Assembly (NCBI GenBank): GCA_902793435.1
Contig: CADBDF010000007.1
Location: forward strand, 1-51,301
Length of the DNA: 51,301 nucleotides
Reading direction: 5' to 3'
Source of the DNA: an uncultured Pseudomonadota bacterium
GTDB taxonomy: Bacteria; Pseudomonadota; Alphaproteobacteria; Rs-D84
The notes under the pieces were generated by a model. It searched no databases. It had not been told where the DNA came from and saw only the letters and a list, made by a program, of their open reading frames with translations. Below, piece by piece: positions 1-51,301 of this stretch. Position 1 is the first letter of the stretch. Each line of letters opens with the position of its first letter. A program made the translations under genes and the position numbers.

Positions 1-1183
<1,183 letters not shown>

Positions 1184-1300
1184 ATAGAGAATACCGTTTT
1201 CACGAAAACGGTCACCCAAATGCGACTGTCTGAATATCTCTTTTTGATGTGTGATTCTGGTATCAGCAGAACTAATGGCTTGATTTCAGAATGATTATAT

Positions 1301-1377
1301 GGGTCAGTAGTTCAGTTGGTTAGAATGTCGCTCTGATACAGCGAAGGTCGAAGATTCGAGTTCTTCCTGACCCACCA
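1301..1377 (+). tRNA. ileT: tRNA-Ile (GAU)
   Basis: A 77-nt cloverleaf lies in the 16S-23S spacer. The acceptor arms GGGTCAG and CTGACCC pair, the anticodon loop CTGATAC gives anticodon GAT (Ile), the T-arm contains the GATTCGA loop, and CCA is genome-encoded (1375-1377). tRNA-Ile(GAU) is the usual first spacer tRNA in bacterial rrn operons. No tRNA-Ala follows it here. Confidence 0.97.
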
Positions 1378-1679
1378 TTTTTTTAGATGAGGTTGAAATC
1401 AAAAATGAGAAATCATTTTTGATTCCAAATATTCCAATGAATATTCAATGGAATCTGCTTTTTATTAGCAATACATTGTTAATCGGTTTTTATGTCGCAA
1501 GTTAAACGAAAGTTTAATTTGTTGTACATCGTAATCTCAAAAATATCTTTCTAAACAACAAAGGATAACCACGTATGTGGTAATTCAATTTGCAAGAAAG
1601 CAAGAATCAACTAAAGCTTAAGAAAACTCATTCAAGTTCTTTTTAAGATGTTTGGAGACATTCTCTTCAAGCATAAGAT
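1378..1679 (+). other. rRNA internal transcribed spacer, tRNA-Ile to 23S
   Basis: This AT-rich spacer of about 300 bases holds no second tRNA and no convincing ORF. It contains a perfect 12-bp hairpin with a GAAA loop (arms 1397-1408 and 1413-1424) and next to it an imperfect palindrome beginning ATTCCA and ending TGGAAT (about 1430-1453). These are probably RNA-processing structures. Its 3' end (1659-1686) is the left arm of the 23S processing stalk. Confidence 0.7.

Positions 1680-1686
<7 letters not shown>
1659..1686 (+). other. 23S processing stalk, 5' arm
   Basis: This segment is complementary to two segments after the 23S gene: 4421-4434 pairs with its distal part and 4458-4473 (ATGCTTGAAGAGAATG) pairs with its proximal part (CATTCTCTTCAAGCAT). 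The paired arms would form the long duplex that RNase III normally cuts to release pre-23S rRNA. Confidence 0.8.
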
Positions 1687-4420
<2,734 letters not shown>

Positions 4421-4428
<8 letters not shown>

Positions 4429-4473
4429 TCTTATCGTTTGTTTAATTACAAACGATAATGCTTGAAGAGAATG
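4421..4473 (+). other. 23S processing stalk, 3' arm with inserted hairpin
   Basis: Two blocks (4421-4434 and 4458-4473) pair with 1659-1686. Between them a small hairpin, CGTTTG/CAAACG (4435-4440 with 4449-4454), interrupts the duplex, so the stalk has a side branch. This is an RNase III-type pre-rRNA processing structure. Confidence 0.8.
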
Positions 4474-4510
4474 TTGATTCATTTCAAGATTCACGATGTG
4501 CTGGATTTAA

Positions 4511-4627
4511 TTCTGGTGATTATTGAGCGGAAGTCACCCTCTGTTCCATCCCGAACCAGACAGGGAAACACCGTATCGCCGATGGTACTTTGGCTTAAGC
4601 CACGGAAGAGTAGGTCGTCGCCAGAAT
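4511..4627 (+). rRNA. rrf: 5S ribosomal RNA
   Basis: About 117 nt. The ends pair (TTCTGG at the 5' end, CCAGAA at the 3' end), and the conserved segments CCCATCCCGAAC-like (TTCCATCCCGAACCAGACAG) and the alphaproteobacterial helix IV/V GATGGTACTTTGGCTTAAG are visible. It lies about 80 nt after 23S, in the standard order. No tRNA follows it. Confidence 0.96.
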
Positions 4628-4660
4628 TAAGTCCAGTTGGACATAAAAACCGAAATTCGA

Positions 4661-4686
4661 AACCGCCAACCCAGGCGGTTTTTTTA
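4661..4686 (+). terminator. rrn operon intrinsic terminator
   Basis: The stem AACCGCC (4661-4667) and GGCGGTT (4674-4680) has a six-base loop and is followed by a T run. It is the first such structure after 5S. Confidence 0.93.
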
Positions 4687-4772
4687 GTTTAAAATAAACA
4701 AACCCTGGTTTAAAATAGTTTGACTTTTGGTTTAAAATATGTATAATATTTTATGTGTAAAGGTTTAAAATA
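4687..4772 (+). promoter_or_regulatory. Promoter with four phased GTTTAAAATA repeats
   Basis: Exact copies of GTTTAAAATA begin at 4687, 4708, 4730 and 4763, that is 21, 22 and 33 bases apart, close to whole turns of the helix. They surround a good sigma-70-type promoter: TTGACT (4720-4725), 16-base spacer, TATAAT (4742-4747). Copy 3 lies in the spacer and copy 4 runs into the start codon at 4772. This looks like a cooperative operator, possibly bound by the HTH protein encoded just downstream (autoregulation is inferred). Confidence 0.65.
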
Positions 4773-5785
4773 TGAATAAAATAGAAGAATATATTGTTCA
4801 ATATGTGTCACAATATCCAAAAGACATTGTTAAAATTGCCGCAGAACACTTTAATATCAGCGTTCAGGCCGTCAATAAACACATAAAAAAACTTATAGAT
4901 GCTAATCTGATTGAGGCAACCGGAAAAACACGTTCGCGCAGTTATCGTATTAAAACAAAACAATTTTTATTACATTACAAGATAGAAAAAGGTTTGTCTG
5001 AATCTGGGGTTTGGATTCAAGACATAGAAAAATATATGCCAACAAAACCAAATGTTCATAATATTTGGAATTATGTGTTTTCTGAAATGTTTAATAATGC
5101 CATAGAACATTCGTGTGGCACAAGAATAAATGTATATATTTTAAAAGAAAACAAAAAAACACACATGTTAATCCAAGATGATGGTATTGGAATATTTAAA
5201 AATATACAAAATAAGTTTAATCTGTTAAACGAACACGAGGCTATTTTAGAATTATCCAAAGGCAAATTAACAACCGATAAACAACATCATTCAGGCGAAG
5301 GTGTATTTTTTTCATCGCGGGCTGTGGATATGTTTTTTATAGAATCGCATGGTATAGTGTTTGAGCATAATACAGATAAGGATGTTTTGCATGATAAAAC
5401 AGAGTTGGAACCAACAAAAGGAACAACGGTTGCTATGGTACTAAGTGATGATAGTAATCGAGTATTAAAAGATGTTTTTGATGAATTTGCTGGGGATAAT
5501 TATGGCTTTGATAAAACTGTAATACCGATAGAATTGGCACGTTACGGAGACGATAACTTGGTATCGCGTTCCCAGGCCCGGCGTGTTTTGAACAGAGTGA
5601 CATTATTCAAACATGTTGTTTTTGATTTTGATAATGTCCCGCAAATAGGTCAGGCATTTGCAGACGAAATATTCCGTGTGTTTGCTAATGCAAATCCAGG
5701 GGTAAAATTAGATTATATAAATGCAAACGATAATGTCATAGCAATGATAAATCGTGCAAAGGTATCAAACATAAATGAACTATAA
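4772..5785 (+). CDS. HTH - HATPase - STAS-like (DUF4325) regulator
   Basis: A 337-residue protein with three parts. Residues 1-60 are a winged-helix-like DNA-binding domain (ISVQAVNKHIKKLIDANLI). Residues about 95-225 are a GHKL/histidine-kinase-type ATPase fold with an N-box (EMFNNAIEHS, 105-114), G1 (DDGIGI, 136-141), G2 (GEGVFFSS, 175-182) and GTT near 217. Residues about 250-330 resemble the STAS-like DUF4325 domain. There is no phospho-acceptor histidine domain, so it is unlikely to be an ordinary sensor kinase. The combination recalls an anti-sigma kinase and its STAS antagonist fused to a DNA-binding domain. The start has an AAAGG 8-12 nt upstream. The target is unknown; the phased repeats in its own promoter are the best candidate site. 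Confidence 0.8.
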   Translation: MNKIEEYIVQYVSQYPKDIVKIAAEHFNISVQAVNKHIKKLIDANLIEATGKTRSRSYRIKTKQFLLHYKIEKGLSESGVWIQDIEKYMPTKPNVHNIWNYVFSEMFNNAIEHSCGTRINVYILKENKKTHMLIQDDGIGIFKNIQNKFNLLNEHEAILELSKGKLTTDKQHHSGEGVFFSSRAVDMFFIESHGIVFEHNTDKDVLHDKTELEPTKGTTVAMVLSDDSNRVLKDVFDEFAGDNYGFDKTVIPIELARYGDDNLVSRSQARRVLNRVTLFKHVVFDFDNVPQIGQAFADEIFRVFANANPGVKLDYINANDNVIAMINRAKVSNINEL

Positions 5786-5870
5786 TACCGCGATTAACAA
5801 ACAACAACCACCCAAAAGCCAGGTGGCACCGCAGATACGCTACAAAGAGTAAAATTTACGGAGGCAACAA

Positions 5871-6125
5871 ATGTCAAATGTATATCTGGACAACAACAGA
5901 ATTATGAAAAAGAAAAATGATACAGGTGTCAAGATTGCTGTTTTAACCGTTGTTGGGTTATTGGTTGCCACCGGTTTTGTTATGGATAAAAAACAACGCA
6001 CAGCCACAGAAAAAGCCAAACAACAATTCAAACAAGAATTACAACGTGATTTGGCGAAAAATCCAACCAATCATGATTCTGTATATAATGTATATATTGA
6101 TAGGGCTTTGTCAAAACAGTATTAG
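5871..6125 (+). CDS. Small single-pass membrane protein, unknown function
   Basis: An 84-residue protein with a strong Shine-Dalgarno sequence (GGAGG, 7 bases before ATG 5871). Residues about 20-38 form one hydrophobic segment (VKIAVLTVVGLLVATGFVM) after a Lys-rich start, followed by a charged, probably helical tail. It is 85 bases downstream of the HTH-ATPase gene and could share its transcript, and it ends just before a clear terminator. I do not recognise a family. An overlapping ORF in another frame at 5950-6162 has no ribosome-binding site and was not chosen. Confidence 0.7.
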   Translation: MSNVYLDNNRIMKKKNDTGVKIAVLTVVGLLVATGFVMDKKQRTATEKAKQQFKQELQRDLAKNPTNHDSVYNVYIDRALSKQY

Positions 6126-6131
6126 TTCTAG

Positions 6132-6155
6132 CCACCGATTTTTCGGTGGTTTTTT
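6132..6155 (+). terminator. Intrinsic terminator after the small membrane protein
   Basis: Stem CCACCGA (6132-6138) / TCGGTGG (6143-6149) with a TTTT loop and a T run. Confidence 0.92.
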
Positions 6156-6415
6156 AATATAAAAAAACCGCCCATTTGGGAGCCCCGCAAAGTTGGATTT
6201 TTTGGGAAATCCCGGGCACCTAACTTTCGTAAAGTGTTGAAAGCAAGGTTGCTGTGATGGACGGTTTTACAACGCCCCAAAACTTTATGGTTAATGGAAC
6301 ATTGCTGGCTTATGACCCCCGAACCCTAAGCAATACTTTTGGGTCGGCTGTGTTATCATAAGACACCGTTATTATGTATTATTTTTATTTTTTATGCCAT
6401 AGGGACGTTTTCTTG
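6156..6415. other. GC-richer structured intergenic segment, unassigned
   Basis: About 260 bases between a plus-strand terminator and the 3' end of a minus-strand gene. It has higher GC content than its neighbours and several complementary segments: AAAGTT/AACTTT around GGATTT..AAATCC (about 6189-6226), ATTGC/GCAAT, and CTTATGA/TCATAAG. It has no convincing ORF. It could be a structured non-coding RNA on either strand, but I could not match it to 6S, SRP, tmRNA or RNase P RNA. Confidence 0.35.
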
Positions 6416-6880
6416 TTATATTCCAAATAAACTATGTGCCAATTCACCAATGGCAAATGCGATAATCGATACAGTGGTGCAAATGCTCAACATTTCTAAA
6501 AAATGTTTATAAAAATGCTGTCTGCGATAAAAAAAGAAATTAAAAGCAAATATAATTCCAATCGCAATTGCAATAATCGATAATAATGTTATTACGCGGC
6601 CAGAAAACACAAAAAATGGCAATATTAATAATATACATGTCGCCATATATGCCGCACCGGTGCATAAAGCCGATTTTAATGCAATTTCATGATGGGTTGA
6701 TTTTACAGCCAGATAATTTGCAGCCCCCATTGATAAAGATGCGGTTATTGACGAAATTACACAAGAAATTACGATAATGTTTGTATCTGTAAAGGCAAAG
6801 AATAACCCAGCAATCAATCCTGTTAGTGATACAATTGCGTCATGCATACCTAAAATAATTGCACTCTTATAATTAGACAT
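6416..6880 (-). CDS. VIT1/CCC1-like membrane transporter
   Basis: A 154-residue protein from the ATG at 6880 with about five hydrophobic segments. The pattern GMHDAIVSLTGLIAGLFFA followed by SSITASLSMGAANYLAVKS resembles the VIT1/CCC1 (DUF125) family of iron/manganese transporters, which is usually somewhat longer (about 230 residues), so this is a compact or partial member lacking the cytosolic metal-binding insert. An in-frame ATG at 6940 exists, but a strong promoter (TTGCAT, 17 bases, TATAAT) sits between it and 6880, with the -10 box ending 6 bases before ATG 6880. The shorter start is therefore preferred and the mRNA is probably leaderless. Family assignment is moderate and the substrate is inferred. 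Confidence 0.62.
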   Translation of the reverse strand: MSNYKSAIILGMHDAIVSLTGLIAGLFFAFTDTNIIVISCVISSITASLSMGAANYLAVKSTHHEIALKSALCTGAAYMATCILLILPFFVFSGRVITLLSIIAIAIGIIFAFNFFFYRRQHFYKHFLEMLSICTTVSIIAFAIGELAHSLFGI

Positions 6881-6886
6881 GACAAG

Positions 6887-6915
6887 ATTATATATTTTTT
6901 GCGCCAGCCATGCAA
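6887..6915 (-). promoter_or_regulatory. Promoter of the VIT1-like gene (leaderless)
   Basis: On the minus strand: TTGCAT (6910-6915), 17-base spacer, TATAAT (6887-6892), then 6 bases to the ATG ending at 6880. Transcription would start on or next to the start codon. Confidence 0.75.
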
Positions 6916-6933
6916 TACGCAAAAAATCAAATA

Positions 6934-6961
6934 TTGACAATACTATTATTTGTGTTATATT
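6934..6961 (+). promoter_or_regulatory. Promoter of the 354-residue membrane-anchored protein
   Basis: TTGACA (6934-6939), 16-base spacer, TATATT (6956-6961). The expected start of transcription is about 15 bases before ATG 6983. It is back to back with the VIT1-like promoter. Confidence 0.7.
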
Positions 6962-6982
6962 TACAAATAGTAGAGAAATTTA

Positions 6983-8047
6983 ATGAAAAAACATCAAAAA
7001 TTCTTTCTTGCATTGATAATTATACTGATGGCACAATCCGTCGGTGGTGATTTATATACAGAATACAAACGCATAAAAACTGATAAATTAAAAAAAGAAA
7101 TTGAACAAGTCAAAGATGATAACCAAAAACTGTTTGGCCGTATAGAAAAACAAAAACGCGATAGTATTGCGGTATTTGATAAAACAAACACAAATATGAT
7201 TGAGTTAAATAAATTAAAACAAGAAAAACAAAATTTGCAAAAACAGGTGGCGCAAATTGTGGAACAATCTTGGCGTGAATACAGAAATGCAAATTATTCA
7301 AAATATCGTGCGTATATTGATTCTTGCTTTACAGAAAAAGAAATTGCCGAATTGTCACATTATGTTGGGGTTGCACATTTTACACTCAGTTGCGACATAG
7401 ATTGTAATTATTTTAAAACTTTGGACGACATATTGTATGGCCCATATTGGCGTGAATTTGCAGAATTTGTGCGCAGCAAACAGCATAATAAATCTTTGAT
7501 AAAAAAATATGAACGCGTGCGTCGTAATGCAGAATCAATATATCCATATATTTATATACGCAGTGTTTTTTATGATGCTGGCAGTATCACAAAAAACTAT
7601 AAAGACACAATTACACAAATAGATATAATTTTTACAGATGCGATAAAATCAGGTCGTGAATATTTGAGCGATTCTTTGTATAGCGATAAACCAACACACA
7701 CACATCCGCAATATATGACAGAATTTAATCGTTTGCGCAATGTTTCAAAAATATTTACCACAGATTTATATATGCTGATTGAAAGTTTATTTTTGTGTGG
7801 TGATGAAAATGTTGATTTGAATGCGCCTTTGTTTTCCAATCATTATAATGAATTATTCAGGTTGGTGCAGCATATTATTGATTTAACCCCTAAAATTAAA
7901 ACATGTACCAGCCAACATGATACAGATATAAAAAACATTGAAACATATTTTCAAGATTTACGTTATAAAAAGTATGATGAAGCCAGAAAAAAGTTAGAAA
8001 ATTTAAAGATAGAACTTGATAGTTATAATACACAAAATGAGCGTTAA
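6983..8047 (+). CDS. Membrane-anchored coiled-coil protein, unknown function
   Basis: A 354-residue protein. Residues 1-24 are an N-terminal signal anchor (KKHQKFFLALIIILMAQSV), followed by a Lys/Glu/Gln-rich coiled coil to about residue 90 (TDKLKKEIEQVKDDNQKL). A globular, mostly helical, Tyr-rich domain carries a few Cys (ALSCDIDC-type spacing near 135-145 and CTSQ near 315), and a short C-terminal helix ends the protein. It is probably exposed in the periplasm. It is transcribed divergently from the VIT1-like gene, has only a weak Shine-Dalgarno (AGAGA), and is AT-rich compared with housekeeping genes here. I do not recognise a family; it may be lineage-specific or part of an accessory stretch. 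Confidence 0.72.
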   Translation: MKKHQKFFLALIIILMAQSVGGDLYTEYKRIKTDKLKKEIEQVKDDNQKLFGRIEKQKRDSIAVFDKTNTNMIELNKLKQEKQNLQKQVAQIVEQSWREYRNANYSKYRAYIDSCFTEKEIAELSHYVGVAHFTLSCDIDCNYFKTLDDILYGPYWREFAEFVRSKQHNKSLIKKYERVRRNAESIYPYIYIRSVFYDAGSITKNYKDTITQIDIIFTDAIKSGREYLSDSLYSDKPTHTHPQYMTEFNRLRNVSKIFTTDLYMLIESLFLCGDENVDLNAPLFSNHYNELFRLVQHIIDLTPKIKTCTSQHDTDIKNIETYFQDLRYKKYDEARKKLENLKIELDSYNTQNER

Positions 8048-8125
8048 AAATGATTGCAAAAACAAAAAACAATTCTATAATCCATAAAAACCTCGGGGAG
8101 AGAATAAAACAAAAAAGGTAAAAAT

Positions 8126-8482
8126 ATGAAAAAAATTATTCTGGCCCTGGCTTTTGGTTTAATTACAAATTCTGCATATTCCACATATTATCAAACAACA
8201 ACAAACGATTGCAGTGATGCCAACATGATGGCGCGTCTGGACGGTGCGGTTGCCACGCATCGCGCAGTTATCACAGAAATCACATGCGATTATACAAAAC
8301 CTGTGGCAAAACCAAAACCGGTCGCAAAGGCAAAACCTGTGGTAAAGCATGCACCTAAAAAAATTGTTCGTCATGAACACCGTGCGCCAAAACCACAACC
8401 AGTTATTGTGGAATATGAACCTGTCACAGTTGTCCAAATTACAACCACAGAAACTTGCACATGTTGCGATTGTGGTTGTTAA
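8126..8482 (+). CDS. Exported Lys/Pro-rich protein with Cys-rich tail
   Basis: A 118-residue protein with a typical signal peptide (MKKIILALAFGLITNSAYS). The mature part has a Lys-Pro/Val-rich stretch of imperfect repeats (KPVAKPKPVAKAKPVVKHAPK, about residues 64-84), a His/Arg-rich piece (IVRHEHRAPKPQP), and ends in a striking cluster of five Cys (TCTCCDCGC). The KP-rich region resembles the extended spacers of periplasm-spanning proteins such as TonB, but there is no TonB domain. The tail could bind metal or form disulfides. AAAGGTAAAA precedes the ATG, and a terminator follows at 8544. No family recognised. Confidence 0.72.
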   Translation: MKKIILALAFGLITNSAYSTYYQTTTNDCSDANMMARLDGAVATHRAVITEITCDYTKPVAKPKPVAKAKPVVKHAPKKIVRHEHRAPKPQPVIVEYEPVTVVQITTTETCTCCDCGC

Positions 8483-8543
8483 TAACGGAAAAAATATGGA
8501 AATTAAATAATAAAAAACAAAACACACAAAATAATAAAAAAAT

Positions 8544-8567
8544 ACCGGTATTTGCCGGTGTTTTTTT
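8544..8567 (+). terminator. Intrinsic terminator
   Basis: Stem ACCGG (8544-8548) / CCGGT (8555-8559) followed by G and a run of seven T. The hairpin and tail are the same sequence as the terminator at 49600-49624. Confidence 0.85.
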
Positions 8568-8647
8568 ATAAAAAATGAATAAAAATTACCGATAAAAACG
8601 AATCAAAAAATGCCGGTAAAAAAATTAAAAACCGCCAAAAAAATTAC

Positions 8648-8676
8648 TTGCAAAAAGGCAATTTGCCTTGCATAAT
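8648..8676 (+). promoter_or_regulatory. ppdK promoter with palindromic operator in the spacer
   Basis: TTGCAA (8648-8653), 17-base spacer, CATAAT (8671-8676). The spacer is filled by a perfect palindrome AAGGCAATTTGCCTT (8655-8669). A dimeric repressor bound there would block RNA polymerase. The regulator is not identified. Confidence 0.65.
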
Positions 8677-8714
8677 TTTCTGGCAAAATTAATCAACATA
8701 TTAAAGGAGTAACC

Positions 8715-11375
8715 ATGAGTCAAAAATGGGTTTATACTTTCGGTAATGGTAATGCCGAAGGGCGTGCTGATATGCGCAATTTGCTGGGTGGCAAGGGTGC
8801 AAATTTGGCTGAAATGAACTTGGTTGGTTTGCCTGTGCCTGCGGGTTTCACAGTCACGACCGAGGTTTGCACATACTATTATGAAAACAATGAAACATAT
8901 CCATCTGATTTAATGGACCAGGTTCGCAGTGGTATCGCACATATTGAAAATATTATGGGCAAAAAATTTGCTGATACAGAAAATCCATTATTGGTGTCTG
9001 TGCGTTCTGGTGCTCGTGTTTCTATGCCGGGTATGATGGATACTGTTTTGAATTTGGGTTTGAATGATGAAACAGTCAAGGCTTTGGCTCGTGCATCAAA
9101 CAACGAACGTTTTGCATATGATTCATATCGTCGTTTTATTATGATGTTCAGCGACGTTGTTTTGGGCGCAGATATCAATTTGTTTGAACACAAATTGGAA
9201 GAAATGAAAGAATCCAGAGGATACAAGGTTGATACAGAATTGACAGCCGATGATTTAAAAGAATTGGTCGAACAATTTAAAAATATTGGCAATGAAATCG
9301 GTAAAGTATTTCCACAAGACCCATGGGAACAATTAAAATTGGGTATTGGCGCGGTGTTTGGTTCTTGGATGTCTAAAAAGGCCATTACATACCGTAAATT
9401 AAACAATATCCCTGGCGATTGGGGAACCGCTGTTAATGTTCAAGCAATGGTGTTTGGAAATTCTGGTGATGATTCTGCAACAGGTGTTTGTTTCAGTCGT
9501 GACCCAGCCACTGGCGAAAACAAATACTATGGTGAATATTTGATTAATGCCCAAGGCGAAGACGTGGTGGCGGGTATTCGCACTCCACAACCAATGAGCA
9601 AAGATGATTCCGGTCGTGTGTCTTTGGAAGAAGCAATGCCAGAGGTGTATAAAGAATTGTGCGATGTTCGTGAAAAATTAGAAAAGCATTACAAAGATAT
9701 GCAAGATATGGAATTCACAATTGAACATGGAAAATTGTGGATGTTGCAATGCCGTAATGGAAAACGTACTGCGGCGGCGGCTGTTCGCATGGCGGTTGAA
9801 ATGGTAAATGAAGGTTTGCTGACCAAAGAAGAAGCAATCTTGCGTGTTGGTGCCGACCAATTAAATCATTTGTTGCACCCAATGTTGGATCCAAAAGCGG
9901 ACAAGAAAGTTATTGCAACAGGTCTTCCTGCATCACCTGGTGCGGCTGTGGGTCAGGCTGTGTTTAATGCCGAAGATGCTGAAAAATGGGCAGCAGACGG
10001 TAAAAAAGTTATGTTGATTCGCGTTGAAACATCACCCGAAGATATTGCAGGTATGAATGCAGCCCAAGGTGTGATTACTGCACGTGGTGGTATGACATCA
10101 CACGCGGCGGTGGTTGCACGTGGTATGGGAACACCATGCGTATCGGGTTCTGCAGATATCAAAATTGATTATGCAACAAAAACAATGACAACAACATCTG
10201 GGGTTGTGATTCACGAAGGCGATTGGGTTTCTATCGACGGTGCGCGTGGCGAAATTATCGAAGGTGCCGTTCCAACAGTATCCGCATCTTTGACGGGTAA
10301 TTTTGGTACATTGATGCAATGGGTTGATGAAATCAAAGTATTGGCGGTCAAGGCAAATGCCGAAACACCAAAAGATGCAAAACAGGCACGCGAATTCGGT
10401 GCCCAAGGTATTGGTTTGGCGCGTACAGAACACATGTTCTTTGATCCATCCAGAATTCAAGATATGCGCGAAATGATTTTGGCTGATGACGAGGCCGGTC
10501 GTCGTGCGGCATTGGATAAATTATTGCCATATCAACGCGCAGACTTTATTGAATTGTTCAAGATTATGGACGGTCTGCCTGTGACGGTGCGTTTGATTGA
10601 CCCACCACTTCATGAATTCTTGCCACACACCGAACCTGAAATGCAAGAATTGGCAAAACACATTGGTAAATCTTTGGAATTCGTAAAGGCGCGTAGTGAG
10701 GCTTTGCGTGAATCGAATCCAATGTTGGGTCATCGTGGTTGCAGATTGGCAATTACATATCCTGAAATCTGTGAAATGCAAACACGCGCGATTTTGTCTG
10801 CGGCAATCGAATGCAAGAAAGCGGGTGTCAAAGTATTCCCAGAAATCGAAGTTCCACTTGTTGGTTCGAAAAAGGAAGTCGATATTGTAAAGAGTATTAT
10901 CGATGCAACCGCGGCGGCATTGTTTGCAGAAATTGGTGACAGTGTTGAATACACCGTTGGTTCAATGATTGAATTGCCACGCGCGGCGGTTTTGGCTGAT
11001 GAAATTGCTGAAAGTTGTGAATTCTTTGAATTTGGAACAAACGATTTAACGCAAACAACATTAGGTATGTCACGTGACGATACTGGCAAGATTTTGGACG
11101 AATATCGCGCACGTGGTGTATATGTTGCCGACCCATTTGCATCTGTTGATCAATTGGGTGTTGGTTTGTTAATCAAAGACGCGGTTGCCAAGGCACGCAA
11201 AACCAAAGGCGATAAAATCCACTTGGGTGTTTGTGGCGAACATGGTGGTGATCCTGCATCTATTGAATTCTTCCATCAATGTGGATTTAATTCAGTATCA
11301 TGCAGTCCGTTCCGCGTGCCAATCGCACGTTTGGCGGCGGCGCAAGCGGCGGTCAAATACCCACGCAAAAAATAA
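8715..11375 (+). CDS. ppdK: Pyruvate, phosphate dikinase
   Basis: An 886-residue protein, full length for bacterial PPDK. It interconverts pyruvate + ATP + phosphate with phosphoenolpyruvate + AMP + pyrophosphate. The N-terminal ATP-grasp domain spans about 1-350 (LLGGKGANLAEM near 23-34, VSVRSGA near 95). The swivelling domain has the phospho-histidine motif GGMTSHAAVVARG (His about 463). The C-terminal TIM barrel ends with CGEHGGDP (catalytic Cys about 840). A strong AAGGAG precedes the start. It stands alone between two terminators, with a promoter that carries a palindromic operator. A pyruvate kinase gene is also present in the window (38097), so the pyruvate/PEP node can be run with either PPi- or ADP-linked chemistry. 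Confidence 0.98.
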   Translation: MSQKWVYTFGNGNAEGRADMRNLLGGKGANLAEMNLVGLPVPAGFTVTTEVCTYYYENNETYPSDLMDQVRSGIAHIENIMGKKFADTENPLLVSVRSGARVSMPGMMDTVLNLGLNDETVKALARASNNERFAYDSYRRFIMMFSDVVLGADINLFEHKLEEMKESRGYKVDTELTADDLKELVEQFKNIGNEIGKVFPQDPWEQLKLGIGAVFGSWMSKKAITYRKLNNIPGDWGTAVNVQAMVFGNSGDDSATGVCFSRDPATGENKYYGEYLINAQGEDVVAGIRTPQPMSKDDSGRVSLEEAMPEVYKELCDVREKLEKHYKDMQDMEFTIEHGKLWMLQCRNGKRTAAAAVRMAVEMVNEGLLTKEEAILRVGADQLNHLLHPMLDPKADKKVIATGLPASPGAAVGQAVFNAEDAEKWAADGKKVMLIRVETSPEDIAGMNAAQGVITARGGMTSHAAVVARGMGTPCVSGSADIKIDYATKTMTTTSGVVIHEGDWVSIDGARGEIIEGAVPTVSASLTGNFGTLMQWVDEIKVLAVKANAETPKDAKQAREFGAQGIGLARTEHMFFDPSRIQDMREMILADDEAGRRAALDKLLPYQRADFIELFKIMDGLPVTVRLIDPPLHEFLPHTEPEMQELAKHIGKSLEFVKARSEALRESNPMLGHRGCRLAITYPEICEMQTRAILSAAIECKKAGVKVFPEIEVPLVGSKKEVDIVKSIIDATAAALFAEIGDSVEYTVGSMIELPRAAVLADEIAESCEFFEFGTNDLTQTTLGMSRDDTGKILDEYRARGVYVADPFASVDQLGVGLLIKDAVAKARKTKGDKIHLGVCGEHGGDPASIEFFHQCGFNSVSCSPFRVPIARLAAAQAAVKYPRKK

Positions 11376-11398
11376 AATTTGCGCTGACAAACAAAAAA

Positions 11399-11423
11399 AC
11401 TCTCCAAAAACGGAGAGTTTTTT
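11399..11423 (+). terminator. Intrinsic terminator after ppdK
   Basis: Stem ACTCTCC (11399-11405) / GGAGAGT (11412-11418) followed by TTTTT. Confidence 0.93.
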
Positions 11424-11490
11424 ATTGTGAAAAAAATTCGTTTATTGTATAAATACCTAACGCAATAATGTAAAAGGACGGAAATAAAAA

Positions 11491-13164
11491 ATGACACAAA
11501 AACAAATTTTACCTACATCACTTTGGAAATTTTATTTGAAATATGCATTTCGTGGTTATGGTTGGATAATATTTTTGTGGGCGTTAATATCACTGATTAT
11601 GCAATTTGATAATGTGTTGTTTCCTTTTTATCAAAAATGGTTGGTCCAAGCACTAGAAACCCCGATTCCTGATGGTATGACATGGTTACAGCATATTCTA
11701 CCTACAATTACTTTGATTGTGGTATTGGATATATCTTTGATGTTGTGTTTAATATTGCGCTGGTTCTTTTATAATCATTGGGGTCCATATGTTGCTCAAA
11801 AAATATCAACACAATTAACAAATTATACCCAATCGCAAAGTATGTCTTGGTGGGTGTCGCGTTTGCCTGGCAAGGTAAATCAGCAAATAACATATGTTCA
11901 ACATTTACCTGAAATTATAAATATTTTATGGTGGTCTTTTTGTGTGCTGGTAATGATAGTTATAAATTCAGGTATGCTATTCCGTGTTAATTTATATGTC
12001 GCAATAATGTTTTTATGTGCGTTTGCGTTTCGCGTATTGTTCGCGTGGGGTATGCGTAAGAAGTTGAAAACTGCATCGGAAAACAGTGCGAATGCCCAAA
12101 GCACGTTGTCTGGAAAATTGGTGGATAGTTTATCAAATTATTCGATTGTTAAATCTTTTTCTGGGGCAAAACGCGAAGAAAAATATTTGGAATCACATCG
12201 TAAAAATAGAATTGATACATCGGTTAGATTTGCTTTTTTAAACAGATTGTTTTGGGGAATACCTGGAACATTATGGAGTGTATTTTTTGGTGGAACATTA
12301 TTTTTCTGTTCGGTGTTGTATTATCGTGGCGAAATGACTATCGCAGATATTGTATTTACGATTGGTGTATTTTTCTCGGTCATGGGTGCGATTGGTGGCT
12401 TGATAAACCAAATCCCAGATATTATAGACAAGGTCAGCAGCGCATCAAAATCGTACAAAGAATTGGTTGGTGCGGTAGAGGTTGCCGATATTGATGATGC
12501 GCCAAATATATCGGTCACGCATGGCGCAATAGAATTTAAAAATGTATCATTTAAATACAGAAAAAAATACGTTTTACGTGATTTTAATTTGAAAATAAAA
12601 TCTGGCGAACGTGTTGGTATTGTTGGATTATCTGGTGCTGGTAAAACGACATTGGTAAATTTATTAATGCGTTTTTATGATCCAAATTCTGGTGCGGTTT
12701 TAATCGATGGGCAAAATATAGCAAATGTTTCCCAGGATTCTTTGCGTGAAAATATTTCGTATATTCCCCAAGAACCCACAATGTTCAATCGCACCATAAT
12801 GGAAAACATAGAATACGGACGTCCCGGTGCAACGTTGCGTGAAATTAAAGAAGCGGCCCGCGAAGCATCTGCGGATGAATTTATTTGTGGTACTGAAAAG
12901 AAATATAATTCTATTGTGGGCGACCGCGGAATAAAACTGTCTGGTGGCCAACGGCAAAGAATTGCAATCGCGCGTGCATTTTTGAAAAATGCCCCAATCT
13001 TGATATTGGACGAGGCTACATCCGCCCTGGACAGTGAAACAGAAATCGCAATTCAAAAAGCGTTTGATAAATGTCGGCGGGGCACACAACATTGGTTGTT
13101 GCGCACAGATTATCAACATTGCGTAATATGGACAGAATTATTGTGTTGGATAAAGGGCGTGTAA
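11491..13164 (+). CDS. ABC exporter, fused membrane and ATPase domains (frameshifted 3' end)
   Basis: This frame encodes 557 residues. An N-terminal transmembrane domain (about 1-320, six likely helices) is followed by an ATPase domain with Walker A (GLSGAGKTT, about 377-385), Q-loop (YIPQEP), signature (LSGGQRQR) and Walker B/D-loop (ILILDEATSALDS). The layout is that of MsbA/multidrug-type half-transporters that act as dimers. Just after the D-loop, at about 13069-13071, the reading frame is lost: the true continuation with the H-loop (AHRLSTL) lies in the next frame starting at 13071. One A is missing from GATAAATG compared with the expected GATAAAATG. The gene is therefore either a pseudogene, a sequencing error, or read by slippage. 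AAAGGACGG precedes the ATG. Confidence 0.85.
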   Translation: MTQKQILPTSLWKFYLKYAFRGYGWIIFLWALISLIMQFDNVLFPFYQKWLVQALETPIPDGMTWLQHILPTITLIVVLDISLMLCLILRWFFYNHWGPYVAQKISTQLTNYTQSQSMSWWVSRLPGKVNQQITYVQHLPEIINILWWSFCVLVMIVINSGMLFRVNLYVAIMFLCAFAFRVLFAWGMRKKLKTASENSANAQSTLSGKLVDSLSNYSIVKSFSGAKREEKYLESHRKNRIDTSVRFAFLNRLFWGIPGTLWSVFFGGTLFFCSVLYYRGEMTIADIVFTIGVFFSVMGAIGGLINQIPDIIDKVSSASKSYKELVGAVEVADIDDAPNISVTHGAIEFKNVSFKYRKKYVLRDFNLKIKSGERVGIVGLSGAGKTTLVNLLMRFYDPNSGAVLIDGQNIANVSQDSLRENISYIPQEPTMFNRTIMENIEYGRPGATLREIKEAAREASADEFICGTEKKYNSIVGDRGIKLSGGQRQRIAIARAFLKNAPILILDEATSALDSETEIAIQKAFDKCRRGTQHWLLRTDYQHCVIWTELLCWIKGV

Positions 13165-13253
13165 TTGAATCTGGAACACATACTTCTTTGTTGCGCAAAA
13201 AAGGCTTGTATGCAAAGTTATGGAATATGCAATCTGGCGGATTTTTACAATAA
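13071..13253 (+). pseudogene. Displaced C-terminal end of the ABC exporter
   Basis: This 60-residue frame contains the missing end of an ABC ATPase: TTLVVAHRLSTLRNMDRI (H-loop) and VLDKGRVIESGTH, ending GGFLQ. It is shifted by one base relative to the upstream frame at 11491-13164. It begins with an ATG that overlaps the break but has no proper ribosome-binding site, so an independent protein is unlikely. Restoring one base at 13069-13071 would give a single protein of about 587 residues, a normal family length. Confidence 0.85.
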
Positions 13254-13257
13254 ATTC

Positions 13258-13313
13258 CGCCCCAAGGGCTTTGCCCGGAGGGGAGGGGGACCGTCGAAGA
13301 CGGTGGAGGGGGT
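13258..13313. repeat. REP-like palindromic repeat, copy 1
   Basis: A GC-rich island in AT-rich spacer with two hairpins: CCCC/GGGG around GGGCTTTGCCC, then ACCGTCGAAGACGGT, followed by GGAGGGGGTAA. The right part, GGGGGACC-hairpin-GGTGG-GGGGGTAA, recurs in diverged form at 49907-49946 (minus strand) and partly at 16396-16468. Confidence 0.6.
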
Positions 13314-13393
13314 AAAAAATCATTGACCTGTTGCCCAAAAACTTTACATAATCAAACCATAGGAAATAACTCTTTTAACCAAAAGGAAAGAAA

Positions 13394-13861
13394 ATGAAAA
13401 AAATAGTTTTGTTTGGTCTGTGTGCGACAATGTGTGTATCAAATGCAAATGCGGGCTGGTTCAGTAATTTGTTTAAAAAGACTGCGGAACCAACAACCTT
13501 GGCCGAGGCTTGCAATACCGATGAAATAACTGCGGTTTGTCCAGATACAGTTTTGGGCGAACAAACATTGACGGCGTGTTTGGCGGATAATGTAAAGTCT
13601 TTGTCTAAAAAATGTGCCAAGTTTGTAAAAAAATCAATCAAGGAAAATAAAGAATTAGTTTTAGAAAACAAAGATGCTGCGGTTGAATCTGTGAAAAATC
13701 AAATTGCCGATGTCAAAGCACAAAAAGAAACTGCAAAAAAAACTTTCAAAGATAAAAAAGCAGAAATGAAAGTGGCTGGCAAAGAAATCAAAGAAACTGC
13801 GAAAGCAATTAAAACAGACGCGGTTGATACGGCAAAATCTGTCAAAGAAATTGCAAAATAA
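13394..13861 (+). CDS. Exported helical Lys/Ala-rich protein, unknown function
   Basis: A 155-residue protein with a clear signal peptide (MKKIVLFGLCATMCVSNANA). A short segment with four Cys (ACN, VCP, ACL, KCAK; about residues 37-75) precedes a long Lys/Ala/Glu-rich amphipathic helix (about 80-155: ETAKKTFKDKKAEMK, KEIKETAKAIK) that resembles the 11-residue-type repeats of LEA-like or apolipoprotein-like helices. It is probably periplasmic, perhaps membrane- or envelope-associated. AAAGGAAAGAAA precedes the ATG, and a perfect 14-bp terminator follows. I do not recognise a defined family. Confidence 0.75.
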   Translation: MKKIVLFGLCATMCVSNANAGWFSNLFKKTAEPTTLAEACNTDEITAVCPDTVLGEQTLTACLADNVKSLSKKCAKFVKKSIKENKELVLENKDAAVESVKNQIADVKAQKETAKKTFKDKKAEMKVAGKEIKETAKAIKTDAVDTAKSVKEIAK

Positions 13862-13890
13862 AAACCAATAAATTGTTATAATTTTTATGT

Positions 13891-13930
13891 ATAAATCCCT
13901 TTGTTGTGACAAAGGGATTTATCTTTTATT
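13891..13930 (+). terminator. Strong intrinsic terminator
   Basis: A perfect 14-bp stem (13891-13904 with 13909-13922, TGTG loop) is followed by a T-rich tail. The symmetric flanks mean it could also act on the minus strand. Confidence 0.92.
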
Positions 13931-13949
13931 TCTACATTGTTTTTTACTC

Positions 13950-13979
13950 TTTACAGAGTCAAAATAAAAATGTTATAAT
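13950..13979 (+). promoter_or_regulatory. Promoter of the 764-residue Cys-rich protein
   Basis: TTTACA (13950-13955), 18-base spacer, TATAAT (13974-13979) with an extended -10 TG at 13971-13972. The leader would be about 55 bases long. Confidence 0.6.
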
Positions 13980-14009
13980 ATTTTATAAGTGAAGGTTTAT
14001 ACATTAAAA

Positions 14010-14042
14010 ATGGCAGAAATGTGCCGTTTTAGGAGAAACTGA
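14010..14042 (+). CDS. Possible 10-codon leader ORF
   Basis: ATG at 14010 opens a 10-residue reading frame (MAEMCRFRRN) whose TGA overlaps the ATG of the following gene as TGATG, and the AGGAG of the main gene lies inside it. The arrangement would allow translational coupling. It has no good ribosome-binding site of its own, so it may be chance. Confidence 0.25.
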   Translation: MAEMCRFRRN

Positions 14043-16336
14043 TGAAAAACAAAAAAATGACAGATGCATACAAAAATGCGGTTGGAACTGTGTTTTTGCT
14101 TGCCGGTGCTTTCTTTATTTGTTCGACATTGTTGTCAATGCGGACTGTGTTGGCTGACCCAATTGCGCCAACTGCAAATGCAACATCGGGGGTGAGTCCT
14201 GCGCGTACCGCGGCGGCGCGTAATTCTTCGAAGTCGCGTTCGACAACGGCGGCACGTTCGACTGTATCACGTGCAACTGCTACGCGCGCGCAAACAAATA
14301 ATGCATCGCGTAATATTCGCACACGCGCAATCAGTGTTCGCAATGTAAATGATGGTTCTGTCACAGACGTTCAAACAGCGGTGCGTTCAAACGCAACGCG
14401 TTCTGTGGCGCAGAGGGCGAATAATACAACAATGCGTGGTGTGACGGCGCGTAATAATGCATCGCGTGTTGTTGCGCGGACTGCGACAACACCATCTCGT
14501 GTGAGTCTGGTTGGAACAGGTATGCGTGCGTCTATGGGAAATACTGTTAATGTTTCATATTTATCCAGTAAATTATATACTGGCAATTACTCAAACATTA
14601 TTGATTCAACAACAGGTTTGATTTCTGCCGATGCATACAGTGCATGCTTGGAAGGTTATTATACATGTATGGACGAAATCTGCACCGCGCGCAGTGATGT
14701 CAAGGGACGTTGTTCTTGCGCGGGTCGTGCAACAAATTTCTTGGCGGCAGAAAGTGCTTTGGAAAAGGCAAATGAAGAGTTGATTAGTTTGTCTGGTCAA
14801 TTGGCTTTGTTGATTTCGACCAAGGGCAAAGATGTAAGTCAGGCTTTTCAATTGACTGATGCTGAAAAGGTCATGAATTGTGTGTCTTATAAAGATATGA
14901 TTGCACAATATGGTTCTACATCGGCAACGGCTGATGCAACCAAGGTGACAGAATGGTGTTATGCACATGGATTTTATAGTGCAACATGCAGTCAGCCATC
15001 ATATTGCGAAGAGGCGGGTAATGATTTTGGCTTTGATATCAGCACAATCAATGGTTCTTCATCTGATATCTTGGCATCGTTAAAGGCATGGGCAAATGCA
15101 AAAGATTTAGCAAAACAATATACAATAAATGACACAAATAATTTGTTGGCACAATATACAACTGTATCTGGGGTTGTAAATGGTTTGTCTGGCATAAACG
15201 AAACAGTTGATTCGTCCCAGGCGGCATTGGATACATTGGCGAACAAATGGGGTTATGAATTATTCGAATATGCTCATAACAATGTTTGCGGTCGTGTTCT
15301 AGATTCATGTTTTAACGGTATTTACGAGGCTTGCGGCACACCACCATCTGGGACAGATTCCGCGGGTAATAAAATCGGTAAATGTGCGAACGGTGCATCG
15401 ACATCGTGCCCATATAATTATAACAGCGCGATTTCTGTAAAGACAACAGGCGATGGTTCTGGCGAGGTCACATTAAACGAACGTGGTTCAACCGGTTCAA
15501 CAACATCGACATCGGCGACATGTTTTGGTTATACATCTGCCAACGGTGACCCTTATGCGTCTTTGCGTGGTCCGGTTGCTGATGCACGTCGTTCGATTAT
15601 GCAGAAATATTTATTGGACGCGAACGCGGCATGTGATACATACGGTAATGCGTTAAAGACAACCGCACAAAACATTAATTATCAAAAAATTGCGGCTGAA
15701 CAGGCATTACGTCAAAAACGTATGGATTTCTATAACGAAGAAGAAGAAAAAATCAAAAACGATGCTGTCGCAGCAATCACAAACTTTAATGAATGTATCA
15801 GTGAAATTTGGGATTGTTATAACGAAAATGCAGACGAAGATAACTGGACAACGGCGCGTATAAAAACATATTGTGCCCAGGTTTCTAATGTTCCACATTG
15901 TTATGAGCCTATGATTTGTAATTTGGCACCGTTGCAATTCAAAAAGATTATTGATGTTCCAGATAATACAAGATGTACTTTTAGTATGAATCGTGACGAA
16001 AATACATGCCGTAACTTGGTGACATTAAATGAAATATTGTACACCGCGACCCAGGCTGATTACGTGAGTTCTGAAAATTGGGATGATGTGATAAATGGCA
16101 CATTGACCAAGAATTCTAAAGAAATCCGTGAAGGTTGCTTGAAAAAGGCACTTGGTTGCGAAGATGGTGCGGACGGTACGGAATGTCTGCGTAAATGGGA
16201 AAAAACAACATACTGTACTGATTCTGAAAAATCTGCACGTCATGCATCCAGTTGTTATAAAAAAGGTAGCACATATTACATTGAATCATGTGTTAGCGGT
16301 TATCATTTAAGCGGCAATTCGTGTGTTGCTGATTAA
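14042..16336 (+). CDS. Large exported Cys-rich protein, paralog 1
   Basis: A 764-residue protein. The N-terminal hydrophobic segment (about 10-38) is a signal peptide or anchor, possibly cut after VLA. Residues about 40-165 are a low-complexity region rich in Arg, Ala, Ser, Thr and Asn with almost no acidic residues. Then comes a conserved Cys module (CLEGYYTCMDEIC...GRCSCAGRA, about 200-230), a coiled-coil-like stretch, and several more Cys clusters (CISEIWDCYN, CAQVSNVPHCYEPMIC). The C-terminal end is an EGF-like CVSGYHLSGNSC. It is paralogous to the 752-residue protein at 18836. AGGAG precedes the start. I do not recognise a named family; surface or outer-membrane assembly in an oxidising compartment is inferred. 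Confidence 0.8.
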   Translation: MKNKKMTDAYKNAVGTVFLLAGAFFICSTLLSMRTVLADPIAPTANATSGVSPARTAAARNSSKSRSTTAARSTVSRATATRAQTNNASRNIRTRAISVRNVNDGSVTDVQTAVRSNATRSVAQRANNTTMRGVTARNNASRVVARTATTPSRVSLVGTGMRASMGNTVNVSYLSSKLYTGNYSNIIDSTTGLISADAYSACLEGYYTCMDEICTARSDVKGRCSCAGRATNFLAAESALEKANEELISLSGQLALLISTKGKDVSQAFQLTDAEKVMNCVSYKDMIAQYGSTSATADATKVTEWCYAHGFYSATCSQPSYCEEAGNDFGFDISTINGSSSDILASLKAWANAKDLAKQYTINDTNNLLAQYTTVSGVVNGLSGINETVDSSQAALDTLANKWGYELFEYAHNNVCGRVLDSCFNGIYEACGTPPSGTDSAGNKIGKCANGASTSCPYNYNSAISVKTTGDGSGEVTLNERGSTGSTTSTSATCFGYTSANGDPYASLRGPVADARRSIMQKYLLDANAACDTYGNALKTTAQNINYQKIAAEQALRQKRMDFYNEEEEKIKNDAVAAITNFNECISEIWDCYNENADEDNWTTARIKTYCAQVSNVPHCYEPMICNLAPLQFKKIIDVPDNTRCTFSMNRDENTCRNLVTLNEILYTATQADYVSSENWDDVINGTLTKNSKEIREGCLKKALGCEDGADGTECLRKWEKTTYCTDSEKSARHASSCYKKGSTYYIESCVSGYHLSGNSCVAD

Positions 16337-16354
16337 AGATATAAAATGCTCAAA

Positions 16355-16378
16355 TACCCGCATTTGCGGGTGTTTTTA
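16355..16378 (+). terminator. Intrinsic terminator
   Basis: Stem ACCCGC (16356-16361) / GCGGGT (16366-16371) with ATTT loop and a T-rich tail. Confidence 0.88.
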
Positions 16379-16395
16379 TTTGCTGTAATGTTTTT

Positions 16396-16468
16396 TTACC
16401 GCGGATTTACTCCGCGGTGTCCCCTTCTTTATGAAAGAAGGGGTGGCAGCCAAAGGCTGACGGGGTAA
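16396..16468. repeat. REP-like triple-hairpin repeat, copy 2
   Basis: Three adjacent hairpins: ACCGCGGA/TCCGCGGT, then CCCCTTCTTT/AAAGAAGGGG, then CAGCC-AAA-GGCTG followed by ACGGGGTAA. The last part resembles the end of the repeats at 13258 and 49907. It fills the spacer between the Cys-rich protein and the rplU promoter. Confidence 0.6.
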
Positions 16469-16535
16469 TTGTGACAATAAGTAAATTTTGAATTTTGTTT
16501 AAAACTTTATTTGTATAAAATTTTATGCAAAATCC

Positions 16536-16563
16536 TTGACATTTAATAAAAAAAAGATATTAT
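16536..16563 (+). promoter_or_regulatory. rplU-rpmA promoter
   Basis: TTGACA (16536-16541), 16-base spacer, TATTAT (16558-16563): the strongest -35 box in the window, in keeping with a ribosomal protein operon. It leaves a leader of about 60 bases. Confidence 0.85.
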
Positions 16564-16629
16564 TTGCATAAAGTTTTAGACAAAATGTCAAAAAACAAAA
16601 CAAGAACAATAAACATAGGGTTGAATAAA

Positions 16630-16929
16630 ATGGGCAACTTTGCAATATTTCAAACCGGCGGTAAACAATATCGTGTGCAGGCTGGCGATACTATCAAGGT
16701 TGAAAAATTGGATGCGTCTGGTGACGTTGAATTTGATAAAATCTTGATGGTTGGTGATAAAATCGGCAATCCATACGTGGATGGTGCACGCGTTATCGCA
16801 ACGGTTGTTGAACAAAAACGCGATGACAAGGTTTTGGTGTTTAAAAAGAAACGTCGTCAAAATTATCGTCGCACACGCGGGCATCGTCAATATTTGACGG
16901 TTTTGAAAATCAAAGAGATTAGGGCTTAA
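16630..16929 (+). CDS. rplU: 50S ribosomal protein L21
   Basis: A 99-residue protein from ATG 16630. It binds 23S rRNA in the large subunit. The start [17 protein letters not shown] matches the family's usual beginning (about [13 protein letters not shown]), and the C-terminal basic part [16 protein letters not shown] is the rRNA-binding region. In-frame upstream ATGs (16564, 16588) would add 14-22 residues not found in L21. The first overlaps the expected start of transcription, and the second lies in the leader, so they were not chosen. The ribosome-binding site is weak (TAGGG, 9 bases away). It is in an operon with rpmA, 12 bases downstream. Confidence 0.96.
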
Positions 16930-16941
16930 GGAGTTTGAACT

Positions 16942-17208
16942 ATGGCACACAAAAAAGCTGGTACCTCTACTTCGAACGGACGCGATTCTGCGGGACGCAG
17001 ATTGGGCGTTAAAAAATCCGGTGGCGCGCGTGTTATTCCTGGCAATATCATTATTCGCCAACGTGGCACCGCATTTCATCCTGGATTAAATGTTGGTATG
17101 GGTAAAGACCACACAATATTTGCCAAGGTCACAGGGACTGTGAAATTCAAACGCGGATTAAACGACCGTAAAACAGTTTCCGTCGTTCCTGATGAAACCG
17201 CAAAATAA
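16942..17208 (+). CDS. rpmA: 50S ribosomal protein L27
   Basis: An 88-residue protein, standard size. The N-terminal [20 protein letters not shown] is the flexible tail that reaches the peptidyl-transferase centre; no cleaved leader sequence is present. [17 protein letters not shown] is the family core. AAGGAG lies 7 bases before the ATG. It is co-transcribed with rplU and followed by a terminator. In many bacteria obgE follows; here it does not. Confidence 0.98.
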
Positions 17209-17221
17209 TTGTTAAGATAAA

Positions 17222-17256
17222 AAAATCCCCCGGCACCCGCCGGGGATTTTTTTATA
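17222..17256 (+). terminator. Intrinsic terminator of rplU-rpmA
   Basis: GC-rich stem AATCCCCCGGC / GCCGGGGATT with one bulged C, followed by seven T. Confidence 0.93.
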
Positions 17257-17313
17257 AAGTGCAAAGCGCAATTGATGCAGGATTGATTCAACAGCGATGA
17301 ACGGTCGTGCCTG

Positions 17314-17428
17314 CCACCCGAAGTTTTAACGCAGGGTGGTCATCCCGAGGGAGTTTTTACACCCTAGGCTTTGCCTAAATGTGCAAAAATGCGCTCGCAA
17401 TGACAAAAACGCGCCCGCGTTTTTGTTT
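17314..17428. repeat. Nested palindromic (MITE-like) repeat element
   Basis: The core, 17339-17404, has imperfect terminal inverted repeats GTCATCCCGAG and CTCGCAATGAC (9 of 11 match). Inside are a second nested arm pair (TTTTTACAC / GTGCAAAAA) and a central AGGCTTTGCCT. It is flanked by hairpins CCACCC/GGGTGG (17314-17339) and AAAAACGC/GCGTTTTT (17405-17425). GTCATTGCGAG-type ends are known from dispersed repeats in several bacterial genomes. It encodes nothing. It fills most of the 320-base gap between rpmA and the next gene. Confidence 0.65.
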
Positions 17429-17433
17429 GAAAA

Positions 17434-17459
17434 AAACACCGATATTTCTATCGGTGTTT
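17434..17459 (-). terminator. Terminator of the secreted 273-residue protein gene
   Basis: A perfect 11-bp stem (17434-17444 with 17449-17459), with a T run on the minus strand, about 70 bases after the stop codon of the minus-strand gene. Confidence 0.85.
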
Positions 17460-17529
17460 CTTGATTTAGAAACAAAAGCCTCTTGTTTTTTTATGGGAGT
17501 TGAATTCGGGGCTTTCTAAATCAAAACTG

Positions 17530-18351
17530 TCAATCTGCGTTTTCAATAATCTCGTACCAATGGGGTTGGCCGGCGTCGTCTTCGACCAGCAGGCATTTTT
17601 TACCGGCGGGGCAGTTTTCGTCCGGGCGGGTTTGTTTGGTTGTCTGTAAATCCGCAATCGCCGCGGTTTGATTGATTGTGTTTGTGACAACATCGCGTAT
17701 CGTCGCAATCGTGTCGTTTAATTCCGTTACCACAGGGCTAAACCGCGCACTGTTATACGCCGTCGTCGCAATTTTGATTTGATTTGCGCAATAAGTGGTT
17801 TCGTTCCAATTTTCTGTGGTTTCTGTTGCCAATGGATAATATACAGTCACTGGGTGCGAAGATAACCAAGATTTCCAAGTGGGAACATCTGTCGCAATAT
17901 CAACAATTGAAAAGTTTATCCTTTGTGATGAAACACCATAAAAAGAACCACCATAAGTTGTTGTAGATTGATTAGATGCAAAATGTGTGCTGATTCCATT
18001 TACACCAATTTGTCGGTTTGTTATTGTGTTATCTGAATAAACAGATGAGTTATTATTATTAGTATTCAATATCCACTCCTCCGTACCATTTAATACCTTG
18101 ACACCTACACGTCTTGTGATTTTACCGGTGGTGGCGTCGTATGAATCGGCATAGTCACCAACTTTGCGCAACACCATATTACCCTGGGTATAAAATGTTG
18201 GGGTGATTGGGTTTGCGGGTGTTGGCGTGCCGTTTTGCACGACGGTACCGGTTGCCGATGTATATGTTTGTTCGACTTGCCCCGACGGACACGCGGCAAA
18301 TACCGGCAATGTCAGTATCAATCCCAACAATGCGCATAATAACTTTCTCAT
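17530..18351 (-). CDS. Secreted tail-fibre-like protein with CPAGKKC module, copy 1
   Basis: A 273-residue protein from ATG 18351. The signal peptide is MRKLLCALLGLILTLPVFA, then ACPSGQ. The first half contains a phage-tail-like stretch (NGTPTPANPITPTF, about residue 40) and YYPLATETTENW. Residues about 190-273 form the module shared with the proteins at 44485 and 49960: TTAYNSARFSPVV, a helical INQTAAIADLQ stretch, RPDENCPAGKKCLLVE (Cys 247 and 253), and HWYEIIE at the end. It lacks the LamG-like N-terminal module of the other two. GGGGAG precedes the start; an in-frame ATG at 18384 lies in the leader terminator and was rejected. Expression is probably controlled by the structured leader at 18383-18520. 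Role inferred: surface adhesin or binding protein. Confidence 0.75.
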   Translation of the reverse strand: MRKLLCALLGLILTLPVFAACPSGQVEQTYTSATGTVVQNGTPTPANPITPTFYTQGNMVLRKVGDYADSYDATTGKITRRVGVKVLNGTEEWILNTNNNNSSVYSDNTITNRQIGVNGISTHFASNQSTTTYGGSFYGVSSQRINFSIVDIATDVPTWKSWLSSHPVTVYYPLATETTENWNETTYCANQIKIATTAYNSARFSPVVTELNDTIATIRDVVTNTINQTAAIADLQTTKQTRPDENCPAGKKCLLVEDDAGQPHWYEIIENAD

Positions 18352-18382
18352 GTTTTCTCCCCTTTGTGTTTTTTTGCATCGC

Positions 18383-18520
18383 AAAAAATAAAAACACCGC
18401 TAACGAGAGAAGCGGTCGGGGGTGTTCGAAAAATCAAAACATGACAATGATCCCGCATGCCTTTGCGTGCATGCAGCACCCCCGCCAAAAACGGCCCAGG
18501 GTCAATCATTGGGAGTTATT
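18383..18520 (-). promoter_or_regulatory. Candidate cis-regulatory leader RNA with terminator (riboswitch-like)
   Basis: Read on the minus strand toward the gene at 18351, the leader holds three things. First, a junction: CAATGAT+CCC (18445-18454) pairs with GGG (18499-18501) and ATCATTG (18505-18511), and encloses the hairpin GCATGC/GCATGC and a GCC/GGC hairpin. Second, CACCCCCG (18477-18484) is exactly complementary to CGGGGGTG (18417-18424), outside the junction, so it would form a pseudoknot or an alternative fold. Third, an intrinsic terminator (ACCGCT/AGCGGT, 18396-18416) with a T-rich tail lies about 32 bases before the start codon. This is the layout of a transcription-attenuating riboswitch or similar element. 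The ligand is unknown. Confidence 0.5.
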
Positions 18521-18542
18521 GTTCAATACTTACATCGCGCAT

Positions 18543-18578
18543 AAAAAAAGCATCGATAAATTGAGCAACTATCGATGC
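18543..18578 (-). terminator. Minus-strand intrinsic terminator upstream of the leader
   Basis: A perfect 9-bp stem GCATCGATA / TATCGATGC (18550-18558, 18570-18578) is followed on the minus strand by seven T. It would end a short minus-strand transcript arising between 18579 and 18835, or act as a first control point of the downstream leader. Confidence 0.7.
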
Positions 18579-18835
18579 AAAACCTGAATTAGTTATATCA
18601 ATCCACATGAAAAATTATCACATGGTTTTTGGATAACAATGCAAATTTTGCATCGGTCATGTTTATAAGGCTTTTCGAAGGCCCCGAATACAATTCCCGT
18701 TGTATTCAAAATTCAGTATATAAAATTTATTTTTGTTTCTGCAAGTGGTATTTTTATGCAATTAAAATCAATAACTTGTTAATTGAACTTTGCCCTTTAA
18801 GATATCGTAATTTTGTGATATAATATATTCATAAC
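18579..18835. other. AT-rich intergenic segment with promoter of the 752-residue protein
   Basis: No ORF of substance. It contains a GAATACAA/TTGTATTC hairpin (about 18686-18709). At its right end is TATAAT (18819-18824), which ends 11 bases before ATG 18836, so the 5' leader is about 5 bases and has no Shine-Dalgarno. No good -35 box is visible. Confidence 0.5.
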
Positions 18836-21094
18836 ATGAGGAAAGTTTTTTTATGTTTTTTGGCGGCAATTATGTTTGCGCCCAATGCTATGGCGGCATT
18901 GACGGGTGGTCGCGCAATACAAAAAACTGAAAATTCTGCTGATAATGTGCGTGTGTCTGGAAATATTCGTGATGGGGCTGGGCGCAATGTAAATAACCCC
19001 ACGAACCGCACAGAAAAAAGTATTTCGCGCCCTGACACAACATCACGTGTCGCATCGCGCAGTGCAGAAACCGTTGTGCAACGTGGCAATGTCCAAAATG
19101 TTGTGTCACGTGCGACTGATAATACCGCGTCGCGCATAACAAATTCTGTAAAACAGCGCGCCATAAACGCATCGTCAATTAATTCTGGGGCATTGATGGC
19201 ACCACAAATGAGTTTAGCACCGCGTTTTGATGAACCAATACGCAGTGTTGCAAATCGTGCCGCAACCAAGACTGAAACCAAAAAAATTACTGCCGAAGAT
19301 GTATCGGCGGCCAAAGATTTATTGGAACAAACCGCTGGATTAAATAAATCGTGCCAAGAACAATATAACGAGTGTATGGACCAATTCTGTGCTGTTGTTG
19401 ATACAAACCAAAAACGGTGCAGTTGTTCGGCAAATTTATCTAAATATTCCGGGGTCCAAGATGCTGTGAACAAGGCAAATGATGAATTAAACGAGGTTGC
19501 CCAACGTATCCGCTATGTTGGATTGTCTGCTGATGAAATCCGCGCGATTATGAGTGAAACCGCCGCCGAGGCTGAATTAGACAATACACGTGATACATCG
19601 GAAACACGCAGTATGTTATCGAAAATCGAAGATTTGTTGCAAGATCCAACCACACGCACAACCAATATATCCAGTAATGATTTTGGTTTGGATTTAGATT
19701 TGGATTTTTCGGATTCTGGCGCAGATATATTCAGTTTGGATTTTTTAAACACTGATAATGATTCTATTTCCAGCAAACGCGGAACGGCGCTGTATAATGC
19801 CGCGAAAAAACGTTGCAAAACAATTTTAAATAACTGCACAGATGTTGGCGCAACATCTAATCAAATCACTGGAAATTATGATTTGGCGATTGATAAAGAT
19901 TGTATCGCGTATGAACAGGGTTTGAAAAAAATGAATCAAACCCTGCAATCAAATGTTCGCAGTGCTGGATTAATGTTGCAAAAGGCGCGTTTGGCGGTGT
20001 TGCAAAATAAAAATCAATATGATGCCAAGGGCTGTATTGGTGCATTGGAAACATGTATGACCGATGATATGGTTTGTGGTGCGGATTATTCAAAATGTCT
20101 GGACCCAACCAAACGTTATATCGACGAAAATGGCAAGGTTGTTTTGGGACAAGATATTACCAAGATAACTGATTTTATGGACGCGTTTAATGCCGCACAA
20201 ATTGATGCCACTAAATTATCTGCGTCTTTGTCCGTCAATATGGACGATACTTGCAAAAATGCACCAAACAACGATGGAACATGCGTTATAAAATATTTAA
20301 TGACCAAAATCGGCACAGGTGCAACTGTTAAAGACGGTGGATTGTGTCGTGCGGTTTTGGATAAATGCCAACAACATACATACAGTTCCAATGAAAAATA
20401 TAATCCATATAATGATGTTGTTGTAAATTATATTCAACGCGCAATGGTGAATATTCGTTCTGCGCAACAAAATATTATTTCGGAATACGCATCAACATGT
20501 ATGACCGATGTTGCCGCATGTTATAATCAACAGGTCACCCAGGTTAATTCATGGTCGTCGGTTGCATCTGTATCCAGTATCAAAGGTGTAATGACCGGCG
20601 CGTGCCGTAATGTTGCATTGACTTGTGGGTATGCGGTGTTTGCAAATATGTGTTCCACAGACATAAATAATATCAACAGTTGGGTATTGTCGAAAAAATG
20701 CAACGATGCAGATGAAAATGACCCATCTGTTTGTGTCGCATCTGGAACCAGCACAGATACATGCACACCATGTGACGAGAAGAATCAGCCAACATGTATC
20801 GACGGCATTTCTGAAATATTCTATCAATCATTACTTTGCCCAGAAAGTTCAATGTATGATAAAAATTGTTCTTCTGGCGTGTCCAATAATCGCGCAATCC
20901 AAGGCTGCGTGAATACACAATGCCGTTGCAGTGCCGGATATACCGCATGGAACGGTTCGTGCCTGGCAAAATGCAAAGATACCGAGTATCGTAATGATTA
21001 TGGCACATGTACATCCAGTTGTGAAAGTGGTAGTAGCCCATCAGGTGCAAGCACAACCAATGGCGTGTCGTTGGAAAACAATACATGTAATTAA
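18836..21094 (+). CDS. Large exported Cys-rich protein, paralog 2
   Basis: A 752-residue protein with signal peptide MRKVFLCFLAAIMFAPNAMA. Residues about 25-130 are rich in Arg, Asn, Ser, Thr and Ala. The Cys module CQEQYNECMDQFCAVVD...RCSCSANLSKYSG (about 175-210) aligns with CLEGYYTCMDEIC...RCSCAGRA of the 764-residue protein. A coiled-coil-like stretch follows in both (NKANDELNEVAQRI here, EKANEELISLSGQL there). Further Cys pairs (CKTILNNC, CIGALETC, CMTDVAACYN) and an EGF-like C-terminal end (CSAGYTAWNGSCLAKC) follow. No family name recognised. It converges on the dnaQ-like gene, and the two stop codons overlap by 4 bases. Confidence 0.8.
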   Translation: MRKVFLCFLAAIMFAPNAMAALTGGRAIQKTENSADNVRVSGNIRDGAGRNVNNPTNRTEKSISRPDTTSRVASRSAETVVQRGNVQNVVSRATDNTASRITNSVKQRAINASSINSGALMAPQMSLAPRFDEPIRSVANRAATKTETKKITAEDVSAAKDLLEQTAGLNKSCQEQYNECMDQFCAVVDTNQKRCSCSANLSKYSGVQDAVNKANDELNEVAQRIRYVGLSADEIRAIMSETAAEAELDNTRDTSETRSMLSKIEDLLQDPTTRTTNISSNDFGLDLDLDFSDSGADIFSLDFLNTDNDSISSKRGTALYNAAKKRCKTILNNCTDVGATSNQITGNYDLAIDKDCIAYEQGLKKMNQTLQSNVRSAGLMLQKARLAVLQNKNQYDAKGCIGALETCMTDDMVCGADYSKCLDPTKRYIDENGKVVLGQDITKITDFMDAFNAAQIDATKLSASLSVNMDDTCKNAPNNDGTCVIKYLMTKIGTGATVKDGGLCRAVLDKCQQHTYSSNEKYNPYNDVVVNYIQRAMVNIRSAQQNIISEYASTCMTDVAACYNQQVTQVNSWSSVASVSSIKGVMTGACRNVALTCGYAVFANMCSTDINNINSWVLSKKCNDADENDPSVCVASGTSTDTCTPCDEKNQPTCIDGISEIFYQSLLCPESSMYDKNCSSGVSNNRAIQGCVNTQCRCSAGYTAWNGSCLAKCKDTEYRNDYGTCTSSCESGSSPSGASTTNGVSLENNTCN

Positions 21095-21771
21095 TCAGCC
21101 AAAATTTTTTCCATAAATTTATTATGGTTTTCCAATTCGTCATCGTGCGCAGGAAAACTGCGTTTTGGAAAGTTTGCCCCAATTTTCGGTTGTTTTAATA
21201 AAGCCTCGTGCTGTTGGGCGATAACATCATTGATATCTGGGGCTGGGGCGGTATTTTCCAGTTCCAAAAATACTTTGGCCAAAATTTCAGCGTCAATCAA
21301 TGCACCATGGGCATCTGCACGCGCGGTCAATGATATACCAAACCATTTTGCCAATGCGTCCAAAGTATATGCTTTTGGCCCAAAAACACGATTGCGCGCA
21401 ATAACAATAGAATCCATTTGCTGTTCGCGGGGAATTTGTTTTAATCCTAATTTTGCCAATTCGAAATTTACAAACGGAAAGTCAAAATCAAATCCATTAT
21501 GTGCAACAATAACACTGTCGCGCACAAAATCCAAGAATTTTGGTGCAATTTCACTCATTTTTGGTTTGTCTTCCAAAAATGCATTAGAAATTTTATGAAC
21601 CATGTATGTTTCTGGGGGAATAATTTTTCCTTCGGGATTGATATATTCGTGAAAAGTGTTTTCTGTTAAAACACCGTCCAACAATTCAACCGCACCAATT
21701 TCAATACAACGGTCGCCACGTGTCCATTCAAATCCAGTTGTTTCAATATCAAAACAAATAATACGAGCCAT
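21091..21771 (-). CDS. dnaQ: DnaQ-like 3'-5' exonuclease (DNA polymerase III epsilon type)
   Basis: A 226-residue protein. The three exonuclease motifs of the DEDDh family are visible: FDIETTGF (Exo I, residues 6-13), VIVAHNGFDFDFPFVNFEL (Exo II, about 91-109), and RADAHGALIDAEI (Exo III, about 155-167). The length fits the proofreading epsilon subunit, which removes mispaired 3' ends during replication. AAGGG precedes the ATG. It is divergent from the UvrD helicase gene, and its 3' end overlaps the convergent Cys-rich gene. Related exonucleases (RNase T, ExoX) are possible but fit less well. Confidence 0.88.
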   Translation of the reverse strand: MARIICFDIETTGFEWTRGDRCIEIGAVELLDGVLTENTFHEYINPEGKIIPPETYMVHKISNAFLEDKPKMSEIAPKFLDFVRDSVIVAHNGFDFDFPFVNFELAKLGLKQIPREQQMDSIVIARNRVFGPKAYTLDALAKWFGISLTARADAHGALIDAEILAKVFLELENTAPAPDINDVIAQQHEALLKQPKIGANFPKRSFPAHDDELENHNKFMEKILAD

Positions 21772-21793
21772 AATTTTCCCTTAAAAATTCTAA

Positions 21794-21823
21794 TTGAGAT
21801 AAATTTAACATTTGTATTATAAT
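21794..21823 (+). promoter_or_regulatory. uvrD promoter (leaderless)
   Basis: TTGAGA (21794-21799), 18-base spacer, TATAAT (21818-21823), then 6 bases to ATG 21830. Confidence 0.8.
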
Positions 21824-21829
21824 AAAGCC

Positions 21830-23905
21830 ATGCAATTAAATCTAGAAAATCTTAACGATGCGCAAATATCCGCGGTAAAAAAGACCGAAGGACCATTATT
21901 GGTATTGGCGGGGGCTGGAACCGGAAAAACACGCGTTTTAACAACAAGAATAGGCTATATTTTATCGCAAAATTTGGCAAAACCTTGGCAGATTTTATCC
22001 CTGACTTTTACAAACAAAGCTGCAAATGAAATGAAAAATCGCCTGGATACGATGGCGGACGGCGAGTTTTATGCGCGTGATTTATGGTGTGGAACTTTTC
22101 ACTCTATGTGTCTGCGTATTTTGCATAGCAATTATGCGGCGGCGGGTCTGCGACCAGATTTTTTGATTTATGGCGAAGACGACCAAAAAAATGTTATAAA
22201 ACAGGTATTAAATAACCTTGGATTGCAAACAACAAAAAAGCCCGCAGATTACGTTGAAGAATTTTCCAGAATCAAAGACCGCGGTATCATCGAAAAGCCC
22301 ATCACAGACAAGGTTTTTAACGCATATAATGATGAATTGGCGCGCATGGGGGCGGTTGATTTTGGCGATATCATATTGCGTACTTTGCGGTTGTTTCAAA
22401 ATAATCCTGGAATTTTGCAACATTATCAAAATCAGTTTAAATACATCTTGGTTGATGAATTCCAAGACACCAATGCGGCGCAAATGCAATTATTGACATT
22501 TTTAACGCAACACAGCGATAATCCAAACATCTGTTGTGTTGGTGATGATGACCAATCTATATATTCTTGGCGTGGTGCGGAAATTAAAAATATTTTGAAT
22601 TTCGAAAAAACTTTTCCTGGGGCAAAAATAATTCGATTGGAAACAAATTATCGCAGTACTGGAAATATTCTGGGGGCGGCAAATTCTTTGATACGCCATA
22701 ATAATGGTCGTTTGGGCAAAGATTTAAAAACCGTTAATGCAGATGATATGGGCGAAAAGGTTTATGTCTTTACATTGGGGTCTGATTTAGACGAGGCTAA
22801 ATTTATTGCTGATGCGATTGCTCGTGATGGTGCAACATACAATAATAAAACTATATTAATTCGTTCTGGGTCTTTATCGCGTTTATTTGAAGAAGAATTT
22901 ACGCGTCGTGCAATACCATACCGTTTGATTGGTGCAACCAAGTTTTATGACCGTATGGAAATTCGTGATGCAATTTGCTATATTCGATTACTGGTGTATC
23001 CTTTTGACGATATGTCGTTTATGCGTATAATTGGTAAGCCACGTCGTGGGTTTGGACCATCGGCAATTGAAAAATTGCGTGGATTTGGGGACAGTTTGAT
23101 GTCTGGATTGCGTAATGCCAAATTAAAAGGAAAACAGGCAATCGCAGCCCAAGAATTTTTATCCTTATTTGATTTTGATTGGGAAAACATGGAACCACGC
23201 GCGGCGGTGCAAAAATTATTAGACGATTCTGGGTATATAAAAATGTGGCAAGAATCCAAAGATGTTGATGCGCCTGACCGATTGACGAATATTCGTGAAT
23301 TAATATCCAGTGTTGTTGCAAAATATGATTCATTAAAAGAATTTTTAGAACAGGCATCATTGATGATGACTGATGATAATGATGAGCCAGAATCAAAAAA
23401 TAATAATGCGGTAAATATCATGACGATACATGCCGCCAAAGGATTAGAATTTGATAATGTGTTTTTGCCCGCCTGGGAAGAAAATATATTTCCAAATGAA
23501 AAATCTATAAGTGATGGTTCTGTCGAAGAAGAACGGCGGCTTGCCTATGTTGCGATAACGCGTGCGAAAAACTTTGCGGTTATTACAAATACGGTGTCGC
23601 GGTTAATGTATGGAACCCGTCAAAACAATGCCCCCAGTCGTTTTATCAGTGAAATAGACAGTAAATATTTATACTTTGGTAATGATACGCGTGTTGCACC
23701 ACGTCAATCGTCATATCAATATTCTGGGTACAGGGTTGCAAAAAAAACATTTGCACCAAAAGCAGAAACCTTGGTCGGTCGTCAGGCACGCCACAGCGAA
23801 TACGGTACTGGTGTAATTATCGCCGATGGAACGGGGATTTTGACAATCGCGTTTGGTTCGCGTGGAATAAAAAAAATCGCACGTGATTTCGTCACGATTT
23901 TATAA
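21830..23905 (+). CDS. uvrD: UvrD/PcrA/Rep-type superfamily 1 DNA helicase
   Basis: A 691-residue protein that unwinds DNA 3'-5' in repair and replication restart. Visible motifs: Q-motif region (LNDAQISAV, 8-16), Walker A AGAGTGKT (28-35), motif Ib FTNKAANEM, motif II VDEFQDTN, motif III GDDDQSIYSWRGA, motif IV TNYRST, motif V MTIHAAKGLEFDNVF, and motif VI RRLAYVAITRAK. The C-terminal region is shorter than E. coli UvrD (720). A TTG at 21812 is in frame but lies over the -10 box, so ATG 21830 is chosen and the message is probably leaderless. It is divergent from the dnaQ-like gene and converges on the VirB6-like operon. Confidence 0.95.
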   Translation: MQLNLENLNDAQISAVKKTEGPLLVLAGAGTGKTRVLTTRIGYILSQNLAKPWQILSLTFTNKAANEMKNRLDTMADGEFYARDLWCGTFHSMCLRILHSNYAAAGLRPDFLIYGEDDQKNVIKQVLNNLGLQTTKKPADYVEEFSRIKDRGIIEKPITDKVFNAYNDELARMGAVDFGDIILRTLRLFQNNPGILQHYQNQFKYILVDEFQDTNAAQMQLLTFLTQHSDNPNICCVGDDDQSIYSWRGAEIKNILNFEKTFPGAKIIRLETNYRSTGNILGAANSLIRHNNGRLGKDLKTVNADDMGEKVYVFTLGSDLDEAKFIADAIARDGATYNNKTILIRSGSLSRLFEEEFTRRAIPYRLIGATKFYDRMEIRDAICYIRLLVYPFDDMSFMRIIGKPRRGFGPSAIEKLRGFGDSLMSGLRNAKLKGKQAIAAQEFLSLFDFDWENMEPRAAVQKLLDDSGYIKMWQESKDVDAPDRLTNIRELISSVVAKYDSLKEFLEQASLMMTDDNDEPESKNNNAVNIMTIHAAKGLEFDNVFLPAWEENIFPNEKSISDGSVEEERRLAYVAITRAKNFAVITNTVSRLMYGTRQNNAPSRFISEIDSKYLYFGNDTRVAPRQSSYQYSGYRVAKKTFAPKAETLVGRQARHSEYGTGVIIADGTGILTIAFGSRGIKKIARDFVTIL

Positions 23906-23906
23906 A

Positions 23907-25181
23907 TTATTTTTTGCGCATTTCGCGTAACTTTTTTACGCCAGACTTTGTCAATGACCACAATTTTTTTGCATCTTTTTCTAAATTTTCACCCCATGAT
24001 GAATCTATCTTGCCACCCCATTGTTGTGCCAGGTTTTTCGCTTTGTCCGCCATATAGCACACCAACAACAATGTCAAAATCAAGACCATAGAACCCGCAA
24101 AACCGTTTAATTCATCGGCTGATAAAATCTTACCGGTTGCCGGGTCAATAATAAATGCCAACAGCGATACAGATACGCTGATTGCCACAGCTAAACATAC
24201 GAAATATAAAGCCGCTGTCACAACACGATTGATTTGTGTTTGCAAATCTTCGGCTTTAAATATTCCCAGAAAAGAATTGAATAAATCGCCGGCAACACCT
24301 TTGTATTTTGTCTTGGCAGTTGTTTCGGCAATTGCGGTAAATGGCAATAACATAATGGCTAAGAATAAATCAGCAATAACCCCCAAAGATATCACCAAAA
24401 ATTTCCAAATACATACAATGGACAGGTATGTCACATATAAACCAATCGCCGCAGAAAATAAACTATGCCCAACGGCGCTTATAACCCATTTCCAACCGAT
24501 TTCCATGGTTGTCACAAAGAAACTGGACATTTGACTGGGAATACATAATAATCCGGCGGCTGCATCTGCGGTAATTGTCAGGTTTGCCGGCGCATTTGTT
24601 GCGACATATTGATGAATTGCCGGACATATATCTGGCACAGAAAAACCAGCAACCGATGTCACAGTTGTTAAAATAACATTTGCGACAATATTACCAACAT
24701 AAACAATTGGCATCATAATCATTGCAAATGCTTTGTCCAGACCGAAATTTAATGCAATCAGCCAAACAGAAATCCAAATACCTTTGATTAAAATATTGCG
24801 CACAGTTTCTTTTGCATCGCCCCCAGAACCAATTAAATTATATGCTTCAAATGCGACCCAAAATGCATACGCGATTAACATAAATAATATTGCAAATCTA
24901 ACCAAAGGCGTGCCGACCGCGTTTATAACAGTTGTCATACCGCCCATAAATGCCAACCCCAATTTTGCATCGATTGGAACATAACTATCGCTGACTGTTG
25001 TGGCGGTTGGACCAAAATTGTTTAAATCTTGGATAATAGACGATGTCACCAATTCACGATTTGCCTCGGTTGCCCAAGAGCCGTATTCGCCAACATCACC
25101 AACGGCAAAACATGGCAATGATATAAATACTGCAACAATTACAATCAAGACTTTACGGAGAAAATCATTTATTTTTATCAT
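23907..25181 (-). CDS. VirB6/TrbL-like type IV secretion membrane protein (copy d)
   Basis: A 424-residue polytopic protein with an N-terminal signal-like segment (IKINDFLRKVLIVIVAVFISLPCFA) and about seven hydrophobic stretches. The central part, RNILIKGIWISVWLIALNFG...PIVYVGNIVANVIL, then a loop with Cys pairs (DICPAIHQYV, LLCIPSQM), matches the layout of VirB6/TrbL, the channel component at the inner membrane of type IV secretion systems. The C-terminal tail is Lys-rich and cytoplasmic. Its ATG overlaps the stop of the upstream gene by 4 bases (ATGA), so translation is coupled. It is the last gene of a four-gene operon. Confidence 0.72.
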   Translation of the reverse strand: MIKINDFLRKVLIVIVAVFISLPCFAVGDVGEYGSWATEANRELVTSSIIQDLNNFGPTATTVSDSYVPIDAKLGLAFMGGMTTVINAVGTPLVRFAILFMLIAYAFWVAFEAYNLIGSGGDAKETVRNILIKGIWISVWLIALNFGLDKAFAMIMMPIVYVGNIVANVILTTVTSVAGFSVPDICPAIHQYVATNAPANLTITADAAAGLLCIPSQMSSFFVTTMEIGWKWVISAVGHSLFSAAIGLYVTYLSIVCIWKFLVISLGVIADLFLAIMLLPFTAIAETTAKTKYKGVAGDLFNSFLGIFKAEDLQTQINRVVTAALYFVCLAVAISVSVSLLAFIIDPATGKILSADELNGFAGSMVLILTLLLVCYMADKAKNLAQQWGGKIDSSWGENLEKDAKKLWSLTKSGVKKLREMRKK

Positions 25182-26680
25182 GATATAATCCCCTTGTCTT
25201 TCATAGATTTAACTGCGGCATCAAACCATTTACGTGGCGCGCGCCATGCCTTGGCACCCAAATCGTATGTCCATTTACCAATATCGAATTTTTCACTTGT
25301 TGATAAATCTGTTTCTTCGGTATGTGCCAATGGAATTTTGACTTTGCCGTACGGTAATAGTTTATCGATTCTGGGCACCAACACGTAATAATATGCAAAT
25401 ATCAAACCGAACATCAGCAATAAAAATGTCCAACCGTCTTTCAAGAAATCAAATGCATCAGGATATACTTGTTCTATTTGTGCCTTTTGTTCCAAGAAGC
25501 ATGGTTTGAATAAATCTGCATCAACCAAACCATCGGCATCTTTGGATTCAGCCTCGCACTTTGCAAATGCGTTCATAACATATTGTGCCTGGGGTGTTGT
25601 TTTCCCTGTCATCTGCATTTCAAACATCGGGGGCAAAATTGAAGTATAATTATCGCCAGCGGGACCTGGAAACAAAGAATCTGCCGCATAATAGACAATC
25701 GAAAACAATATGGTGATTTTTAATGATATTGATATAATCGCCACCGCCGCTGAAACAACGGTCCCCAATGCTTTGCGAAACAGCCCTGATGCGATTTTCC
25801 ATACCTGTTCGTATGCCGCGGCGGCAATTAAAATAGGCAAAAATATAATTACAAAAACGACTTTGAATAATACAGAAAATATTTGAAAGAATAAATCAAA
25901 ACCGACAATCAAAAATGCGATAACTAATAACATTCCAGAAATCCATGTCATTATACCGCCACCTAAACCCAACCACGCATAATTCATCAAAGAAAAACCA
26001 CCTGCGGCACCTGCCAACATAACAGCATATAAATTTCCCAAAACACACATAAATGCACCTGATAATGCCGACATTGCACCAGACAATTGGGTTGCGCCCA
26101 AAATAACATTGCAATCGGTTGCCGATGTAACACCTGTTGCGGTCATAGATAAGATTGCACCAACATATAAAATAGGCGAAATTAAAATCTCGGAAACGAT
26201 TTTCAAAGATTCTGTGCCGCCGGCACTCAAAACGCCGATGGCGATACCTGCAATTAAAATACGCACACCCAATTTCCATACGGGGTCGAACCATTTTTTG
26301 AAATCCAAATCATTTGCAGATGTCGAATAACTGGCGTTCTTTTTTGATGCATCCCAGATAAATTTAATTGCGGATAAAAACATATAAATCGCAAAACCCG
26401 CCGCCATCAATATCCACAAATTATCAACAATCCCGGTCCAAAACATTTCGGACGCTTGACCTAATATATTTAATAATTCGACCAAATATCCACCTAAAAA
26501 CAAATGCCCCAGATTTGAAACATCGCCGTCTGCACCCACAGAATGCATAAAATTATCCAATGAAGTATATGTCAATGCGTCGCCACCAATTGTCGATGTT
26601 AAATACCAAATACCCAACCCCAGTGCGATTGCAACACCCAGTATTCGTAAAACTATCGAAATTATTTGCAACTTCTTCAT
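25178..26680 (-). CDS. VirB6/TrbL-like type IV secretion membrane protein (copy c)
   Basis: A 500-residue polytopic protein with an N-terminal hydrophobic segment (about 5-27) and eight or more membrane stretches. The conserved block KLGVRILIAGIAIGVLSAG...ILISPILYVGAILSM resembles those in the neighbouring copies. A Gly/Ala-rich region GGAGGFSLMNYAWLGLGGGIMTWI-like lies near 235-255 (two pieces, joined by AWLG). A periplasmic loop with two Cys (FAKCEAES, KPCFLEQ) precedes the last membrane segment. It starts 12 bases after the stop of copy b and overlaps copy d. The assignment rests on topology and block similarity. Confidence 0.7.
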   Translation of the reverse strand: MKKLQIISIVLRILGVAIALGLGIWYLTSTIGGDALTYTSLDNFMHSVGADGDVSNLGHLFLGGYLVELLNILGQASEMFWTGIVDNLWILMAAGFAIYMFLSAIKFIWDASKKNASYSTSANDLDFKKWFDPVWKLGVRILIAGIAIGVLSAGGTESLKIVSEILISPILYVGAILSMTATGVTSATDCNVILGATQLSGAMSALSGAFMCVLGNLYAVMLAGAAGGFSLMNYAWLGLGGGIMTWISGMLLVIAFLIVGFDLFFQIFSVLFKVVFVIIFLPILIAAAAYEQVWKIASGLFRKALGTVVSAAVAIISISLKITILFSIVYYAADSLFPGPAGDNYTSILPPMFEMQMTGKTTPQAQYVMNAFAKCEAESKDADGLVDADLFKPCFLEQKAQIEQVYPDAFDFLKDGWTFLLLMFGLIFAYYYVLVPRIDKLLPYGKVKIPLAHTEETDLSTSEKFDIGKWTYDLGAKAWRAPRKWFDAAVKSMKDKGIIS

Positions 26681-26692
26681 TGGTTTTCTTTT

Positions 26693-27901
26693 TTATTTCC
26701 TATTTTCTGCGATTATTTTAATCCTATTTTTTATATCTTTAAACATACTGTTCGTTGCGTTCATAATAGATTTGCTTAAATCTTTGCCAACTTTTGGATC
26801 TGTGGCTTTGACATCAAACATACCTAAGATGATATCAGTAATTTGTGGGATTTTACCATAAATAAATGTCAAAACATAAACCAAAACAACCACACTGGTC
26901 AGTGTAATATCATATTTTCCAGTGACCGTCAGGTCTGCGGAATAAATTTCACCGTTCATAATCGCCATCAACAGTGTATCAAAACTATTGGTTCCGTCAT
27001 TGGGATCTGTAAAGAATCGTGCAATAATAACTAAAATAACAGTATATGTAATTACCGCCGAGCCCAAAGTTATAATTGCACCTATTAAATTTTTTATTTG
27101 TTCAACACCAACGCCTTTGCCGAAATTTTTTATCCAACCTAACCAAGATGGGATATCTTTATCATTTATATCTTGGAATGCCGAAGCCATCAACGATATT
27201 GGAAAGAAAAATGCAAACATTGCCATCGCGATAATGACGTCTGCAAAATAACATAAAAAATTAAAGAACATTTTGAAAAACGCGAAGAACAAATATAATC
27301 CAACAAATGCCAATATTATGTGTTTTATAAATGCACCAATGCCGAAAAACATGTCCCATGAAAAAGCGGAATCCAACATGGCAACCCCCAGATTCATAAA
27401 ACCCTGGAATTGTGTGATTGTCACCTTGGCAATATCGATGATTGCAATACGCAAATCATCGCGGAAAAATCCATCTTTGACAGTTGTTTTCAAAGGTTGA
27501 TATGTCACATGTTCTTCAATTATATCAGGCGTAGATTTTAACATTGCGGTCGCATATGTTTGTGTCACATACGCTACTGGTTCAAAAGTAACAGTTGTCA
27601 CAAATCGTGGCAACATAACACCCATGCCTAAAAAAGCCATGGCAAATATAGAATTGATAAATACCGGTCGCATAGATTTGCTGAACCAACCGTCTTGGAA
27701 ACCGGTGGTAATATTTTTCCAAACAGCCCCAAAAACATACAAACTGAAAAAAGCCATAAAAACGACAGTACATATAAAAACAAATTTTGGATACGCGTTT
27801 GCGGCGGCGGCAGAAATAATTTGAAACATGCGGTCAAATATTGGGCAAGACCAACATTGCACAGTATTAGATATAAAGATATGTCCTAATTCTGTTATCA
27901 T
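26693..27901 (-). CDS. VirB6/TrbL-like type IV secretion membrane protein (copy b)
   Basis: A 402-residue polytopic protein. It begins without a signal peptide: TVQCWSCPIFDRMFQIISA (about residues 15-33) shares a CWSC motif with copy e (STCWSCQLFSDI). Then follow a membrane helix, the block RPVFINSIFAMAFLGMGVML-PRFVTTVTFEPVAYV, and further helices. The C-terminal tail is basic. Its ATG overlaps the TAA of copy a by one base, so the two are translationally coupled. Likely part of an inner-membrane translocation channel. Confidence 0.72.
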   Translation of the reverse strand: MITELGHIFISNTVQCWSCPIFDRMFQIISAAAANAYPKFVFICTVVFMAFFSLYVFGAVWKNITTGFQDGWFSKSMRPVFINSIFAMAFLGMGVMLPRFVTTVTFEPVAYVTQTYATAMLKSTPDIIEEHVTYQPLKTTVKDGFFRDDLRIAIIDIAKVTITQFQGFMNLGVAMLDSAFSWDMFFGIGAFIKHIILAFVGLYLFFAFFKMFFNFLCYFADVIIAMAMFAFFFPISLMASAFQDINDKDIPSWLGWIKNFGKGVGVEQIKNLIGAIITLGSAVITYTVILVIIARFFTDPNDGTNSFDTLLMAIMNGEIYSADLTVTGKYDITLTSVVVLVYVLTFIYGKIPQITDIILGMFDVKATDPKVGKDLSKSIMNATNSMFKDIKNRIKIIAENRK

Positions 27902-29169
27902 TATTTACCCCGAAATACCTTCCATAAATTTTTTGCGGTTTTTGCATTAGATTTTGTAATGTTCCAACCTGTTTTAACGTCTTTTTTAACTGTGTCGTAT
28001 AAATCCGTAGCGCCCTTGCCAACATAACTTTGTAATTTTTCGCGTGTTATTTCAAAAATTCTGTTCATCAAAAAGAAAGTCAGCAAACAAGATAACCACA
28101 GCACAGAATGTTCACCAAAACCACTGGAATTTGCACTCGCAGATGGAATGTTGGAATATGCGGTTCCACCGACCGCTGCAACGAATATTGTGCTGTTCCA
28201 TTGAAACAGTGCGCTGACCAACGCCAGATTAACGCACAAAATAAATGCACAGGCAATCATGGTGACAATCATTTTTTTCAATGCATCGATAATACCAGAA
28301 AACGCAGGCCATATATTAAACCAAGGGTCACTTGGTTTAACCACCCATGCGGCAACACTGAACGGATATAAAATTAAAGCAATTCCAAAATCAAAAATTG
28401 CCTGAATAATTAACAGAGCCATAAAAATATTACACGCGGTAAATGTCCCCACCAACAACAAACCGGTAATAATGTTCATAAAACTTTGTCCGCTGTTATG
28501 CAGCATTAATGATGTTGGCAATCCTTTGGAAATATATGCAAAACCGCGTTTTACAACGGCATTATTTGCCACCGATAACACATGGACGGGTTCAATTAAA
28601 TATTCACATGATTGTTTGCTCAGCCACCCTTGTTCTAACAAATTTTCTGGGCATTTTATTTCTTTACTGCTTTGTAAAGTCAAATTGCTGGACGTTTTTA
28701 ATATTTCTGTGGTGTAAAGCGACCCAAAATGCATAAACGGGTTTATTACGGCATTTGCCAAAAACTCTGGTTTCAACGGTAATAAAACCAACACAGCCAC
28801 CAATACGCGAATTCCAGGTTTTATTAAATCTTCGCCAATTTTTGTTGGTGTTGCGTTGTCGGCTGTCACCGATGGTGCCTTGAATCCAAATGTTTTTAAC
28901 CAGAATTTTGGAATGTATAATTTTATCAAATACGATGCGATATAAAACGCAACAAAACCCCAAATCAGTAAATATATAATTCCATCGCCATGACCAACGA
29001 AATATGCGTATGTTCCATTTGCAACAAACATAAAGGCGTCCAGAACAATTGGCACCAGTCCTGATATATCCAAAGAATCAATATTGATTATTGATGCGTT
29101 TGCAACACCCGGCACAAACGCACCCAAAAAACAAATAATTGCGGTAAAAAATTTTTTTATAAAATTCAT
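27901..29169 (-). CDS. VirB6/TrbL-like type IV secretion membrane protein (copy a)
   Basis: A 422-residue polytopic protein with a signal-like N-terminus (KKFFTAIICFLGAFVPGVANA). The conserved block DLIKPGIRVLVAVLVLLP...NPFMHFGSLYTTEIL is followed by an extracytoplasmic Cys pair (EIKCPENL, KQSCEYLIEPV), then several more membrane helices and a Lys-rich tail. It is the first gene of the minus-strand operon and is divergent from copy e with a 60-base gap. On the minus strand a TATAAT (about 29190-29195) lies 20 bases before the ATG. Confidence 0.72.
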   Translation of the reverse strand: MNFIKKFFTAIICFLGAFVPGVANASIINIDSLDISGLVPIVLDAFMFVANGTYAYFVGHGDGIIYLLIWGFVAFYIASYLIKLYIPKFWLKTFGFKAPSVTADNATPTKIGEDLIKPGIRVLVAVLVLLPLKPEFLANAVINPFMHFGSLYTTEILKTSSNLTLQSSKEIKCPENLLEQGWLSKQSCEYLIEPVHVLSVANNAVVKRGFAYISKGLPTSLMLHNSGQSFMNIITGLLLVGTFTACNIFMALLIIQAIFDFGIALILYPFSVAAWVVKPSDPWFNIWPAFSGIIDALKKMIVTMIACAFILCVNLALVSALFQWNSTIFVAAVGGTAYSNIPSASANSSGFGEHSVLWLSCLLTFFLMNRIFEITREKLQSYVGKGATDLYDTVKKDVKTGWNITKSNAKTAKNLWKVFRGK

Positions 29170-29216
29170 CTTTAATAATTGCTATCTAATTATATCATAT
29201 TTTGATAAATTTATGG

Positions 29217-29222
29217 TATAAT
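29217..29222 (+). promoter_or_regulatory. -10 box for the divergent VirB6-like gene (leaderless)
   Basis: TATAAT at 29217-29222 ends 7 bases before ATG 29230. No clear -35 box is seen at the usual distance. A minus-strand TATAAT for the four-gene operon lies in the same 60-base gap. Confidence 0.5.
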
Positions 29223-29229
29223 TAAAATC

Positions 29230-30567
29230 ATGAATTGGTTAAAAAAATTTTGGATAACATTTATATCGTTCTTGCCATTTTCCGCAGGTGCGGTTTCTCC
29301 GTTTTTTATTGGTGGGGCTGTTTTGGGTGCTGGTATAATTGGCTATTCTGTTTATCGCAGTGTTGCACCTGTGAATTTGGCGGACGCATTATCATTTTTT
29401 TCGACATGTTGGTCATGTCAATTATTTTCGGATATTGTTGCAACAATGTCACATATTTTACCGGTTGCATACAAAGCATTGGGAAAAATAATTATTCCAT
29501 TTTCTATTGCATTAACTGCGGTTTGGTTCGCGTGGCAATTAATTGAGATATACACTGGTGCCAAATCTAAAAGCGATATTGCATCCGCCCCTGCGGTTGC
29601 AGATGGTTGGAATATTGGGGCAAAATTTGGTATGCACACAATAAGGTTATTATTTGTTGCGGCATTATTGGCGGTACCATTACCACGTTTAATTTCATCT
29701 GTGATTGTGGAACCGATATTTGATATAGGATTGTCAATGAATTATACGATGTCTGCGGTTGATTCGCGTGCAAATTATGCGAATTGTATAGTTGCCACCG
29801 CGATTGCCGACAGACAAAGTATTTATGCAGATGCAAATACAGGTGGCATAAACGCATTTGCGCCAAAATTCCGTCATAATTTGACATGCCAAATTGCAAA
29901 TGTTCATCAAATGACTGGGTTGGGTATGACTGTTGGTTGGACCATGTTAAACATGGCGTTTAATTCACAGTATATGCATAAAATATTGTGGGGTGTGCCA
30001 ATCTTTCCAAATGTTCCGCTATTTTTAACAGGTTTGTTGATAACTTTACTATTTTTTGCGGCATTGTTGCCGATACCATTATATTTCTTGGAAATATTTA
30101 TGAAATTGGCGATGGATTTTCTGTTGTTGCCACTGACCTTGCTGGAATGGTTGTTCAAAGATTGGAAAGTAATAAAAATGGGTGACAGAAATATTCAAAA
30201 AACCATAGATGATGTTATATCTGGGGCACTAGGATTAGCGATGACAGGAATATTTATAACATTTGCAATTATGGTGTTAAACGCGGTGTTTTCTGGATGG
30301 ACCGGTGCAGATGTTATTAAAACAGCAATTGCCCAAAACGATTCGCAATATTTAATAGATAATTTATTGCAAACATCTGGGAATACCGCATTGGTGACGA
30401 TTATTTTGATGGGTGTATTTATGACAATGTTTATGGTAATGATACCGGCATTGATAAAGTCTTTATTTAATATTGAAATATCGGATAAATACTATCAAAC
30501 CGCGAAAAAAGACACCAAAATTTTGTGGGACGACATAAAAAAAATATGGAATTTCGCAAAAAAATAA
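29230..30567 (+). CDS. VirB6/TrbL-like type IV secretion membrane protein (copy e, divergent)
   Basis: A 445-residue polytopic protein with signal-like start MNWLKKFWITFISFLPFSAG. The CWSC motif (STCWSCQLFSDIVATM, about 57-72) is shared with copy b. The block HTIRLLFVAALLAVPLPRLI...VEPIFDIGLSM and a Cys pair (NYANCIVAT, LTCQIANVHQ) match the pattern of the other copies. The tail is Lys-rich. The gene is transcribed away from the four-gene operon. No virB4, virD4 or other T4SS gene is present within the window, so the rest of the apparatus must be elsewhere if it exists. Confidence 0.72.
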   Translation: MNWLKKFWITFISFLPFSAGAVSPFFIGGAVLGAGIIGYSVYRSVAPVNLADALSFFSTCWSCQLFSDIVATMSHILPVAYKALGKIIIPFSIALTAVWFAWQLIEIYTGAKSKSDIASAPAVADGWNIGAKFGMHTIRLLFVAALLAVPLPRLISSVIVEPIFDIGLSMNYTMSAVDSRANYANCIVATAIADRQSIYADANTGGINAFAPKFRHNLTCQIANVHQMTGLGMTVGWTMLNMAFNSQYMHKILWGVPIFPNVPLFLTGLLITLLFFAALLPIPLYFLEIFMKLAMDFLLLPLTLLEWLFKDWKVIKMGDRNIQKTIDDVISGALGLAMTGIFITFAIMVLNAVFSGWTGADVIKTAIAQNDSQYLIDNLLQTSGNTALVTIILMGVFMTMFMVMIPALIKSLFNIEISDKYYQTAKKDTKILWDDIKKIWNFAKK

Positions 30568-30636
30568 AAATCAAGTGATTTATTTAACGTGTCCCCCTTT
30601 TTTAATACCGCCGAATCTGTTATACTATGTATCGTG

Positions 30637-31146
30637 ATGAAAAAGTTTCCGATTCTTTATTGGCCACGCAAAACGACTGATGATGCAGAATATCAGTTAT
30701 CTCGCAAGGTTATAAACGGTATTACTGGCACAATGCCAACAATTATCACCGAAGACTTGGATATTGATGCCATAATGAACGAAAATCCCGATGCTGTTGT
30801 TTATTACCCTGTATTTTGCGGCTCAACAGGTTGGTGGGGCGAATTATTGGGTGCGGGTGCGGTTGTTGTGGATAAGGTTATCGTATCTCCTGAATGTCAG
30901 TTAATGGTGATTCATTCGGACCAAAACGCAAATTCAACCGGCACGAATCAGTTGTTGGCGGCAGAAATTTACCCAACTAGTGGATTTTTCAAAAAAATGA
31001 ATTCTTCGATTGCCACCGTTGCAGACATGCTGGCAACCGATGCTGGTACAATTTTGGCATTGTTTTCTGGGTCTAACCAAAGTAAATTTATAAACATTTT
31101 GGAATCGACCGGCAATTCGTATTTGGGATGCATAGGTCGGTATTAA
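30637..31146 (+). CDS. Conserved hypothetical protein (169 residues)
   Basis: From ATG 30637 (an adjacent in-frame GTG at 30634 is equally possible). The protein appears soluble: no signal peptide or membrane helix, mixed alpha/beta character, with a Gly-rich stretch CGSTGWWGELLGAGAVVVDK (about 63-82). TATACT (30621-30626) ends 7 bases before the GTG, so the message may be leaderless. The ATG-less extension back to 30589 would run through the promoter and was rejected. It follows the VirB6-like copy e by 70 bases. I do not recognise a family. Confidence 0.65.
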   Translation: MKKFPILYWPRKTTDDAEYQLSRKVINGITGTMPTIITEDLDIDAIMNENPDAVVYYPVFCGSTGWWGELLGAGAVVVDKVIVSPECQLMVIHSDQNANSTGTNQLLAAEIYPTSGFFKKMNSSIATVADMLATDAGTILALFSGSNQSKFINILESTGNSYLGCIGRY

Positions 31147-31164
31147 AAAGATTGTTTATAAATG

Positions 31165-31198
31165 AGGGCGGGCGATAAAAAGCCCTGTTTTTATTTTA
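31165..31198 (+). terminator. Probable intrinsic terminator
   Basis: Short stem GGGC/GCCC (31170-31173, 31182-31185; alternative AGGGC/GCCCT) followed by a T-rich tract. Weaker than others in the window. Confidence 0.55.
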
Positions 31199-31258
31199 TA
31201 TATTGCACATAAAATTAAATGCTATTATGATTTTTACATATAAACGAAGGATTATATA

Positions 31259-31855
31259 ATGCTAAAAAAGGTCAAAGTTGTTGTTTTTGATTTTGATGGG
31301 ACATTGTCTGCATCGGATTCAAATTGGGAATTTGGACGATATTGTTTTCGGCACAGTATTCGTCCGTGGTTTTATTTGCCATTTGTATTGATTGGCATGT
31401 GTGTTTATATGTTTAATCGTCACAGTCAGTTTGCGCGTGAAACATTGCGTTGCTTTGTGACGCCCGAAATGGTAAAAAAATTTGCCCCACATGTCATAGA
31501 CGAACATTTGACCAAACGGTTTGGTTGGGCTGCGGAAAGGGTTGCCAAAGAAAAAGAGGCGGGCAATATTTGCATTTTAATATCTGCGGGTCCCGATTAT
31601 TTGGTACCTGAGTTAGTGCGTGATATGGAATTTGATGTAATATTAACATCTAAAATGGAAACAAAGCGCCCATGGCGGTATAAATTTATGTGTTGGGGAC
31701 CAAACAAAGTCGTTGCACTGGAAAATTGGGCGGCGCGTCATAATTTCATACCAAATGTGATACGTGCATACGGGGACAGTCCATCAGATCGTTATATAAT
31801 GAATATGGCAAAAACACCAATTTGGATAAATCGTAAAACAGGCCTGCCAAAATAA
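31259..31855 (+). CDS. HAD-superfamily phosphatase (HAD-IB, SerB-like)
   Basis: A 198-residue protein. Motif I is VVFDFDGTLSASD (residues 8-20) with the nucleophile and acid Asp. Motif II is CILISAGPDYLV (about 100-111). A Lys (SKMETKRPW region) is followed by motif III YGDSPSDRYIM (about 172-182). The hydrophobic cap helix (WFYLPFVLIGMCVYMF) and overall pattern fit the HAD-IB group that includes phosphoserine phosphatase-like enzymes and small-molecule phosphatases. The substrate cannot be read from the sequence. AAGGA lies 9 bases before the ATG. Confidence 0.85.
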   Translation: MLKKVKVVVFDFDGTLSASDSNWEFGRYCFRHSIRPWFYLPFVLIGMCVYMFNRHSQFARETLRCFVTPEMVKKFAPHVIDEHLTKRFGWAAERVAKEKEAGNICILISAGPDYLVPELVRDMEFDVILTSKMETKRPWRYKFMCWGPNKVVALENWAARHNFIPNVIRAYGDSPSDRYIMNMAKTPIWINRKTGLPK

Positions 31856-31888
31856 AAAATTAATGTTTTTCTTTTATAAATGGTTCGC

Positions 31889-31916
31889 TTGCAATAGTGT
31901 TTTTTTATTCTATAAT
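31889..31916 (+). promoter_or_regulatory. rmuC-def-fmt promoter
   Basis: TTGCAA (31889-31894), 16-base spacer, TATAAT (31911-31916), about 30 bases before ATG 31946. Confidence 0.7.
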
Positions 31917-31945
31917 CAAACAGAAACAAACAATGGGACGAAAAA

Positions 31946-33175
31946 ATGGAAATTGCATTGGCTTTTTTTGTTGGATTATTGATTGGTGCCGGGGTGACTT
32001 ATTTTATGCGCCCACATGACGATAAAACGGACAATGGTGCAGTTGAATATTTAAAACAAGAATTGGCGACGGTGCGTCGTGAAAATGCTGATTTAATTGG
32101 TCGTATTGCGGCGGCAAATACCCAGATTAAAACATTAGAACATGTACGTGGCGAAATGTTGGCTGAATTTAAAAATGTTTCTGCCGAATTATTGGAAATG
32201 TCACGTAAATCTGCGGTGGAACAACAAACCAAGAATTTCGATATAACAATAACACCTTTCAAAGAACGATTGGAAAAAATGACCGCTGATTTTAACACCC
32301 AAATAAAAGAGATGTTAAAAAATACAACGGAAAATCGTACATCTATCCAAGAACAGTTAAAAAATATGATGGCGTCCAGTACTTCATTACAAAAAGAGGC
32401 GGCAGATTTAACCGAAGCCCTGCGCGGTAAAAAGAAATTACAGGGTAATTGGGGTGAAATCCAGGTTGAACGTTTGTTCGAAATACTGGGGTGGCAGGTT
32501 GGTGTCCAATACGATGTGCAAAAACATTTATCGGATAATCGTGATATCCCAGATTACATAGTTCATATGCCTGGCGACAAACATTTTGTTGTTGATGCAA
32601 AAATGTCTTTGAACAGTTATATGGATTATTTGGCAACTGATGACGATGCAGAAAAATCTAAATTATGGCGTGCCTTTGTTGATGCGACGAAAAAACACAT
32701 CAGCGAACTGGGAAATAAAAATTATAATATGGTTGTTGATAAAAAGTTTGATTATGTGTGTATGTTTATGCCACTGGAACACGCGTATATAGAATTAATG
32801 AATCGCGACAAAGAAATTTATAAATACGCGTATGATAACGGTGTCGCAATTGCAACACCATCGTTGTTGTTGCCTATGTTGCGAACGATTGATACATTGA
32901 TGAAGATTGAAAAACAAAATCAAAATGTTGGTCGTGTTGTAGAAATGGCGGAAAATTTGTACAATAAATATGCGGCGTTTTCGGCAGAATACAAAAAGAT
33001 TGGCACTGCGATTGAATCTTTGCAAAATGTATATAACGACAGTCATAAAAAATTAACAGGTCGTGGTGGCATGGCCAGTTTATTGGAAAAAATGAAAAAG
33101 CAGGGTGGGCTGACAAATGTAAAAACACCTGCATTGGAAATAAATGATTCAGACATGGACGATGATGATGAATAA
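31946..33175 (+). CDS. rmuC: DNA recombination protein RmuC homolog
   Basis: A 409-residue protein. An N-terminal membrane anchor (EIALAFFVGLLIGAGVTYFM, 2-21) is followed by a long coiled coil (about 30-165) and the RmuC nuclease-like core: LQGNWGEIQVERLFEILGW (about 169-187), HFVVDAKMSL, and YVCMFMPLEHAY. The family limits recombination at inverted repeats in E. coli. The Asp/Glu-rich tail (SDMDDDDE) overlaps the start of def. First gene of a run rmuC-def-fmt-small zinc-like protein-truA with tight spacing or overlaps. Confidence 0.93.
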   Translation: MEIALAFFVGLLIGAGVTYFMRPHDDKTDNGAVEYLKQELATVRRENADLIGRIAAANTQIKTLEHVRGEMLAEFKNVSAELLEMSRKSAVEQQTKNFDITITPFKERLEKMTADFNTQIKEMLKNTTENRTSIQEQLKNMMASSTSLQKEAADLTEALRGKKKLQGNWGEIQVERLFEILGWQVGVQYDVQKHLSDNRDIPDYIVHMPGDKHFVVDAKMSLNSYMDYLATDDDAEKSKLWRAFVDATKKHISELGNKNYNMVVDKKFDYVCMFMPLEHAYIELMNRDKEIYKYAYDNGVAIATPSLLLPMLRTIDTLMKIEKQNQNVGRVVEMAENLYNKYAAFSAEYKKIGTAIESLQNVYNDSHKKLTGRGGMASLLEKMKKQGGLTNVKTPALEINDSDMDDDDE

Positions 33176-33680
33176 AGATTTAGAAATGCGTGTTTGTGGT
33201 GACCCAATTTTACGGACAACGTGTTCGCCGGTTGATGAAATCAACGATGAATTGCGCGCAACATTAAATGAAATGGTTGAAATGATGCGCCAACAAAATG
33301 GTGTTGGACTTGCCGCCCCCCAGGTTGGTATTACACAACGTTTTTTGGTTATGATGACACCTGATGATGAACAGATTTTCAAAATGATAAACCCACAAAT
33401 TTTATCACGCAGTGAAAAAACTTGTACAATGGAAGAAGGTTGTTTATCTGTCTTGGGTGGCGATAATTTACCTGTTTATGCAAATGTTTCGCGTCCAGAA
33501 AGTGTGATTGTTGAATGGACTGACGAAAATGGTGAAAAATTATCTGCCGAAATGTCAGGGGTGCCGGCACGCATAGTGCAACACGAAACAGACCATTTGG
33601 ATGGAAAATTATTCATCGACTATTTATCTGGGGCGCGACGCGAAATGGTTATGCGCAAAGTGCGGAGGCATAAAAAATGA
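33168..33680 (+). CDS. def: Peptide deformylase
   Basis: A 170-residue protein that removes the N-formyl group from new proteins. All three metal-site motifs are present: GVGLAAPQVG, EGCLS (Cys ligand), and QHETDHLDG (HExxH). Several in-frame ATGs cluster at 33162-33168; 33168 gives the usual length and overlaps the rmuC stop by 8 bases. Its TGA overlaps the fmt ATG (ATGA), so formylation and deformylation enzymes are translationally coupled, as in many bacteria. Confidence 0.95.
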   Translation: MNKDLEMRVCGDPILRTTCSPVDEINDELRATLNEMVEMMRQQNGVGLAAPQVGITQRFLVMMTPDDEQIFKMINPQILSRSEKTCTMEEGCLSVLGGDNLPVYANVSRPESVIVEWTDENGEKLSAEMSGVPARIVQHETDHLDGKLFIDYLSGARREMVMRKVRRHKK

Positions 33681-34483
33681 AATTAATTTTAATGGGAACA
33701 AATGATTTTGTTGTGCCTGTGTTTGATGCATTGCGTATGCAACATGAAATTGTGTCGGTATTTACACGTGCGCCAAAACCAACCGGGCGCAAACACGTTT
33801 TGACGAAATCGCCTGTGCATGTTTGGGCGGAATCTCATAATATTCCGGTGCATCACAAAATTCGTGAATTTGAAAACAATGGTGCTGATTTTGTTGTTGT
33901 TATGTCATACGGTGTGATTATACCTGATGAAATTTTGACCCAGGCTAATTTCATAAATATTCACCCATCATTATTGCCAAAATATCGTGGTCCATCACCA
34001 ATCAAAACCGCAATAAGAAATGGCGATGATGTCAGTGGTGTTTGTTTGATGAAAATGGTCAGCGAATGCGATGCTGGGGATATTTACATGTGTCGTGAAT
34101 TTGATATTACAAATGATGATACAAATGAAACTGTCGAAACCAAAGTTGGGAAAATTGCGATTGAAATTTTAAACGAATTTTTTGCATCACCTGAAAAATA
34201 TAAACCTATGGCACAAAAAGGAACACCAATAATTACACATAAATTTTCGAGTGCTGATGAAATAATTGATTGGAAAAAATCGCCACTTGAAATTCATAAT
34301 TTAGTGCGCGCATTGGGGGCGGGGCGCACGAAAATAAATGGCATAGATGTAAAAATATTAAAAACAGAAATCGATAATGGAAATTTGAAAATTTTGGAAT
34401 TGCAACCTGCGGGCAAAAAACCGATGGATTGGAAAAGTTTTACCAATGGTCTGCATGGTGCGGAAATAAAATATGGGGAATAA
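33677..34483 (+). CDS. fmt: Methionyl-tRNA formyltransferase (compact)
   Basis: A 268-residue protein that formylates Met-tRNAfMet. The Rossmann-like N-terminal domain begins KLILMGTNDFVVPVFDAL. The active-site region INIHPSLLPKYRGPSPIKTAI and the Asp of SECDAGDIYM match the Fmt catalytic Asn-His-Asp set. The usual size is about 310, so the C-terminal tRNA-binding domain is shortened (ALGAGRTKINGIDVKI onwards). It overlaps def by 4 bases. Confidence 0.93.
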   Translation: MKLILMGTNDFVVPVFDALRMQHEIVSVFTRAPKPTGRKHVLTKSPVHVWAESHNIPVHHKIREFENNGADFVVVMSYGVIIPDEILTQANFINIHPSLLPKYRGPSPIKTAIRNGDDVSGVCLMKMVSECDAGDIYMCREFDITNDDTNETVETKVGKIAIEILNEFFASPEKYKPMAQKGTPIITHKFSSADEIIDWKKSPLEIHNLVRALGAGRTKINGIDVKILKTEIDNGNLKILELQPAGKKPMDWKSFTNGLHGAEIKYGE

Positions 34484-34484
34484 A

Positions 34485-34712
34485 ATGGATGCGAAAGATT
34501 ATGGTAAAAATGCTACATGTGGTGTAAATGGTGAATCTGTGATTGTATCAAAATATAATATAAAATGTCCTTGTATCAACTGTGTTGGTTGTAAAAATAT
34601 GGATAATCAATCACAATGTGCATGGCGGCATACATTGGAAATAGACCCATGCACCAACGAAGATATACGCGAAATGATGTGTATAAATTGCATCAAAGAA
34701 AATCAAAGGTAA
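34485..34712 (+). CDS. Small Cys-rich (zinc-ribbon-like) protein
   Basis: A 75-residue protein from ATG 34485, immediately after the fmt stop. It has eight or nine Cys in pairs (KCPCINCVGCKNM, QCAWRH, PCTNE, MCINCIKE), suggesting one or two metal sites. GGGG lies about 8-11 bases upstream of the ATG, within the fmt coding end. The alternative ATG at 34473 overlaps fmt by 11 bases and was not chosen. It lies between fmt and truA in the same operon (3 bases before truA). No family recognised. Confidence 0.72.
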   Translation: MDAKDYGKNATCGVNGESVIVSKYNIKCPCINCVGCKNMDNQSQCAWRHTLEIDPCTNEDIREMMCINCIKENQR

Positions 34713-34715
34713 AAA

Positions 34716-35474
34716 ATGCCACGGTATAAAGTTGAACTTGAATATGATGGAACAAATTTAATCGGTTGGCAAGAAAACCTGGACGGGCCATCTGTGCAAT
34801 CAATTATGATGGACGCAATTGAAAAATTATCAACCGAACGTCCAACGGTATTTGGCGCGGGTCGCACAGATGCCGGTGTTCATGCGGTTGCGATGACGGC
34901 ACATTTTGATTTGACCAAAGATTATGATGCGGATACGGTTATGCGTGCATTAAATTTTTATTTGGCAAACCAACCTGTATCGGTATTGAATTGTGAAATT
35001 GTTGATGAAAATTTCAGTGCGCGTTTTTCGTGCATTAAACGTCATTATAAATACGTGATTTTAAATCGTCCTGCATCACCAGTATTGGAAAAAAATCGCG
35101 TTTGGTGGATTCCACAAAAATTGGACATTGATGCAATGCGTGTGGCGGCAAAAAAATTATTGGGCAAACATGATTTTACATCTTTGCGTGCCACGAATTG
35201 CCAGGCCAAAAGCCCAATAAAAACATTAGACCAATTGGATATAACGATTGATGATGATAAAATTATTTTTGAATTATCGGCGCGTTCATTTTTGCATCAC
35301 ATGGTGCGCAACATTGTTGGCACTTTGGTTGAAATAGGATTGGGCAAACCATACGATATTGATGAAATTTTAAATGCTAAAAACCGCAGTGCTGCGGGTC
35401 CAACCGCACCGGCATCTGGGCTGTATTTTATTCGTGCGGATTATCCCACCAACGACCAGATGGCGTATATTTAA
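34716..35474 (+). CDS. truA: tRNA pseudouridine(38-40) synthase TruA
   Basis: A 252-residue protein, full length. It converts uridines 38-40 of the tRNA anticodon stem to pseudouridine. YKVELEYDGTNLIGWQ (4-19) is the family start and FGAGRTDAGVHA (about 47-58) holds the catalytic Asp. SFLHHMVRNIVGTLVEIG is the conserved C-terminal motif. Last gene of the rmuC-def-fmt run. Its last 47 bases overlap the convergent comEC gene. Confidence 0.96.
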   Translation: MPRYKVELEYDGTNLIGWQENLDGPSVQSIMMDAIEKLSTERPTVFGAGRTDAGVHAVAMTAHFDLTKDYDADTVMRALNFYLANQPVSVLNCEIVDENFSARFSCIKRHYKYVILNRPASPVLEKNRVWWIPQKLDIDAMRVAAKKLLGKHDFTSLRATNCQAKSPIKTLDQLDITIDDDKIIFELSARSFLHHMVRNIVGTLVEIGLGKPYDIDEILNAKNRSAAGPTAPASGLYFIRADYPTNDQMAYI

Positions 35475-37401
35475 TATGTCCTGATGGATAAATAACAAAT
35501 CCACCATGCAAAATTTTGTTATTACATGCATGTGAATATATATCAAAATAAGACACAATAAAATCTATATTATTATCCATGCACAGAGTCATAAAATGCT
35601 TTTGCAAAGGTTTAAATTTTTGAATATATGCAATCGTGAAATTTTGTGATTTATAGATGCAAACACCATCTGGACATTTACGCCTGGTATTTTTATCGCT
35701 ATGTGGTTCGCCGTTTAATTCGCGGAAAGAATCAAATGCAAAATAATGGTTTGATGCGCGTGCTTTGTTAAAATCTAATTTATTGTCATATACCATGCCA
35801 ATTAATTCATGGTCTGGGGTGATATAAAATATCGGTCTTGATTGTGTTGCGACAATTAAAATTCCAAACCCAACAAATATTCCAAATAAAATATAATTTG
35901 CATATCGAAATAACCAAACAGAAGAATTTTTAATTGGCTTTATCAAAATCAAAAATACAAACCCCAACACGAATAAAGAAAACGCTAAATTACTAATGTG
36001 TGGTATATTTATATTTGATACAGGCAAATCTGTAATATTTTGTGCAATGTGCAAAGTCCATAAATAAACACTGTGCGCGATGTTTAATAATAAATGCGAC
36101 CCCATACATGCAAATATAGTCCCCAAAATAACCAATGGCATAATAACAAAAGAAAATATTGGTAATAAAACCAAATTACCGATTAAACTGTATGTTGGAA
36201 TTGAATTAAAATGTGTTGCAATAAAAGGCATTGTAAATATGGTTGCAATAATAGCTGTTGTGGCAGCTACATAAATATAAGACTTAAATTTTTGAAAAAT
36301 ATTTTTATTTGAATTATCAAATTTTTCGTCATTAAAAAACCAAATCAACCCAAATATAGCGGCAAAAGATAATTGAAAGCCACTCTGCATAACAAAGTGC
36401 GGATTTGCAAAAAATAAAATCAAAAAAGCAATGGATATATTGCGCATTGAAATTGCATCGCGTCCCAATAACAGAGCCAAAAATACACCAGATGTCATTA
36501 AAAATGCGCGCATTGTTGCAACGGACAAACCCGAAATACAAACATACAAAAATAAAACAGTCCATGCACAGACGCACGCAACAATTCGCGCCGGCACACG
36601 ACGAGTTATAAAACCAATACTGCGACAAATTAAATAAAATAATGCAAATAACCACCCGCCAATCAAAGTCATATGAAATCCGCTGATTGACCAAATATGA
36701 CCAACACCGGCGGTGGTCCAAATTTGTTTGTCATTTTCCGGTACAGAATTTTTATATCCCAATACCAAGCCATCTGTCAGGAAAGAGTTTGATTTATTAT
36801 GGATTGCACTACGCAAACCATTGATAGAAAAATTATCGTCATGATTTAAAATATTATAATCTATGATAAATCCAGTTGCCGTCAATCCGTTAAAATATGC
36901 CCATCGTGCATAGTTAAATGTTTCTGGGGCCTCTGCATGTGCTGGCGGAAACAAAGAAACTTTTGCACGCAACACATCACCAACATCTGGGATGGGTTTA
37001 TCCCCTGTAATAGTTAATTTAATATTTGTGGGGTGTTTGGTGTTTAATTCATCGCCATTGATGCGTAAAACTAATCTTCGTTTGCTGTCGGCAATATCTA
37101 TATCTGTGACAGTTGCGATAATATCAACTTCGCGTAAATCGTGTTTTAATACAGGGGTTTGCACAAACACCTGTGTATAAACGGCAGCATATAAAAATCC
37201 AAACACAAATAATACCGCACCGCGTATCAAAAAATTCATTTTGCCAAAAAGTAAAATAATGGCACATGATATAAACGCAATAACGGGGTGTGAAATATTC
37301 GGCTCGGTCGGCATAGAAAAATAACATGCCGCCGCAAAAGCCAATATAATTGGCAGCCATAAAAATTTATCACTAAATTGTTTTGTTAAAAAATCACGCA
37401 T
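35428..37401 (-). CDS. comEC: ComEC/Rec2-family DNA uptake channel protein
   Basis: A 657-residue polytopic protein of the competence family that passes single-stranded DNA across the inner membrane during natural transformation. The N-terminal membrane segments lead into a DUF4131-like OB region (DIIATVTDIDIADSKRRLVL, about 90-110), then the Competence domain with GVGHIWSISGFHMTLIGG (about 230-247) and many helices. The C-terminal metallo-beta-lactamase-like domain seen in Bacillus ComEC is absent; the end (about 520-657) is a short soluble region, as in many alphaproteobacterial members. It overlaps truA by 47 bases. The promoter is leaderless. Confidence 0.9.
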   Translation of the reverse strand: MRDFLTKQFSDKFLWLPIILAFAAACYFSMPTEPNISHPVIAFISCAIILLFGKMNFLIRGAVLFVFGFLYAAVYTQVFVQTPVLKHDLREVDIIATVTDIDIADSKRRLVLRINGDELNTKHPTNIKLTITGDKPIPDVGDVLRAKVSLFPPAHAEAPETFNYARWAYFNGLTATGFIIDYNILNHDDNFSINGLRSAIHNKSNSFLTDGLVLGYKNSVPENDKQIWTTAGVGHIWSISGFHMTLIGGWLFALFYLICRSIGFITRRVPARIVACVCAWTVLFLYVCISGLSVATMRAFLMTSGVFLALLLGRDAISMRNISIAFLILFFANPHFVMQSGFQLSFAAIFGLIWFFNDEKFDNSNKNIFQKFKSYIYVAATTAIIATIFTMPFIATHFNSIPTYSLIGNLVLLPIFSFVIMPLVILGTIFACMGSHLLLNIAHSVYLWTLHIAQNITDLPVSNINIPHISNLAFSLFVLGFVFLILIKPIKNSSVWLFRYANYILFGIFVGFGILIVATQSRPIFYITPDHELIGMVYDNKLDFNKARASNHYFAFDSFRELNGEPHSDKNTRRKCPDGVCIYKSQNFTIAYIQKFKPLQKHFMTLCMDNNIDFIVSYFDIYSHACNNKILHGGFVIYPSGHIKYTPSGRWWDNPHE

Positions 37402-37407
37402 AGTAAA

Positions 37408-37435
37408 ATTATAGGTGCAAAATCCTGGTCTGCAA
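37408..37435 (-). promoter_or_regulatory. comEC promoter (leaderless)
   Basis: On the minus strand: TTGCAG (37430-37435), 16-base spacer, TATAAT (37408-37413), then 6 bases to the ATG ending at 37401. Confidence 0.8.
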
Positions 37436-37448
37436 CAATAATTTTAAA

Positions 37449-37763
37449 CTATTTACCGAAAATAAAATCTGGATTTGTGCTTAAACTGATAATGGTGTCC
37501 ATGTCATCATTATCATTTGCATGTTGGCGAATTGTTTTTCCACATTTTTCGCATTTGTGGGTTATAATAAATTTGCCAGATTTTTGTTCAATTGCAATCG
37601 GTCGCATCATGCCCCCGCATGTTGATAGCCTGTCCCCAGGTTTATTATCAACATGTTTGGACCATAAACACGATGGGCAATGATTTGTATAACCATTGCC
37701 CTGAACATGTGTGCCACATTTGTCGCACACAAAATCTTCAACCCGTCTAGCAAACTGTTTCAT
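37449..37763 (-). CDS. RNHCP-domain zinc-ribbon protein
   Basis: A 104-residue protein. FVCDKCGTHVQGNGYTNHCP (about residues 11-30), then SCLWSKHVDNKPGDR, is the RNHCP-domain signature (here TNHCP), with Cys pairs that should bind zinc. A second Cys pair is THKCEKCGKTI (about 70-80). The function of the family is not established; an RNA- or ribosome-related role is sometimes assumed. It is 5 bases downstream of gapR in the same orientation, so the two are probably co-transcribed. Confidence 0.85.
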   Translation of the reverse strand: MKQFARRVEDFVCDKCGTHVQGNGYTNHCPSCLWSKHVDNKPGDRLSTCGGMMRPIAIEQKSGKFIITHKCEKCGKTIRQHANDNDDMDTIISLSTNPDFIFGK

Positions 37764-37768
37764 TGAAT

Positions 37769-38017
37769 TTAAATACCCAACGCATCACGATACATTTTTG
37801 TTAATTCGTCAGCTTCGTCAATTTCATCTGGATCCATTTTACGCAGACGTATCATTTGGCGGATATACTTTGGGTCATATCCAGCAGATTTAGCCTCGGA
37901 ATAAATTTCTTTGATGTCCGCAGCGATATTTGCCGCATCTTCGTTTAATTTTTCAATTCTTTCAATGATAGAAGTTAATTGTTGGTTATCAAAAGCACCA
38001 TGATTTGCATTTTTCAT
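37769..38017 (-). CDS. gapR: GapR-family DNA-binding protein (DUF2312)
   Basis: An 82-residue protein from ATG 38017, with GGGGAA upstream. The sequence QLTSIIERIEKLNEDAANIAADIKEIYSEAKSAGYDPK (two helices, about 13-50; shown here in two parts around AANI) and IRQMIRLRKMDP match GapR, the small alphaproteobacterial protein that clamps overtwisted DNA ahead of replication and transcription machines. The longer reading frame back to 38113 has no ribosome-binding site and overlaps the pyk start, so it was not used. Upstream gene of a two-gene operon with the RNHCP protein. Confidence 0.93.
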   Translation of the reverse strand: MKNANHGAFDNQQLTSIIERIEKLNEDAANIAADIKEIYSEAKSAGYDPKYIRQMIRLRKMDPDEIDEADELTKMYRDALGI

Positions 38018-38096
38018 GTTTGTTTTCCCCTTGTCTAAATGATAATAATATTTTATATTATTCTTAACAAAAATCAAGTGAGAGGGGGGATTTTTT

Positions 38097-39464
38097 ATGC
38101 TAAAATTTACCAAAATAATTGCGTCAATCGGTCCAAAGTCGTCAAATCACACGATTTTGACCAAGATGGTGCGCTCTGGTGTAAATCTGGTTCGAATAAA
38201 TTTCAGTCATGATACAGGTGATGTCCAAGGTGCAAAAATAGACACGATTCGAACTGTTTCGCGTGAGTTAAAAACGCCGATTGGTGTTATTGTTGATTTA
38301 CAGGGACCAAAACATCGTATTGGTGATTTTGCCACAGATGAAAAATATAAATTGACGGTTGGGCAACGTTTTGTTTTTGACAGTAATGAAACGCCCGGCG
38401 ATAACACGCGTGTATGCTTGCCACACCCGGACGTAATTGCATCATTACATGCCGGGGACAGAATTTTATTAAATGACGGTAAATTGGAAATGCGTGTTGA
38501 TAAATGTGAGCCTACAAAAATCATAGCAACGGTAATTCGTGGAAATGAAATTTGGTCGCGTCGCGGATTTAATCTGCCAGATACATTCGTTGATACAGAG
38601 ATTTTAACACAAAAAGATAAAGCCGATTTGGAATACGCAATCAAGAAGGAACCTGATTTTGTTGCGGTGTCTTTTGTACAAAGTGCTGACGATATTGCCT
38701 ATGTTCGTGATTTTATAACTGCACGCACCGCACATAAAATAAAGATTATTGCAAAAATTGAACGTCCGCATGCGGTTCATGATATAGACAATATAGTATC
38801 TGCGGCTGACGGTATAATGATTGCGCGTGGTGATTTGGCGGTTGAAATGCCGTATGAACAGGTGCCTGCAATTTCTCGTCATATAATTCGTGTGTGTCGT
38901 CAAATGAATAAACCTGTAATTATCGCAACACAAATGTTGGCATCATTGGTTGATAGTGAATTTCCAACGCGTGCCGAAATCAGTGATGTTGCAAACGCAT
39001 CATATCTGCGCGCAGATTCATGTATGACCAGTGAGGAAACCACTGTTGGAATAAATCCTGTAAATACCATACAAACAATGTCGCGAATTTTATCGTATGC
39101 CGATATGGACGGTATCGCAAATCCGCATGATTGGGTGCGAATGGATAATTTGCCAGAAAATAATTGGTCACGTTCGGTGGCAAGTATGGCTTATTTGAAT
39201 AACGCATCGGCAATCATCGTTTTTGACAAAGATGGAATTGCCACAACCGAGATAGCGTGTCGTCGTCCAGATATGCCAATAATTGCGGTATGTAATGATG
39301 AAACAATTGCAAATCATTTATGTTTATCGCGCGGTGTATTTCCAATTTGTGACGAGGAAATATTCGGTCGTCGTGACGAAGTTGCCGCCGCAAAATCTGT
39401 GGGTATAAAAATTGGTGCGGTCGTTGTTGTTGATGACGGCACAATCAGTTTGCGTGAATTATAA
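38097..39464 (+). CDS. pyk: Pyruvate kinase
   Basis: A 455-residue protein that converts PEP + ADP to pyruvate + ATP. KIIASIGPKSSN (5-16), GVNLVRINFSHDT, and the signature IKIIAKIERPHAV (catalytic Lys; about 215-227) are present, as are MIARGDLAVEMPYEQVP (about 240-256) and ATQMLASLVDSEFPTRAEISD. The C-terminal domain is of normal type. AGGGGGG lies 6 bases before the ATG. Divergent from gapR; ends at a strong terminator. Together with ppdK this gives both directions at the PEP/pyruvate node. Confidence 0.96.
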   Translation: MLKFTKIIASIGPKSSNHTILTKMVRSGVNLVRINFSHDTGDVQGAKIDTIRTVSRELKTPIGVIVDLQGPKHRIGDFATDEKYKLTVGQRFVFDSNETPGDNTRVCLPHPDVIASLHAGDRILLNDGKLEMRVDKCEPTKIIATVIRGNEIWSRRGFNLPDTFVDTEILTQKDKADLEYAIKKEPDFVAVSFVQSADDIAYVRDFITARTAHKIKIIAKIERPHAVHDIDNIVSAADGIMIARGDLAVEMPYEQVPAISRHIIRVCRQMNKPVIIATQMLASLVDSEFPTRAEISDVANASYLRADSCMTSEETTVGINPVNTIQTMSRILSYADMDGIANPHDWVRMDNLPENNWSRSVASMAYLNNASAIIVFDKDGIATTEIACRRPDMPIIAVCNDETIANHLCLSRGVFPICDEEIFGRRDEVAAAKSVGIKIGAVVVVDDGTISLREL

Positions 39465-39472
39465 TAAAAAAT

Positions 39473-39502
39473 AAAAAGGTCGAAATTTTTCGACCTTTTT
39501 AA
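39473..39502 (+). terminator. Intrinsic terminator (bidirectional) after pyk
   Basis: A perfect 13-bp stem AAAAAGGTCGAAA / TTTCGACCTTTTT (39473-39485, 39488-39500). A and T runs on either side let it serve both pyk and the convergent minus-strand gene, which ends at 39503. Confidence 0.92.
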
Positions 39503-39736
39503 TTATTTTTGTTTTTCGTTTGCTTTGTTTGCCAGTTCACGTTTTATTGCTCGATAATCTTTTATGCCCTTAATCGAACCGGCACCAAAAACCCCGGTGC
39601 CTAATGCGCATAAAGTAGATAAAAATCGCATAGCGTTTGGATTAGAATCTTTTTTTACACAGTTGCCAAAACTTATCACCAATGCCAAAAATCCCAGCAT
39701 AAAAGCAGTATAGCCACCAATCTCGTGTTTTTTCAT
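39503..39736 (-). CDS. Small two-helix membrane protein, unknown function
   Basis: A 77-residue protein with two hydrophobic segments: GGYTAFMLGFLALVISFG (7-24) and FLSTLCALGTGVFGAGSI (about 38-55). They are separated by a short charged loop and followed by a Lys/Arg/Glu-rich tail. It converges on pyk and shares its terminator. No clear Shine-Dalgarno was seen before the ATG at 39736 (GGAAACTGTATGACGG upstream). No family recognised. Confidence 0.6.
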   Translation of the reverse strand: MKKHEIGGYTAFMLGFLALVISFGNCVKKDSNPNAMRFLSTLCALGTGVFGAGSIKGIKDYRAIKRELANKANEKQK

Positions 39737-39818
39737 TATCCGTCATACAGTTTCCTTTTATTGTTATCATGTAAAACAATATAATGTTTTTATGCTTGTT
39801 TGCAATGATTTTTTACTA

Positions 39819-39848
39819 TTGACCCAATCAATGAATTTTTACTAATAT
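39819..39848 (+). promoter_or_regulatory. Promoter of the D,D-carboxypeptidase gene (leaderless)
   Basis: TTGACC (39819-39824), 18-base spacer, TAATAT (39843-39848), then 7 bases to ATG 39856. Confidence 0.72.
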
Positions 39849-39855
39849 AGAAATC

Positions 39856-40989
39856 ATGAAAAAAATAATCCGAATTTTATTTATTTTGCCTGCATTGTTT
39901 ATATGCAACTTTGCAAATGCGGCATCATATCGTGCGGCGTTGGTCGCTGATATGGATTCGGGGAGGGTGTTGTATTCTGAAAATGCAAACGTTCCAAATT
40001 ATCCGGCAAGTTTAACAAAAATAATGACATTGTATTTAACATTTAATGCGCTGGAACATGGACGACTTCATTTGGACGATTATTTAATTGTATCAAACGC
40101 GGCGGCAAATGCCGAACCTGTGAAACTGGGGCTTCCCGCGGGTTCCAAGATTAAGGTTGAAGATGCGATAAAGGCTGTGGCGGTGCATAGTGCAAACGAT
40201 GTCGCGCGTGTGTTGGCTGAAAATTTAAAGGGTGGCAAAGAGGGTAATTTTGCATCATTAATGACCCAGGTTGCTACAGAAATTGGTTTATCTAATACAA
40301 ATTTTGAAAATTCGTCTGGATTGCCAAATGATGACCATTTATCGACTGCGCGTGATATTGCGTTGCTGTCGGTGGCGATATATAAACACTTTCCACAGTA
40401 TTGGAAATATTTTGGAATAAAAAGTTGGACATATAATGGTCAAACATATACAAATGGAAATCGACTGCTTTCGTCTTATCCGGGCTGTGACGGTATGAAA
40501 ACAGGCTTTACAACGAAATCGAAATATTCGCTTGTTGCGACGGCATCACGTGATGGACATCATTTAATCGCGGTGGTATTGGGTGCTGATGACAAAGATA
40601 TTCGTGCCTCTGTCGCGACCAGTTTATTAAATCGTGGTTTTAAAATGTCTGAAAATAATTCTGCACCGGTTGTATTAAATACCCAAACACCTGCTATTGA
40701 AAAACCTGTTCAGGCACCGGCCAACAATCCAATTGCAAAATATGCGACACCATCAAATAAAAATATGGCATCTGGATTATCAGGTGTTCAGTTTGGTGCA
40801 TTTTCATCATACGATGCCGCCGCGCGCCAGGTGAAAAATGTGGAACAGACTTTGGGTGTGCATGCATCAATAGAACCTGCATCGGGTGGTCTGTATCGTG
40901 TGCGTGTAAATAATATTGCAGAATCCGCGGCGCAAAATTTACGCAATGCCGCAACGGCTGCTGGTATTGACAGTTATGTTTTTCATTAA
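39856..40989 (+). CDS. D-alanyl-D-alanine carboxypeptidase with SPOR domain
   Basis: A 377-residue exported protein of the DacA/DacC (PBP5-like) family, trimming peptidoglycan pentapeptides in the periplasm. Signal peptide: KKIIRILFILPALFICNFANA. Catalytic motifs: SLTK (SxxK, about 52-55), HSAND (SxN, about 115-119) and MKTGFTTK (KTG, about 215-222). The C-terminal 75 residues (GVQFGAFSSYDAAARQV to AAGIDSYVF) form a SPOR domain that binds denuded glycan at the division septum, replacing the usual C-terminal amphipathic anchor. A Pro/Asn/Thr-rich linker joins the two parts. recR follows after 15 bases. Confidence 0.93.
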   Translation: MKKIIRILFILPALFICNFANAASYRAALVADMDSGRVLYSENANVPNYPASLTKIMTLYLTFNALEHGRLHLDDYLIVSNAAANAEPVKLGLPAGSKIKVEDAIKAVAVHSANDVARVLAENLKGGKEGNFASLMTQVATEIGLSNTNFENSSGLPNDDHLSTARDIALLSVAIYKHFPQYWKYFGIKSWTYNGQTYTNGNRLLSSYPGCDGMKTGFTTKSKYSLVATASRDGHHLIAVVLGADDKDIRASVATSLLNRGFKMSENNSAPVVLNTQTPAIEKPVQAPANNPIAKYATPSNKNMASGLSGVQFGAFSSYDAAARQVKNVEQTLGVHASIEPASGGLYRVRVNNIAESAAQNLRNAATAAGIDSYVFH

Positions 40990-41004
40990 TATGATATTAT
41001 TGTT

Positions 41005-41598
41005 ATGAATCCAAAAATAGAAAAGTTAATTAAAATGTTTGCACGTCTTCCGCGGGTTGGCAACCGCGCCGCCACGCGCATAGTTTTATCTTTGCTGACG
41101 GATAAAACGGGTCGTGCGCCTGCATTGGCAACAACCTTGGCCGAGGTTTCATCTGTGATTCACCCATGTCAAAATTGTGGTGTTTTAACAGACGGTGATT
41201 TATGTGAATTTTGTCGTGACACATCGCGTGAAAATGGAACTTTGTGCATTGTTCGTGATGTGAGTGATGTTTTTACATTTGAAAAATCGTCTGTGTTTCA
41301 TGGTCGTTATCATGTAATTGGTGGGGTATTGTCTGGTGTGACGGGAACAACCCCCGAAGATTTAAATATTAAAAACTTGCCACAACGCATTACAGATGAA
41401 AATATCACAGAAATAATTTTTGCATTACCCAACACAATCGAAGGAAAAACAACGGCGAATTATATAATGGCAACATTGGACGATATTGAAAATATAACAT
41501 TTACAGAATTGGCGTCCGGGGTTCCGTTGGGTGGCGAATTGGATTACTTGGACGATGGCACATTAACATTGGCATTTGGTGGGCGGAAAAAATTATGA
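41005..41598 (+). CDS. recR: Recombination protein RecR
   Basis: A 197-residue protein, full length; with RecF/RecO it loads RecA on gaps. LIKMFARLPRVGNRAATRIV is the N-terminal HhH region. The zinc finger is CQNCGVLTDGDLCEFCRD (about 54-71), and the Toprim domain starts LCIVRDVSDVFTFEKS. YHVIGGVLSGVTG is also typical. Its stop overlaps the rsmA start (ATGA). A TATTAT ends 4 bases before the ATG, so a second, leaderless promoter is possible besides read-through from the carboxypeptidase gene. Confidence 0.95.
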   Translation: MNPKIEKLIKMFARLPRVGNRAATRIVLSLLTDKTGRAPALATTLAEVSSVIHPCQNCGVLTDGDLCEFCRDTSRENGTLCIVRDVSDVFTFEKSSVFHGRYHVIGGVLSGVTGTTPEDLNIKNLPQRITDENITEIIFALPNTIEGKTTANYIMATLDDIENITFTELASGVPLGGELDYLDDGTLTLAFGGRKKL

Positions 41599-42422
41599 CA
41601 ACAACACTTGAATCTTTACCACCTGTATCAACTATGATGCGTGAATGTGGTATGCTGGCAAAAAAACAATTTGGTCAAAACTTTTTGTTTGATTTAAATT
41701 TGACTGGCCGAATTGCACGTGCGGTTCCAGATATTGAAAAAATCCCAGTGGTCGAGGTTGGACCTGGTCCTGGGGGACTTACGCGGGCATTATTGATAGC
41801 TGGTGCAAACAAAGTTGTTGCGGTTGAAATGGATAAAACATGCGCACCGATTTTATCGCAAATTGTGTCGGCATCTAATAATCGTTTAACTGTGATTTTT
41901 GGAGATGCGTTAAAAACAGACTTTTCGCAATTTGGATTTACCGAATACGCGATATGTTCGAATTTACCATATAATGTTGGTACAGAATTATTGATTCAAT
42001 GGACACATAAAATTGCAAATGGCGAACCTATAAAATCTTTGACTTTGATGTTTCAACGCGAAGTTGCCGACCGCATAGTTGCGCGTGTTGGCGATGATGC
42101 GTATGGTCGTTTATCTGTGTTGGTAAATTTGGTTGCAGACGCAAAAATTTTATTTAATGTTCCGCGCACTGCATTTACACCTGCGCCAAAGGTGACGTCT
42201 GCAATAGTGCAAATAATACCAAATGCCGAAAAAATAAAAACATTGGGGAAAATAGAATCCGTTGAAAAAATAACTGCGAAATTATTTGGCATGCGTCGAA
42301 AAATGATACGTGGCATAATGCCAGATGTTGATTGGTCGGTGTTTGGTTTGACTGGTACCGAACGTGCAGAAAACCTGAACCCTGAAAAATTTAGTGAAAT
42401 TGCAAAAAAACTATTGCCATAA
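41595..42422 (+). CDS. rsmA: 16S rRNA (A1518/A1519) dimethyltransferase RsmA (KsgA)
   Basis: A 275-residue protein. KKQFGQNFLFDLNLTGRI (23-40) is the family's N-terminal signature, VVEVGPGPGGLTRALL (about 52-67) is the SAM-binding motif I, VAVEMDK motif II, and SNLPYNVGTELLI (about 122-134) motif IV. It methylates two adjacent adenines near the 3' end of 16S rRNA. The ATG overlaps the recR stop by 4 bases. The alternative start at an internal ATG (MMRECGMLAKKQFG) is possible. Confidence 0.95.
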   Translation: MTTTLESLPPVSTMMRECGMLAKKQFGQNFLFDLNLTGRIARAVPDIEKIPVVEVGPGPGGLTRALLIAGANKVVAVEMDKTCAPILSQIVSASNNRLTVIFGDALKTDFSQFGFTEYAICSNLPYNVGTELLIQWTHKIANGEPIKSLTLMFQREVADRIVARVGDDAYGRLSVLVNLVADAKILFNVPRTAFTPAPKVTSAIVQIIPNAEKIKTLGKIESVEKITAKLFGMRRKMIRGIMPDVDWSVFGLTGTERAENLNPEKFSEIAKKLLP

Positions 42423-42478
42423 CTTTTTGCCTTTTTGTATAGTGACTTTGTATATGTATTAGGGGGAGAGGGCTAATA

Positions 42479-44188
42479 ATGATTTCATTGGAAGTTTTAT
42501 CGTTTTTTGCGATTGTATGTGTATTGTTATATTGCTTAAAGATGGCGAAAATTGGGGCGTTGGTGGCGTTTTTATTCGCCGGTATTTTATCTGGCCCATA
42601 TATGTTAAATTTATTCCAGGTCACAGGTACATGGCAAACATTGGGTGATTTAGGTGTTTTGTTTTTGTGGTTTTCAATCGGCCTTGGCGTCAGTTTTTCC
42701 AGGTTGTGGTCAATGCGAAACACGATATTTGGTTTTGGTGCGTCCCAGGTTTTATTGGTTGCGGTTGTATTGTTTCCGTTTTTGTTTGAATTTTCCGGTT
42801 GGACGGTGATGGGTGCAACAATGGTTGCGCTGTTGTTGGCAATGTCATCAACATCCGAAGATTTACAATTATTGGCTGACCGTAATCAGTTAAATTCGCG
42901 TGTTGGTCGTCAAATATTTTCTGTATTATTATTCCAAGATTTATTATCGATTCCATTATTGGCAATGTTGCCTGTGTTATCTGGTAAATCGTTTAATTTG
43001 GGCGCGACATTAATTGATGTTTTGGTGTTATCGTTATTATTGATTGCAGGCACCGTAATCGTTGGTCGTTTTATTTTAACACCGGTAATGCGTGTTATAG
43101 CCAAAACAAAATCCAAAGAATTATTTTTGCTGTTTGTAATGTTGAACATAATATTATGGGCGGTATTACTTGATTGGTTTGGTTTGCCATCTGGCTTGGG
43201 CGGATTTTTATGTGGTATGTTAATGGCAGAAACAATTTACAATCATCAAATTTCTGTGGAAATCAGTCCATACACAACATTATTTTTGGCGATATTCTTT
43301 ATTACATTAGGTATGGGATTAAATCTGGATTTGCTGTATGCGAAATGGCATGTGGTATTGATAGGTTTGGCGGGTTTAATGGTGTTAAAATTCTTTGCGA
43401 TATTTATGACGGCGCGTGTTCGTCATAATCCTGCACCCGAATCGACATTTATTTCATTATTATTGGCCCAAGGCGGCGAATTTGGATTATTGATGTTGCA
43501 ATTAATGCGTAATAACGGCATAGATACAATTCCACCCGCAGACCAAGAAATTTTGATTGCGATAATAGTATTATCGATGATGCTGACACCGATATTGGTT
43601 GCATTGTATGACCGTTTGATAAAAATGGGAAAAATTTCTCGTGTGGATGCCAAGAATTTAAAGGTTGCAAAAACTGGTGTTCAACCTGCTGTTGTGATTT
43701 GTGGTTTTGGTCGTGTTGGTCAAATAATTGCGAAATTATTGCGCGAACAAAATATTCCGTATGTTGCAATCGGCATGAACGTTAATTCAATTATGGAAGG
43801 TCGTGTCAAAGGTTTTAATGTTGCATACGGTGATGCGTCAAATATATCTGTATTGCGTGAGTTTGGTTTAAATCCGCGTACAACACGTGCGGTGGTTTTG
43901 GCTTTGGATAATTTTGAAACGGCACACAGGACAATATTATCTGTGCGTGCGATTGCACCGCGTATCAAGATATTTGCGCGTGCGCGTAATTTAACAGATT
44001 CAAAAAGTTTGTTGCGTTCCGGTGTATATCAGGCTTTCCCAGAAACAATAGAATCATCGTTCTTTTTGGGATATGGACTGTTGGAACATTTGGGTGTGAC
44101 AGATGATAAAATAGAAAAATTGTTATGCGAAATGCGCGCGAACAATTATGAAAAGTTAGATGCCGACATAACGCCCGACGAAAAATAA
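42479..44188 (+). CDS. CPA2-family cation:proton antiporter with TrkA-N domain
   Basis: A 569-residue protein. Residues about 1-385 hold some 12 membrane helices with the family motifs LGVLFLWFSIGLGVS and GGFLCGMLMAE. The cytoplasmic part carries a Rossmann-type RCK/TrkA-N domain beginning VVICGFGRVGQIIAKLL (about 402-418), then VAYGDASNISVLREFG. This is the KefB/KefC/YbaL layout (K+ or Na+/H+ exchange). There is no separate KefF/KefG partner next to it. The start has a strong GGGGGAGAGGG. It ends at an intrinsic terminator. Confidence 0.9.
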   Translation: MISLEVLSFFAIVCVLLYCLKMAKIGALVAFLFAGILSGPYMLNLFQVTGTWQTLGDLGVLFLWFSIGLGVSFSRLWSMRNTIFGFGASQVLLVAVVLFPFLFEFSGWTVMGATMVALLLAMSSTSEDLQLLADRNQLNSRVGRQIFSVLLFQDLLSIPLLAMLPVLSGKSFNLGATLIDVLVLSLLLIAGTVIVGRFILTPVMRVIAKTKSKELFLLFVMLNIILWAVLLDWFGLPSGLGGFLCGMLMAETIYNHQISVEISPYTTLFLAIFFITLGMGLNLDLLYAKWHVVLIGLAGLMVLKFFAIFMTARVRHNPAPESTFISLLLAQGGEFGLLMLQLMRNNGIDTIPPADQEILIAIIVLSMMLTPILVALYDRLIKMGKISRVDAKNLKVAKTGVQPAVVICGFGRVGQIIAKLLREQNIPYVAIGMNVNSIMEGRVKGFNVAYGDASNISVLREFGLNPRTTRAVVLALDNFETAHRTILSVRAIAPRIKIFARARNLTDSKSLLRSGVYQAFPETIESSFFLGYGLLEHLGVTDDKIEKLLCEMRANNYEKLDADITPDEK

Positions 44189-44210
44189 CAAGCAATCCAG
44201 AGGAGAGAAA

Positions 44211-44239
44211 ATACTCGCGATAAAATTGCGAGTATTTTT
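44211..44239 (+). terminator. Intrinsic terminator after the antiporter gene
   Basis: Stem ATACTCGC (44211-44218) / GCGAGTAT (44228-44235) followed by a T run. Confidence 0.9.
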
Positions 44240-44284
44240 ATGCAATAAAAGTATTTAATTTTACTGTGTTTTTGTTGATTGAAA

Positions 44285-44316
44285 CGGTCGAAAAAAACCT
44301 AGGTTTTTTTAGACCG
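44285..44316. promoter_or_regulatory. 32-base palindrome centred on CCTAGG (operator candidate)
   Basis: The arms CGGTC-G-AAAAAAACCT and AGGTTTTTTT-A-GACCG match in 15 of 16 positions. The core AAACCTAGGTTT recurs in the promoter 90 bases downstream (44403-44414). The lack of a loop and the flanking T tract on both strands make an operator more likely than a simple terminator, although a terminator role cannot be excluded. Confidence 0.55.
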
Positions 44317-44394
44317 CTTTTGGGAATTTTGTGATTTTTTATAACATATTGATTTTACGACAAAAGTAAATTTTCATTTTTTTGAAAAAAGTTG

Positions 44395-44424
44395 TTGCTT
44401 TTAAACCTAGGTTTTTTGTATATT
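44395..44424 (+). promoter_or_regulatory. Promoter of the 614-residue secreted protein with CCTAGG operator in spacer
   Basis: TTGCTT (44395-44400), 18-base spacer, TATATT (44419-44424), about 60 bases before ATG 44485. The spacer holds the perfect palindrome AAACCTAGGTTT (44403-44414), the same core as the larger palindrome at 44285-44316. The downstream leader (from about 44431) is almost identical to that of the gene at 49960-51246. Confidence 0.6.
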
Positions 44425-44430
44425 CATTAT

Positions 44431-44484
44431 ATAGCGAAAAACCGCGGATTTCCGCCAGTTTATAAAGTCGAGAGAGTTGCGAAA
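44431..44484 (+). repeat. Conserved 5' leader shared by two secreted paralogs
   Basis: From TATAG at 44431 to the ATG, the sequence is the same as the leader of the minus-strand gene (51247-51301) except for two bases near its outer end. It includes a hairpin GCGGATTTCCGC and ends in GAGAGAGTTGCGAAA before ATG, the GAGAGAG serving as Shine-Dalgarno. Confidence 0.75.
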
Positions 44485-46329
44485 ATGTCTGCAAAACGTG
44501 CATTTTTTGGTATTTTTCAAAAATTAGTGGTGGTTTGCTGTGCCATATTTTTTGGATTTGCCAACGCATTTTCCGCAAATTTACCCGCCGGTTATACAGA
44601 GTTGGAGTATATAGAATCCACCGGCACACAATGGATTGATACGGGGATAAGCTTTGCTTATTCTGACGTTTTACGTATAGTTGCCGATATGCAATATACA
44701 GATTTACCAAGTGGCGCTTCACAATATTTTGGAATATATGGCGGTGCTTATTTCGGTGTTACTAATTCGTCTTGGAGTGTTGGTGGAAATGCACAAGGCA
44801 CAGCAAATACCACAAGGCATGTTTTTGATTTTAGCACTACGATAGGCACAAACCAAGTGCAGACGCTGAAAGTTGACAATGTATCTTATGCGAATACAAG
44901 AAACAATCAAAATGGTAGAGTTGGTGTTTTAAATACTGTCTCTGGGACTTATTTTAACCATGCAAAGTTGTACAGTGTTAAAATTTATAAAAACAGTTCG
45001 TTAACCTTTGATGGTATTCCAGCCAAATACGGTAATGTTGTCGGTATGTATGATACGGTTAATAATGTGTTTTATACAAATCAGGGTACTGGAACATTTA
45101 CTGCCGGACCCGCCAAGTGCAGGAATTTGTTTGATAAAAACAACACAAACACTGCCGATGGATATATAGCAAACGCTTATTTAAATTCCAATGGTGTCGA
45201 GGTTTCAAGCAACAGTTATGCCATCAGTGTATATATTCCAGTAGAGGGGGATACTAAGTATTACTATTCTATAAATGGTACAGATGGTCAGGTGGCTACA
45301 GGTCATTCCGCACCACGTGTTGCATATTATGATGCCAATAAAGTGTATATATCAAGCTCTAACGGGCTTTCAGGTGGCGCTTCATTCCAAACACCAGTGA
45401 GTTGCAAATATATTAGGGTGCCAATTTATAAAGAGGCATTGGAACATGGCATTCAACTGGAACAAGGTACCACCGCAACCGATTATGTTCCGTTTTGTGC
45501 ATCGGAAATAAAAATTGCCACAACTGCATACAATACGGCGCGGTTTAGTCCAGTCGTAAATGATTTAAACAGCACGGTGGCGACCATACGCGATATCGTG
45601 ACGAATACTATCAATCAAACCGCCGCAATAGCCAGTTTGCAAGCGGACAAGCAGACCCGCCCGGACGAAAACTGCCCCGCTGGCAAAAAATGTTTATTGG
45701 TCGAAACCGAGGAAAACGGTGTCATTGTTCCACACTGGTACGAAATTATAGAAAATATTTATGGTCTGCCTGCTGGATACACCGCGTTGGAATATATACA
45801 AAGTGACGGCGCAAGTTATCTTATTGTGCCATATCGCGTGAATAACAAAACTGTGTTTTATTGCAGATATAATGAACTTCAAAATACGTTGAGTGCCGCA
45901 ATTATATTTGGTGTCACAGATGCCCCAAATGTATCAAAGGCAAATAACGGTATTTTAAGATTAACCGGCATAAATCGTATGGGTTGGGGTGATTCCACAT
46001 CGGGTTCTATAATCGATGTCAGCGCACCAAAAGCGTTTAACACATGGTATGAGGTTTTGTATGACCAAAATAAATTATATCAAGATAATGTATTATATGC
46101 GACTTCTGCAACACAACCCAGCACCAGTTGGACCGCGAATTATGATTTGGGTATTTTTGCAAGAAATGGTCCTTCTGTGACATTTCCATCAAAAGCAAAA
46201 ATATCAAGTGTTTGGGCAAAAGAAAATGGTGAATATAAAATCAATCTTGTGCCGGCAAAGCGCAACAGCGATAATGTAATCGGTATGTATGATGGTACTG
46301 GGACATTTACCGCCGGCCCAGAGATTTAA
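44485..46329 (+). CDS. Secreted LamG/tail-fibre-like protein, 1.5-unit copy
   Basis: A 614-residue protein from ATG 44485. The signal peptide (1-31) has a long n-region and ends ANAFSA. Residues 32 to about 205 are a LamG/concanavalin-like module starting LPAGYTELEYIESTGTQWID and ending GTGTFTAGP. Then comes a phage-tail-like binding module (AKCRNLFDKNNT to IQLEQGTTATDYVPF). The shared module follows (343-425: TTAYNTARFSPVV, coiled-coil-like INQTAAIASLQ, CPAGKKC at 397-403, VPHWYEIIEN). From about 427 a second LamG module (LPAGYTALEYIQSDG) begins and stops at GTGTFTAGPEI, exactly where other copies would go on to AKCRNLF. The protein is one full unit plus a partial one. The longer frame back to 44392 runs through the promoter. 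Surface binding role inferred. Confidence 0.78.
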   Translation: MSAKRAFFGIFQKLVVVCCAIFFGFANAFSANLPAGYTELEYIESTGTQWIDTGISFAYSDVLRIVADMQYTDLPSGASQYFGIYGGAYFGVTNSSWSVGGNAQGTANTTRHVFDFSTTIGTNQVQTLKVDNVSYANTRNNQNGRVGVLNTVSGTYFNHAKLYSVKIYKNSSLTFDGIPAKYGNVVGMYDTVNNVFYTNQGTGTFTAGPAKCRNLFDKNNTNTADGYIANAYLNSNGVEVSSNSYAISVYIPVEGDTKYYYSINGTDGQVATGHSAPRVAYYDANKVYISSSNGLSGGASFQTPVSCKYIRVPIYKEALEHGIQLEQGTTATDYVPFCASEIKIATTAYNTARFSPVVNDLNSTVATIRDIVTNTINQTAAIASLQADKQTRPDENCPAGKKCLLVETEENGVIVPHWYEIIENIYGLPAGYTALEYIQSDGASYLIVPYRVNNKTVFYCRYNELQNTLSAAIIFGVTDAPNVSKANNGILRLTGINRMGWGDSTSGSIIDVSAPKAFNTWYEVLYDQNKLYQDNVLYATSATQPSTSWTANYDLGIFARNGPSVTFPSKAKISSVWAKENGEYKINLVPAKRNSDNVIGMYDGTGTFTAGPEI

Positions 46330-46336
46330 TCTTACC

Positions 46337-46363
46337 CACCCACAGAAATGTGGGTGTTTTTTA
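46337..46363 (+). terminator. Intrinsic terminator
   Basis: Stem CACCCACA (46337-46344) / TGTGGGTG (46349-46356), GAAA loop, six T. Confidence 0.93.
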
Positions 46364-46421
46364 TTTGATTTTAATGTTGTGGATTGCTATATTTTTTACA
46401 CAACGCAAAGGATTTTTTAAC

Positions 46422-46928
46422 ATGAAAAAAATTATCAAATATTTATCAATTATTTTTGGCGTTTTCTTGCTGGATTTAACCACTAAATCTGTGTTGTTAT
46501 ATTTGATTACTGGTAATGTTCCTGTATCGGGCTATGCGTGGAATATTGTAAAATATCCGTATATTATGGCGCATGTGACGAATTGGTTTAATATTGTTTT
46601 TACATGGAATCCGGGAACTTCATTTTCTTTGTTTCGGCATTTGGGCGAAATATCGCCTTGGATTATTGTTGGGGCAACTGGGGTAATAATTGCGTTGCTG
46701 GTTTATTATTTATTGCGTCGCGCCGGTGCAAATGAAAAATTACCTTTGTGTTTTATCATTGGTGGCGCGTTGGGAAATTTAATCGACAGAATTCGTTTCG
46801 GCGCGGTAATTGATTTTATCGATTGGCATATTGGCGATATGCATTGGCCTGCGTTCAATGTGGCGGATATGTTTATTGTAATTGGTGTTGGTTTGTATAT
46901 AATCAATTTGATTTTTCGCAAAAAGTAA
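46422..46928 (+). CDS. lspA: Lipoprotein signal peptidase (signal peptidase II)
   Basis: A 168-residue inner-membrane aspartyl protease that cleaves prolipoprotein signal peptides before the lipidated Cys. Four membrane helices are apparent. Motifs: FLLDLTTKSVL (helix 1), TWNPGTSFSLF (NxGxxFS-type), and the catalytic Asp pair in GNLIDRIRFGAVIDFIDW and WPAFNVADMFIVIG. AAGGA lies 9 bases before ATG 46422; the in-frame start at 46350 overlaps the upstream terminator. It is followed after 12 bases by yidC. A likely substrate (the lipoprotein at 49586-49801) lies 3 kb away. Confidence 0.95.
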   Translation: MKKIIKYLSIIFGVFLLDLTTKSVLLYLITGNVPVSGYAWNIVKYPYIMAHVTNWFNIVFTWNPGTSFSLFRHLGEISPWIIVGATGVIIALLVYYLLRRAGANEKLPLCFIIGGALGNLIDRIRFGAVIDFIDWHIGDMHWPAFNVADMFIVIGVGLYIINLIFRKK

Positions 46929-46940
46929 AAGGAAAAAATA

Positions 46941-48515
46941 ATGGTTCAATATTTGGATAATAATGCAAATTCTGGATTCGCGGCTTGGGCGGCGGCACAG
47001 CAAAAAAATCAACCATCTTCATCGCGGTTTGGACGGATTTTATGGTGGGTATTTTTGTTCTTGGTGGCTTGGTGGATTGTTGGTTTGTTTATGGGTGATG
47101 CACCAAAACAAAATGTTGCGGTAAATCCTGAACCGACGGTCAGTATTGATATATCAAATGTTCCAACACAAACAATTGAATCCAATGATATAAACGCACG
47201 CGTCCAAGGATTGCGTATATCAAACATAGATTTAAAAAACTATGCGCGTGATGCACGTGATGCAGAACCTGTCAAATTGATTGATGGTGATGGATTCGTC
47301 GAAATTGGTGTAATGCCAAATGGAACAACGGCACCGACCGCAACGACTGTTTGGAAAAAATCCGGTGATAATATGGTTTGGCGCAATAATGACGGTGTGG
47401 AATTTACGCGTAATATTACGGCGGACGGTTTTATGATTCGTGTATCAGATACAATTAAAAATAATTCCAAACGCGATTTTTCATTCGCGCCATACGCGCG
47501 TGTTTTGCGTGCCGCTGACAAAAACAGTTCTGCCGGTGTTTATACTGGGGCGATTGCGTATGTAAATAATGATATTGAACATAATGATTGGCGTAGTTTG
47601 GATAAAAAATCTTATGCATACACAACGACAAATGGATTTGTCGGTTTTGTTGATCAATATTGGGAATCTGTGGCACAAATCGACAGTCCCGACCAAACAA
47701 TCCGCATGAAAAAGCAGGGCGATTTATACGATGCTTCGACCGCGGCGGCGCCAGTGGTTGTTGCGGCGGGGACCACAAAAACAATTACAACAAATGTTTT
47801 TGCCGGCCCACGTGATGCCCATATTTTAAGTGGTGCAGAATCCACAATCAATGGCATAGTTGAATCTGTGGATTATGGTTGGTTTTGGTTCTTGGCACAA
47901 CCAATGTTATGGTCAATAAACGCGATACATAAATTTGTTATGAATTATGGTTTGGCGATAATTATATTTACGATTTTAATTCGTATTTTAATGTGGCCTT
48001 TGACCCGTAAATCATACGCGTCAATGTTGGCGATGCAGAAAATGCAACCTGAATTACAAAGAATTCAAAAATTATACGCGAACGATAAACAACGTATGCA
48101 AATGGAAATGATGCGTGTGTATCAAACACATAAAACATCACCGATGTCTGGGTGTTTGCCGATGTTGATTCAAATTCCAATATTTTTTGCATTGTATAAA
48201 GCATTATTGATTTCGGTTCAAATGCGCAATGCACACTTTTTATGGATACAAGATTTGGCGACAATGGACCCATATTTTATATTACCGATATTAATGGGTG
48301 GGACAATGTGGCTGCAACAATATTTACAATCGAATAAAAATGATAGTGCAAATCAAAATGACATAATGGCACAGACCGCCAAGACTATGAAATGGATGCC
48401 TGTGTTATTTACGATAATGTTTGCATGGATGCCGGCTGGATTGGTTTTATATTGGACTGTATCGAATATATTTGGTATTGGTCAAATGATGTGGTTAAAA
48501 CACAAAACAAAATAA
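46941..48515 (+). CDS. yidC: Membrane protein insertase YidC
   Basis: A 524-residue protein. After a short cytoplasmic start the first helix is LWWVFLFLVAWWIVGLFMG (about 31-49). A large periplasmic beta-domain follows (about 60-330). The conserved five-helix core includes FVMNYGLAIIIFTILIRILMW, KMQPELQRIQKLYANDK, KTSPMSGCLPMLIQIPIFFAL, and the last helix VLYWTVSNIFGIGQ. It inserts and folds membrane proteins with or without SecYEG. Here it lies between lspA and lpxD, rather than in the common rpmH-rnpA-yidC cluster. Confidence 0.96.
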   Translation: MVQYLDNNANSGFAAWAAAQQKNQPSSSRFGRILWWVFLFLVAWWIVGLFMGDAPKQNVAVNPEPTVSIDISNVPTQTIESNDINARVQGLRISNIDLKNYARDARDAEPVKLIDGDGFVEIGVMPNGTTAPTATTVWKKSGDNMVWRNNDGVEFTRNITADGFMIRVSDTIKNNSKRDFSFAPYARVLRAADKNSSAGVYTGAIAYVNNDIEHNDWRSLDKKSYAYTTTNGFVGFVDQYWESVAQIDSPDQTIRMKKQGDLYDASTAAAPVVVAAGTTKTITTNVFAGPRDAHILSGAESTINGIVESVDYGWFWFLAQPMLWSINAIHKFVMNYGLAIIIFTILIRILMWPLTRKSYASMLAMQKMQPELQRIQKLYANDKQRMQMEMMRVYQTHKTSPMSGCLPMLIQIPIFFALYKALLISVQMRNAHFLWIQDLATMDPYFILPILMGGTMWLQQYLQSNKNDSANQNDIMAQTAKTMKWMPVLFTIMFAWMPAGLVLYWTVSNIFGIGQMMWLKHKTK

Positions 48516-48527
48516 AGGATTTATACA

Positions 48528-49574
48528 ATGTGGAAAATATTTGCGACTTTGTTTGGCCCACGTGGCACGAAAATAACTGCGGGCGAATTGGCTGAAATGT
48601 TTGGGTTGGAATTGCGCGGTGACAAAGACGCGGTTGTGCGTGGTGTTGCACCAATCGCAGATGCGCGTCCAGGACAACTGGCATTTTATTCGACCGAACA
48701 AAACAGTACAGCATTTAAAATTCTGCCAATTGATGTTTTGCGTAAAACGCGTGCAACGGTGATTTTGTTGCAACCTGCACAAATCCCAGATGCACCAAAT
48801 GGTGCGACTTTGTTGGTGACGGATTCTCCGCGTGGAAACATTGTAAAAATATTAGGTGAAATTTATCGGGAAAAACCGCGCTTTGGAATCAATGCGGACG
48901 CACATGTTGAACGCGGTGTGTTTTTTCGTGCGCGCAAGACAAATTATGTTGGGCAATTTGCGACAGTTGAACGTGGCGCGGTAATTGAACCAAATGTAAA
49001 AATTTATCCTGGGGCATATATTGGTCGTAATGTGACATTGGGACGTGGCACAGTTGTATATAGTGGCGCACATATTGAAAATGCAACGATTGGCGCAGAT
49101 TGTGTTATAAATTCAAATGCGGTAATCGGTAAAAATGGATTTGGATATACGCGTCAAAATGGCAAAAATGTATTTATTCCACATGTTGGTCGTGTTGTTC
49201 TGGGCGACAGGGTTTCTGTGGGTGCAAATACATGTATCGATCGCGGTGCAATGACAGACACCATTGTTGGGACAGGAACCAAAATTGATAATCTGTGTCA
49301 AATTGCACATGGTGTTGTTGTGGGTAAAGAATGCTTTTTGGCATCTGGTGTTGGCCTGGCTGGCGGAACCGTTATTGGCGACAGGGTTTTATTGGGTGGC
49401 CAGGTTGGTGTCGCAAATGGTATTCATATTGGCGATAATACCGAGGTCGGTGCAAAAAGTGGCGTGTTAAGAAATATTCCTGCAAATACCAAGGCAATGG
49501 GATATCCGGCGGGTGTTGGTATGGAATTTTTCCGTCATTATGCGTGGATAAGAAAACATGTAAATGATGATTAA
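48528..49574 (+). CDS. lpxD: UDP-3-O-acylglucosamine N-acyltransferase
   Basis: A 348-residue protein of the lipid A pathway that adds the second hydroxyacyl chain to the glucosamine. An N-terminal uridine-binding domain (about 1-110: ITAGELAEMFGLELRG, GVAPIADARPGQLAFYS) leads to a left-handed beta-helix of hexapeptide repeats (about 120-320, e.g. VIEPNVKIYPGAYIGRNV). The catalytic His is probably that of IAHGVVVG (about 262). AAAGG precedes the start. It indicates a lipid A-containing outer membrane. Co-directional with lspA-yidC, 12 bases after yidC. Confidence 0.96.
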   Translation: MWKIFATLFGPRGTKITAGELAEMFGLELRGDKDAVVRGVAPIADARPGQLAFYSTEQNSTAFKILPIDVLRKTRATVILLQPAQIPDAPNGATLLVTDSPRGNIVKILGEIYREKPRFGINADAHVERGVFFRARKTNYVGQFATVERGAVIEPNVKIYPGAYIGRNVTLGRGTVVYSGAHIENATIGADCVINSNAVIGKNGFGYTRQNGKNVFIPHVGRVVLGDRVSVGANTCIDRGAMTDTIVGTGTKIDNLCQIAHGVVVGKECFLASGVGLAGGTVIGDRVLLGGQVGVANGIHIGDNTEVGAKSGVLRNIPANTKAMGYPAGVGMEFFRHYAWIRKHVNDD

Positions 49575-49585
49575 AAATATTATTT

Positions 49586-49801
49586 TTAATACAACAAATC
49601 ACCGGTATTTGCCGGTGTTTTTTTAACATTTTTGATATCATAAACCATCCAATCCCATGGAACCAATAACTTGAATTCGGTTTGACTGTCATAAATCGGG
49701 TCACCGGTAATATCTGGTTCGCGTGCATTAGTTGCGATGTTGGAAACCTTGCCGCAACCAGTTAAAACAAAAAAACATGTTAAAAAAGCAAATATTTTCA
49801 T
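49586..49801 (-). CDS. Small lipoprotein
   Basis: A 71-residue protein from ATG 49801. Signal peptide MKIFAFLTCFFVLTGC with lipobox LTGC, so Cys 16 should be lipidated after cleavage by LspA. The mature part (GKVSNIATNAREPDITGDP, then FKLLVPWDWMVYDIKN) has no recognised domain. The in-frame start at 49837 lies over the promoter. The promoter TTGAAA-17-TATAAT ends 7 bases before the ATG (leaderless). Its last codons encode, on the opposite strand, the lpxD terminator hairpin. Confidence 0.75.
   Translation of the reverse strand: MKIFAFLTCFFVLTGCGKVSNIATNAREPDITGDPIYDSQTEFKLLVPWDWMVYDIKNVKKTPANTGDLLY
49600..49624 (+). terminator. Intrinsic terminator after lpxD
   Basis: Stem CACCGG (49600-49605) / CCGGTG (49612-49617) plus seven T. 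It lies inside the 3' coding end of the convergent lipoprotein gene, and its hairpin repeats that at 8544. Confidence 0.87.
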
Positions 49802-49808
49802 AATAAAA

Positions 49809-49837
49809 ATTATACCATATTTTAGGTGTTGTTTCAA
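49809..49837 (-). promoter_or_regulatory. Promoter of the small lipoprotein gene (leaderless)
   Basis: On the minus strand: TTGAAA (49832-49837), 17-base spacer, TATAAT (49809-49814), then 7 bases to the ATG ending at 49801. Confidence 0.8.
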
Positions 49838-49873
49838 TATGGTTAAAATTCCTGAAACAATTACATTTTGAAC

Positions 49874-49898
49874 AAAAAAAAACGCCTGATGGCGTTTT
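49874..49898 (-). terminator. Terminator of the 428-residue secreted protein gene
   Basis: Stem AACGCC/GGCGTT with a long T run on the minus strand, about 65 bases after the stop codon. Confidence 0.87.
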
Positions 49899-49900
49899 AA

Positions 49901-49954
49901 CCCCCGCCACCACCCGCCACTTTTGGCGACGGGTGGTCCCCCGCCCCTATGGGG
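49901..49954. repeat. REP-like palindromic repeat, copy 3
   Basis: On the minus strand: GGGGGACC, then a hairpin CACCCGTCGCC-AAAA-GTGGCGGGTG, then GTGGCGGGGGTTAA. The frame GGGGGACC-hairpin-GGTGG-GGGGGT-AA is the same as in the repeat at 13258-13313. It lies between the stop codon of the secreted protein gene and its terminator. Confidence 0.55.
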
Positions 49955-49959
49955 TGGAA

Positions 49960-51246
49960 TTATTCTTCGGGCGCTTCAATAATTTCATACCAATGCGGGA
50001 CAATAACGCCGTTTTCTTCGGTTTCGACCAATAAACATTTTTTACCGGCGGGGCATTGTTCGTCTGGGCGGGTTTGTTTGGTTGCCTGTAAATCTGCAAT
50101 CGCCGCGGTTTGATTTATCGTTTTTGTGACAACATCGCGAATAGTTGCAATCGTGGTATTCAAATCATTTACAACCGGATTAAACTGTGCAGTATTATAT
50201 GCAGTTGTTGCGATTTTGATTGCGTTTGAACAAAACGGCACATAGGCTGTTGCGGTTGAACCTTGTTCTATCTGCACATCAGGCGCAGTACCAACCGTCA
50301 GGTTATTAGCAATATAGAAGTTGATGTATTTTGCATTAGATGGTGTAGTAATAGTTGTTGCGCCTGTTGTAATTGAACTTATAAAGTTTTTATTTGCATC
50401 ATAAAACAACCATCTCATACCCGATGAAAGTGAATAATCAGGACACGACACAGTATAATTTGTTGATGGTTTAACTTGTATCATATTGGCATTACAAATA
50501 CGGTTACTATTAGGTGCATAATTACCTCTTGTTGTACTATAAAGACCTTGTTGCCATTGACCATCAAACAAATTCCGGCACTTGGCGGGTCCGGCGGTAA
50601 ATGCACCTGTGCCACCATTGGTTAAGAATTTGTCCGAAACCAAATCATACATACCCAACACATTATCTGAATTTCTACGACAAGGAACTAGGTTTTGCGC
50701 CAAAACACCGTTAGTCCATTTCTTATATCCAAATATTTTCAACGCACCAAAATAATCACTGCCCGTTGCGTGAATTGCGAATAATGTTGCTGTTTTCGGT
50801 GTTGTAATGCTAACATTGCCTTGTGTAGCAATTGTCGTGCCGTCTATCTTAAAAATACCACCATTATGTTCTATTTGTAGTGTATGTTTATTGGTGTCTG
50901 CATCTATATCAAGTGTTGGAGTGCTGTTTCCCCACCCAACCCTATACTTTAGCGTCGAAGATATTGCAAAAGTATAAACGTTACTGCTCGTATAATTACG
51001 TGCGCCAAAAAGACTATTCCCATCAGGTTTTTCTATCGCTTGGAAAATCAGTTCTATGTCATCTGTTGCGGTGTTTAAAGTATACCCCGTATCAATATAC
51101 TGTGTTCCGGTGGATTCGATATATTCTAATTCTGTATATCCGGCGGGTAAATTTGCGGAAAATGCGTTGGAAAATACAAAAAACATGGCACAGCAAAATA
51201 CAGCTAATTTTTGAAAAATACCAAAAAATGCACGTTTTGCAGACAT
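49960..51246 (-). CDS. Secreted LamG/tail-fibre-like protein, single-unit copy
   Basis: A 428-residue protein. The signal peptide (MSAKRAFFGIFQKL to ANAFSA, 1-31) is nearly identical to that of the gene at 44485. A LamG-like module (LPAGYTELEYIESTGTQYID to GTGAFTAGP) is followed by a tail-fibre-like module (AKCRNLFDGQW to VQIEQGSTATAYVPF). The shared C-terminal module ends the protein: TTAYNTAQFNPVV, INQTAAIADLQ, CPAGKKC (398-404), VPHWYEIIEAPEE. The central parts of the two copies differ, while the ends are conserved. The conserved leader runs to the window edge, so the promoter lies outside. GAGAGAG is the Shine-Dalgarno. Likely exported and surface-exposed; ligand unknown. Confidence 0.78.
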   Translation of the reverse strand: MSAKRAFFGIFQKLAVFCCAMFFVFSNAFSANLPAGYTELEYIESTGTQYIDTGYTLNTATDDIELIFQAIEKPDGNSLFGARNYTSSNVYTFAISSTLKYRVGWGNSTPTLDIDADTNKHTLQIEHNGGIFKIDGTTIATQGNVSITTPKTATLFAIHATGSDYFGALKIFGYKKWTNGVLAQNLVPCRRNSDNVLGMYDLVSDKFLTNGGTGAFTAGPAKCRNLFDGQWQQGLYSTTRGNYAPNSNRICNANMIQVKPSTNYTVSCPDYSLSSGMRWLFYDANKNFISSITTGATTITTPSNAKYINFYIANNLTVGTAPDVQIEQGSTATAYVPFCSNAIKIATTAYNTAQFNPVVNDLNTTIATIRDVVTKTINQTAAIADLQATKQTRPDEQCPAGKKCLLVETEENGVIVPHWYEIIEAPEE

Positions 51247-51301
51247 TTTCGCAACTCTCTCGACTTTATAAACTGGCGGAAATCCGCGGTTTTTTACTAT
51301 A

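Follow-up and report, generated by a model that had tools for sequence, protein, structure and literature searches.

One of the closest described counterparts of the element analysed here is the C4 RNA of phage P1. In the annotated c4 locus of this phage, a promoter is followed by a1, b1, the C4 RNA, a2, b2 and the start of icd, with a1 located in a hairpin loop and the a' strand (CUGUCAA) located between P3 and P1'. About 21 chromosomal C4-like sRNAs (Group 1) within a single genome, with a variable a' region and GGW processing, have been described in A. baumannii (PMC5320573). A further family, sRNA-Xcc1, precedes symE in integron cassettes of Xanthomonas (PMC12444791). Rfam holds no link between sRNA-Xcc1 and the C4 clan.

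Comparison of a leader on the minus strand of the window (the whole stretch of 51,301 nucleotides that was analysed, from an uncultured alphaproteobacterium of the order Rs-D84) with these systems suggests that it is probably a chromosomal C4-type antisense repressor gene, equipped with its own promoter and terminator and situated immediately ahead of its target. This unites the structured leaders of the order with sRNA-Xcc1 and the C4 RNAs of phages, until now separate, in a common architecture that includes a covarying pseudoknot. A testable mechanism can also be offered for sRNA-Xcc1. This kind of RNA is already known, and the surprise lies in the copy number and the gene targets, with a phage immunity-type RNA multiplied in small host-associated genomes ahead of secreted, restriction-modification and regulatory genes.

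Architecture of the leader

The original prediction placed a riboswitch-like leader at 18383-18520, with a multi-helix junction, an intrinsic terminator, a Shine-Dalgarno (SD) sequence and an ATG in order on the minus strand. All of these are present, and the stretch is real but makes up merely the 3' third of an element about two to three times longer, which by sequence and comparison runs from promoter to intrinsic terminator (18744-18383, minus strand). The leader promoter comprises a -35 element (TTGCAG, 18739-18744) and, after a spacer of 18 nt, a -10 element (TATACT, 18715-18720). These are followed by P0, a 5' hairpin with a stem that covaries among copies (GAATACAAC-GGGA-ATTGTATTC, 18686-18707), and by the PK hairpin (GGGGC-CTTCGAAAA-GCC, 18669-18685), the loop of which is an a1-like sequence (TTCGAAAA, 18672-18679). 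A CsrA site, considered on account of the resemblance of the GGGA loop, was dropped as type B copies have GUGUU-like loops. The variable linker (18487-18668), recognised from alignments and inspection, contains covarying helices, for example GATGCAA/TTGCATTG, GTTATC/GATATAAC and GCATCGATA/TATCGATGC, and is nearly missing from short subtypes of the RNA in the alignments.

The C4-like core (18414-18486), delineated by two covariance models (R1 and R2) and by covariation, consists of the helices P1, P2 (18470-18476 with 18453-18459) and P3 (18448-18451 with 18433-18436). The 8-base complementarity that had been put forward as a pseudoknot or competing fold (CGGGGGTG / CACCCCCG, 18477-18484 with 18417-18424) is exact, but represents the junction-closing helix P1 instead. 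The true pseudoknot is formed between the PK loop and the a' strand (TTTTCGAA, 18425-18432), which together with P1' is the putative antisense to the ribosome-binding site (RBS). The intrinsic terminator (ACCGCT-TCTCTCGTT-AGCGGT followed by TGTTTTTATTTTTT, 18416-18383) opens with the bases ACC, which double as the end of P1', and was overlooked in the promoter/terminator scan because its loop of 9 nt is beyond the loop limit of the scan. Downstream lie the RBS and start codon (AAAGGGGAGAAAAC ATG, 18349-18365; SD GGGGAG, ATG at 18351), a putative a2/b2-like target, while a divergent plus-strand gene (18836) is found on the far side of the leader.

Covariation and the pseudoknot

Folded on its own, the window copy is little more stable than expected by chance (z about -1.9), and the case for structure thus rests on comparison. 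The comparative evidence proves that the conserved structure is real. Across 94 homologues, pairing amounts to 93.7 % over the 25 modelled pairs and to 98 % in the terminator helix, with 501 both-sides-changed cells versus 131 in shuffles, in an alignment fitted to the structure. A MAFFT alignment of the 3' module (23 sequences), built independently and without structure, yielded 49 such cells versus 15 in shuffles, and slid pairings, serving as control, drop to background. Compensatory changes in homologous leaders, which the original prediction had proposed to look for, are therefore plentiful. P0 likewise shows compensatory changes among the copies of the own genome, where GAATACAAC-GGGA-ATTGTATTC is replaced by GAAAACAAC/GTTGTTTTC or GAATATAAC/GTTATATTC.

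The 5' hairpin and the subsequent G-rich hairpin could be found in 73/82 copies when the 3' part was ignored while locating them, and this pair usually lies directly after a TATAAT-like box. In nearly all copies the -10 box agrees with TATAAT in five to six of the six positions, directly 5' of P0. Complementarity between the PK loop and the strand just 5' of P1' has a mean score of 6.53, versus 3.99 +/- 0.13 when permuted (2000 permutations; maximum 4.56), and scores of at least 7 are reached by 67 % of copies versus 4 % in the permutations. The a1 loop and a' thus form a pseudoknot with many compensatory changes, including the loop/strand combinations UCGAAAC/GUUUCGA, UCGUAAC/GUUACGA, UGACUAC/GUAGUCA and UAACGAC/GUCGUUA. 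The a' words within one genome are almost all distinct (15/17 and 25/28), with the unpaired a' highly variable between same-genome copies and the P2 internal loop partly conserved. P1 occurs in the sub-types GGUCGGGG, GGUUGGAGG and GGUCAGGAGG, each retaining all parts of the element, and begins with GG(U/C) in most copies.

Relationship to known RNA families

As the original prediction had noted for riboswitch classes, no known family could be matched: an Rfam scan of the window and related loci returned none at threshold for these copies, and a known riboswitch or housekeeping RNA was rejected on this basis. Threshold matches in the scanned loci were restricted to rRNA and tRNA, plus sRNA-Xcc1 within phage loci, and no tmRNA was detected by ARAGORN. 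The C4 clan (RF01695 / CL00128) gave no gathering-score match in the window or related loci, the best being 24/41 bits for c4-2 in copy C12. The nearest Rfam family is sRNA-Xcc1 (RF02221), with scores of 49.2, 39.4, 38.0 and 36.9 bits versus a cut-off of 53, the best of these corresponding to an E-value of about 1e-5 in a 62-kb search; the window copy itself shows no match to this family. When aligned to sRNA-Xcc1, one related locus (L070) displays the P1/P2/P3 plan, the AUACAA..AA internal loop and a UUUU..A strand before P1', and P2 is shortened in the clade of the window copy. The likeness of the unit to sRNA-Xcc1 thus encompasses P1, P2 with an A-rich internal loop (UAUACAA...AA), P3, and a U-rich a' followed by P1'. 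It differs in scoring below the cut-off and in being longer, with P0 and the terminator recognised.

BlastN comparison of the sRNA-Xcc1 consensus against phage records identified members in Aaphi23, Acinetobacter 4316, Rac-SA53, Pmp3, Mcat15 and an Stx-type phage, all above the cut-off. Each of these is located directly upstream of an antirepressor gene (ant), a KilA-N gene or an unnamed gene at that position, the distance to the ant/KilA-N genes being 25-40 nt. The phage loci share the PK hairpin and its pairing. For example, the GAGGCG-UCGAAAC-CUC hairpin of Rac-SA53 is that of two of the loci studied here (L171, L215), while in phi296 the loop word AACTTCAAAG recurs at the ant RBS. Members preceding phage antirepressor genes were catalogued as L224 (phage phi296) and L219-L223.

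The C4 RNA of phage P1 (RF01695) equals the unit in topology and part order and has a' at the equivalent position, and P0 resembles the first hairpin of c4-a1b1 (RF03163) in phage P1. The three-helix plan with a single-stranded a' beside P1', characteristic of C4, is evident from the covariation and the P1 alignment, and an upstream a1 copy and a downstream RBS target, both complementary to the RNA, are present statistically. The RNase P site of C4, a GG-start of P1 with a CC(A)-like 3' side (PMC5320573), is also resembled. Several differences were nevertheless observed. Phage P1 C4 scores 2.1 bits against the R2 model, which is no significant match, and no terminator is annotated between C4 and its target in phage P1, whereas the unit here always has one. 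Furthermore, a' is predicted to pair together with P1' to the SD-to-ATG spacer, unlike in the C4 of phages P1/P7, which differs also from the many copies and chromosomal targets (secreted proteins, methyltransferases, XRE regulators) found here. By model score the unit thus belongs to no Rfam family, while its anatomy follows the C4 plan. The targets of the A. baumannii Group 1 sRNAs are unknown (PMC5320573), whereas 14-52 copies occur here in genomes a quarter the size, each just ahead of a gene with a matching RBS. In its proposed mode of action the unit resembles the phage P1 repressor C4, from which its descent is not proven.

Distribution and downstream genes

The 189-nt leader recurs at three further sites in the same 898-kb genome (79-85 % identity), and the homology within this genome extends about 250 nt more upstream, including a promoter-like TTGCA/TATACT and the P0 hairpin. 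BlastN analysis of 148 relatives supplied the diverse members of the 23-sequence alignment, from which covariance model R1 was constructed; the second model, R2, was built from 94 sequences. With such custom models, the use of which in relatives had been suggested with the original prediction, 14 copies were identified in the own genome and 20, 28, 29, 30, 33 and 52 copies in six near-complete genomes of the same genus, each of about 1 Mb (R1), while the RNA is present in 136/142 genomes of the order (R2). Outside the order, 25/381 genomes of the class, across about fifteen families, were positive (R2). The density amounts to approximately one copy per 20-65 kb. Two sequence patterns for the alphaproteobacterial type retrieved fifteen and zero viral contigs, with one true model match. 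Some copies of the RNA also occur as divergent pairs with about 1 kb between them (L186, G049:C2:161695 and 162711; G039:C4:79619/80636; G051:C42:3203/4219), each member facing outward into its own secreted gene.

An open reading frame starts 8-50 nt past the terminator on the same strand in about 67/82 copies, and in 55/74 copies of a second set. This gap is too short for a separate promoter of the downstream gene. Across copies, the terminator lies 10-45 nt before the SD. The gene downstream of the window copy (17530-18351, minus strand) encodes a 273 aa protein with a signal peptide and has more than twenty paralogues in this genome. Its original description as tail-fibre-like reflects motif resemblance only, with no significant match in Pfam or PHROGs. 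The gene belongs to a large modular secreted family (17530-18351, 44392-46329, 49960-51246 and about twenty other loci in the genome) with a common C-terminal part of about 90 aa and N-terminal modules NGTPTP..P or LPxGYTELEYIESTGTQYI, and several contigs terminate within its members. Using a crude signal-peptide rule, 77/121 downstream genes appear secreted, compared with 27/144 control ORFs from these loci. Their products also contain twice as much cysteine as the controls (4.5 % versus 2.2 %). Other downstream genes, on the basis of Pfam, code for C5 cytosine, EcoRI-type, N6/N4 and N-6 DNA methylases, HTH/XRE regulators, family 2 glycosyltransferases and an outer-membrane barrel. The short subtype (about 170 nt) regularly precedes HTH-like proteins of 70-95 aa (G049 loci L204, L207, L210, L212, L214 and L217; C1:39593 and C6:37546 in the own genome).

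Complementarity to the ribosome-binding site

Across 67 loci, a'+P1' is complementary to its own RBS at -11.43 kcal/mol, versus -10.17 kcal/mol when permuted within P1 subtype (p<=0.0002; p=0.0012 when each similarity cluster is reduced to one representative). The result was repeated in 55 independent loci of other genomes (p=0.0002; representatives p=0.0012), where reversed RBSs, as control, had no significant effect. In the first set, reversed RBSs likewise outscored the permutations to some degree (z -3.1), and base composition therefore contributes there. The own-target advantage is modest: the mean rank of the own target within its genome is 0.22-0.28 (0.5 being chance) and it is the best in 11/67 loci only. 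With the own target averaging only in the best quarter, cross-talk between units is possible. The a1 loop has words in common with its own RBS (p=0.0016), a result of statistics over the copies and not one for each single copy. In the window copy, the strongest predicted contact is between the terminator loop (UUCUCUC) and GGGGAGAA in the RBS (-10.4 kcal/mol), and a'+P1' is predicted to contact the RBS at -8.7 kcal/mol. As a general anti-SD the terminator loop was rejected (p=0.56 for cluster representatives), strong as it is in the window copy.

Proposed mechanism and alternative explanations

The C4 part order and the antisense strand matching its own RBS point to repression through RNA-RNA pairing in place of ligand sensing by a riboswitch. 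Of the riboswitch-like leader originally proposed, the conserved structured leader is supported. A sigma-70 promoter (about 18744-18715) would give rise to an RNA of about 300 nt carrying, in order, P0, the PK hairpin (a1 decoy), the linker, the P1/P2/P3 core, a free a' just 5' of P1', and the terminator, which would release the antisense RNA. RNase P may process this transcript at the GGU start of P1. The downstream mRNA would arise only by read-through of the terminator or by transcription from further upstream, and a'+P1', in the window copy also the terminator loop, may pair with its SD and spacer, possibly in trans, and thereby block and repress translation. Since the PK loop holds a copy of the target sequence, it would either store a' in the pseudoknot or compete for it. 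The variable a'/a1/RBS barcode could represent a naturally occurring collection of antisense repressors that are orthogonal to one another.

An unlikely alternative is that the leader attenuates transcription in cis, as a riboswitch or in response to a protein, with the pseudoknot and P1 taking the ACC from the terminator to permit read-through. The nearly invariant ACC common to P1' and the terminator stem corresponds to the layout of an ON-type attenuator, the terminator lies at short distance before the SD and always, unlike in the phage P1 annotation, between core and target, and a single class of leader precedes many genes. However, the contested terminator pairs number only about three of six to seven, and the pseudoknot strand differs in nearly every same-genome copy, unlike a ligand pocket. 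The match of a'+P1' to the own RBS and the position of the phage orthologues upstream of ant likewise favour the antisense repressor. As ACC is shared, attenuation stays in play; it may operate through the terminator as well, and both mechanisms could act together.

Still less probable is an independent trans-acting sRNA gene with a neighbour carried along by duplication and without regulatory link. Its own promoter and terminator would suit such a gene, as would the joint duplication of RNA and gene in copies C7, C11, C2 and C5 and the insertions of 230-360 bp before the gene in C5 and C12, but in different genera and families the RNA is followed by unrelated genes at a short and constant distance, and the own-RBS complementarity was observed in two sets. 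These insertions are dispersed repeats between terminator and RBS (L011 3990-3700; L054 1166-1510).

A 3'UTR stem-loop in the clade of the window copy

The gene downstream of the window copy is followed on the minus strand by a 3'UTR stem-loop (17461-17524), the loop of which (GCCCCGAATTCAACTCCC, 17495-17512) shows complementarity to the P0/PK part of the leader, and by a terminator (17430-17459). In this clade the stem comprises 12-15 bp with covarying sides, and loop and leader are complementary over 16-18 nt. About 11/12 leaders of one genome (G028) have such a 3'UTR partner 1.2-2.2 kb downstream. One idea is that the loop titrates the repressor precursor or brings about its cleavage.

It is conceivable, though we lean against so broad a reading, that in this order of genome-reduced Alphaproteobacteria a domesticated phage C4-type antisense RNA has become the main RNA regulator, with dozens of units per genome whose near-unique a'/a1/RBS barcodes of 7-8 nt direct the silencing of genes for surface, restriction and regulatory functions, one by one or with cross-talk, and whose repressor is released or degraded by the 3'UTR stem-loops in the window's clade. 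Least probable of all is a mobile cassette, with inverted repeats (GGGARTTGTATTCGGGGC ... GCCCCGAATTCAACTCCC) as the boundaries of the unit in this clade. Matching inverted elements 1.2-2.2 kb apart do flank leader and gene (G028, G000) and the secreted gene family is multi-copy, but the element on the 3' side forms the loop of an RNA stem that covaries and is systematically unlike the 5' element, the RNA occurs elsewhere without it, and the copies are strongly diverged. The 3'UTR stem-loop was also observed at G000:C2:110201, C13:21966 and C8:21276.

Follow-up and report, generated by a model that had tools for sequence, protein, structure and literature searches.

Three proteins encoded in a 51,301-nucleotide stretch of bacterial DNA (the window, which is the whole stretch that we analysed) belong, as judged from sequence comparison, to a lineage-specific, dispersed family of one clade of Candidatus Enterousia. 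Members of this family occupy the same chromosomal loci in a sister species, and with few exceptions the part of the protein that precedes a constant module has been replaced between the two. We think it probable that these secreted, lectin-like proteins act as adhesins, displayed and oligomeric, and that homologous exchange renews their binding heads from a wide pool. Each member would start with a signal peptide, followed by between one and three exchangeable binding modules of phage-tail type, a constant stalk and sometimes a further module, with the stalk (a predicted long helix followed by a beta-hairpin) oligomerising, likely as a trimer, to display the modules. The loci would be fixed and the middle replaced as a cassette by homologous recombination, using two homology arms, the conserved leader with the signal sequence to the left and the constant module with its downstream DNA to the right. 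Cassettes would be drawn from a large pool in other Enterousia, the modules occurring in phages as well; they would enter probably by natural transformation or by capsid-mediated transfer, and selection would come from partner cells, predators, phages or the animal host. Counting against this explanation, the family proteins have no known anchor.

Architecture of the three proteins and their predicted stalk

The original prediction was of three proteins that start like secreted proteins and share one module, and this was borne out. Proteins A, B and C are all present in the window as open reading frames, B on the plus strand, and A and C on the minus strand at positions where the plus strand is not open, and their starts, read by eye, are signal-peptide-like (MRKLLCALLGLILTLPVFAA, MSAKRAFFGIFQKLVVVCCAIFFGFANAFSA and MSAKRAFFGIFQKLAVFCCAMFFVFSNAFSA, respectively). 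A module of about 83 amino acids, here called the C-module, is common to all three; with the last 90 amino acids of C as the query, B was recovered at 86% identity (E 6e-48) and A at 81% (E 3e-40), far beyond chance. Profiles built here define three variable module types that are combined differently before the C-module, with a second LamG often after it: a LamG-like module, a CBM-like module that ends in LEQGSTATxYVPF, and a tail-type module with NGTPTP...ITRRVGVKV...YPLATETTE. Within each variable module, too, the ends are conserved while the centre diverges.

Protein A (17530-18351, minus strand, 273 amino acids) combines its signal peptide with a variable tail-type module carrying NGTPTP (17797-18261) and the C-module (17539-17784), both placed on the minus strand by profile match. 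Protein B (44485-46329, plus strand, 614 amino acids) opens with a signal sequence (44485-44577) that is near-identical to those of C and other type-1 members, and continues on the same strand, again by profile match, through a first LamG module with a variable centre (44581-45111), a CBM-like module (45118-45495) that ends in IQLEQGTTATDYVPF and is 33% like a phage tail fibre, the C-module (45502-45756) and a second LamG module (45766-46320). Protein C (49960-51246, minus strand, 428 amino acids), which was delimited by its open reading frame, the profiles and a structure model, carries after its signal peptide a LamG module (50587-51150, a jelly roll in the model), a CBM-like module (50233-50580, by profile match and model) and the C-module (49972-50226, likewise by both), all on the minus strand. 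The shared module had been described as C-terminal, which is correct for A and C but not for B, where the second LamG comes after it. The proposed division into two proteins with a LamG-like and a tail-like part and a third with a different tail-like part is corrected here, the order being LamG, CBM-like and C-module in C, the same with a further LamG in B, and a tail-type module containing NGTPTPANPI before the C-module in A. The conserved leader of type-1 members lies at 44265-44484 on the plus strand (alignment of 13 leaders) and holds the palindrome AAACCTAGGTTT at 44295-44306 and at 44403-44414, the second copy followed by TTTTTTGTATA; these are the two matches to the palindrome in the window, where none is expected.

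A Pfam search with A, B and C returned no family over the cut-off, and the LamG or concanavalin A-like assignment is therefore one of fold only. An AlphaFold2 model of C, a monomer of moderate confidence (mean pLDDT 75.7), consists of the signal helix, a jelly roll at about residues 37-222, a second beta sandwich at about 231-328, a helix at 348-389 and a hairpin at 404-421, the last two forming the C-module. The strands of the hairpin span 404-411 and 414-421, and pLDDT in the helix-hairpin region of this monomer model is about 65-83. The jelly roll (37-222) matched LamG, pentraxin and laminin G domains with Z of 12-15, its best LamG match being that of PAPP-A (Z 14.7 over 169 residues, 2.9 Å), and it also matched phage proteins in BFVD (E 2e-16). 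Foldseek against the PDB gave weak whole-chain matches only, and sequence searches of the PDB with profiles A1 and A3 gave no match at E up to 10. A second model, of A with its relatives, was of low confidence (mean pLDDT 63.5).

The constant end had been called coiled-coil-like, in keeping with the long helix and beta-hairpin that are predicted for it. From the long helix in this model, the C-module probably oligomerises, likely as a trimer, and by analogy its helix and hairpin resemble the foldon of T4 fibritin. T4 fibritin with its foldon and the trimeric autotransporter adhesins are trimeric fibres that serve as display stalks, and in them, too, a long helix and then a small beta cap lie below a binding head; for the family, however, the PDB gave no sequence match at E up to 10, and there is no membrane anchor barrel.

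Fixed loci, replaced middles and probable recombination arms

The predicted family is real, but the window holds only three of about 25 copies in its genome. The 90-residue end of C has 25 matches in this genome (G000; 898 kb in 15 contigs), a few of which are halves of one gene, since several lie at contig ends, where repeats break the assembly; the same query has 27 matches in a sister species (G028). Counted per genome by profile search, the C-module occurs in 11 of 156 Candidatus Enterousia species, in 2-35 scattered copies each. The profile (A1) has ten rows, one of them a join of two members' sequences, and was used in profile searches only; its census agrees with the single-sequence search for the genomes covered by both. 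The comparison covers MAGs that represent species rather than strains; named records of the genus include MAGs from the rumen and the horse gut. Enterousia belongs to the order Rs-D84 and has reduced genomes and probably a partner-dependent life (PMC12306168). Most members are of full length, each having a leader and a signal sequence of its own, and a few are broken. They are scattered singly among housekeeping genes, which in the window include rpmA, lspA, yidC and lpxD, and these scattered, non-prophage copies support the earlier idea of a modular secreted family outside prophages.

The flanks of nearly every member in G000 align to flanks in G028 at 82-98% on the nucleotide level with another member between them, the alignment being two-sided at about eleven loci and one-sided at about a dozen more. 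Before the C-module, the proteins of these allelic pairs share 26-49% identity where the alignments are longer, and otherwise they align in short pieces or cannot be aligned. By comparison, 111 of 181 control open reading frames from the same stretches match over most of their length, and for these the identity has a median of 96.4% and a 5th percentile of 82%, with a single frame under 60%. The middles are thus not ordinary orthologs, which is the outcome that the original prediction had anticipated for a comparison of central with end divergence. How many modules a protein has, and of which type, often differs between allelic partners; some pairs have the same module type at 37-49% identity, and no variable module of G000 exceeds 51% identity anywhere among the members of G028. 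The exceptions to the divergent middles are a retroelement member (o1938/o4130) and a cysteine-rich member (o2248/o6247). Contig L160 provides a third allele of one locus, with a different middle, around which its DNA matches that of G028 at 98% downstream and at 94% upstream and in the signal sequence.

Along the C-module itself, likeness in the 5′ third is the same for allelic as for non-allelic pairs (0.756 in both). Allelic pairs are more alike in the middle third (0.865 versus 0.756, p 0.002) and in the 3′ third (0.801 versus 0.728, p 0.0007), and the 150 nucleotides downstream of the module track the locus in many pairs. Since likeness in allelic pairs returns only from the middle of the C-module, the right-hand junction commonly falls inside it, and by this pattern the constant ends act like arms for recombination. 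On the left, the arm would be formed by the leader with the signal sequence, and the DNA of both is highly conserved in type-1 members. G028 also carries an inversion of some 10 kb between the positions of o309 and o530, where only one of the two junctions has a member; this supports the role of the ends as arms and recombination of members with each other. A point against the exchange model is that members within the genome agree at only 38-65% of fourfold sites in the C-module, so that the arms, taken over their full extent, have not been homogenised lately. The same figure led us to reject recent gene conversion across the entire constant ends as the sole cause. Mobile-element insertion was also rejected: at the one empty site examined (G000 C5:3600-3613 versus G028 C2:117134-118491), a whole transcription unit is present or absent, with no terminal repeats and no obvious target duplication by eye.

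Many dispersed copies with constant ends would also be expected of antigenic variation within the genome, in which gene conversion would carry middles from silent copies into the one copy, or the few, that are expressed, and both the recombination of members with each other and the short DNA-identical blocks found among C-modules fit such a scheme. The msp2/p44 genes of Anaplasma encode families of outer-membrane proteins, membrane barrels that vary in a small alphaproteobacterial genome through in-genome donors and few expression sites. The family described here likewise has many dispersed copies in such a genome, conserved ends, a hypervariable middle and recombination through the ends; unlike msp2/p44, however, its middles are absent from the sister genome, most of its copies look complete, each with its own leader and signal sequence, and its proteins are chains of lectin modules rather than barrels. 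Donors of the msp2/p44 kind did not appear within the genome, where one pair only of LamG centres is alike (77%), and no module of G000 survives among the members of G028. We regard antigenic variation of this kind as improbable.

Very fast vertical descent, in which point mutation under positive selection would have driven the middles apart at their present loci, has a slim chance of being correct. It would account for the shared loci and for those pairs that keep their module type, but not readily for partners that differ in module number or type, for neighbours that are 96% identical, or for modules whose closest relatives are in other species or in viral contigs.

Phage-type modules, a phage-like cluster and a retroelement

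Viral contigs often carry LamG modules (153 confirmed, 80 kept), and some of the 80 that were kept also hold CBM-like and tail-type modules. Tail-type modules are thus common to the family and to rumen virus contigs, which supports the phage-tail likeness noted earlier. The LamG or concanavalin A-like modules of gut phage tails have the same fold and the same conserved module ends as those of the family, and in rumen virus contigs, as in the family, the LamG is accompanied by the other two types. Family modules reach 65-67% identity with viral ones and 70-83% with those of other Enterousia species. The viral proteins examined lack the C-module and, where their starts were inspected, begin without a signal peptide, whereas the family has both. 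That the modules are domesticated tail-fibre modules, as first proposed, is plausible. The C-module is not confined to prophages: among the 80 viral contigs it was found in none except L160, where it sits at the chromosomal locus of a bacterial member. Among 50,697 phage records, neither A nor C had a match at E 1e-5, and the C-module was absent at the same threshold; B matched a streptococcal phage tail fibre at 33% over 21% of its length.

Contig L160 also led to a podovirus-type structural cluster with capsid (PF19821), portal (PF12236), tail tubular-like, terminase-like and lysis-like genes. Of 115 Enterousia genomes, 105 have its capsid gene, almost always as a single copy, the cluster is syntenic in the five genomes compared, and PcrA and the capsid protein point to the same closest relatives; together, these observations mark the phage structural genes as a fixed, inherited chromosomal cluster. 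Near-universal, single-copy and syntenic occurrence is the pattern of a domesticated, gene-transfer-agent-like element, and the Enterousia cluster, known here from its genes alone, is possibly such an element and a candidate vehicle for the cassettes. The first podovirus-like element of the gene transfer agent type to be reported was FpGTA of Faecalibacterium, a gut bacterium that likewise keeps podovirus-like structural genes (PMC12946183); unlike FpGTA, the Enterousia cluster is a candidate packager of host DNA only. Our literature searches turned up no publication that connects variable surface lectins with gene transfer agents. Another candidate entry route is given by a gene for a ComEC-type DNA-uptake channel, which lies outside the family (35428-37401, minus strand; Pfam Competence PF03772, E 1e-51) and together with DprA elsewhere in the genome makes natural transformation possible.

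The proteins could instead be receptor-binding or tail parts of this genus-wide cluster rather than cell-surface proteins, given their tail-type modules, the members that adjoin the cluster in G000, G028 and G015, and the fact that the sole viral contig with a C-module is such a locus. Set against their signal peptides, the more than 20 copies elsewhere, and a cluster so much more widespread than the C-module (105/115 versus 11/156 genomes), this reading is a slimmer prospect still. That the members are remnants of prophages, with decayed phages having left ordinary tail genes behind, is barely credible: the likeness to phage tail proteins, including that of B to the streptococcal fibre, is outweighed by signal peptides, loci that are fixed across species, single members scattered among housekeeping genes and the lack of the C-module in the phage records searched.

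A second source of variation acts on some members. Contig C9 of G000 holds a complete diversity-generating retroelement adjoining a member with a C-module, with an RT (PF00078, 3044-4075), an Avd-like protein (PF05635, weak PF22296; 2244-2624), a TR (1577-1710) and, at the end of that member, a VR (602-735). All 11 differences between VR and TR are at TR adenines, which make up 25 of 134 positions (p 1e-9), so that the components of such retroelements and their adenine-only changes are also found here. Related VRs stand at the end of two further members in G000, one in G028 and several in other species, and relatives of the RT are present in 42 of 156 Enterousia genomes. The retroelement acts only on a subset of members that does not include A, B or C, which are without a VR. 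It was rejected as the source of LamG and CBM-like variation in these three because the domains in their middles are distinct ones rather than a template copied with changes at adenines. The original prediction did not extend to allelic replacement at fixed loci, to ends that act as recombination arms or to members diversified by a retroelement.

Taken at its boldest, homologous exchange of binding heads might be half of a two-engine receptor repertoire, in which, on one shared stalk, lectin cassettes taken from phage tails would be swapped at about 25 fixed loci with DNA delivered by the bacterium's own phage-derived particles and the retroelement would hypermutate the end domain of some members; we hold this version to be unlikely, if worth entertaining. 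Genomes of about 0.9 Mb keep roughly 25 loci whose binding parts are wholly turned over between sister species, and such complete turnover in reduced genomes suggests that recognition is under strong selection that keeps changing. In bacteria that are thought to be partner-dependent (PMC12306168), this selection offers a handle on the partner or the enemy. One stalk is served by two independent diversification systems, cassette exchange and the retroelement, and because phage tail modules, bacterial adhesins and a candidate particle for gene transfer come together in this family, it makes the upkeep of variable surfaces in reduced-genome symbionts directly testable.

A palindrome in the leaders of type-1 members

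The perfect palindrome AAACCTAGGTTT occurs twice in the leader of member B, at 44295-44306 and 44403-44414 of the window, and TTTTTTGTATA directly adjoins the second copy. The genome to which the window belongs (G000, Candidatus Enterousia) holds 30 such sites, against one in the reversed control, and they are mostly paired, with a spacing of 108-109 bp, upstream of type-1 members, the members that share a conserved leader and a near-identical signal sequence. The palindrome is possibly an operator common to type-1 members.

Coding sequence of the family and its neighbours

Across the 83 codons of the C-terminal module in all members of G000 and of the sister species' genome (G028), synonymous variation ranges from nearly frozen to saturated, and one nearly frozen block, AGT TTG CAA GCG GAC AAG CAG ACC CGC CCG, is common to both species. 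Three members are interrupted by a frameshift or a stop (G000 contig C3, 17213-18972, and contig C5, 90568-92438; G028 contig C2, 121056-122619), which means that pseudogenes or assembly errors account for some of the alleles.

Within the window, member A lies between two large secreted cysteine-containing paralogs of 764 and 752 amino acids (14042-16336 and 18836-21094), neither of which has a match in Pfam. Four multi-membrane proteins, secreted or inner-membrane, encoded side by side (23907-30567), look like VirB6/TrbL paralogs; the two tested against Pfam gave zero matches.

A retroelement and a podovirus-type cluster

G000 contig C9 (1-4078; sequence L061) carries a complete diversity-generating retroelement, with reverse transcriptase (RT), Avd-like protein, template repeat and variable repeat, and there a protein with the C-terminal module ends in the variable repeat. 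Relatives of this RT occur in 42 of 156 Enterousia genomes.

On G000 contig C5, at about 3.7-16 kb (sequence L176, 760-13063), a compact podovirus-type structural cluster surrounds dnaB. Its conservation and synteny are genus-wide, the major capsid protein being found in 105 of 115 Enterousia genomes, and in several species family members flank the cluster's edges. The podovirus-type cluster of Enterousia is a candidate gene transfer agent.
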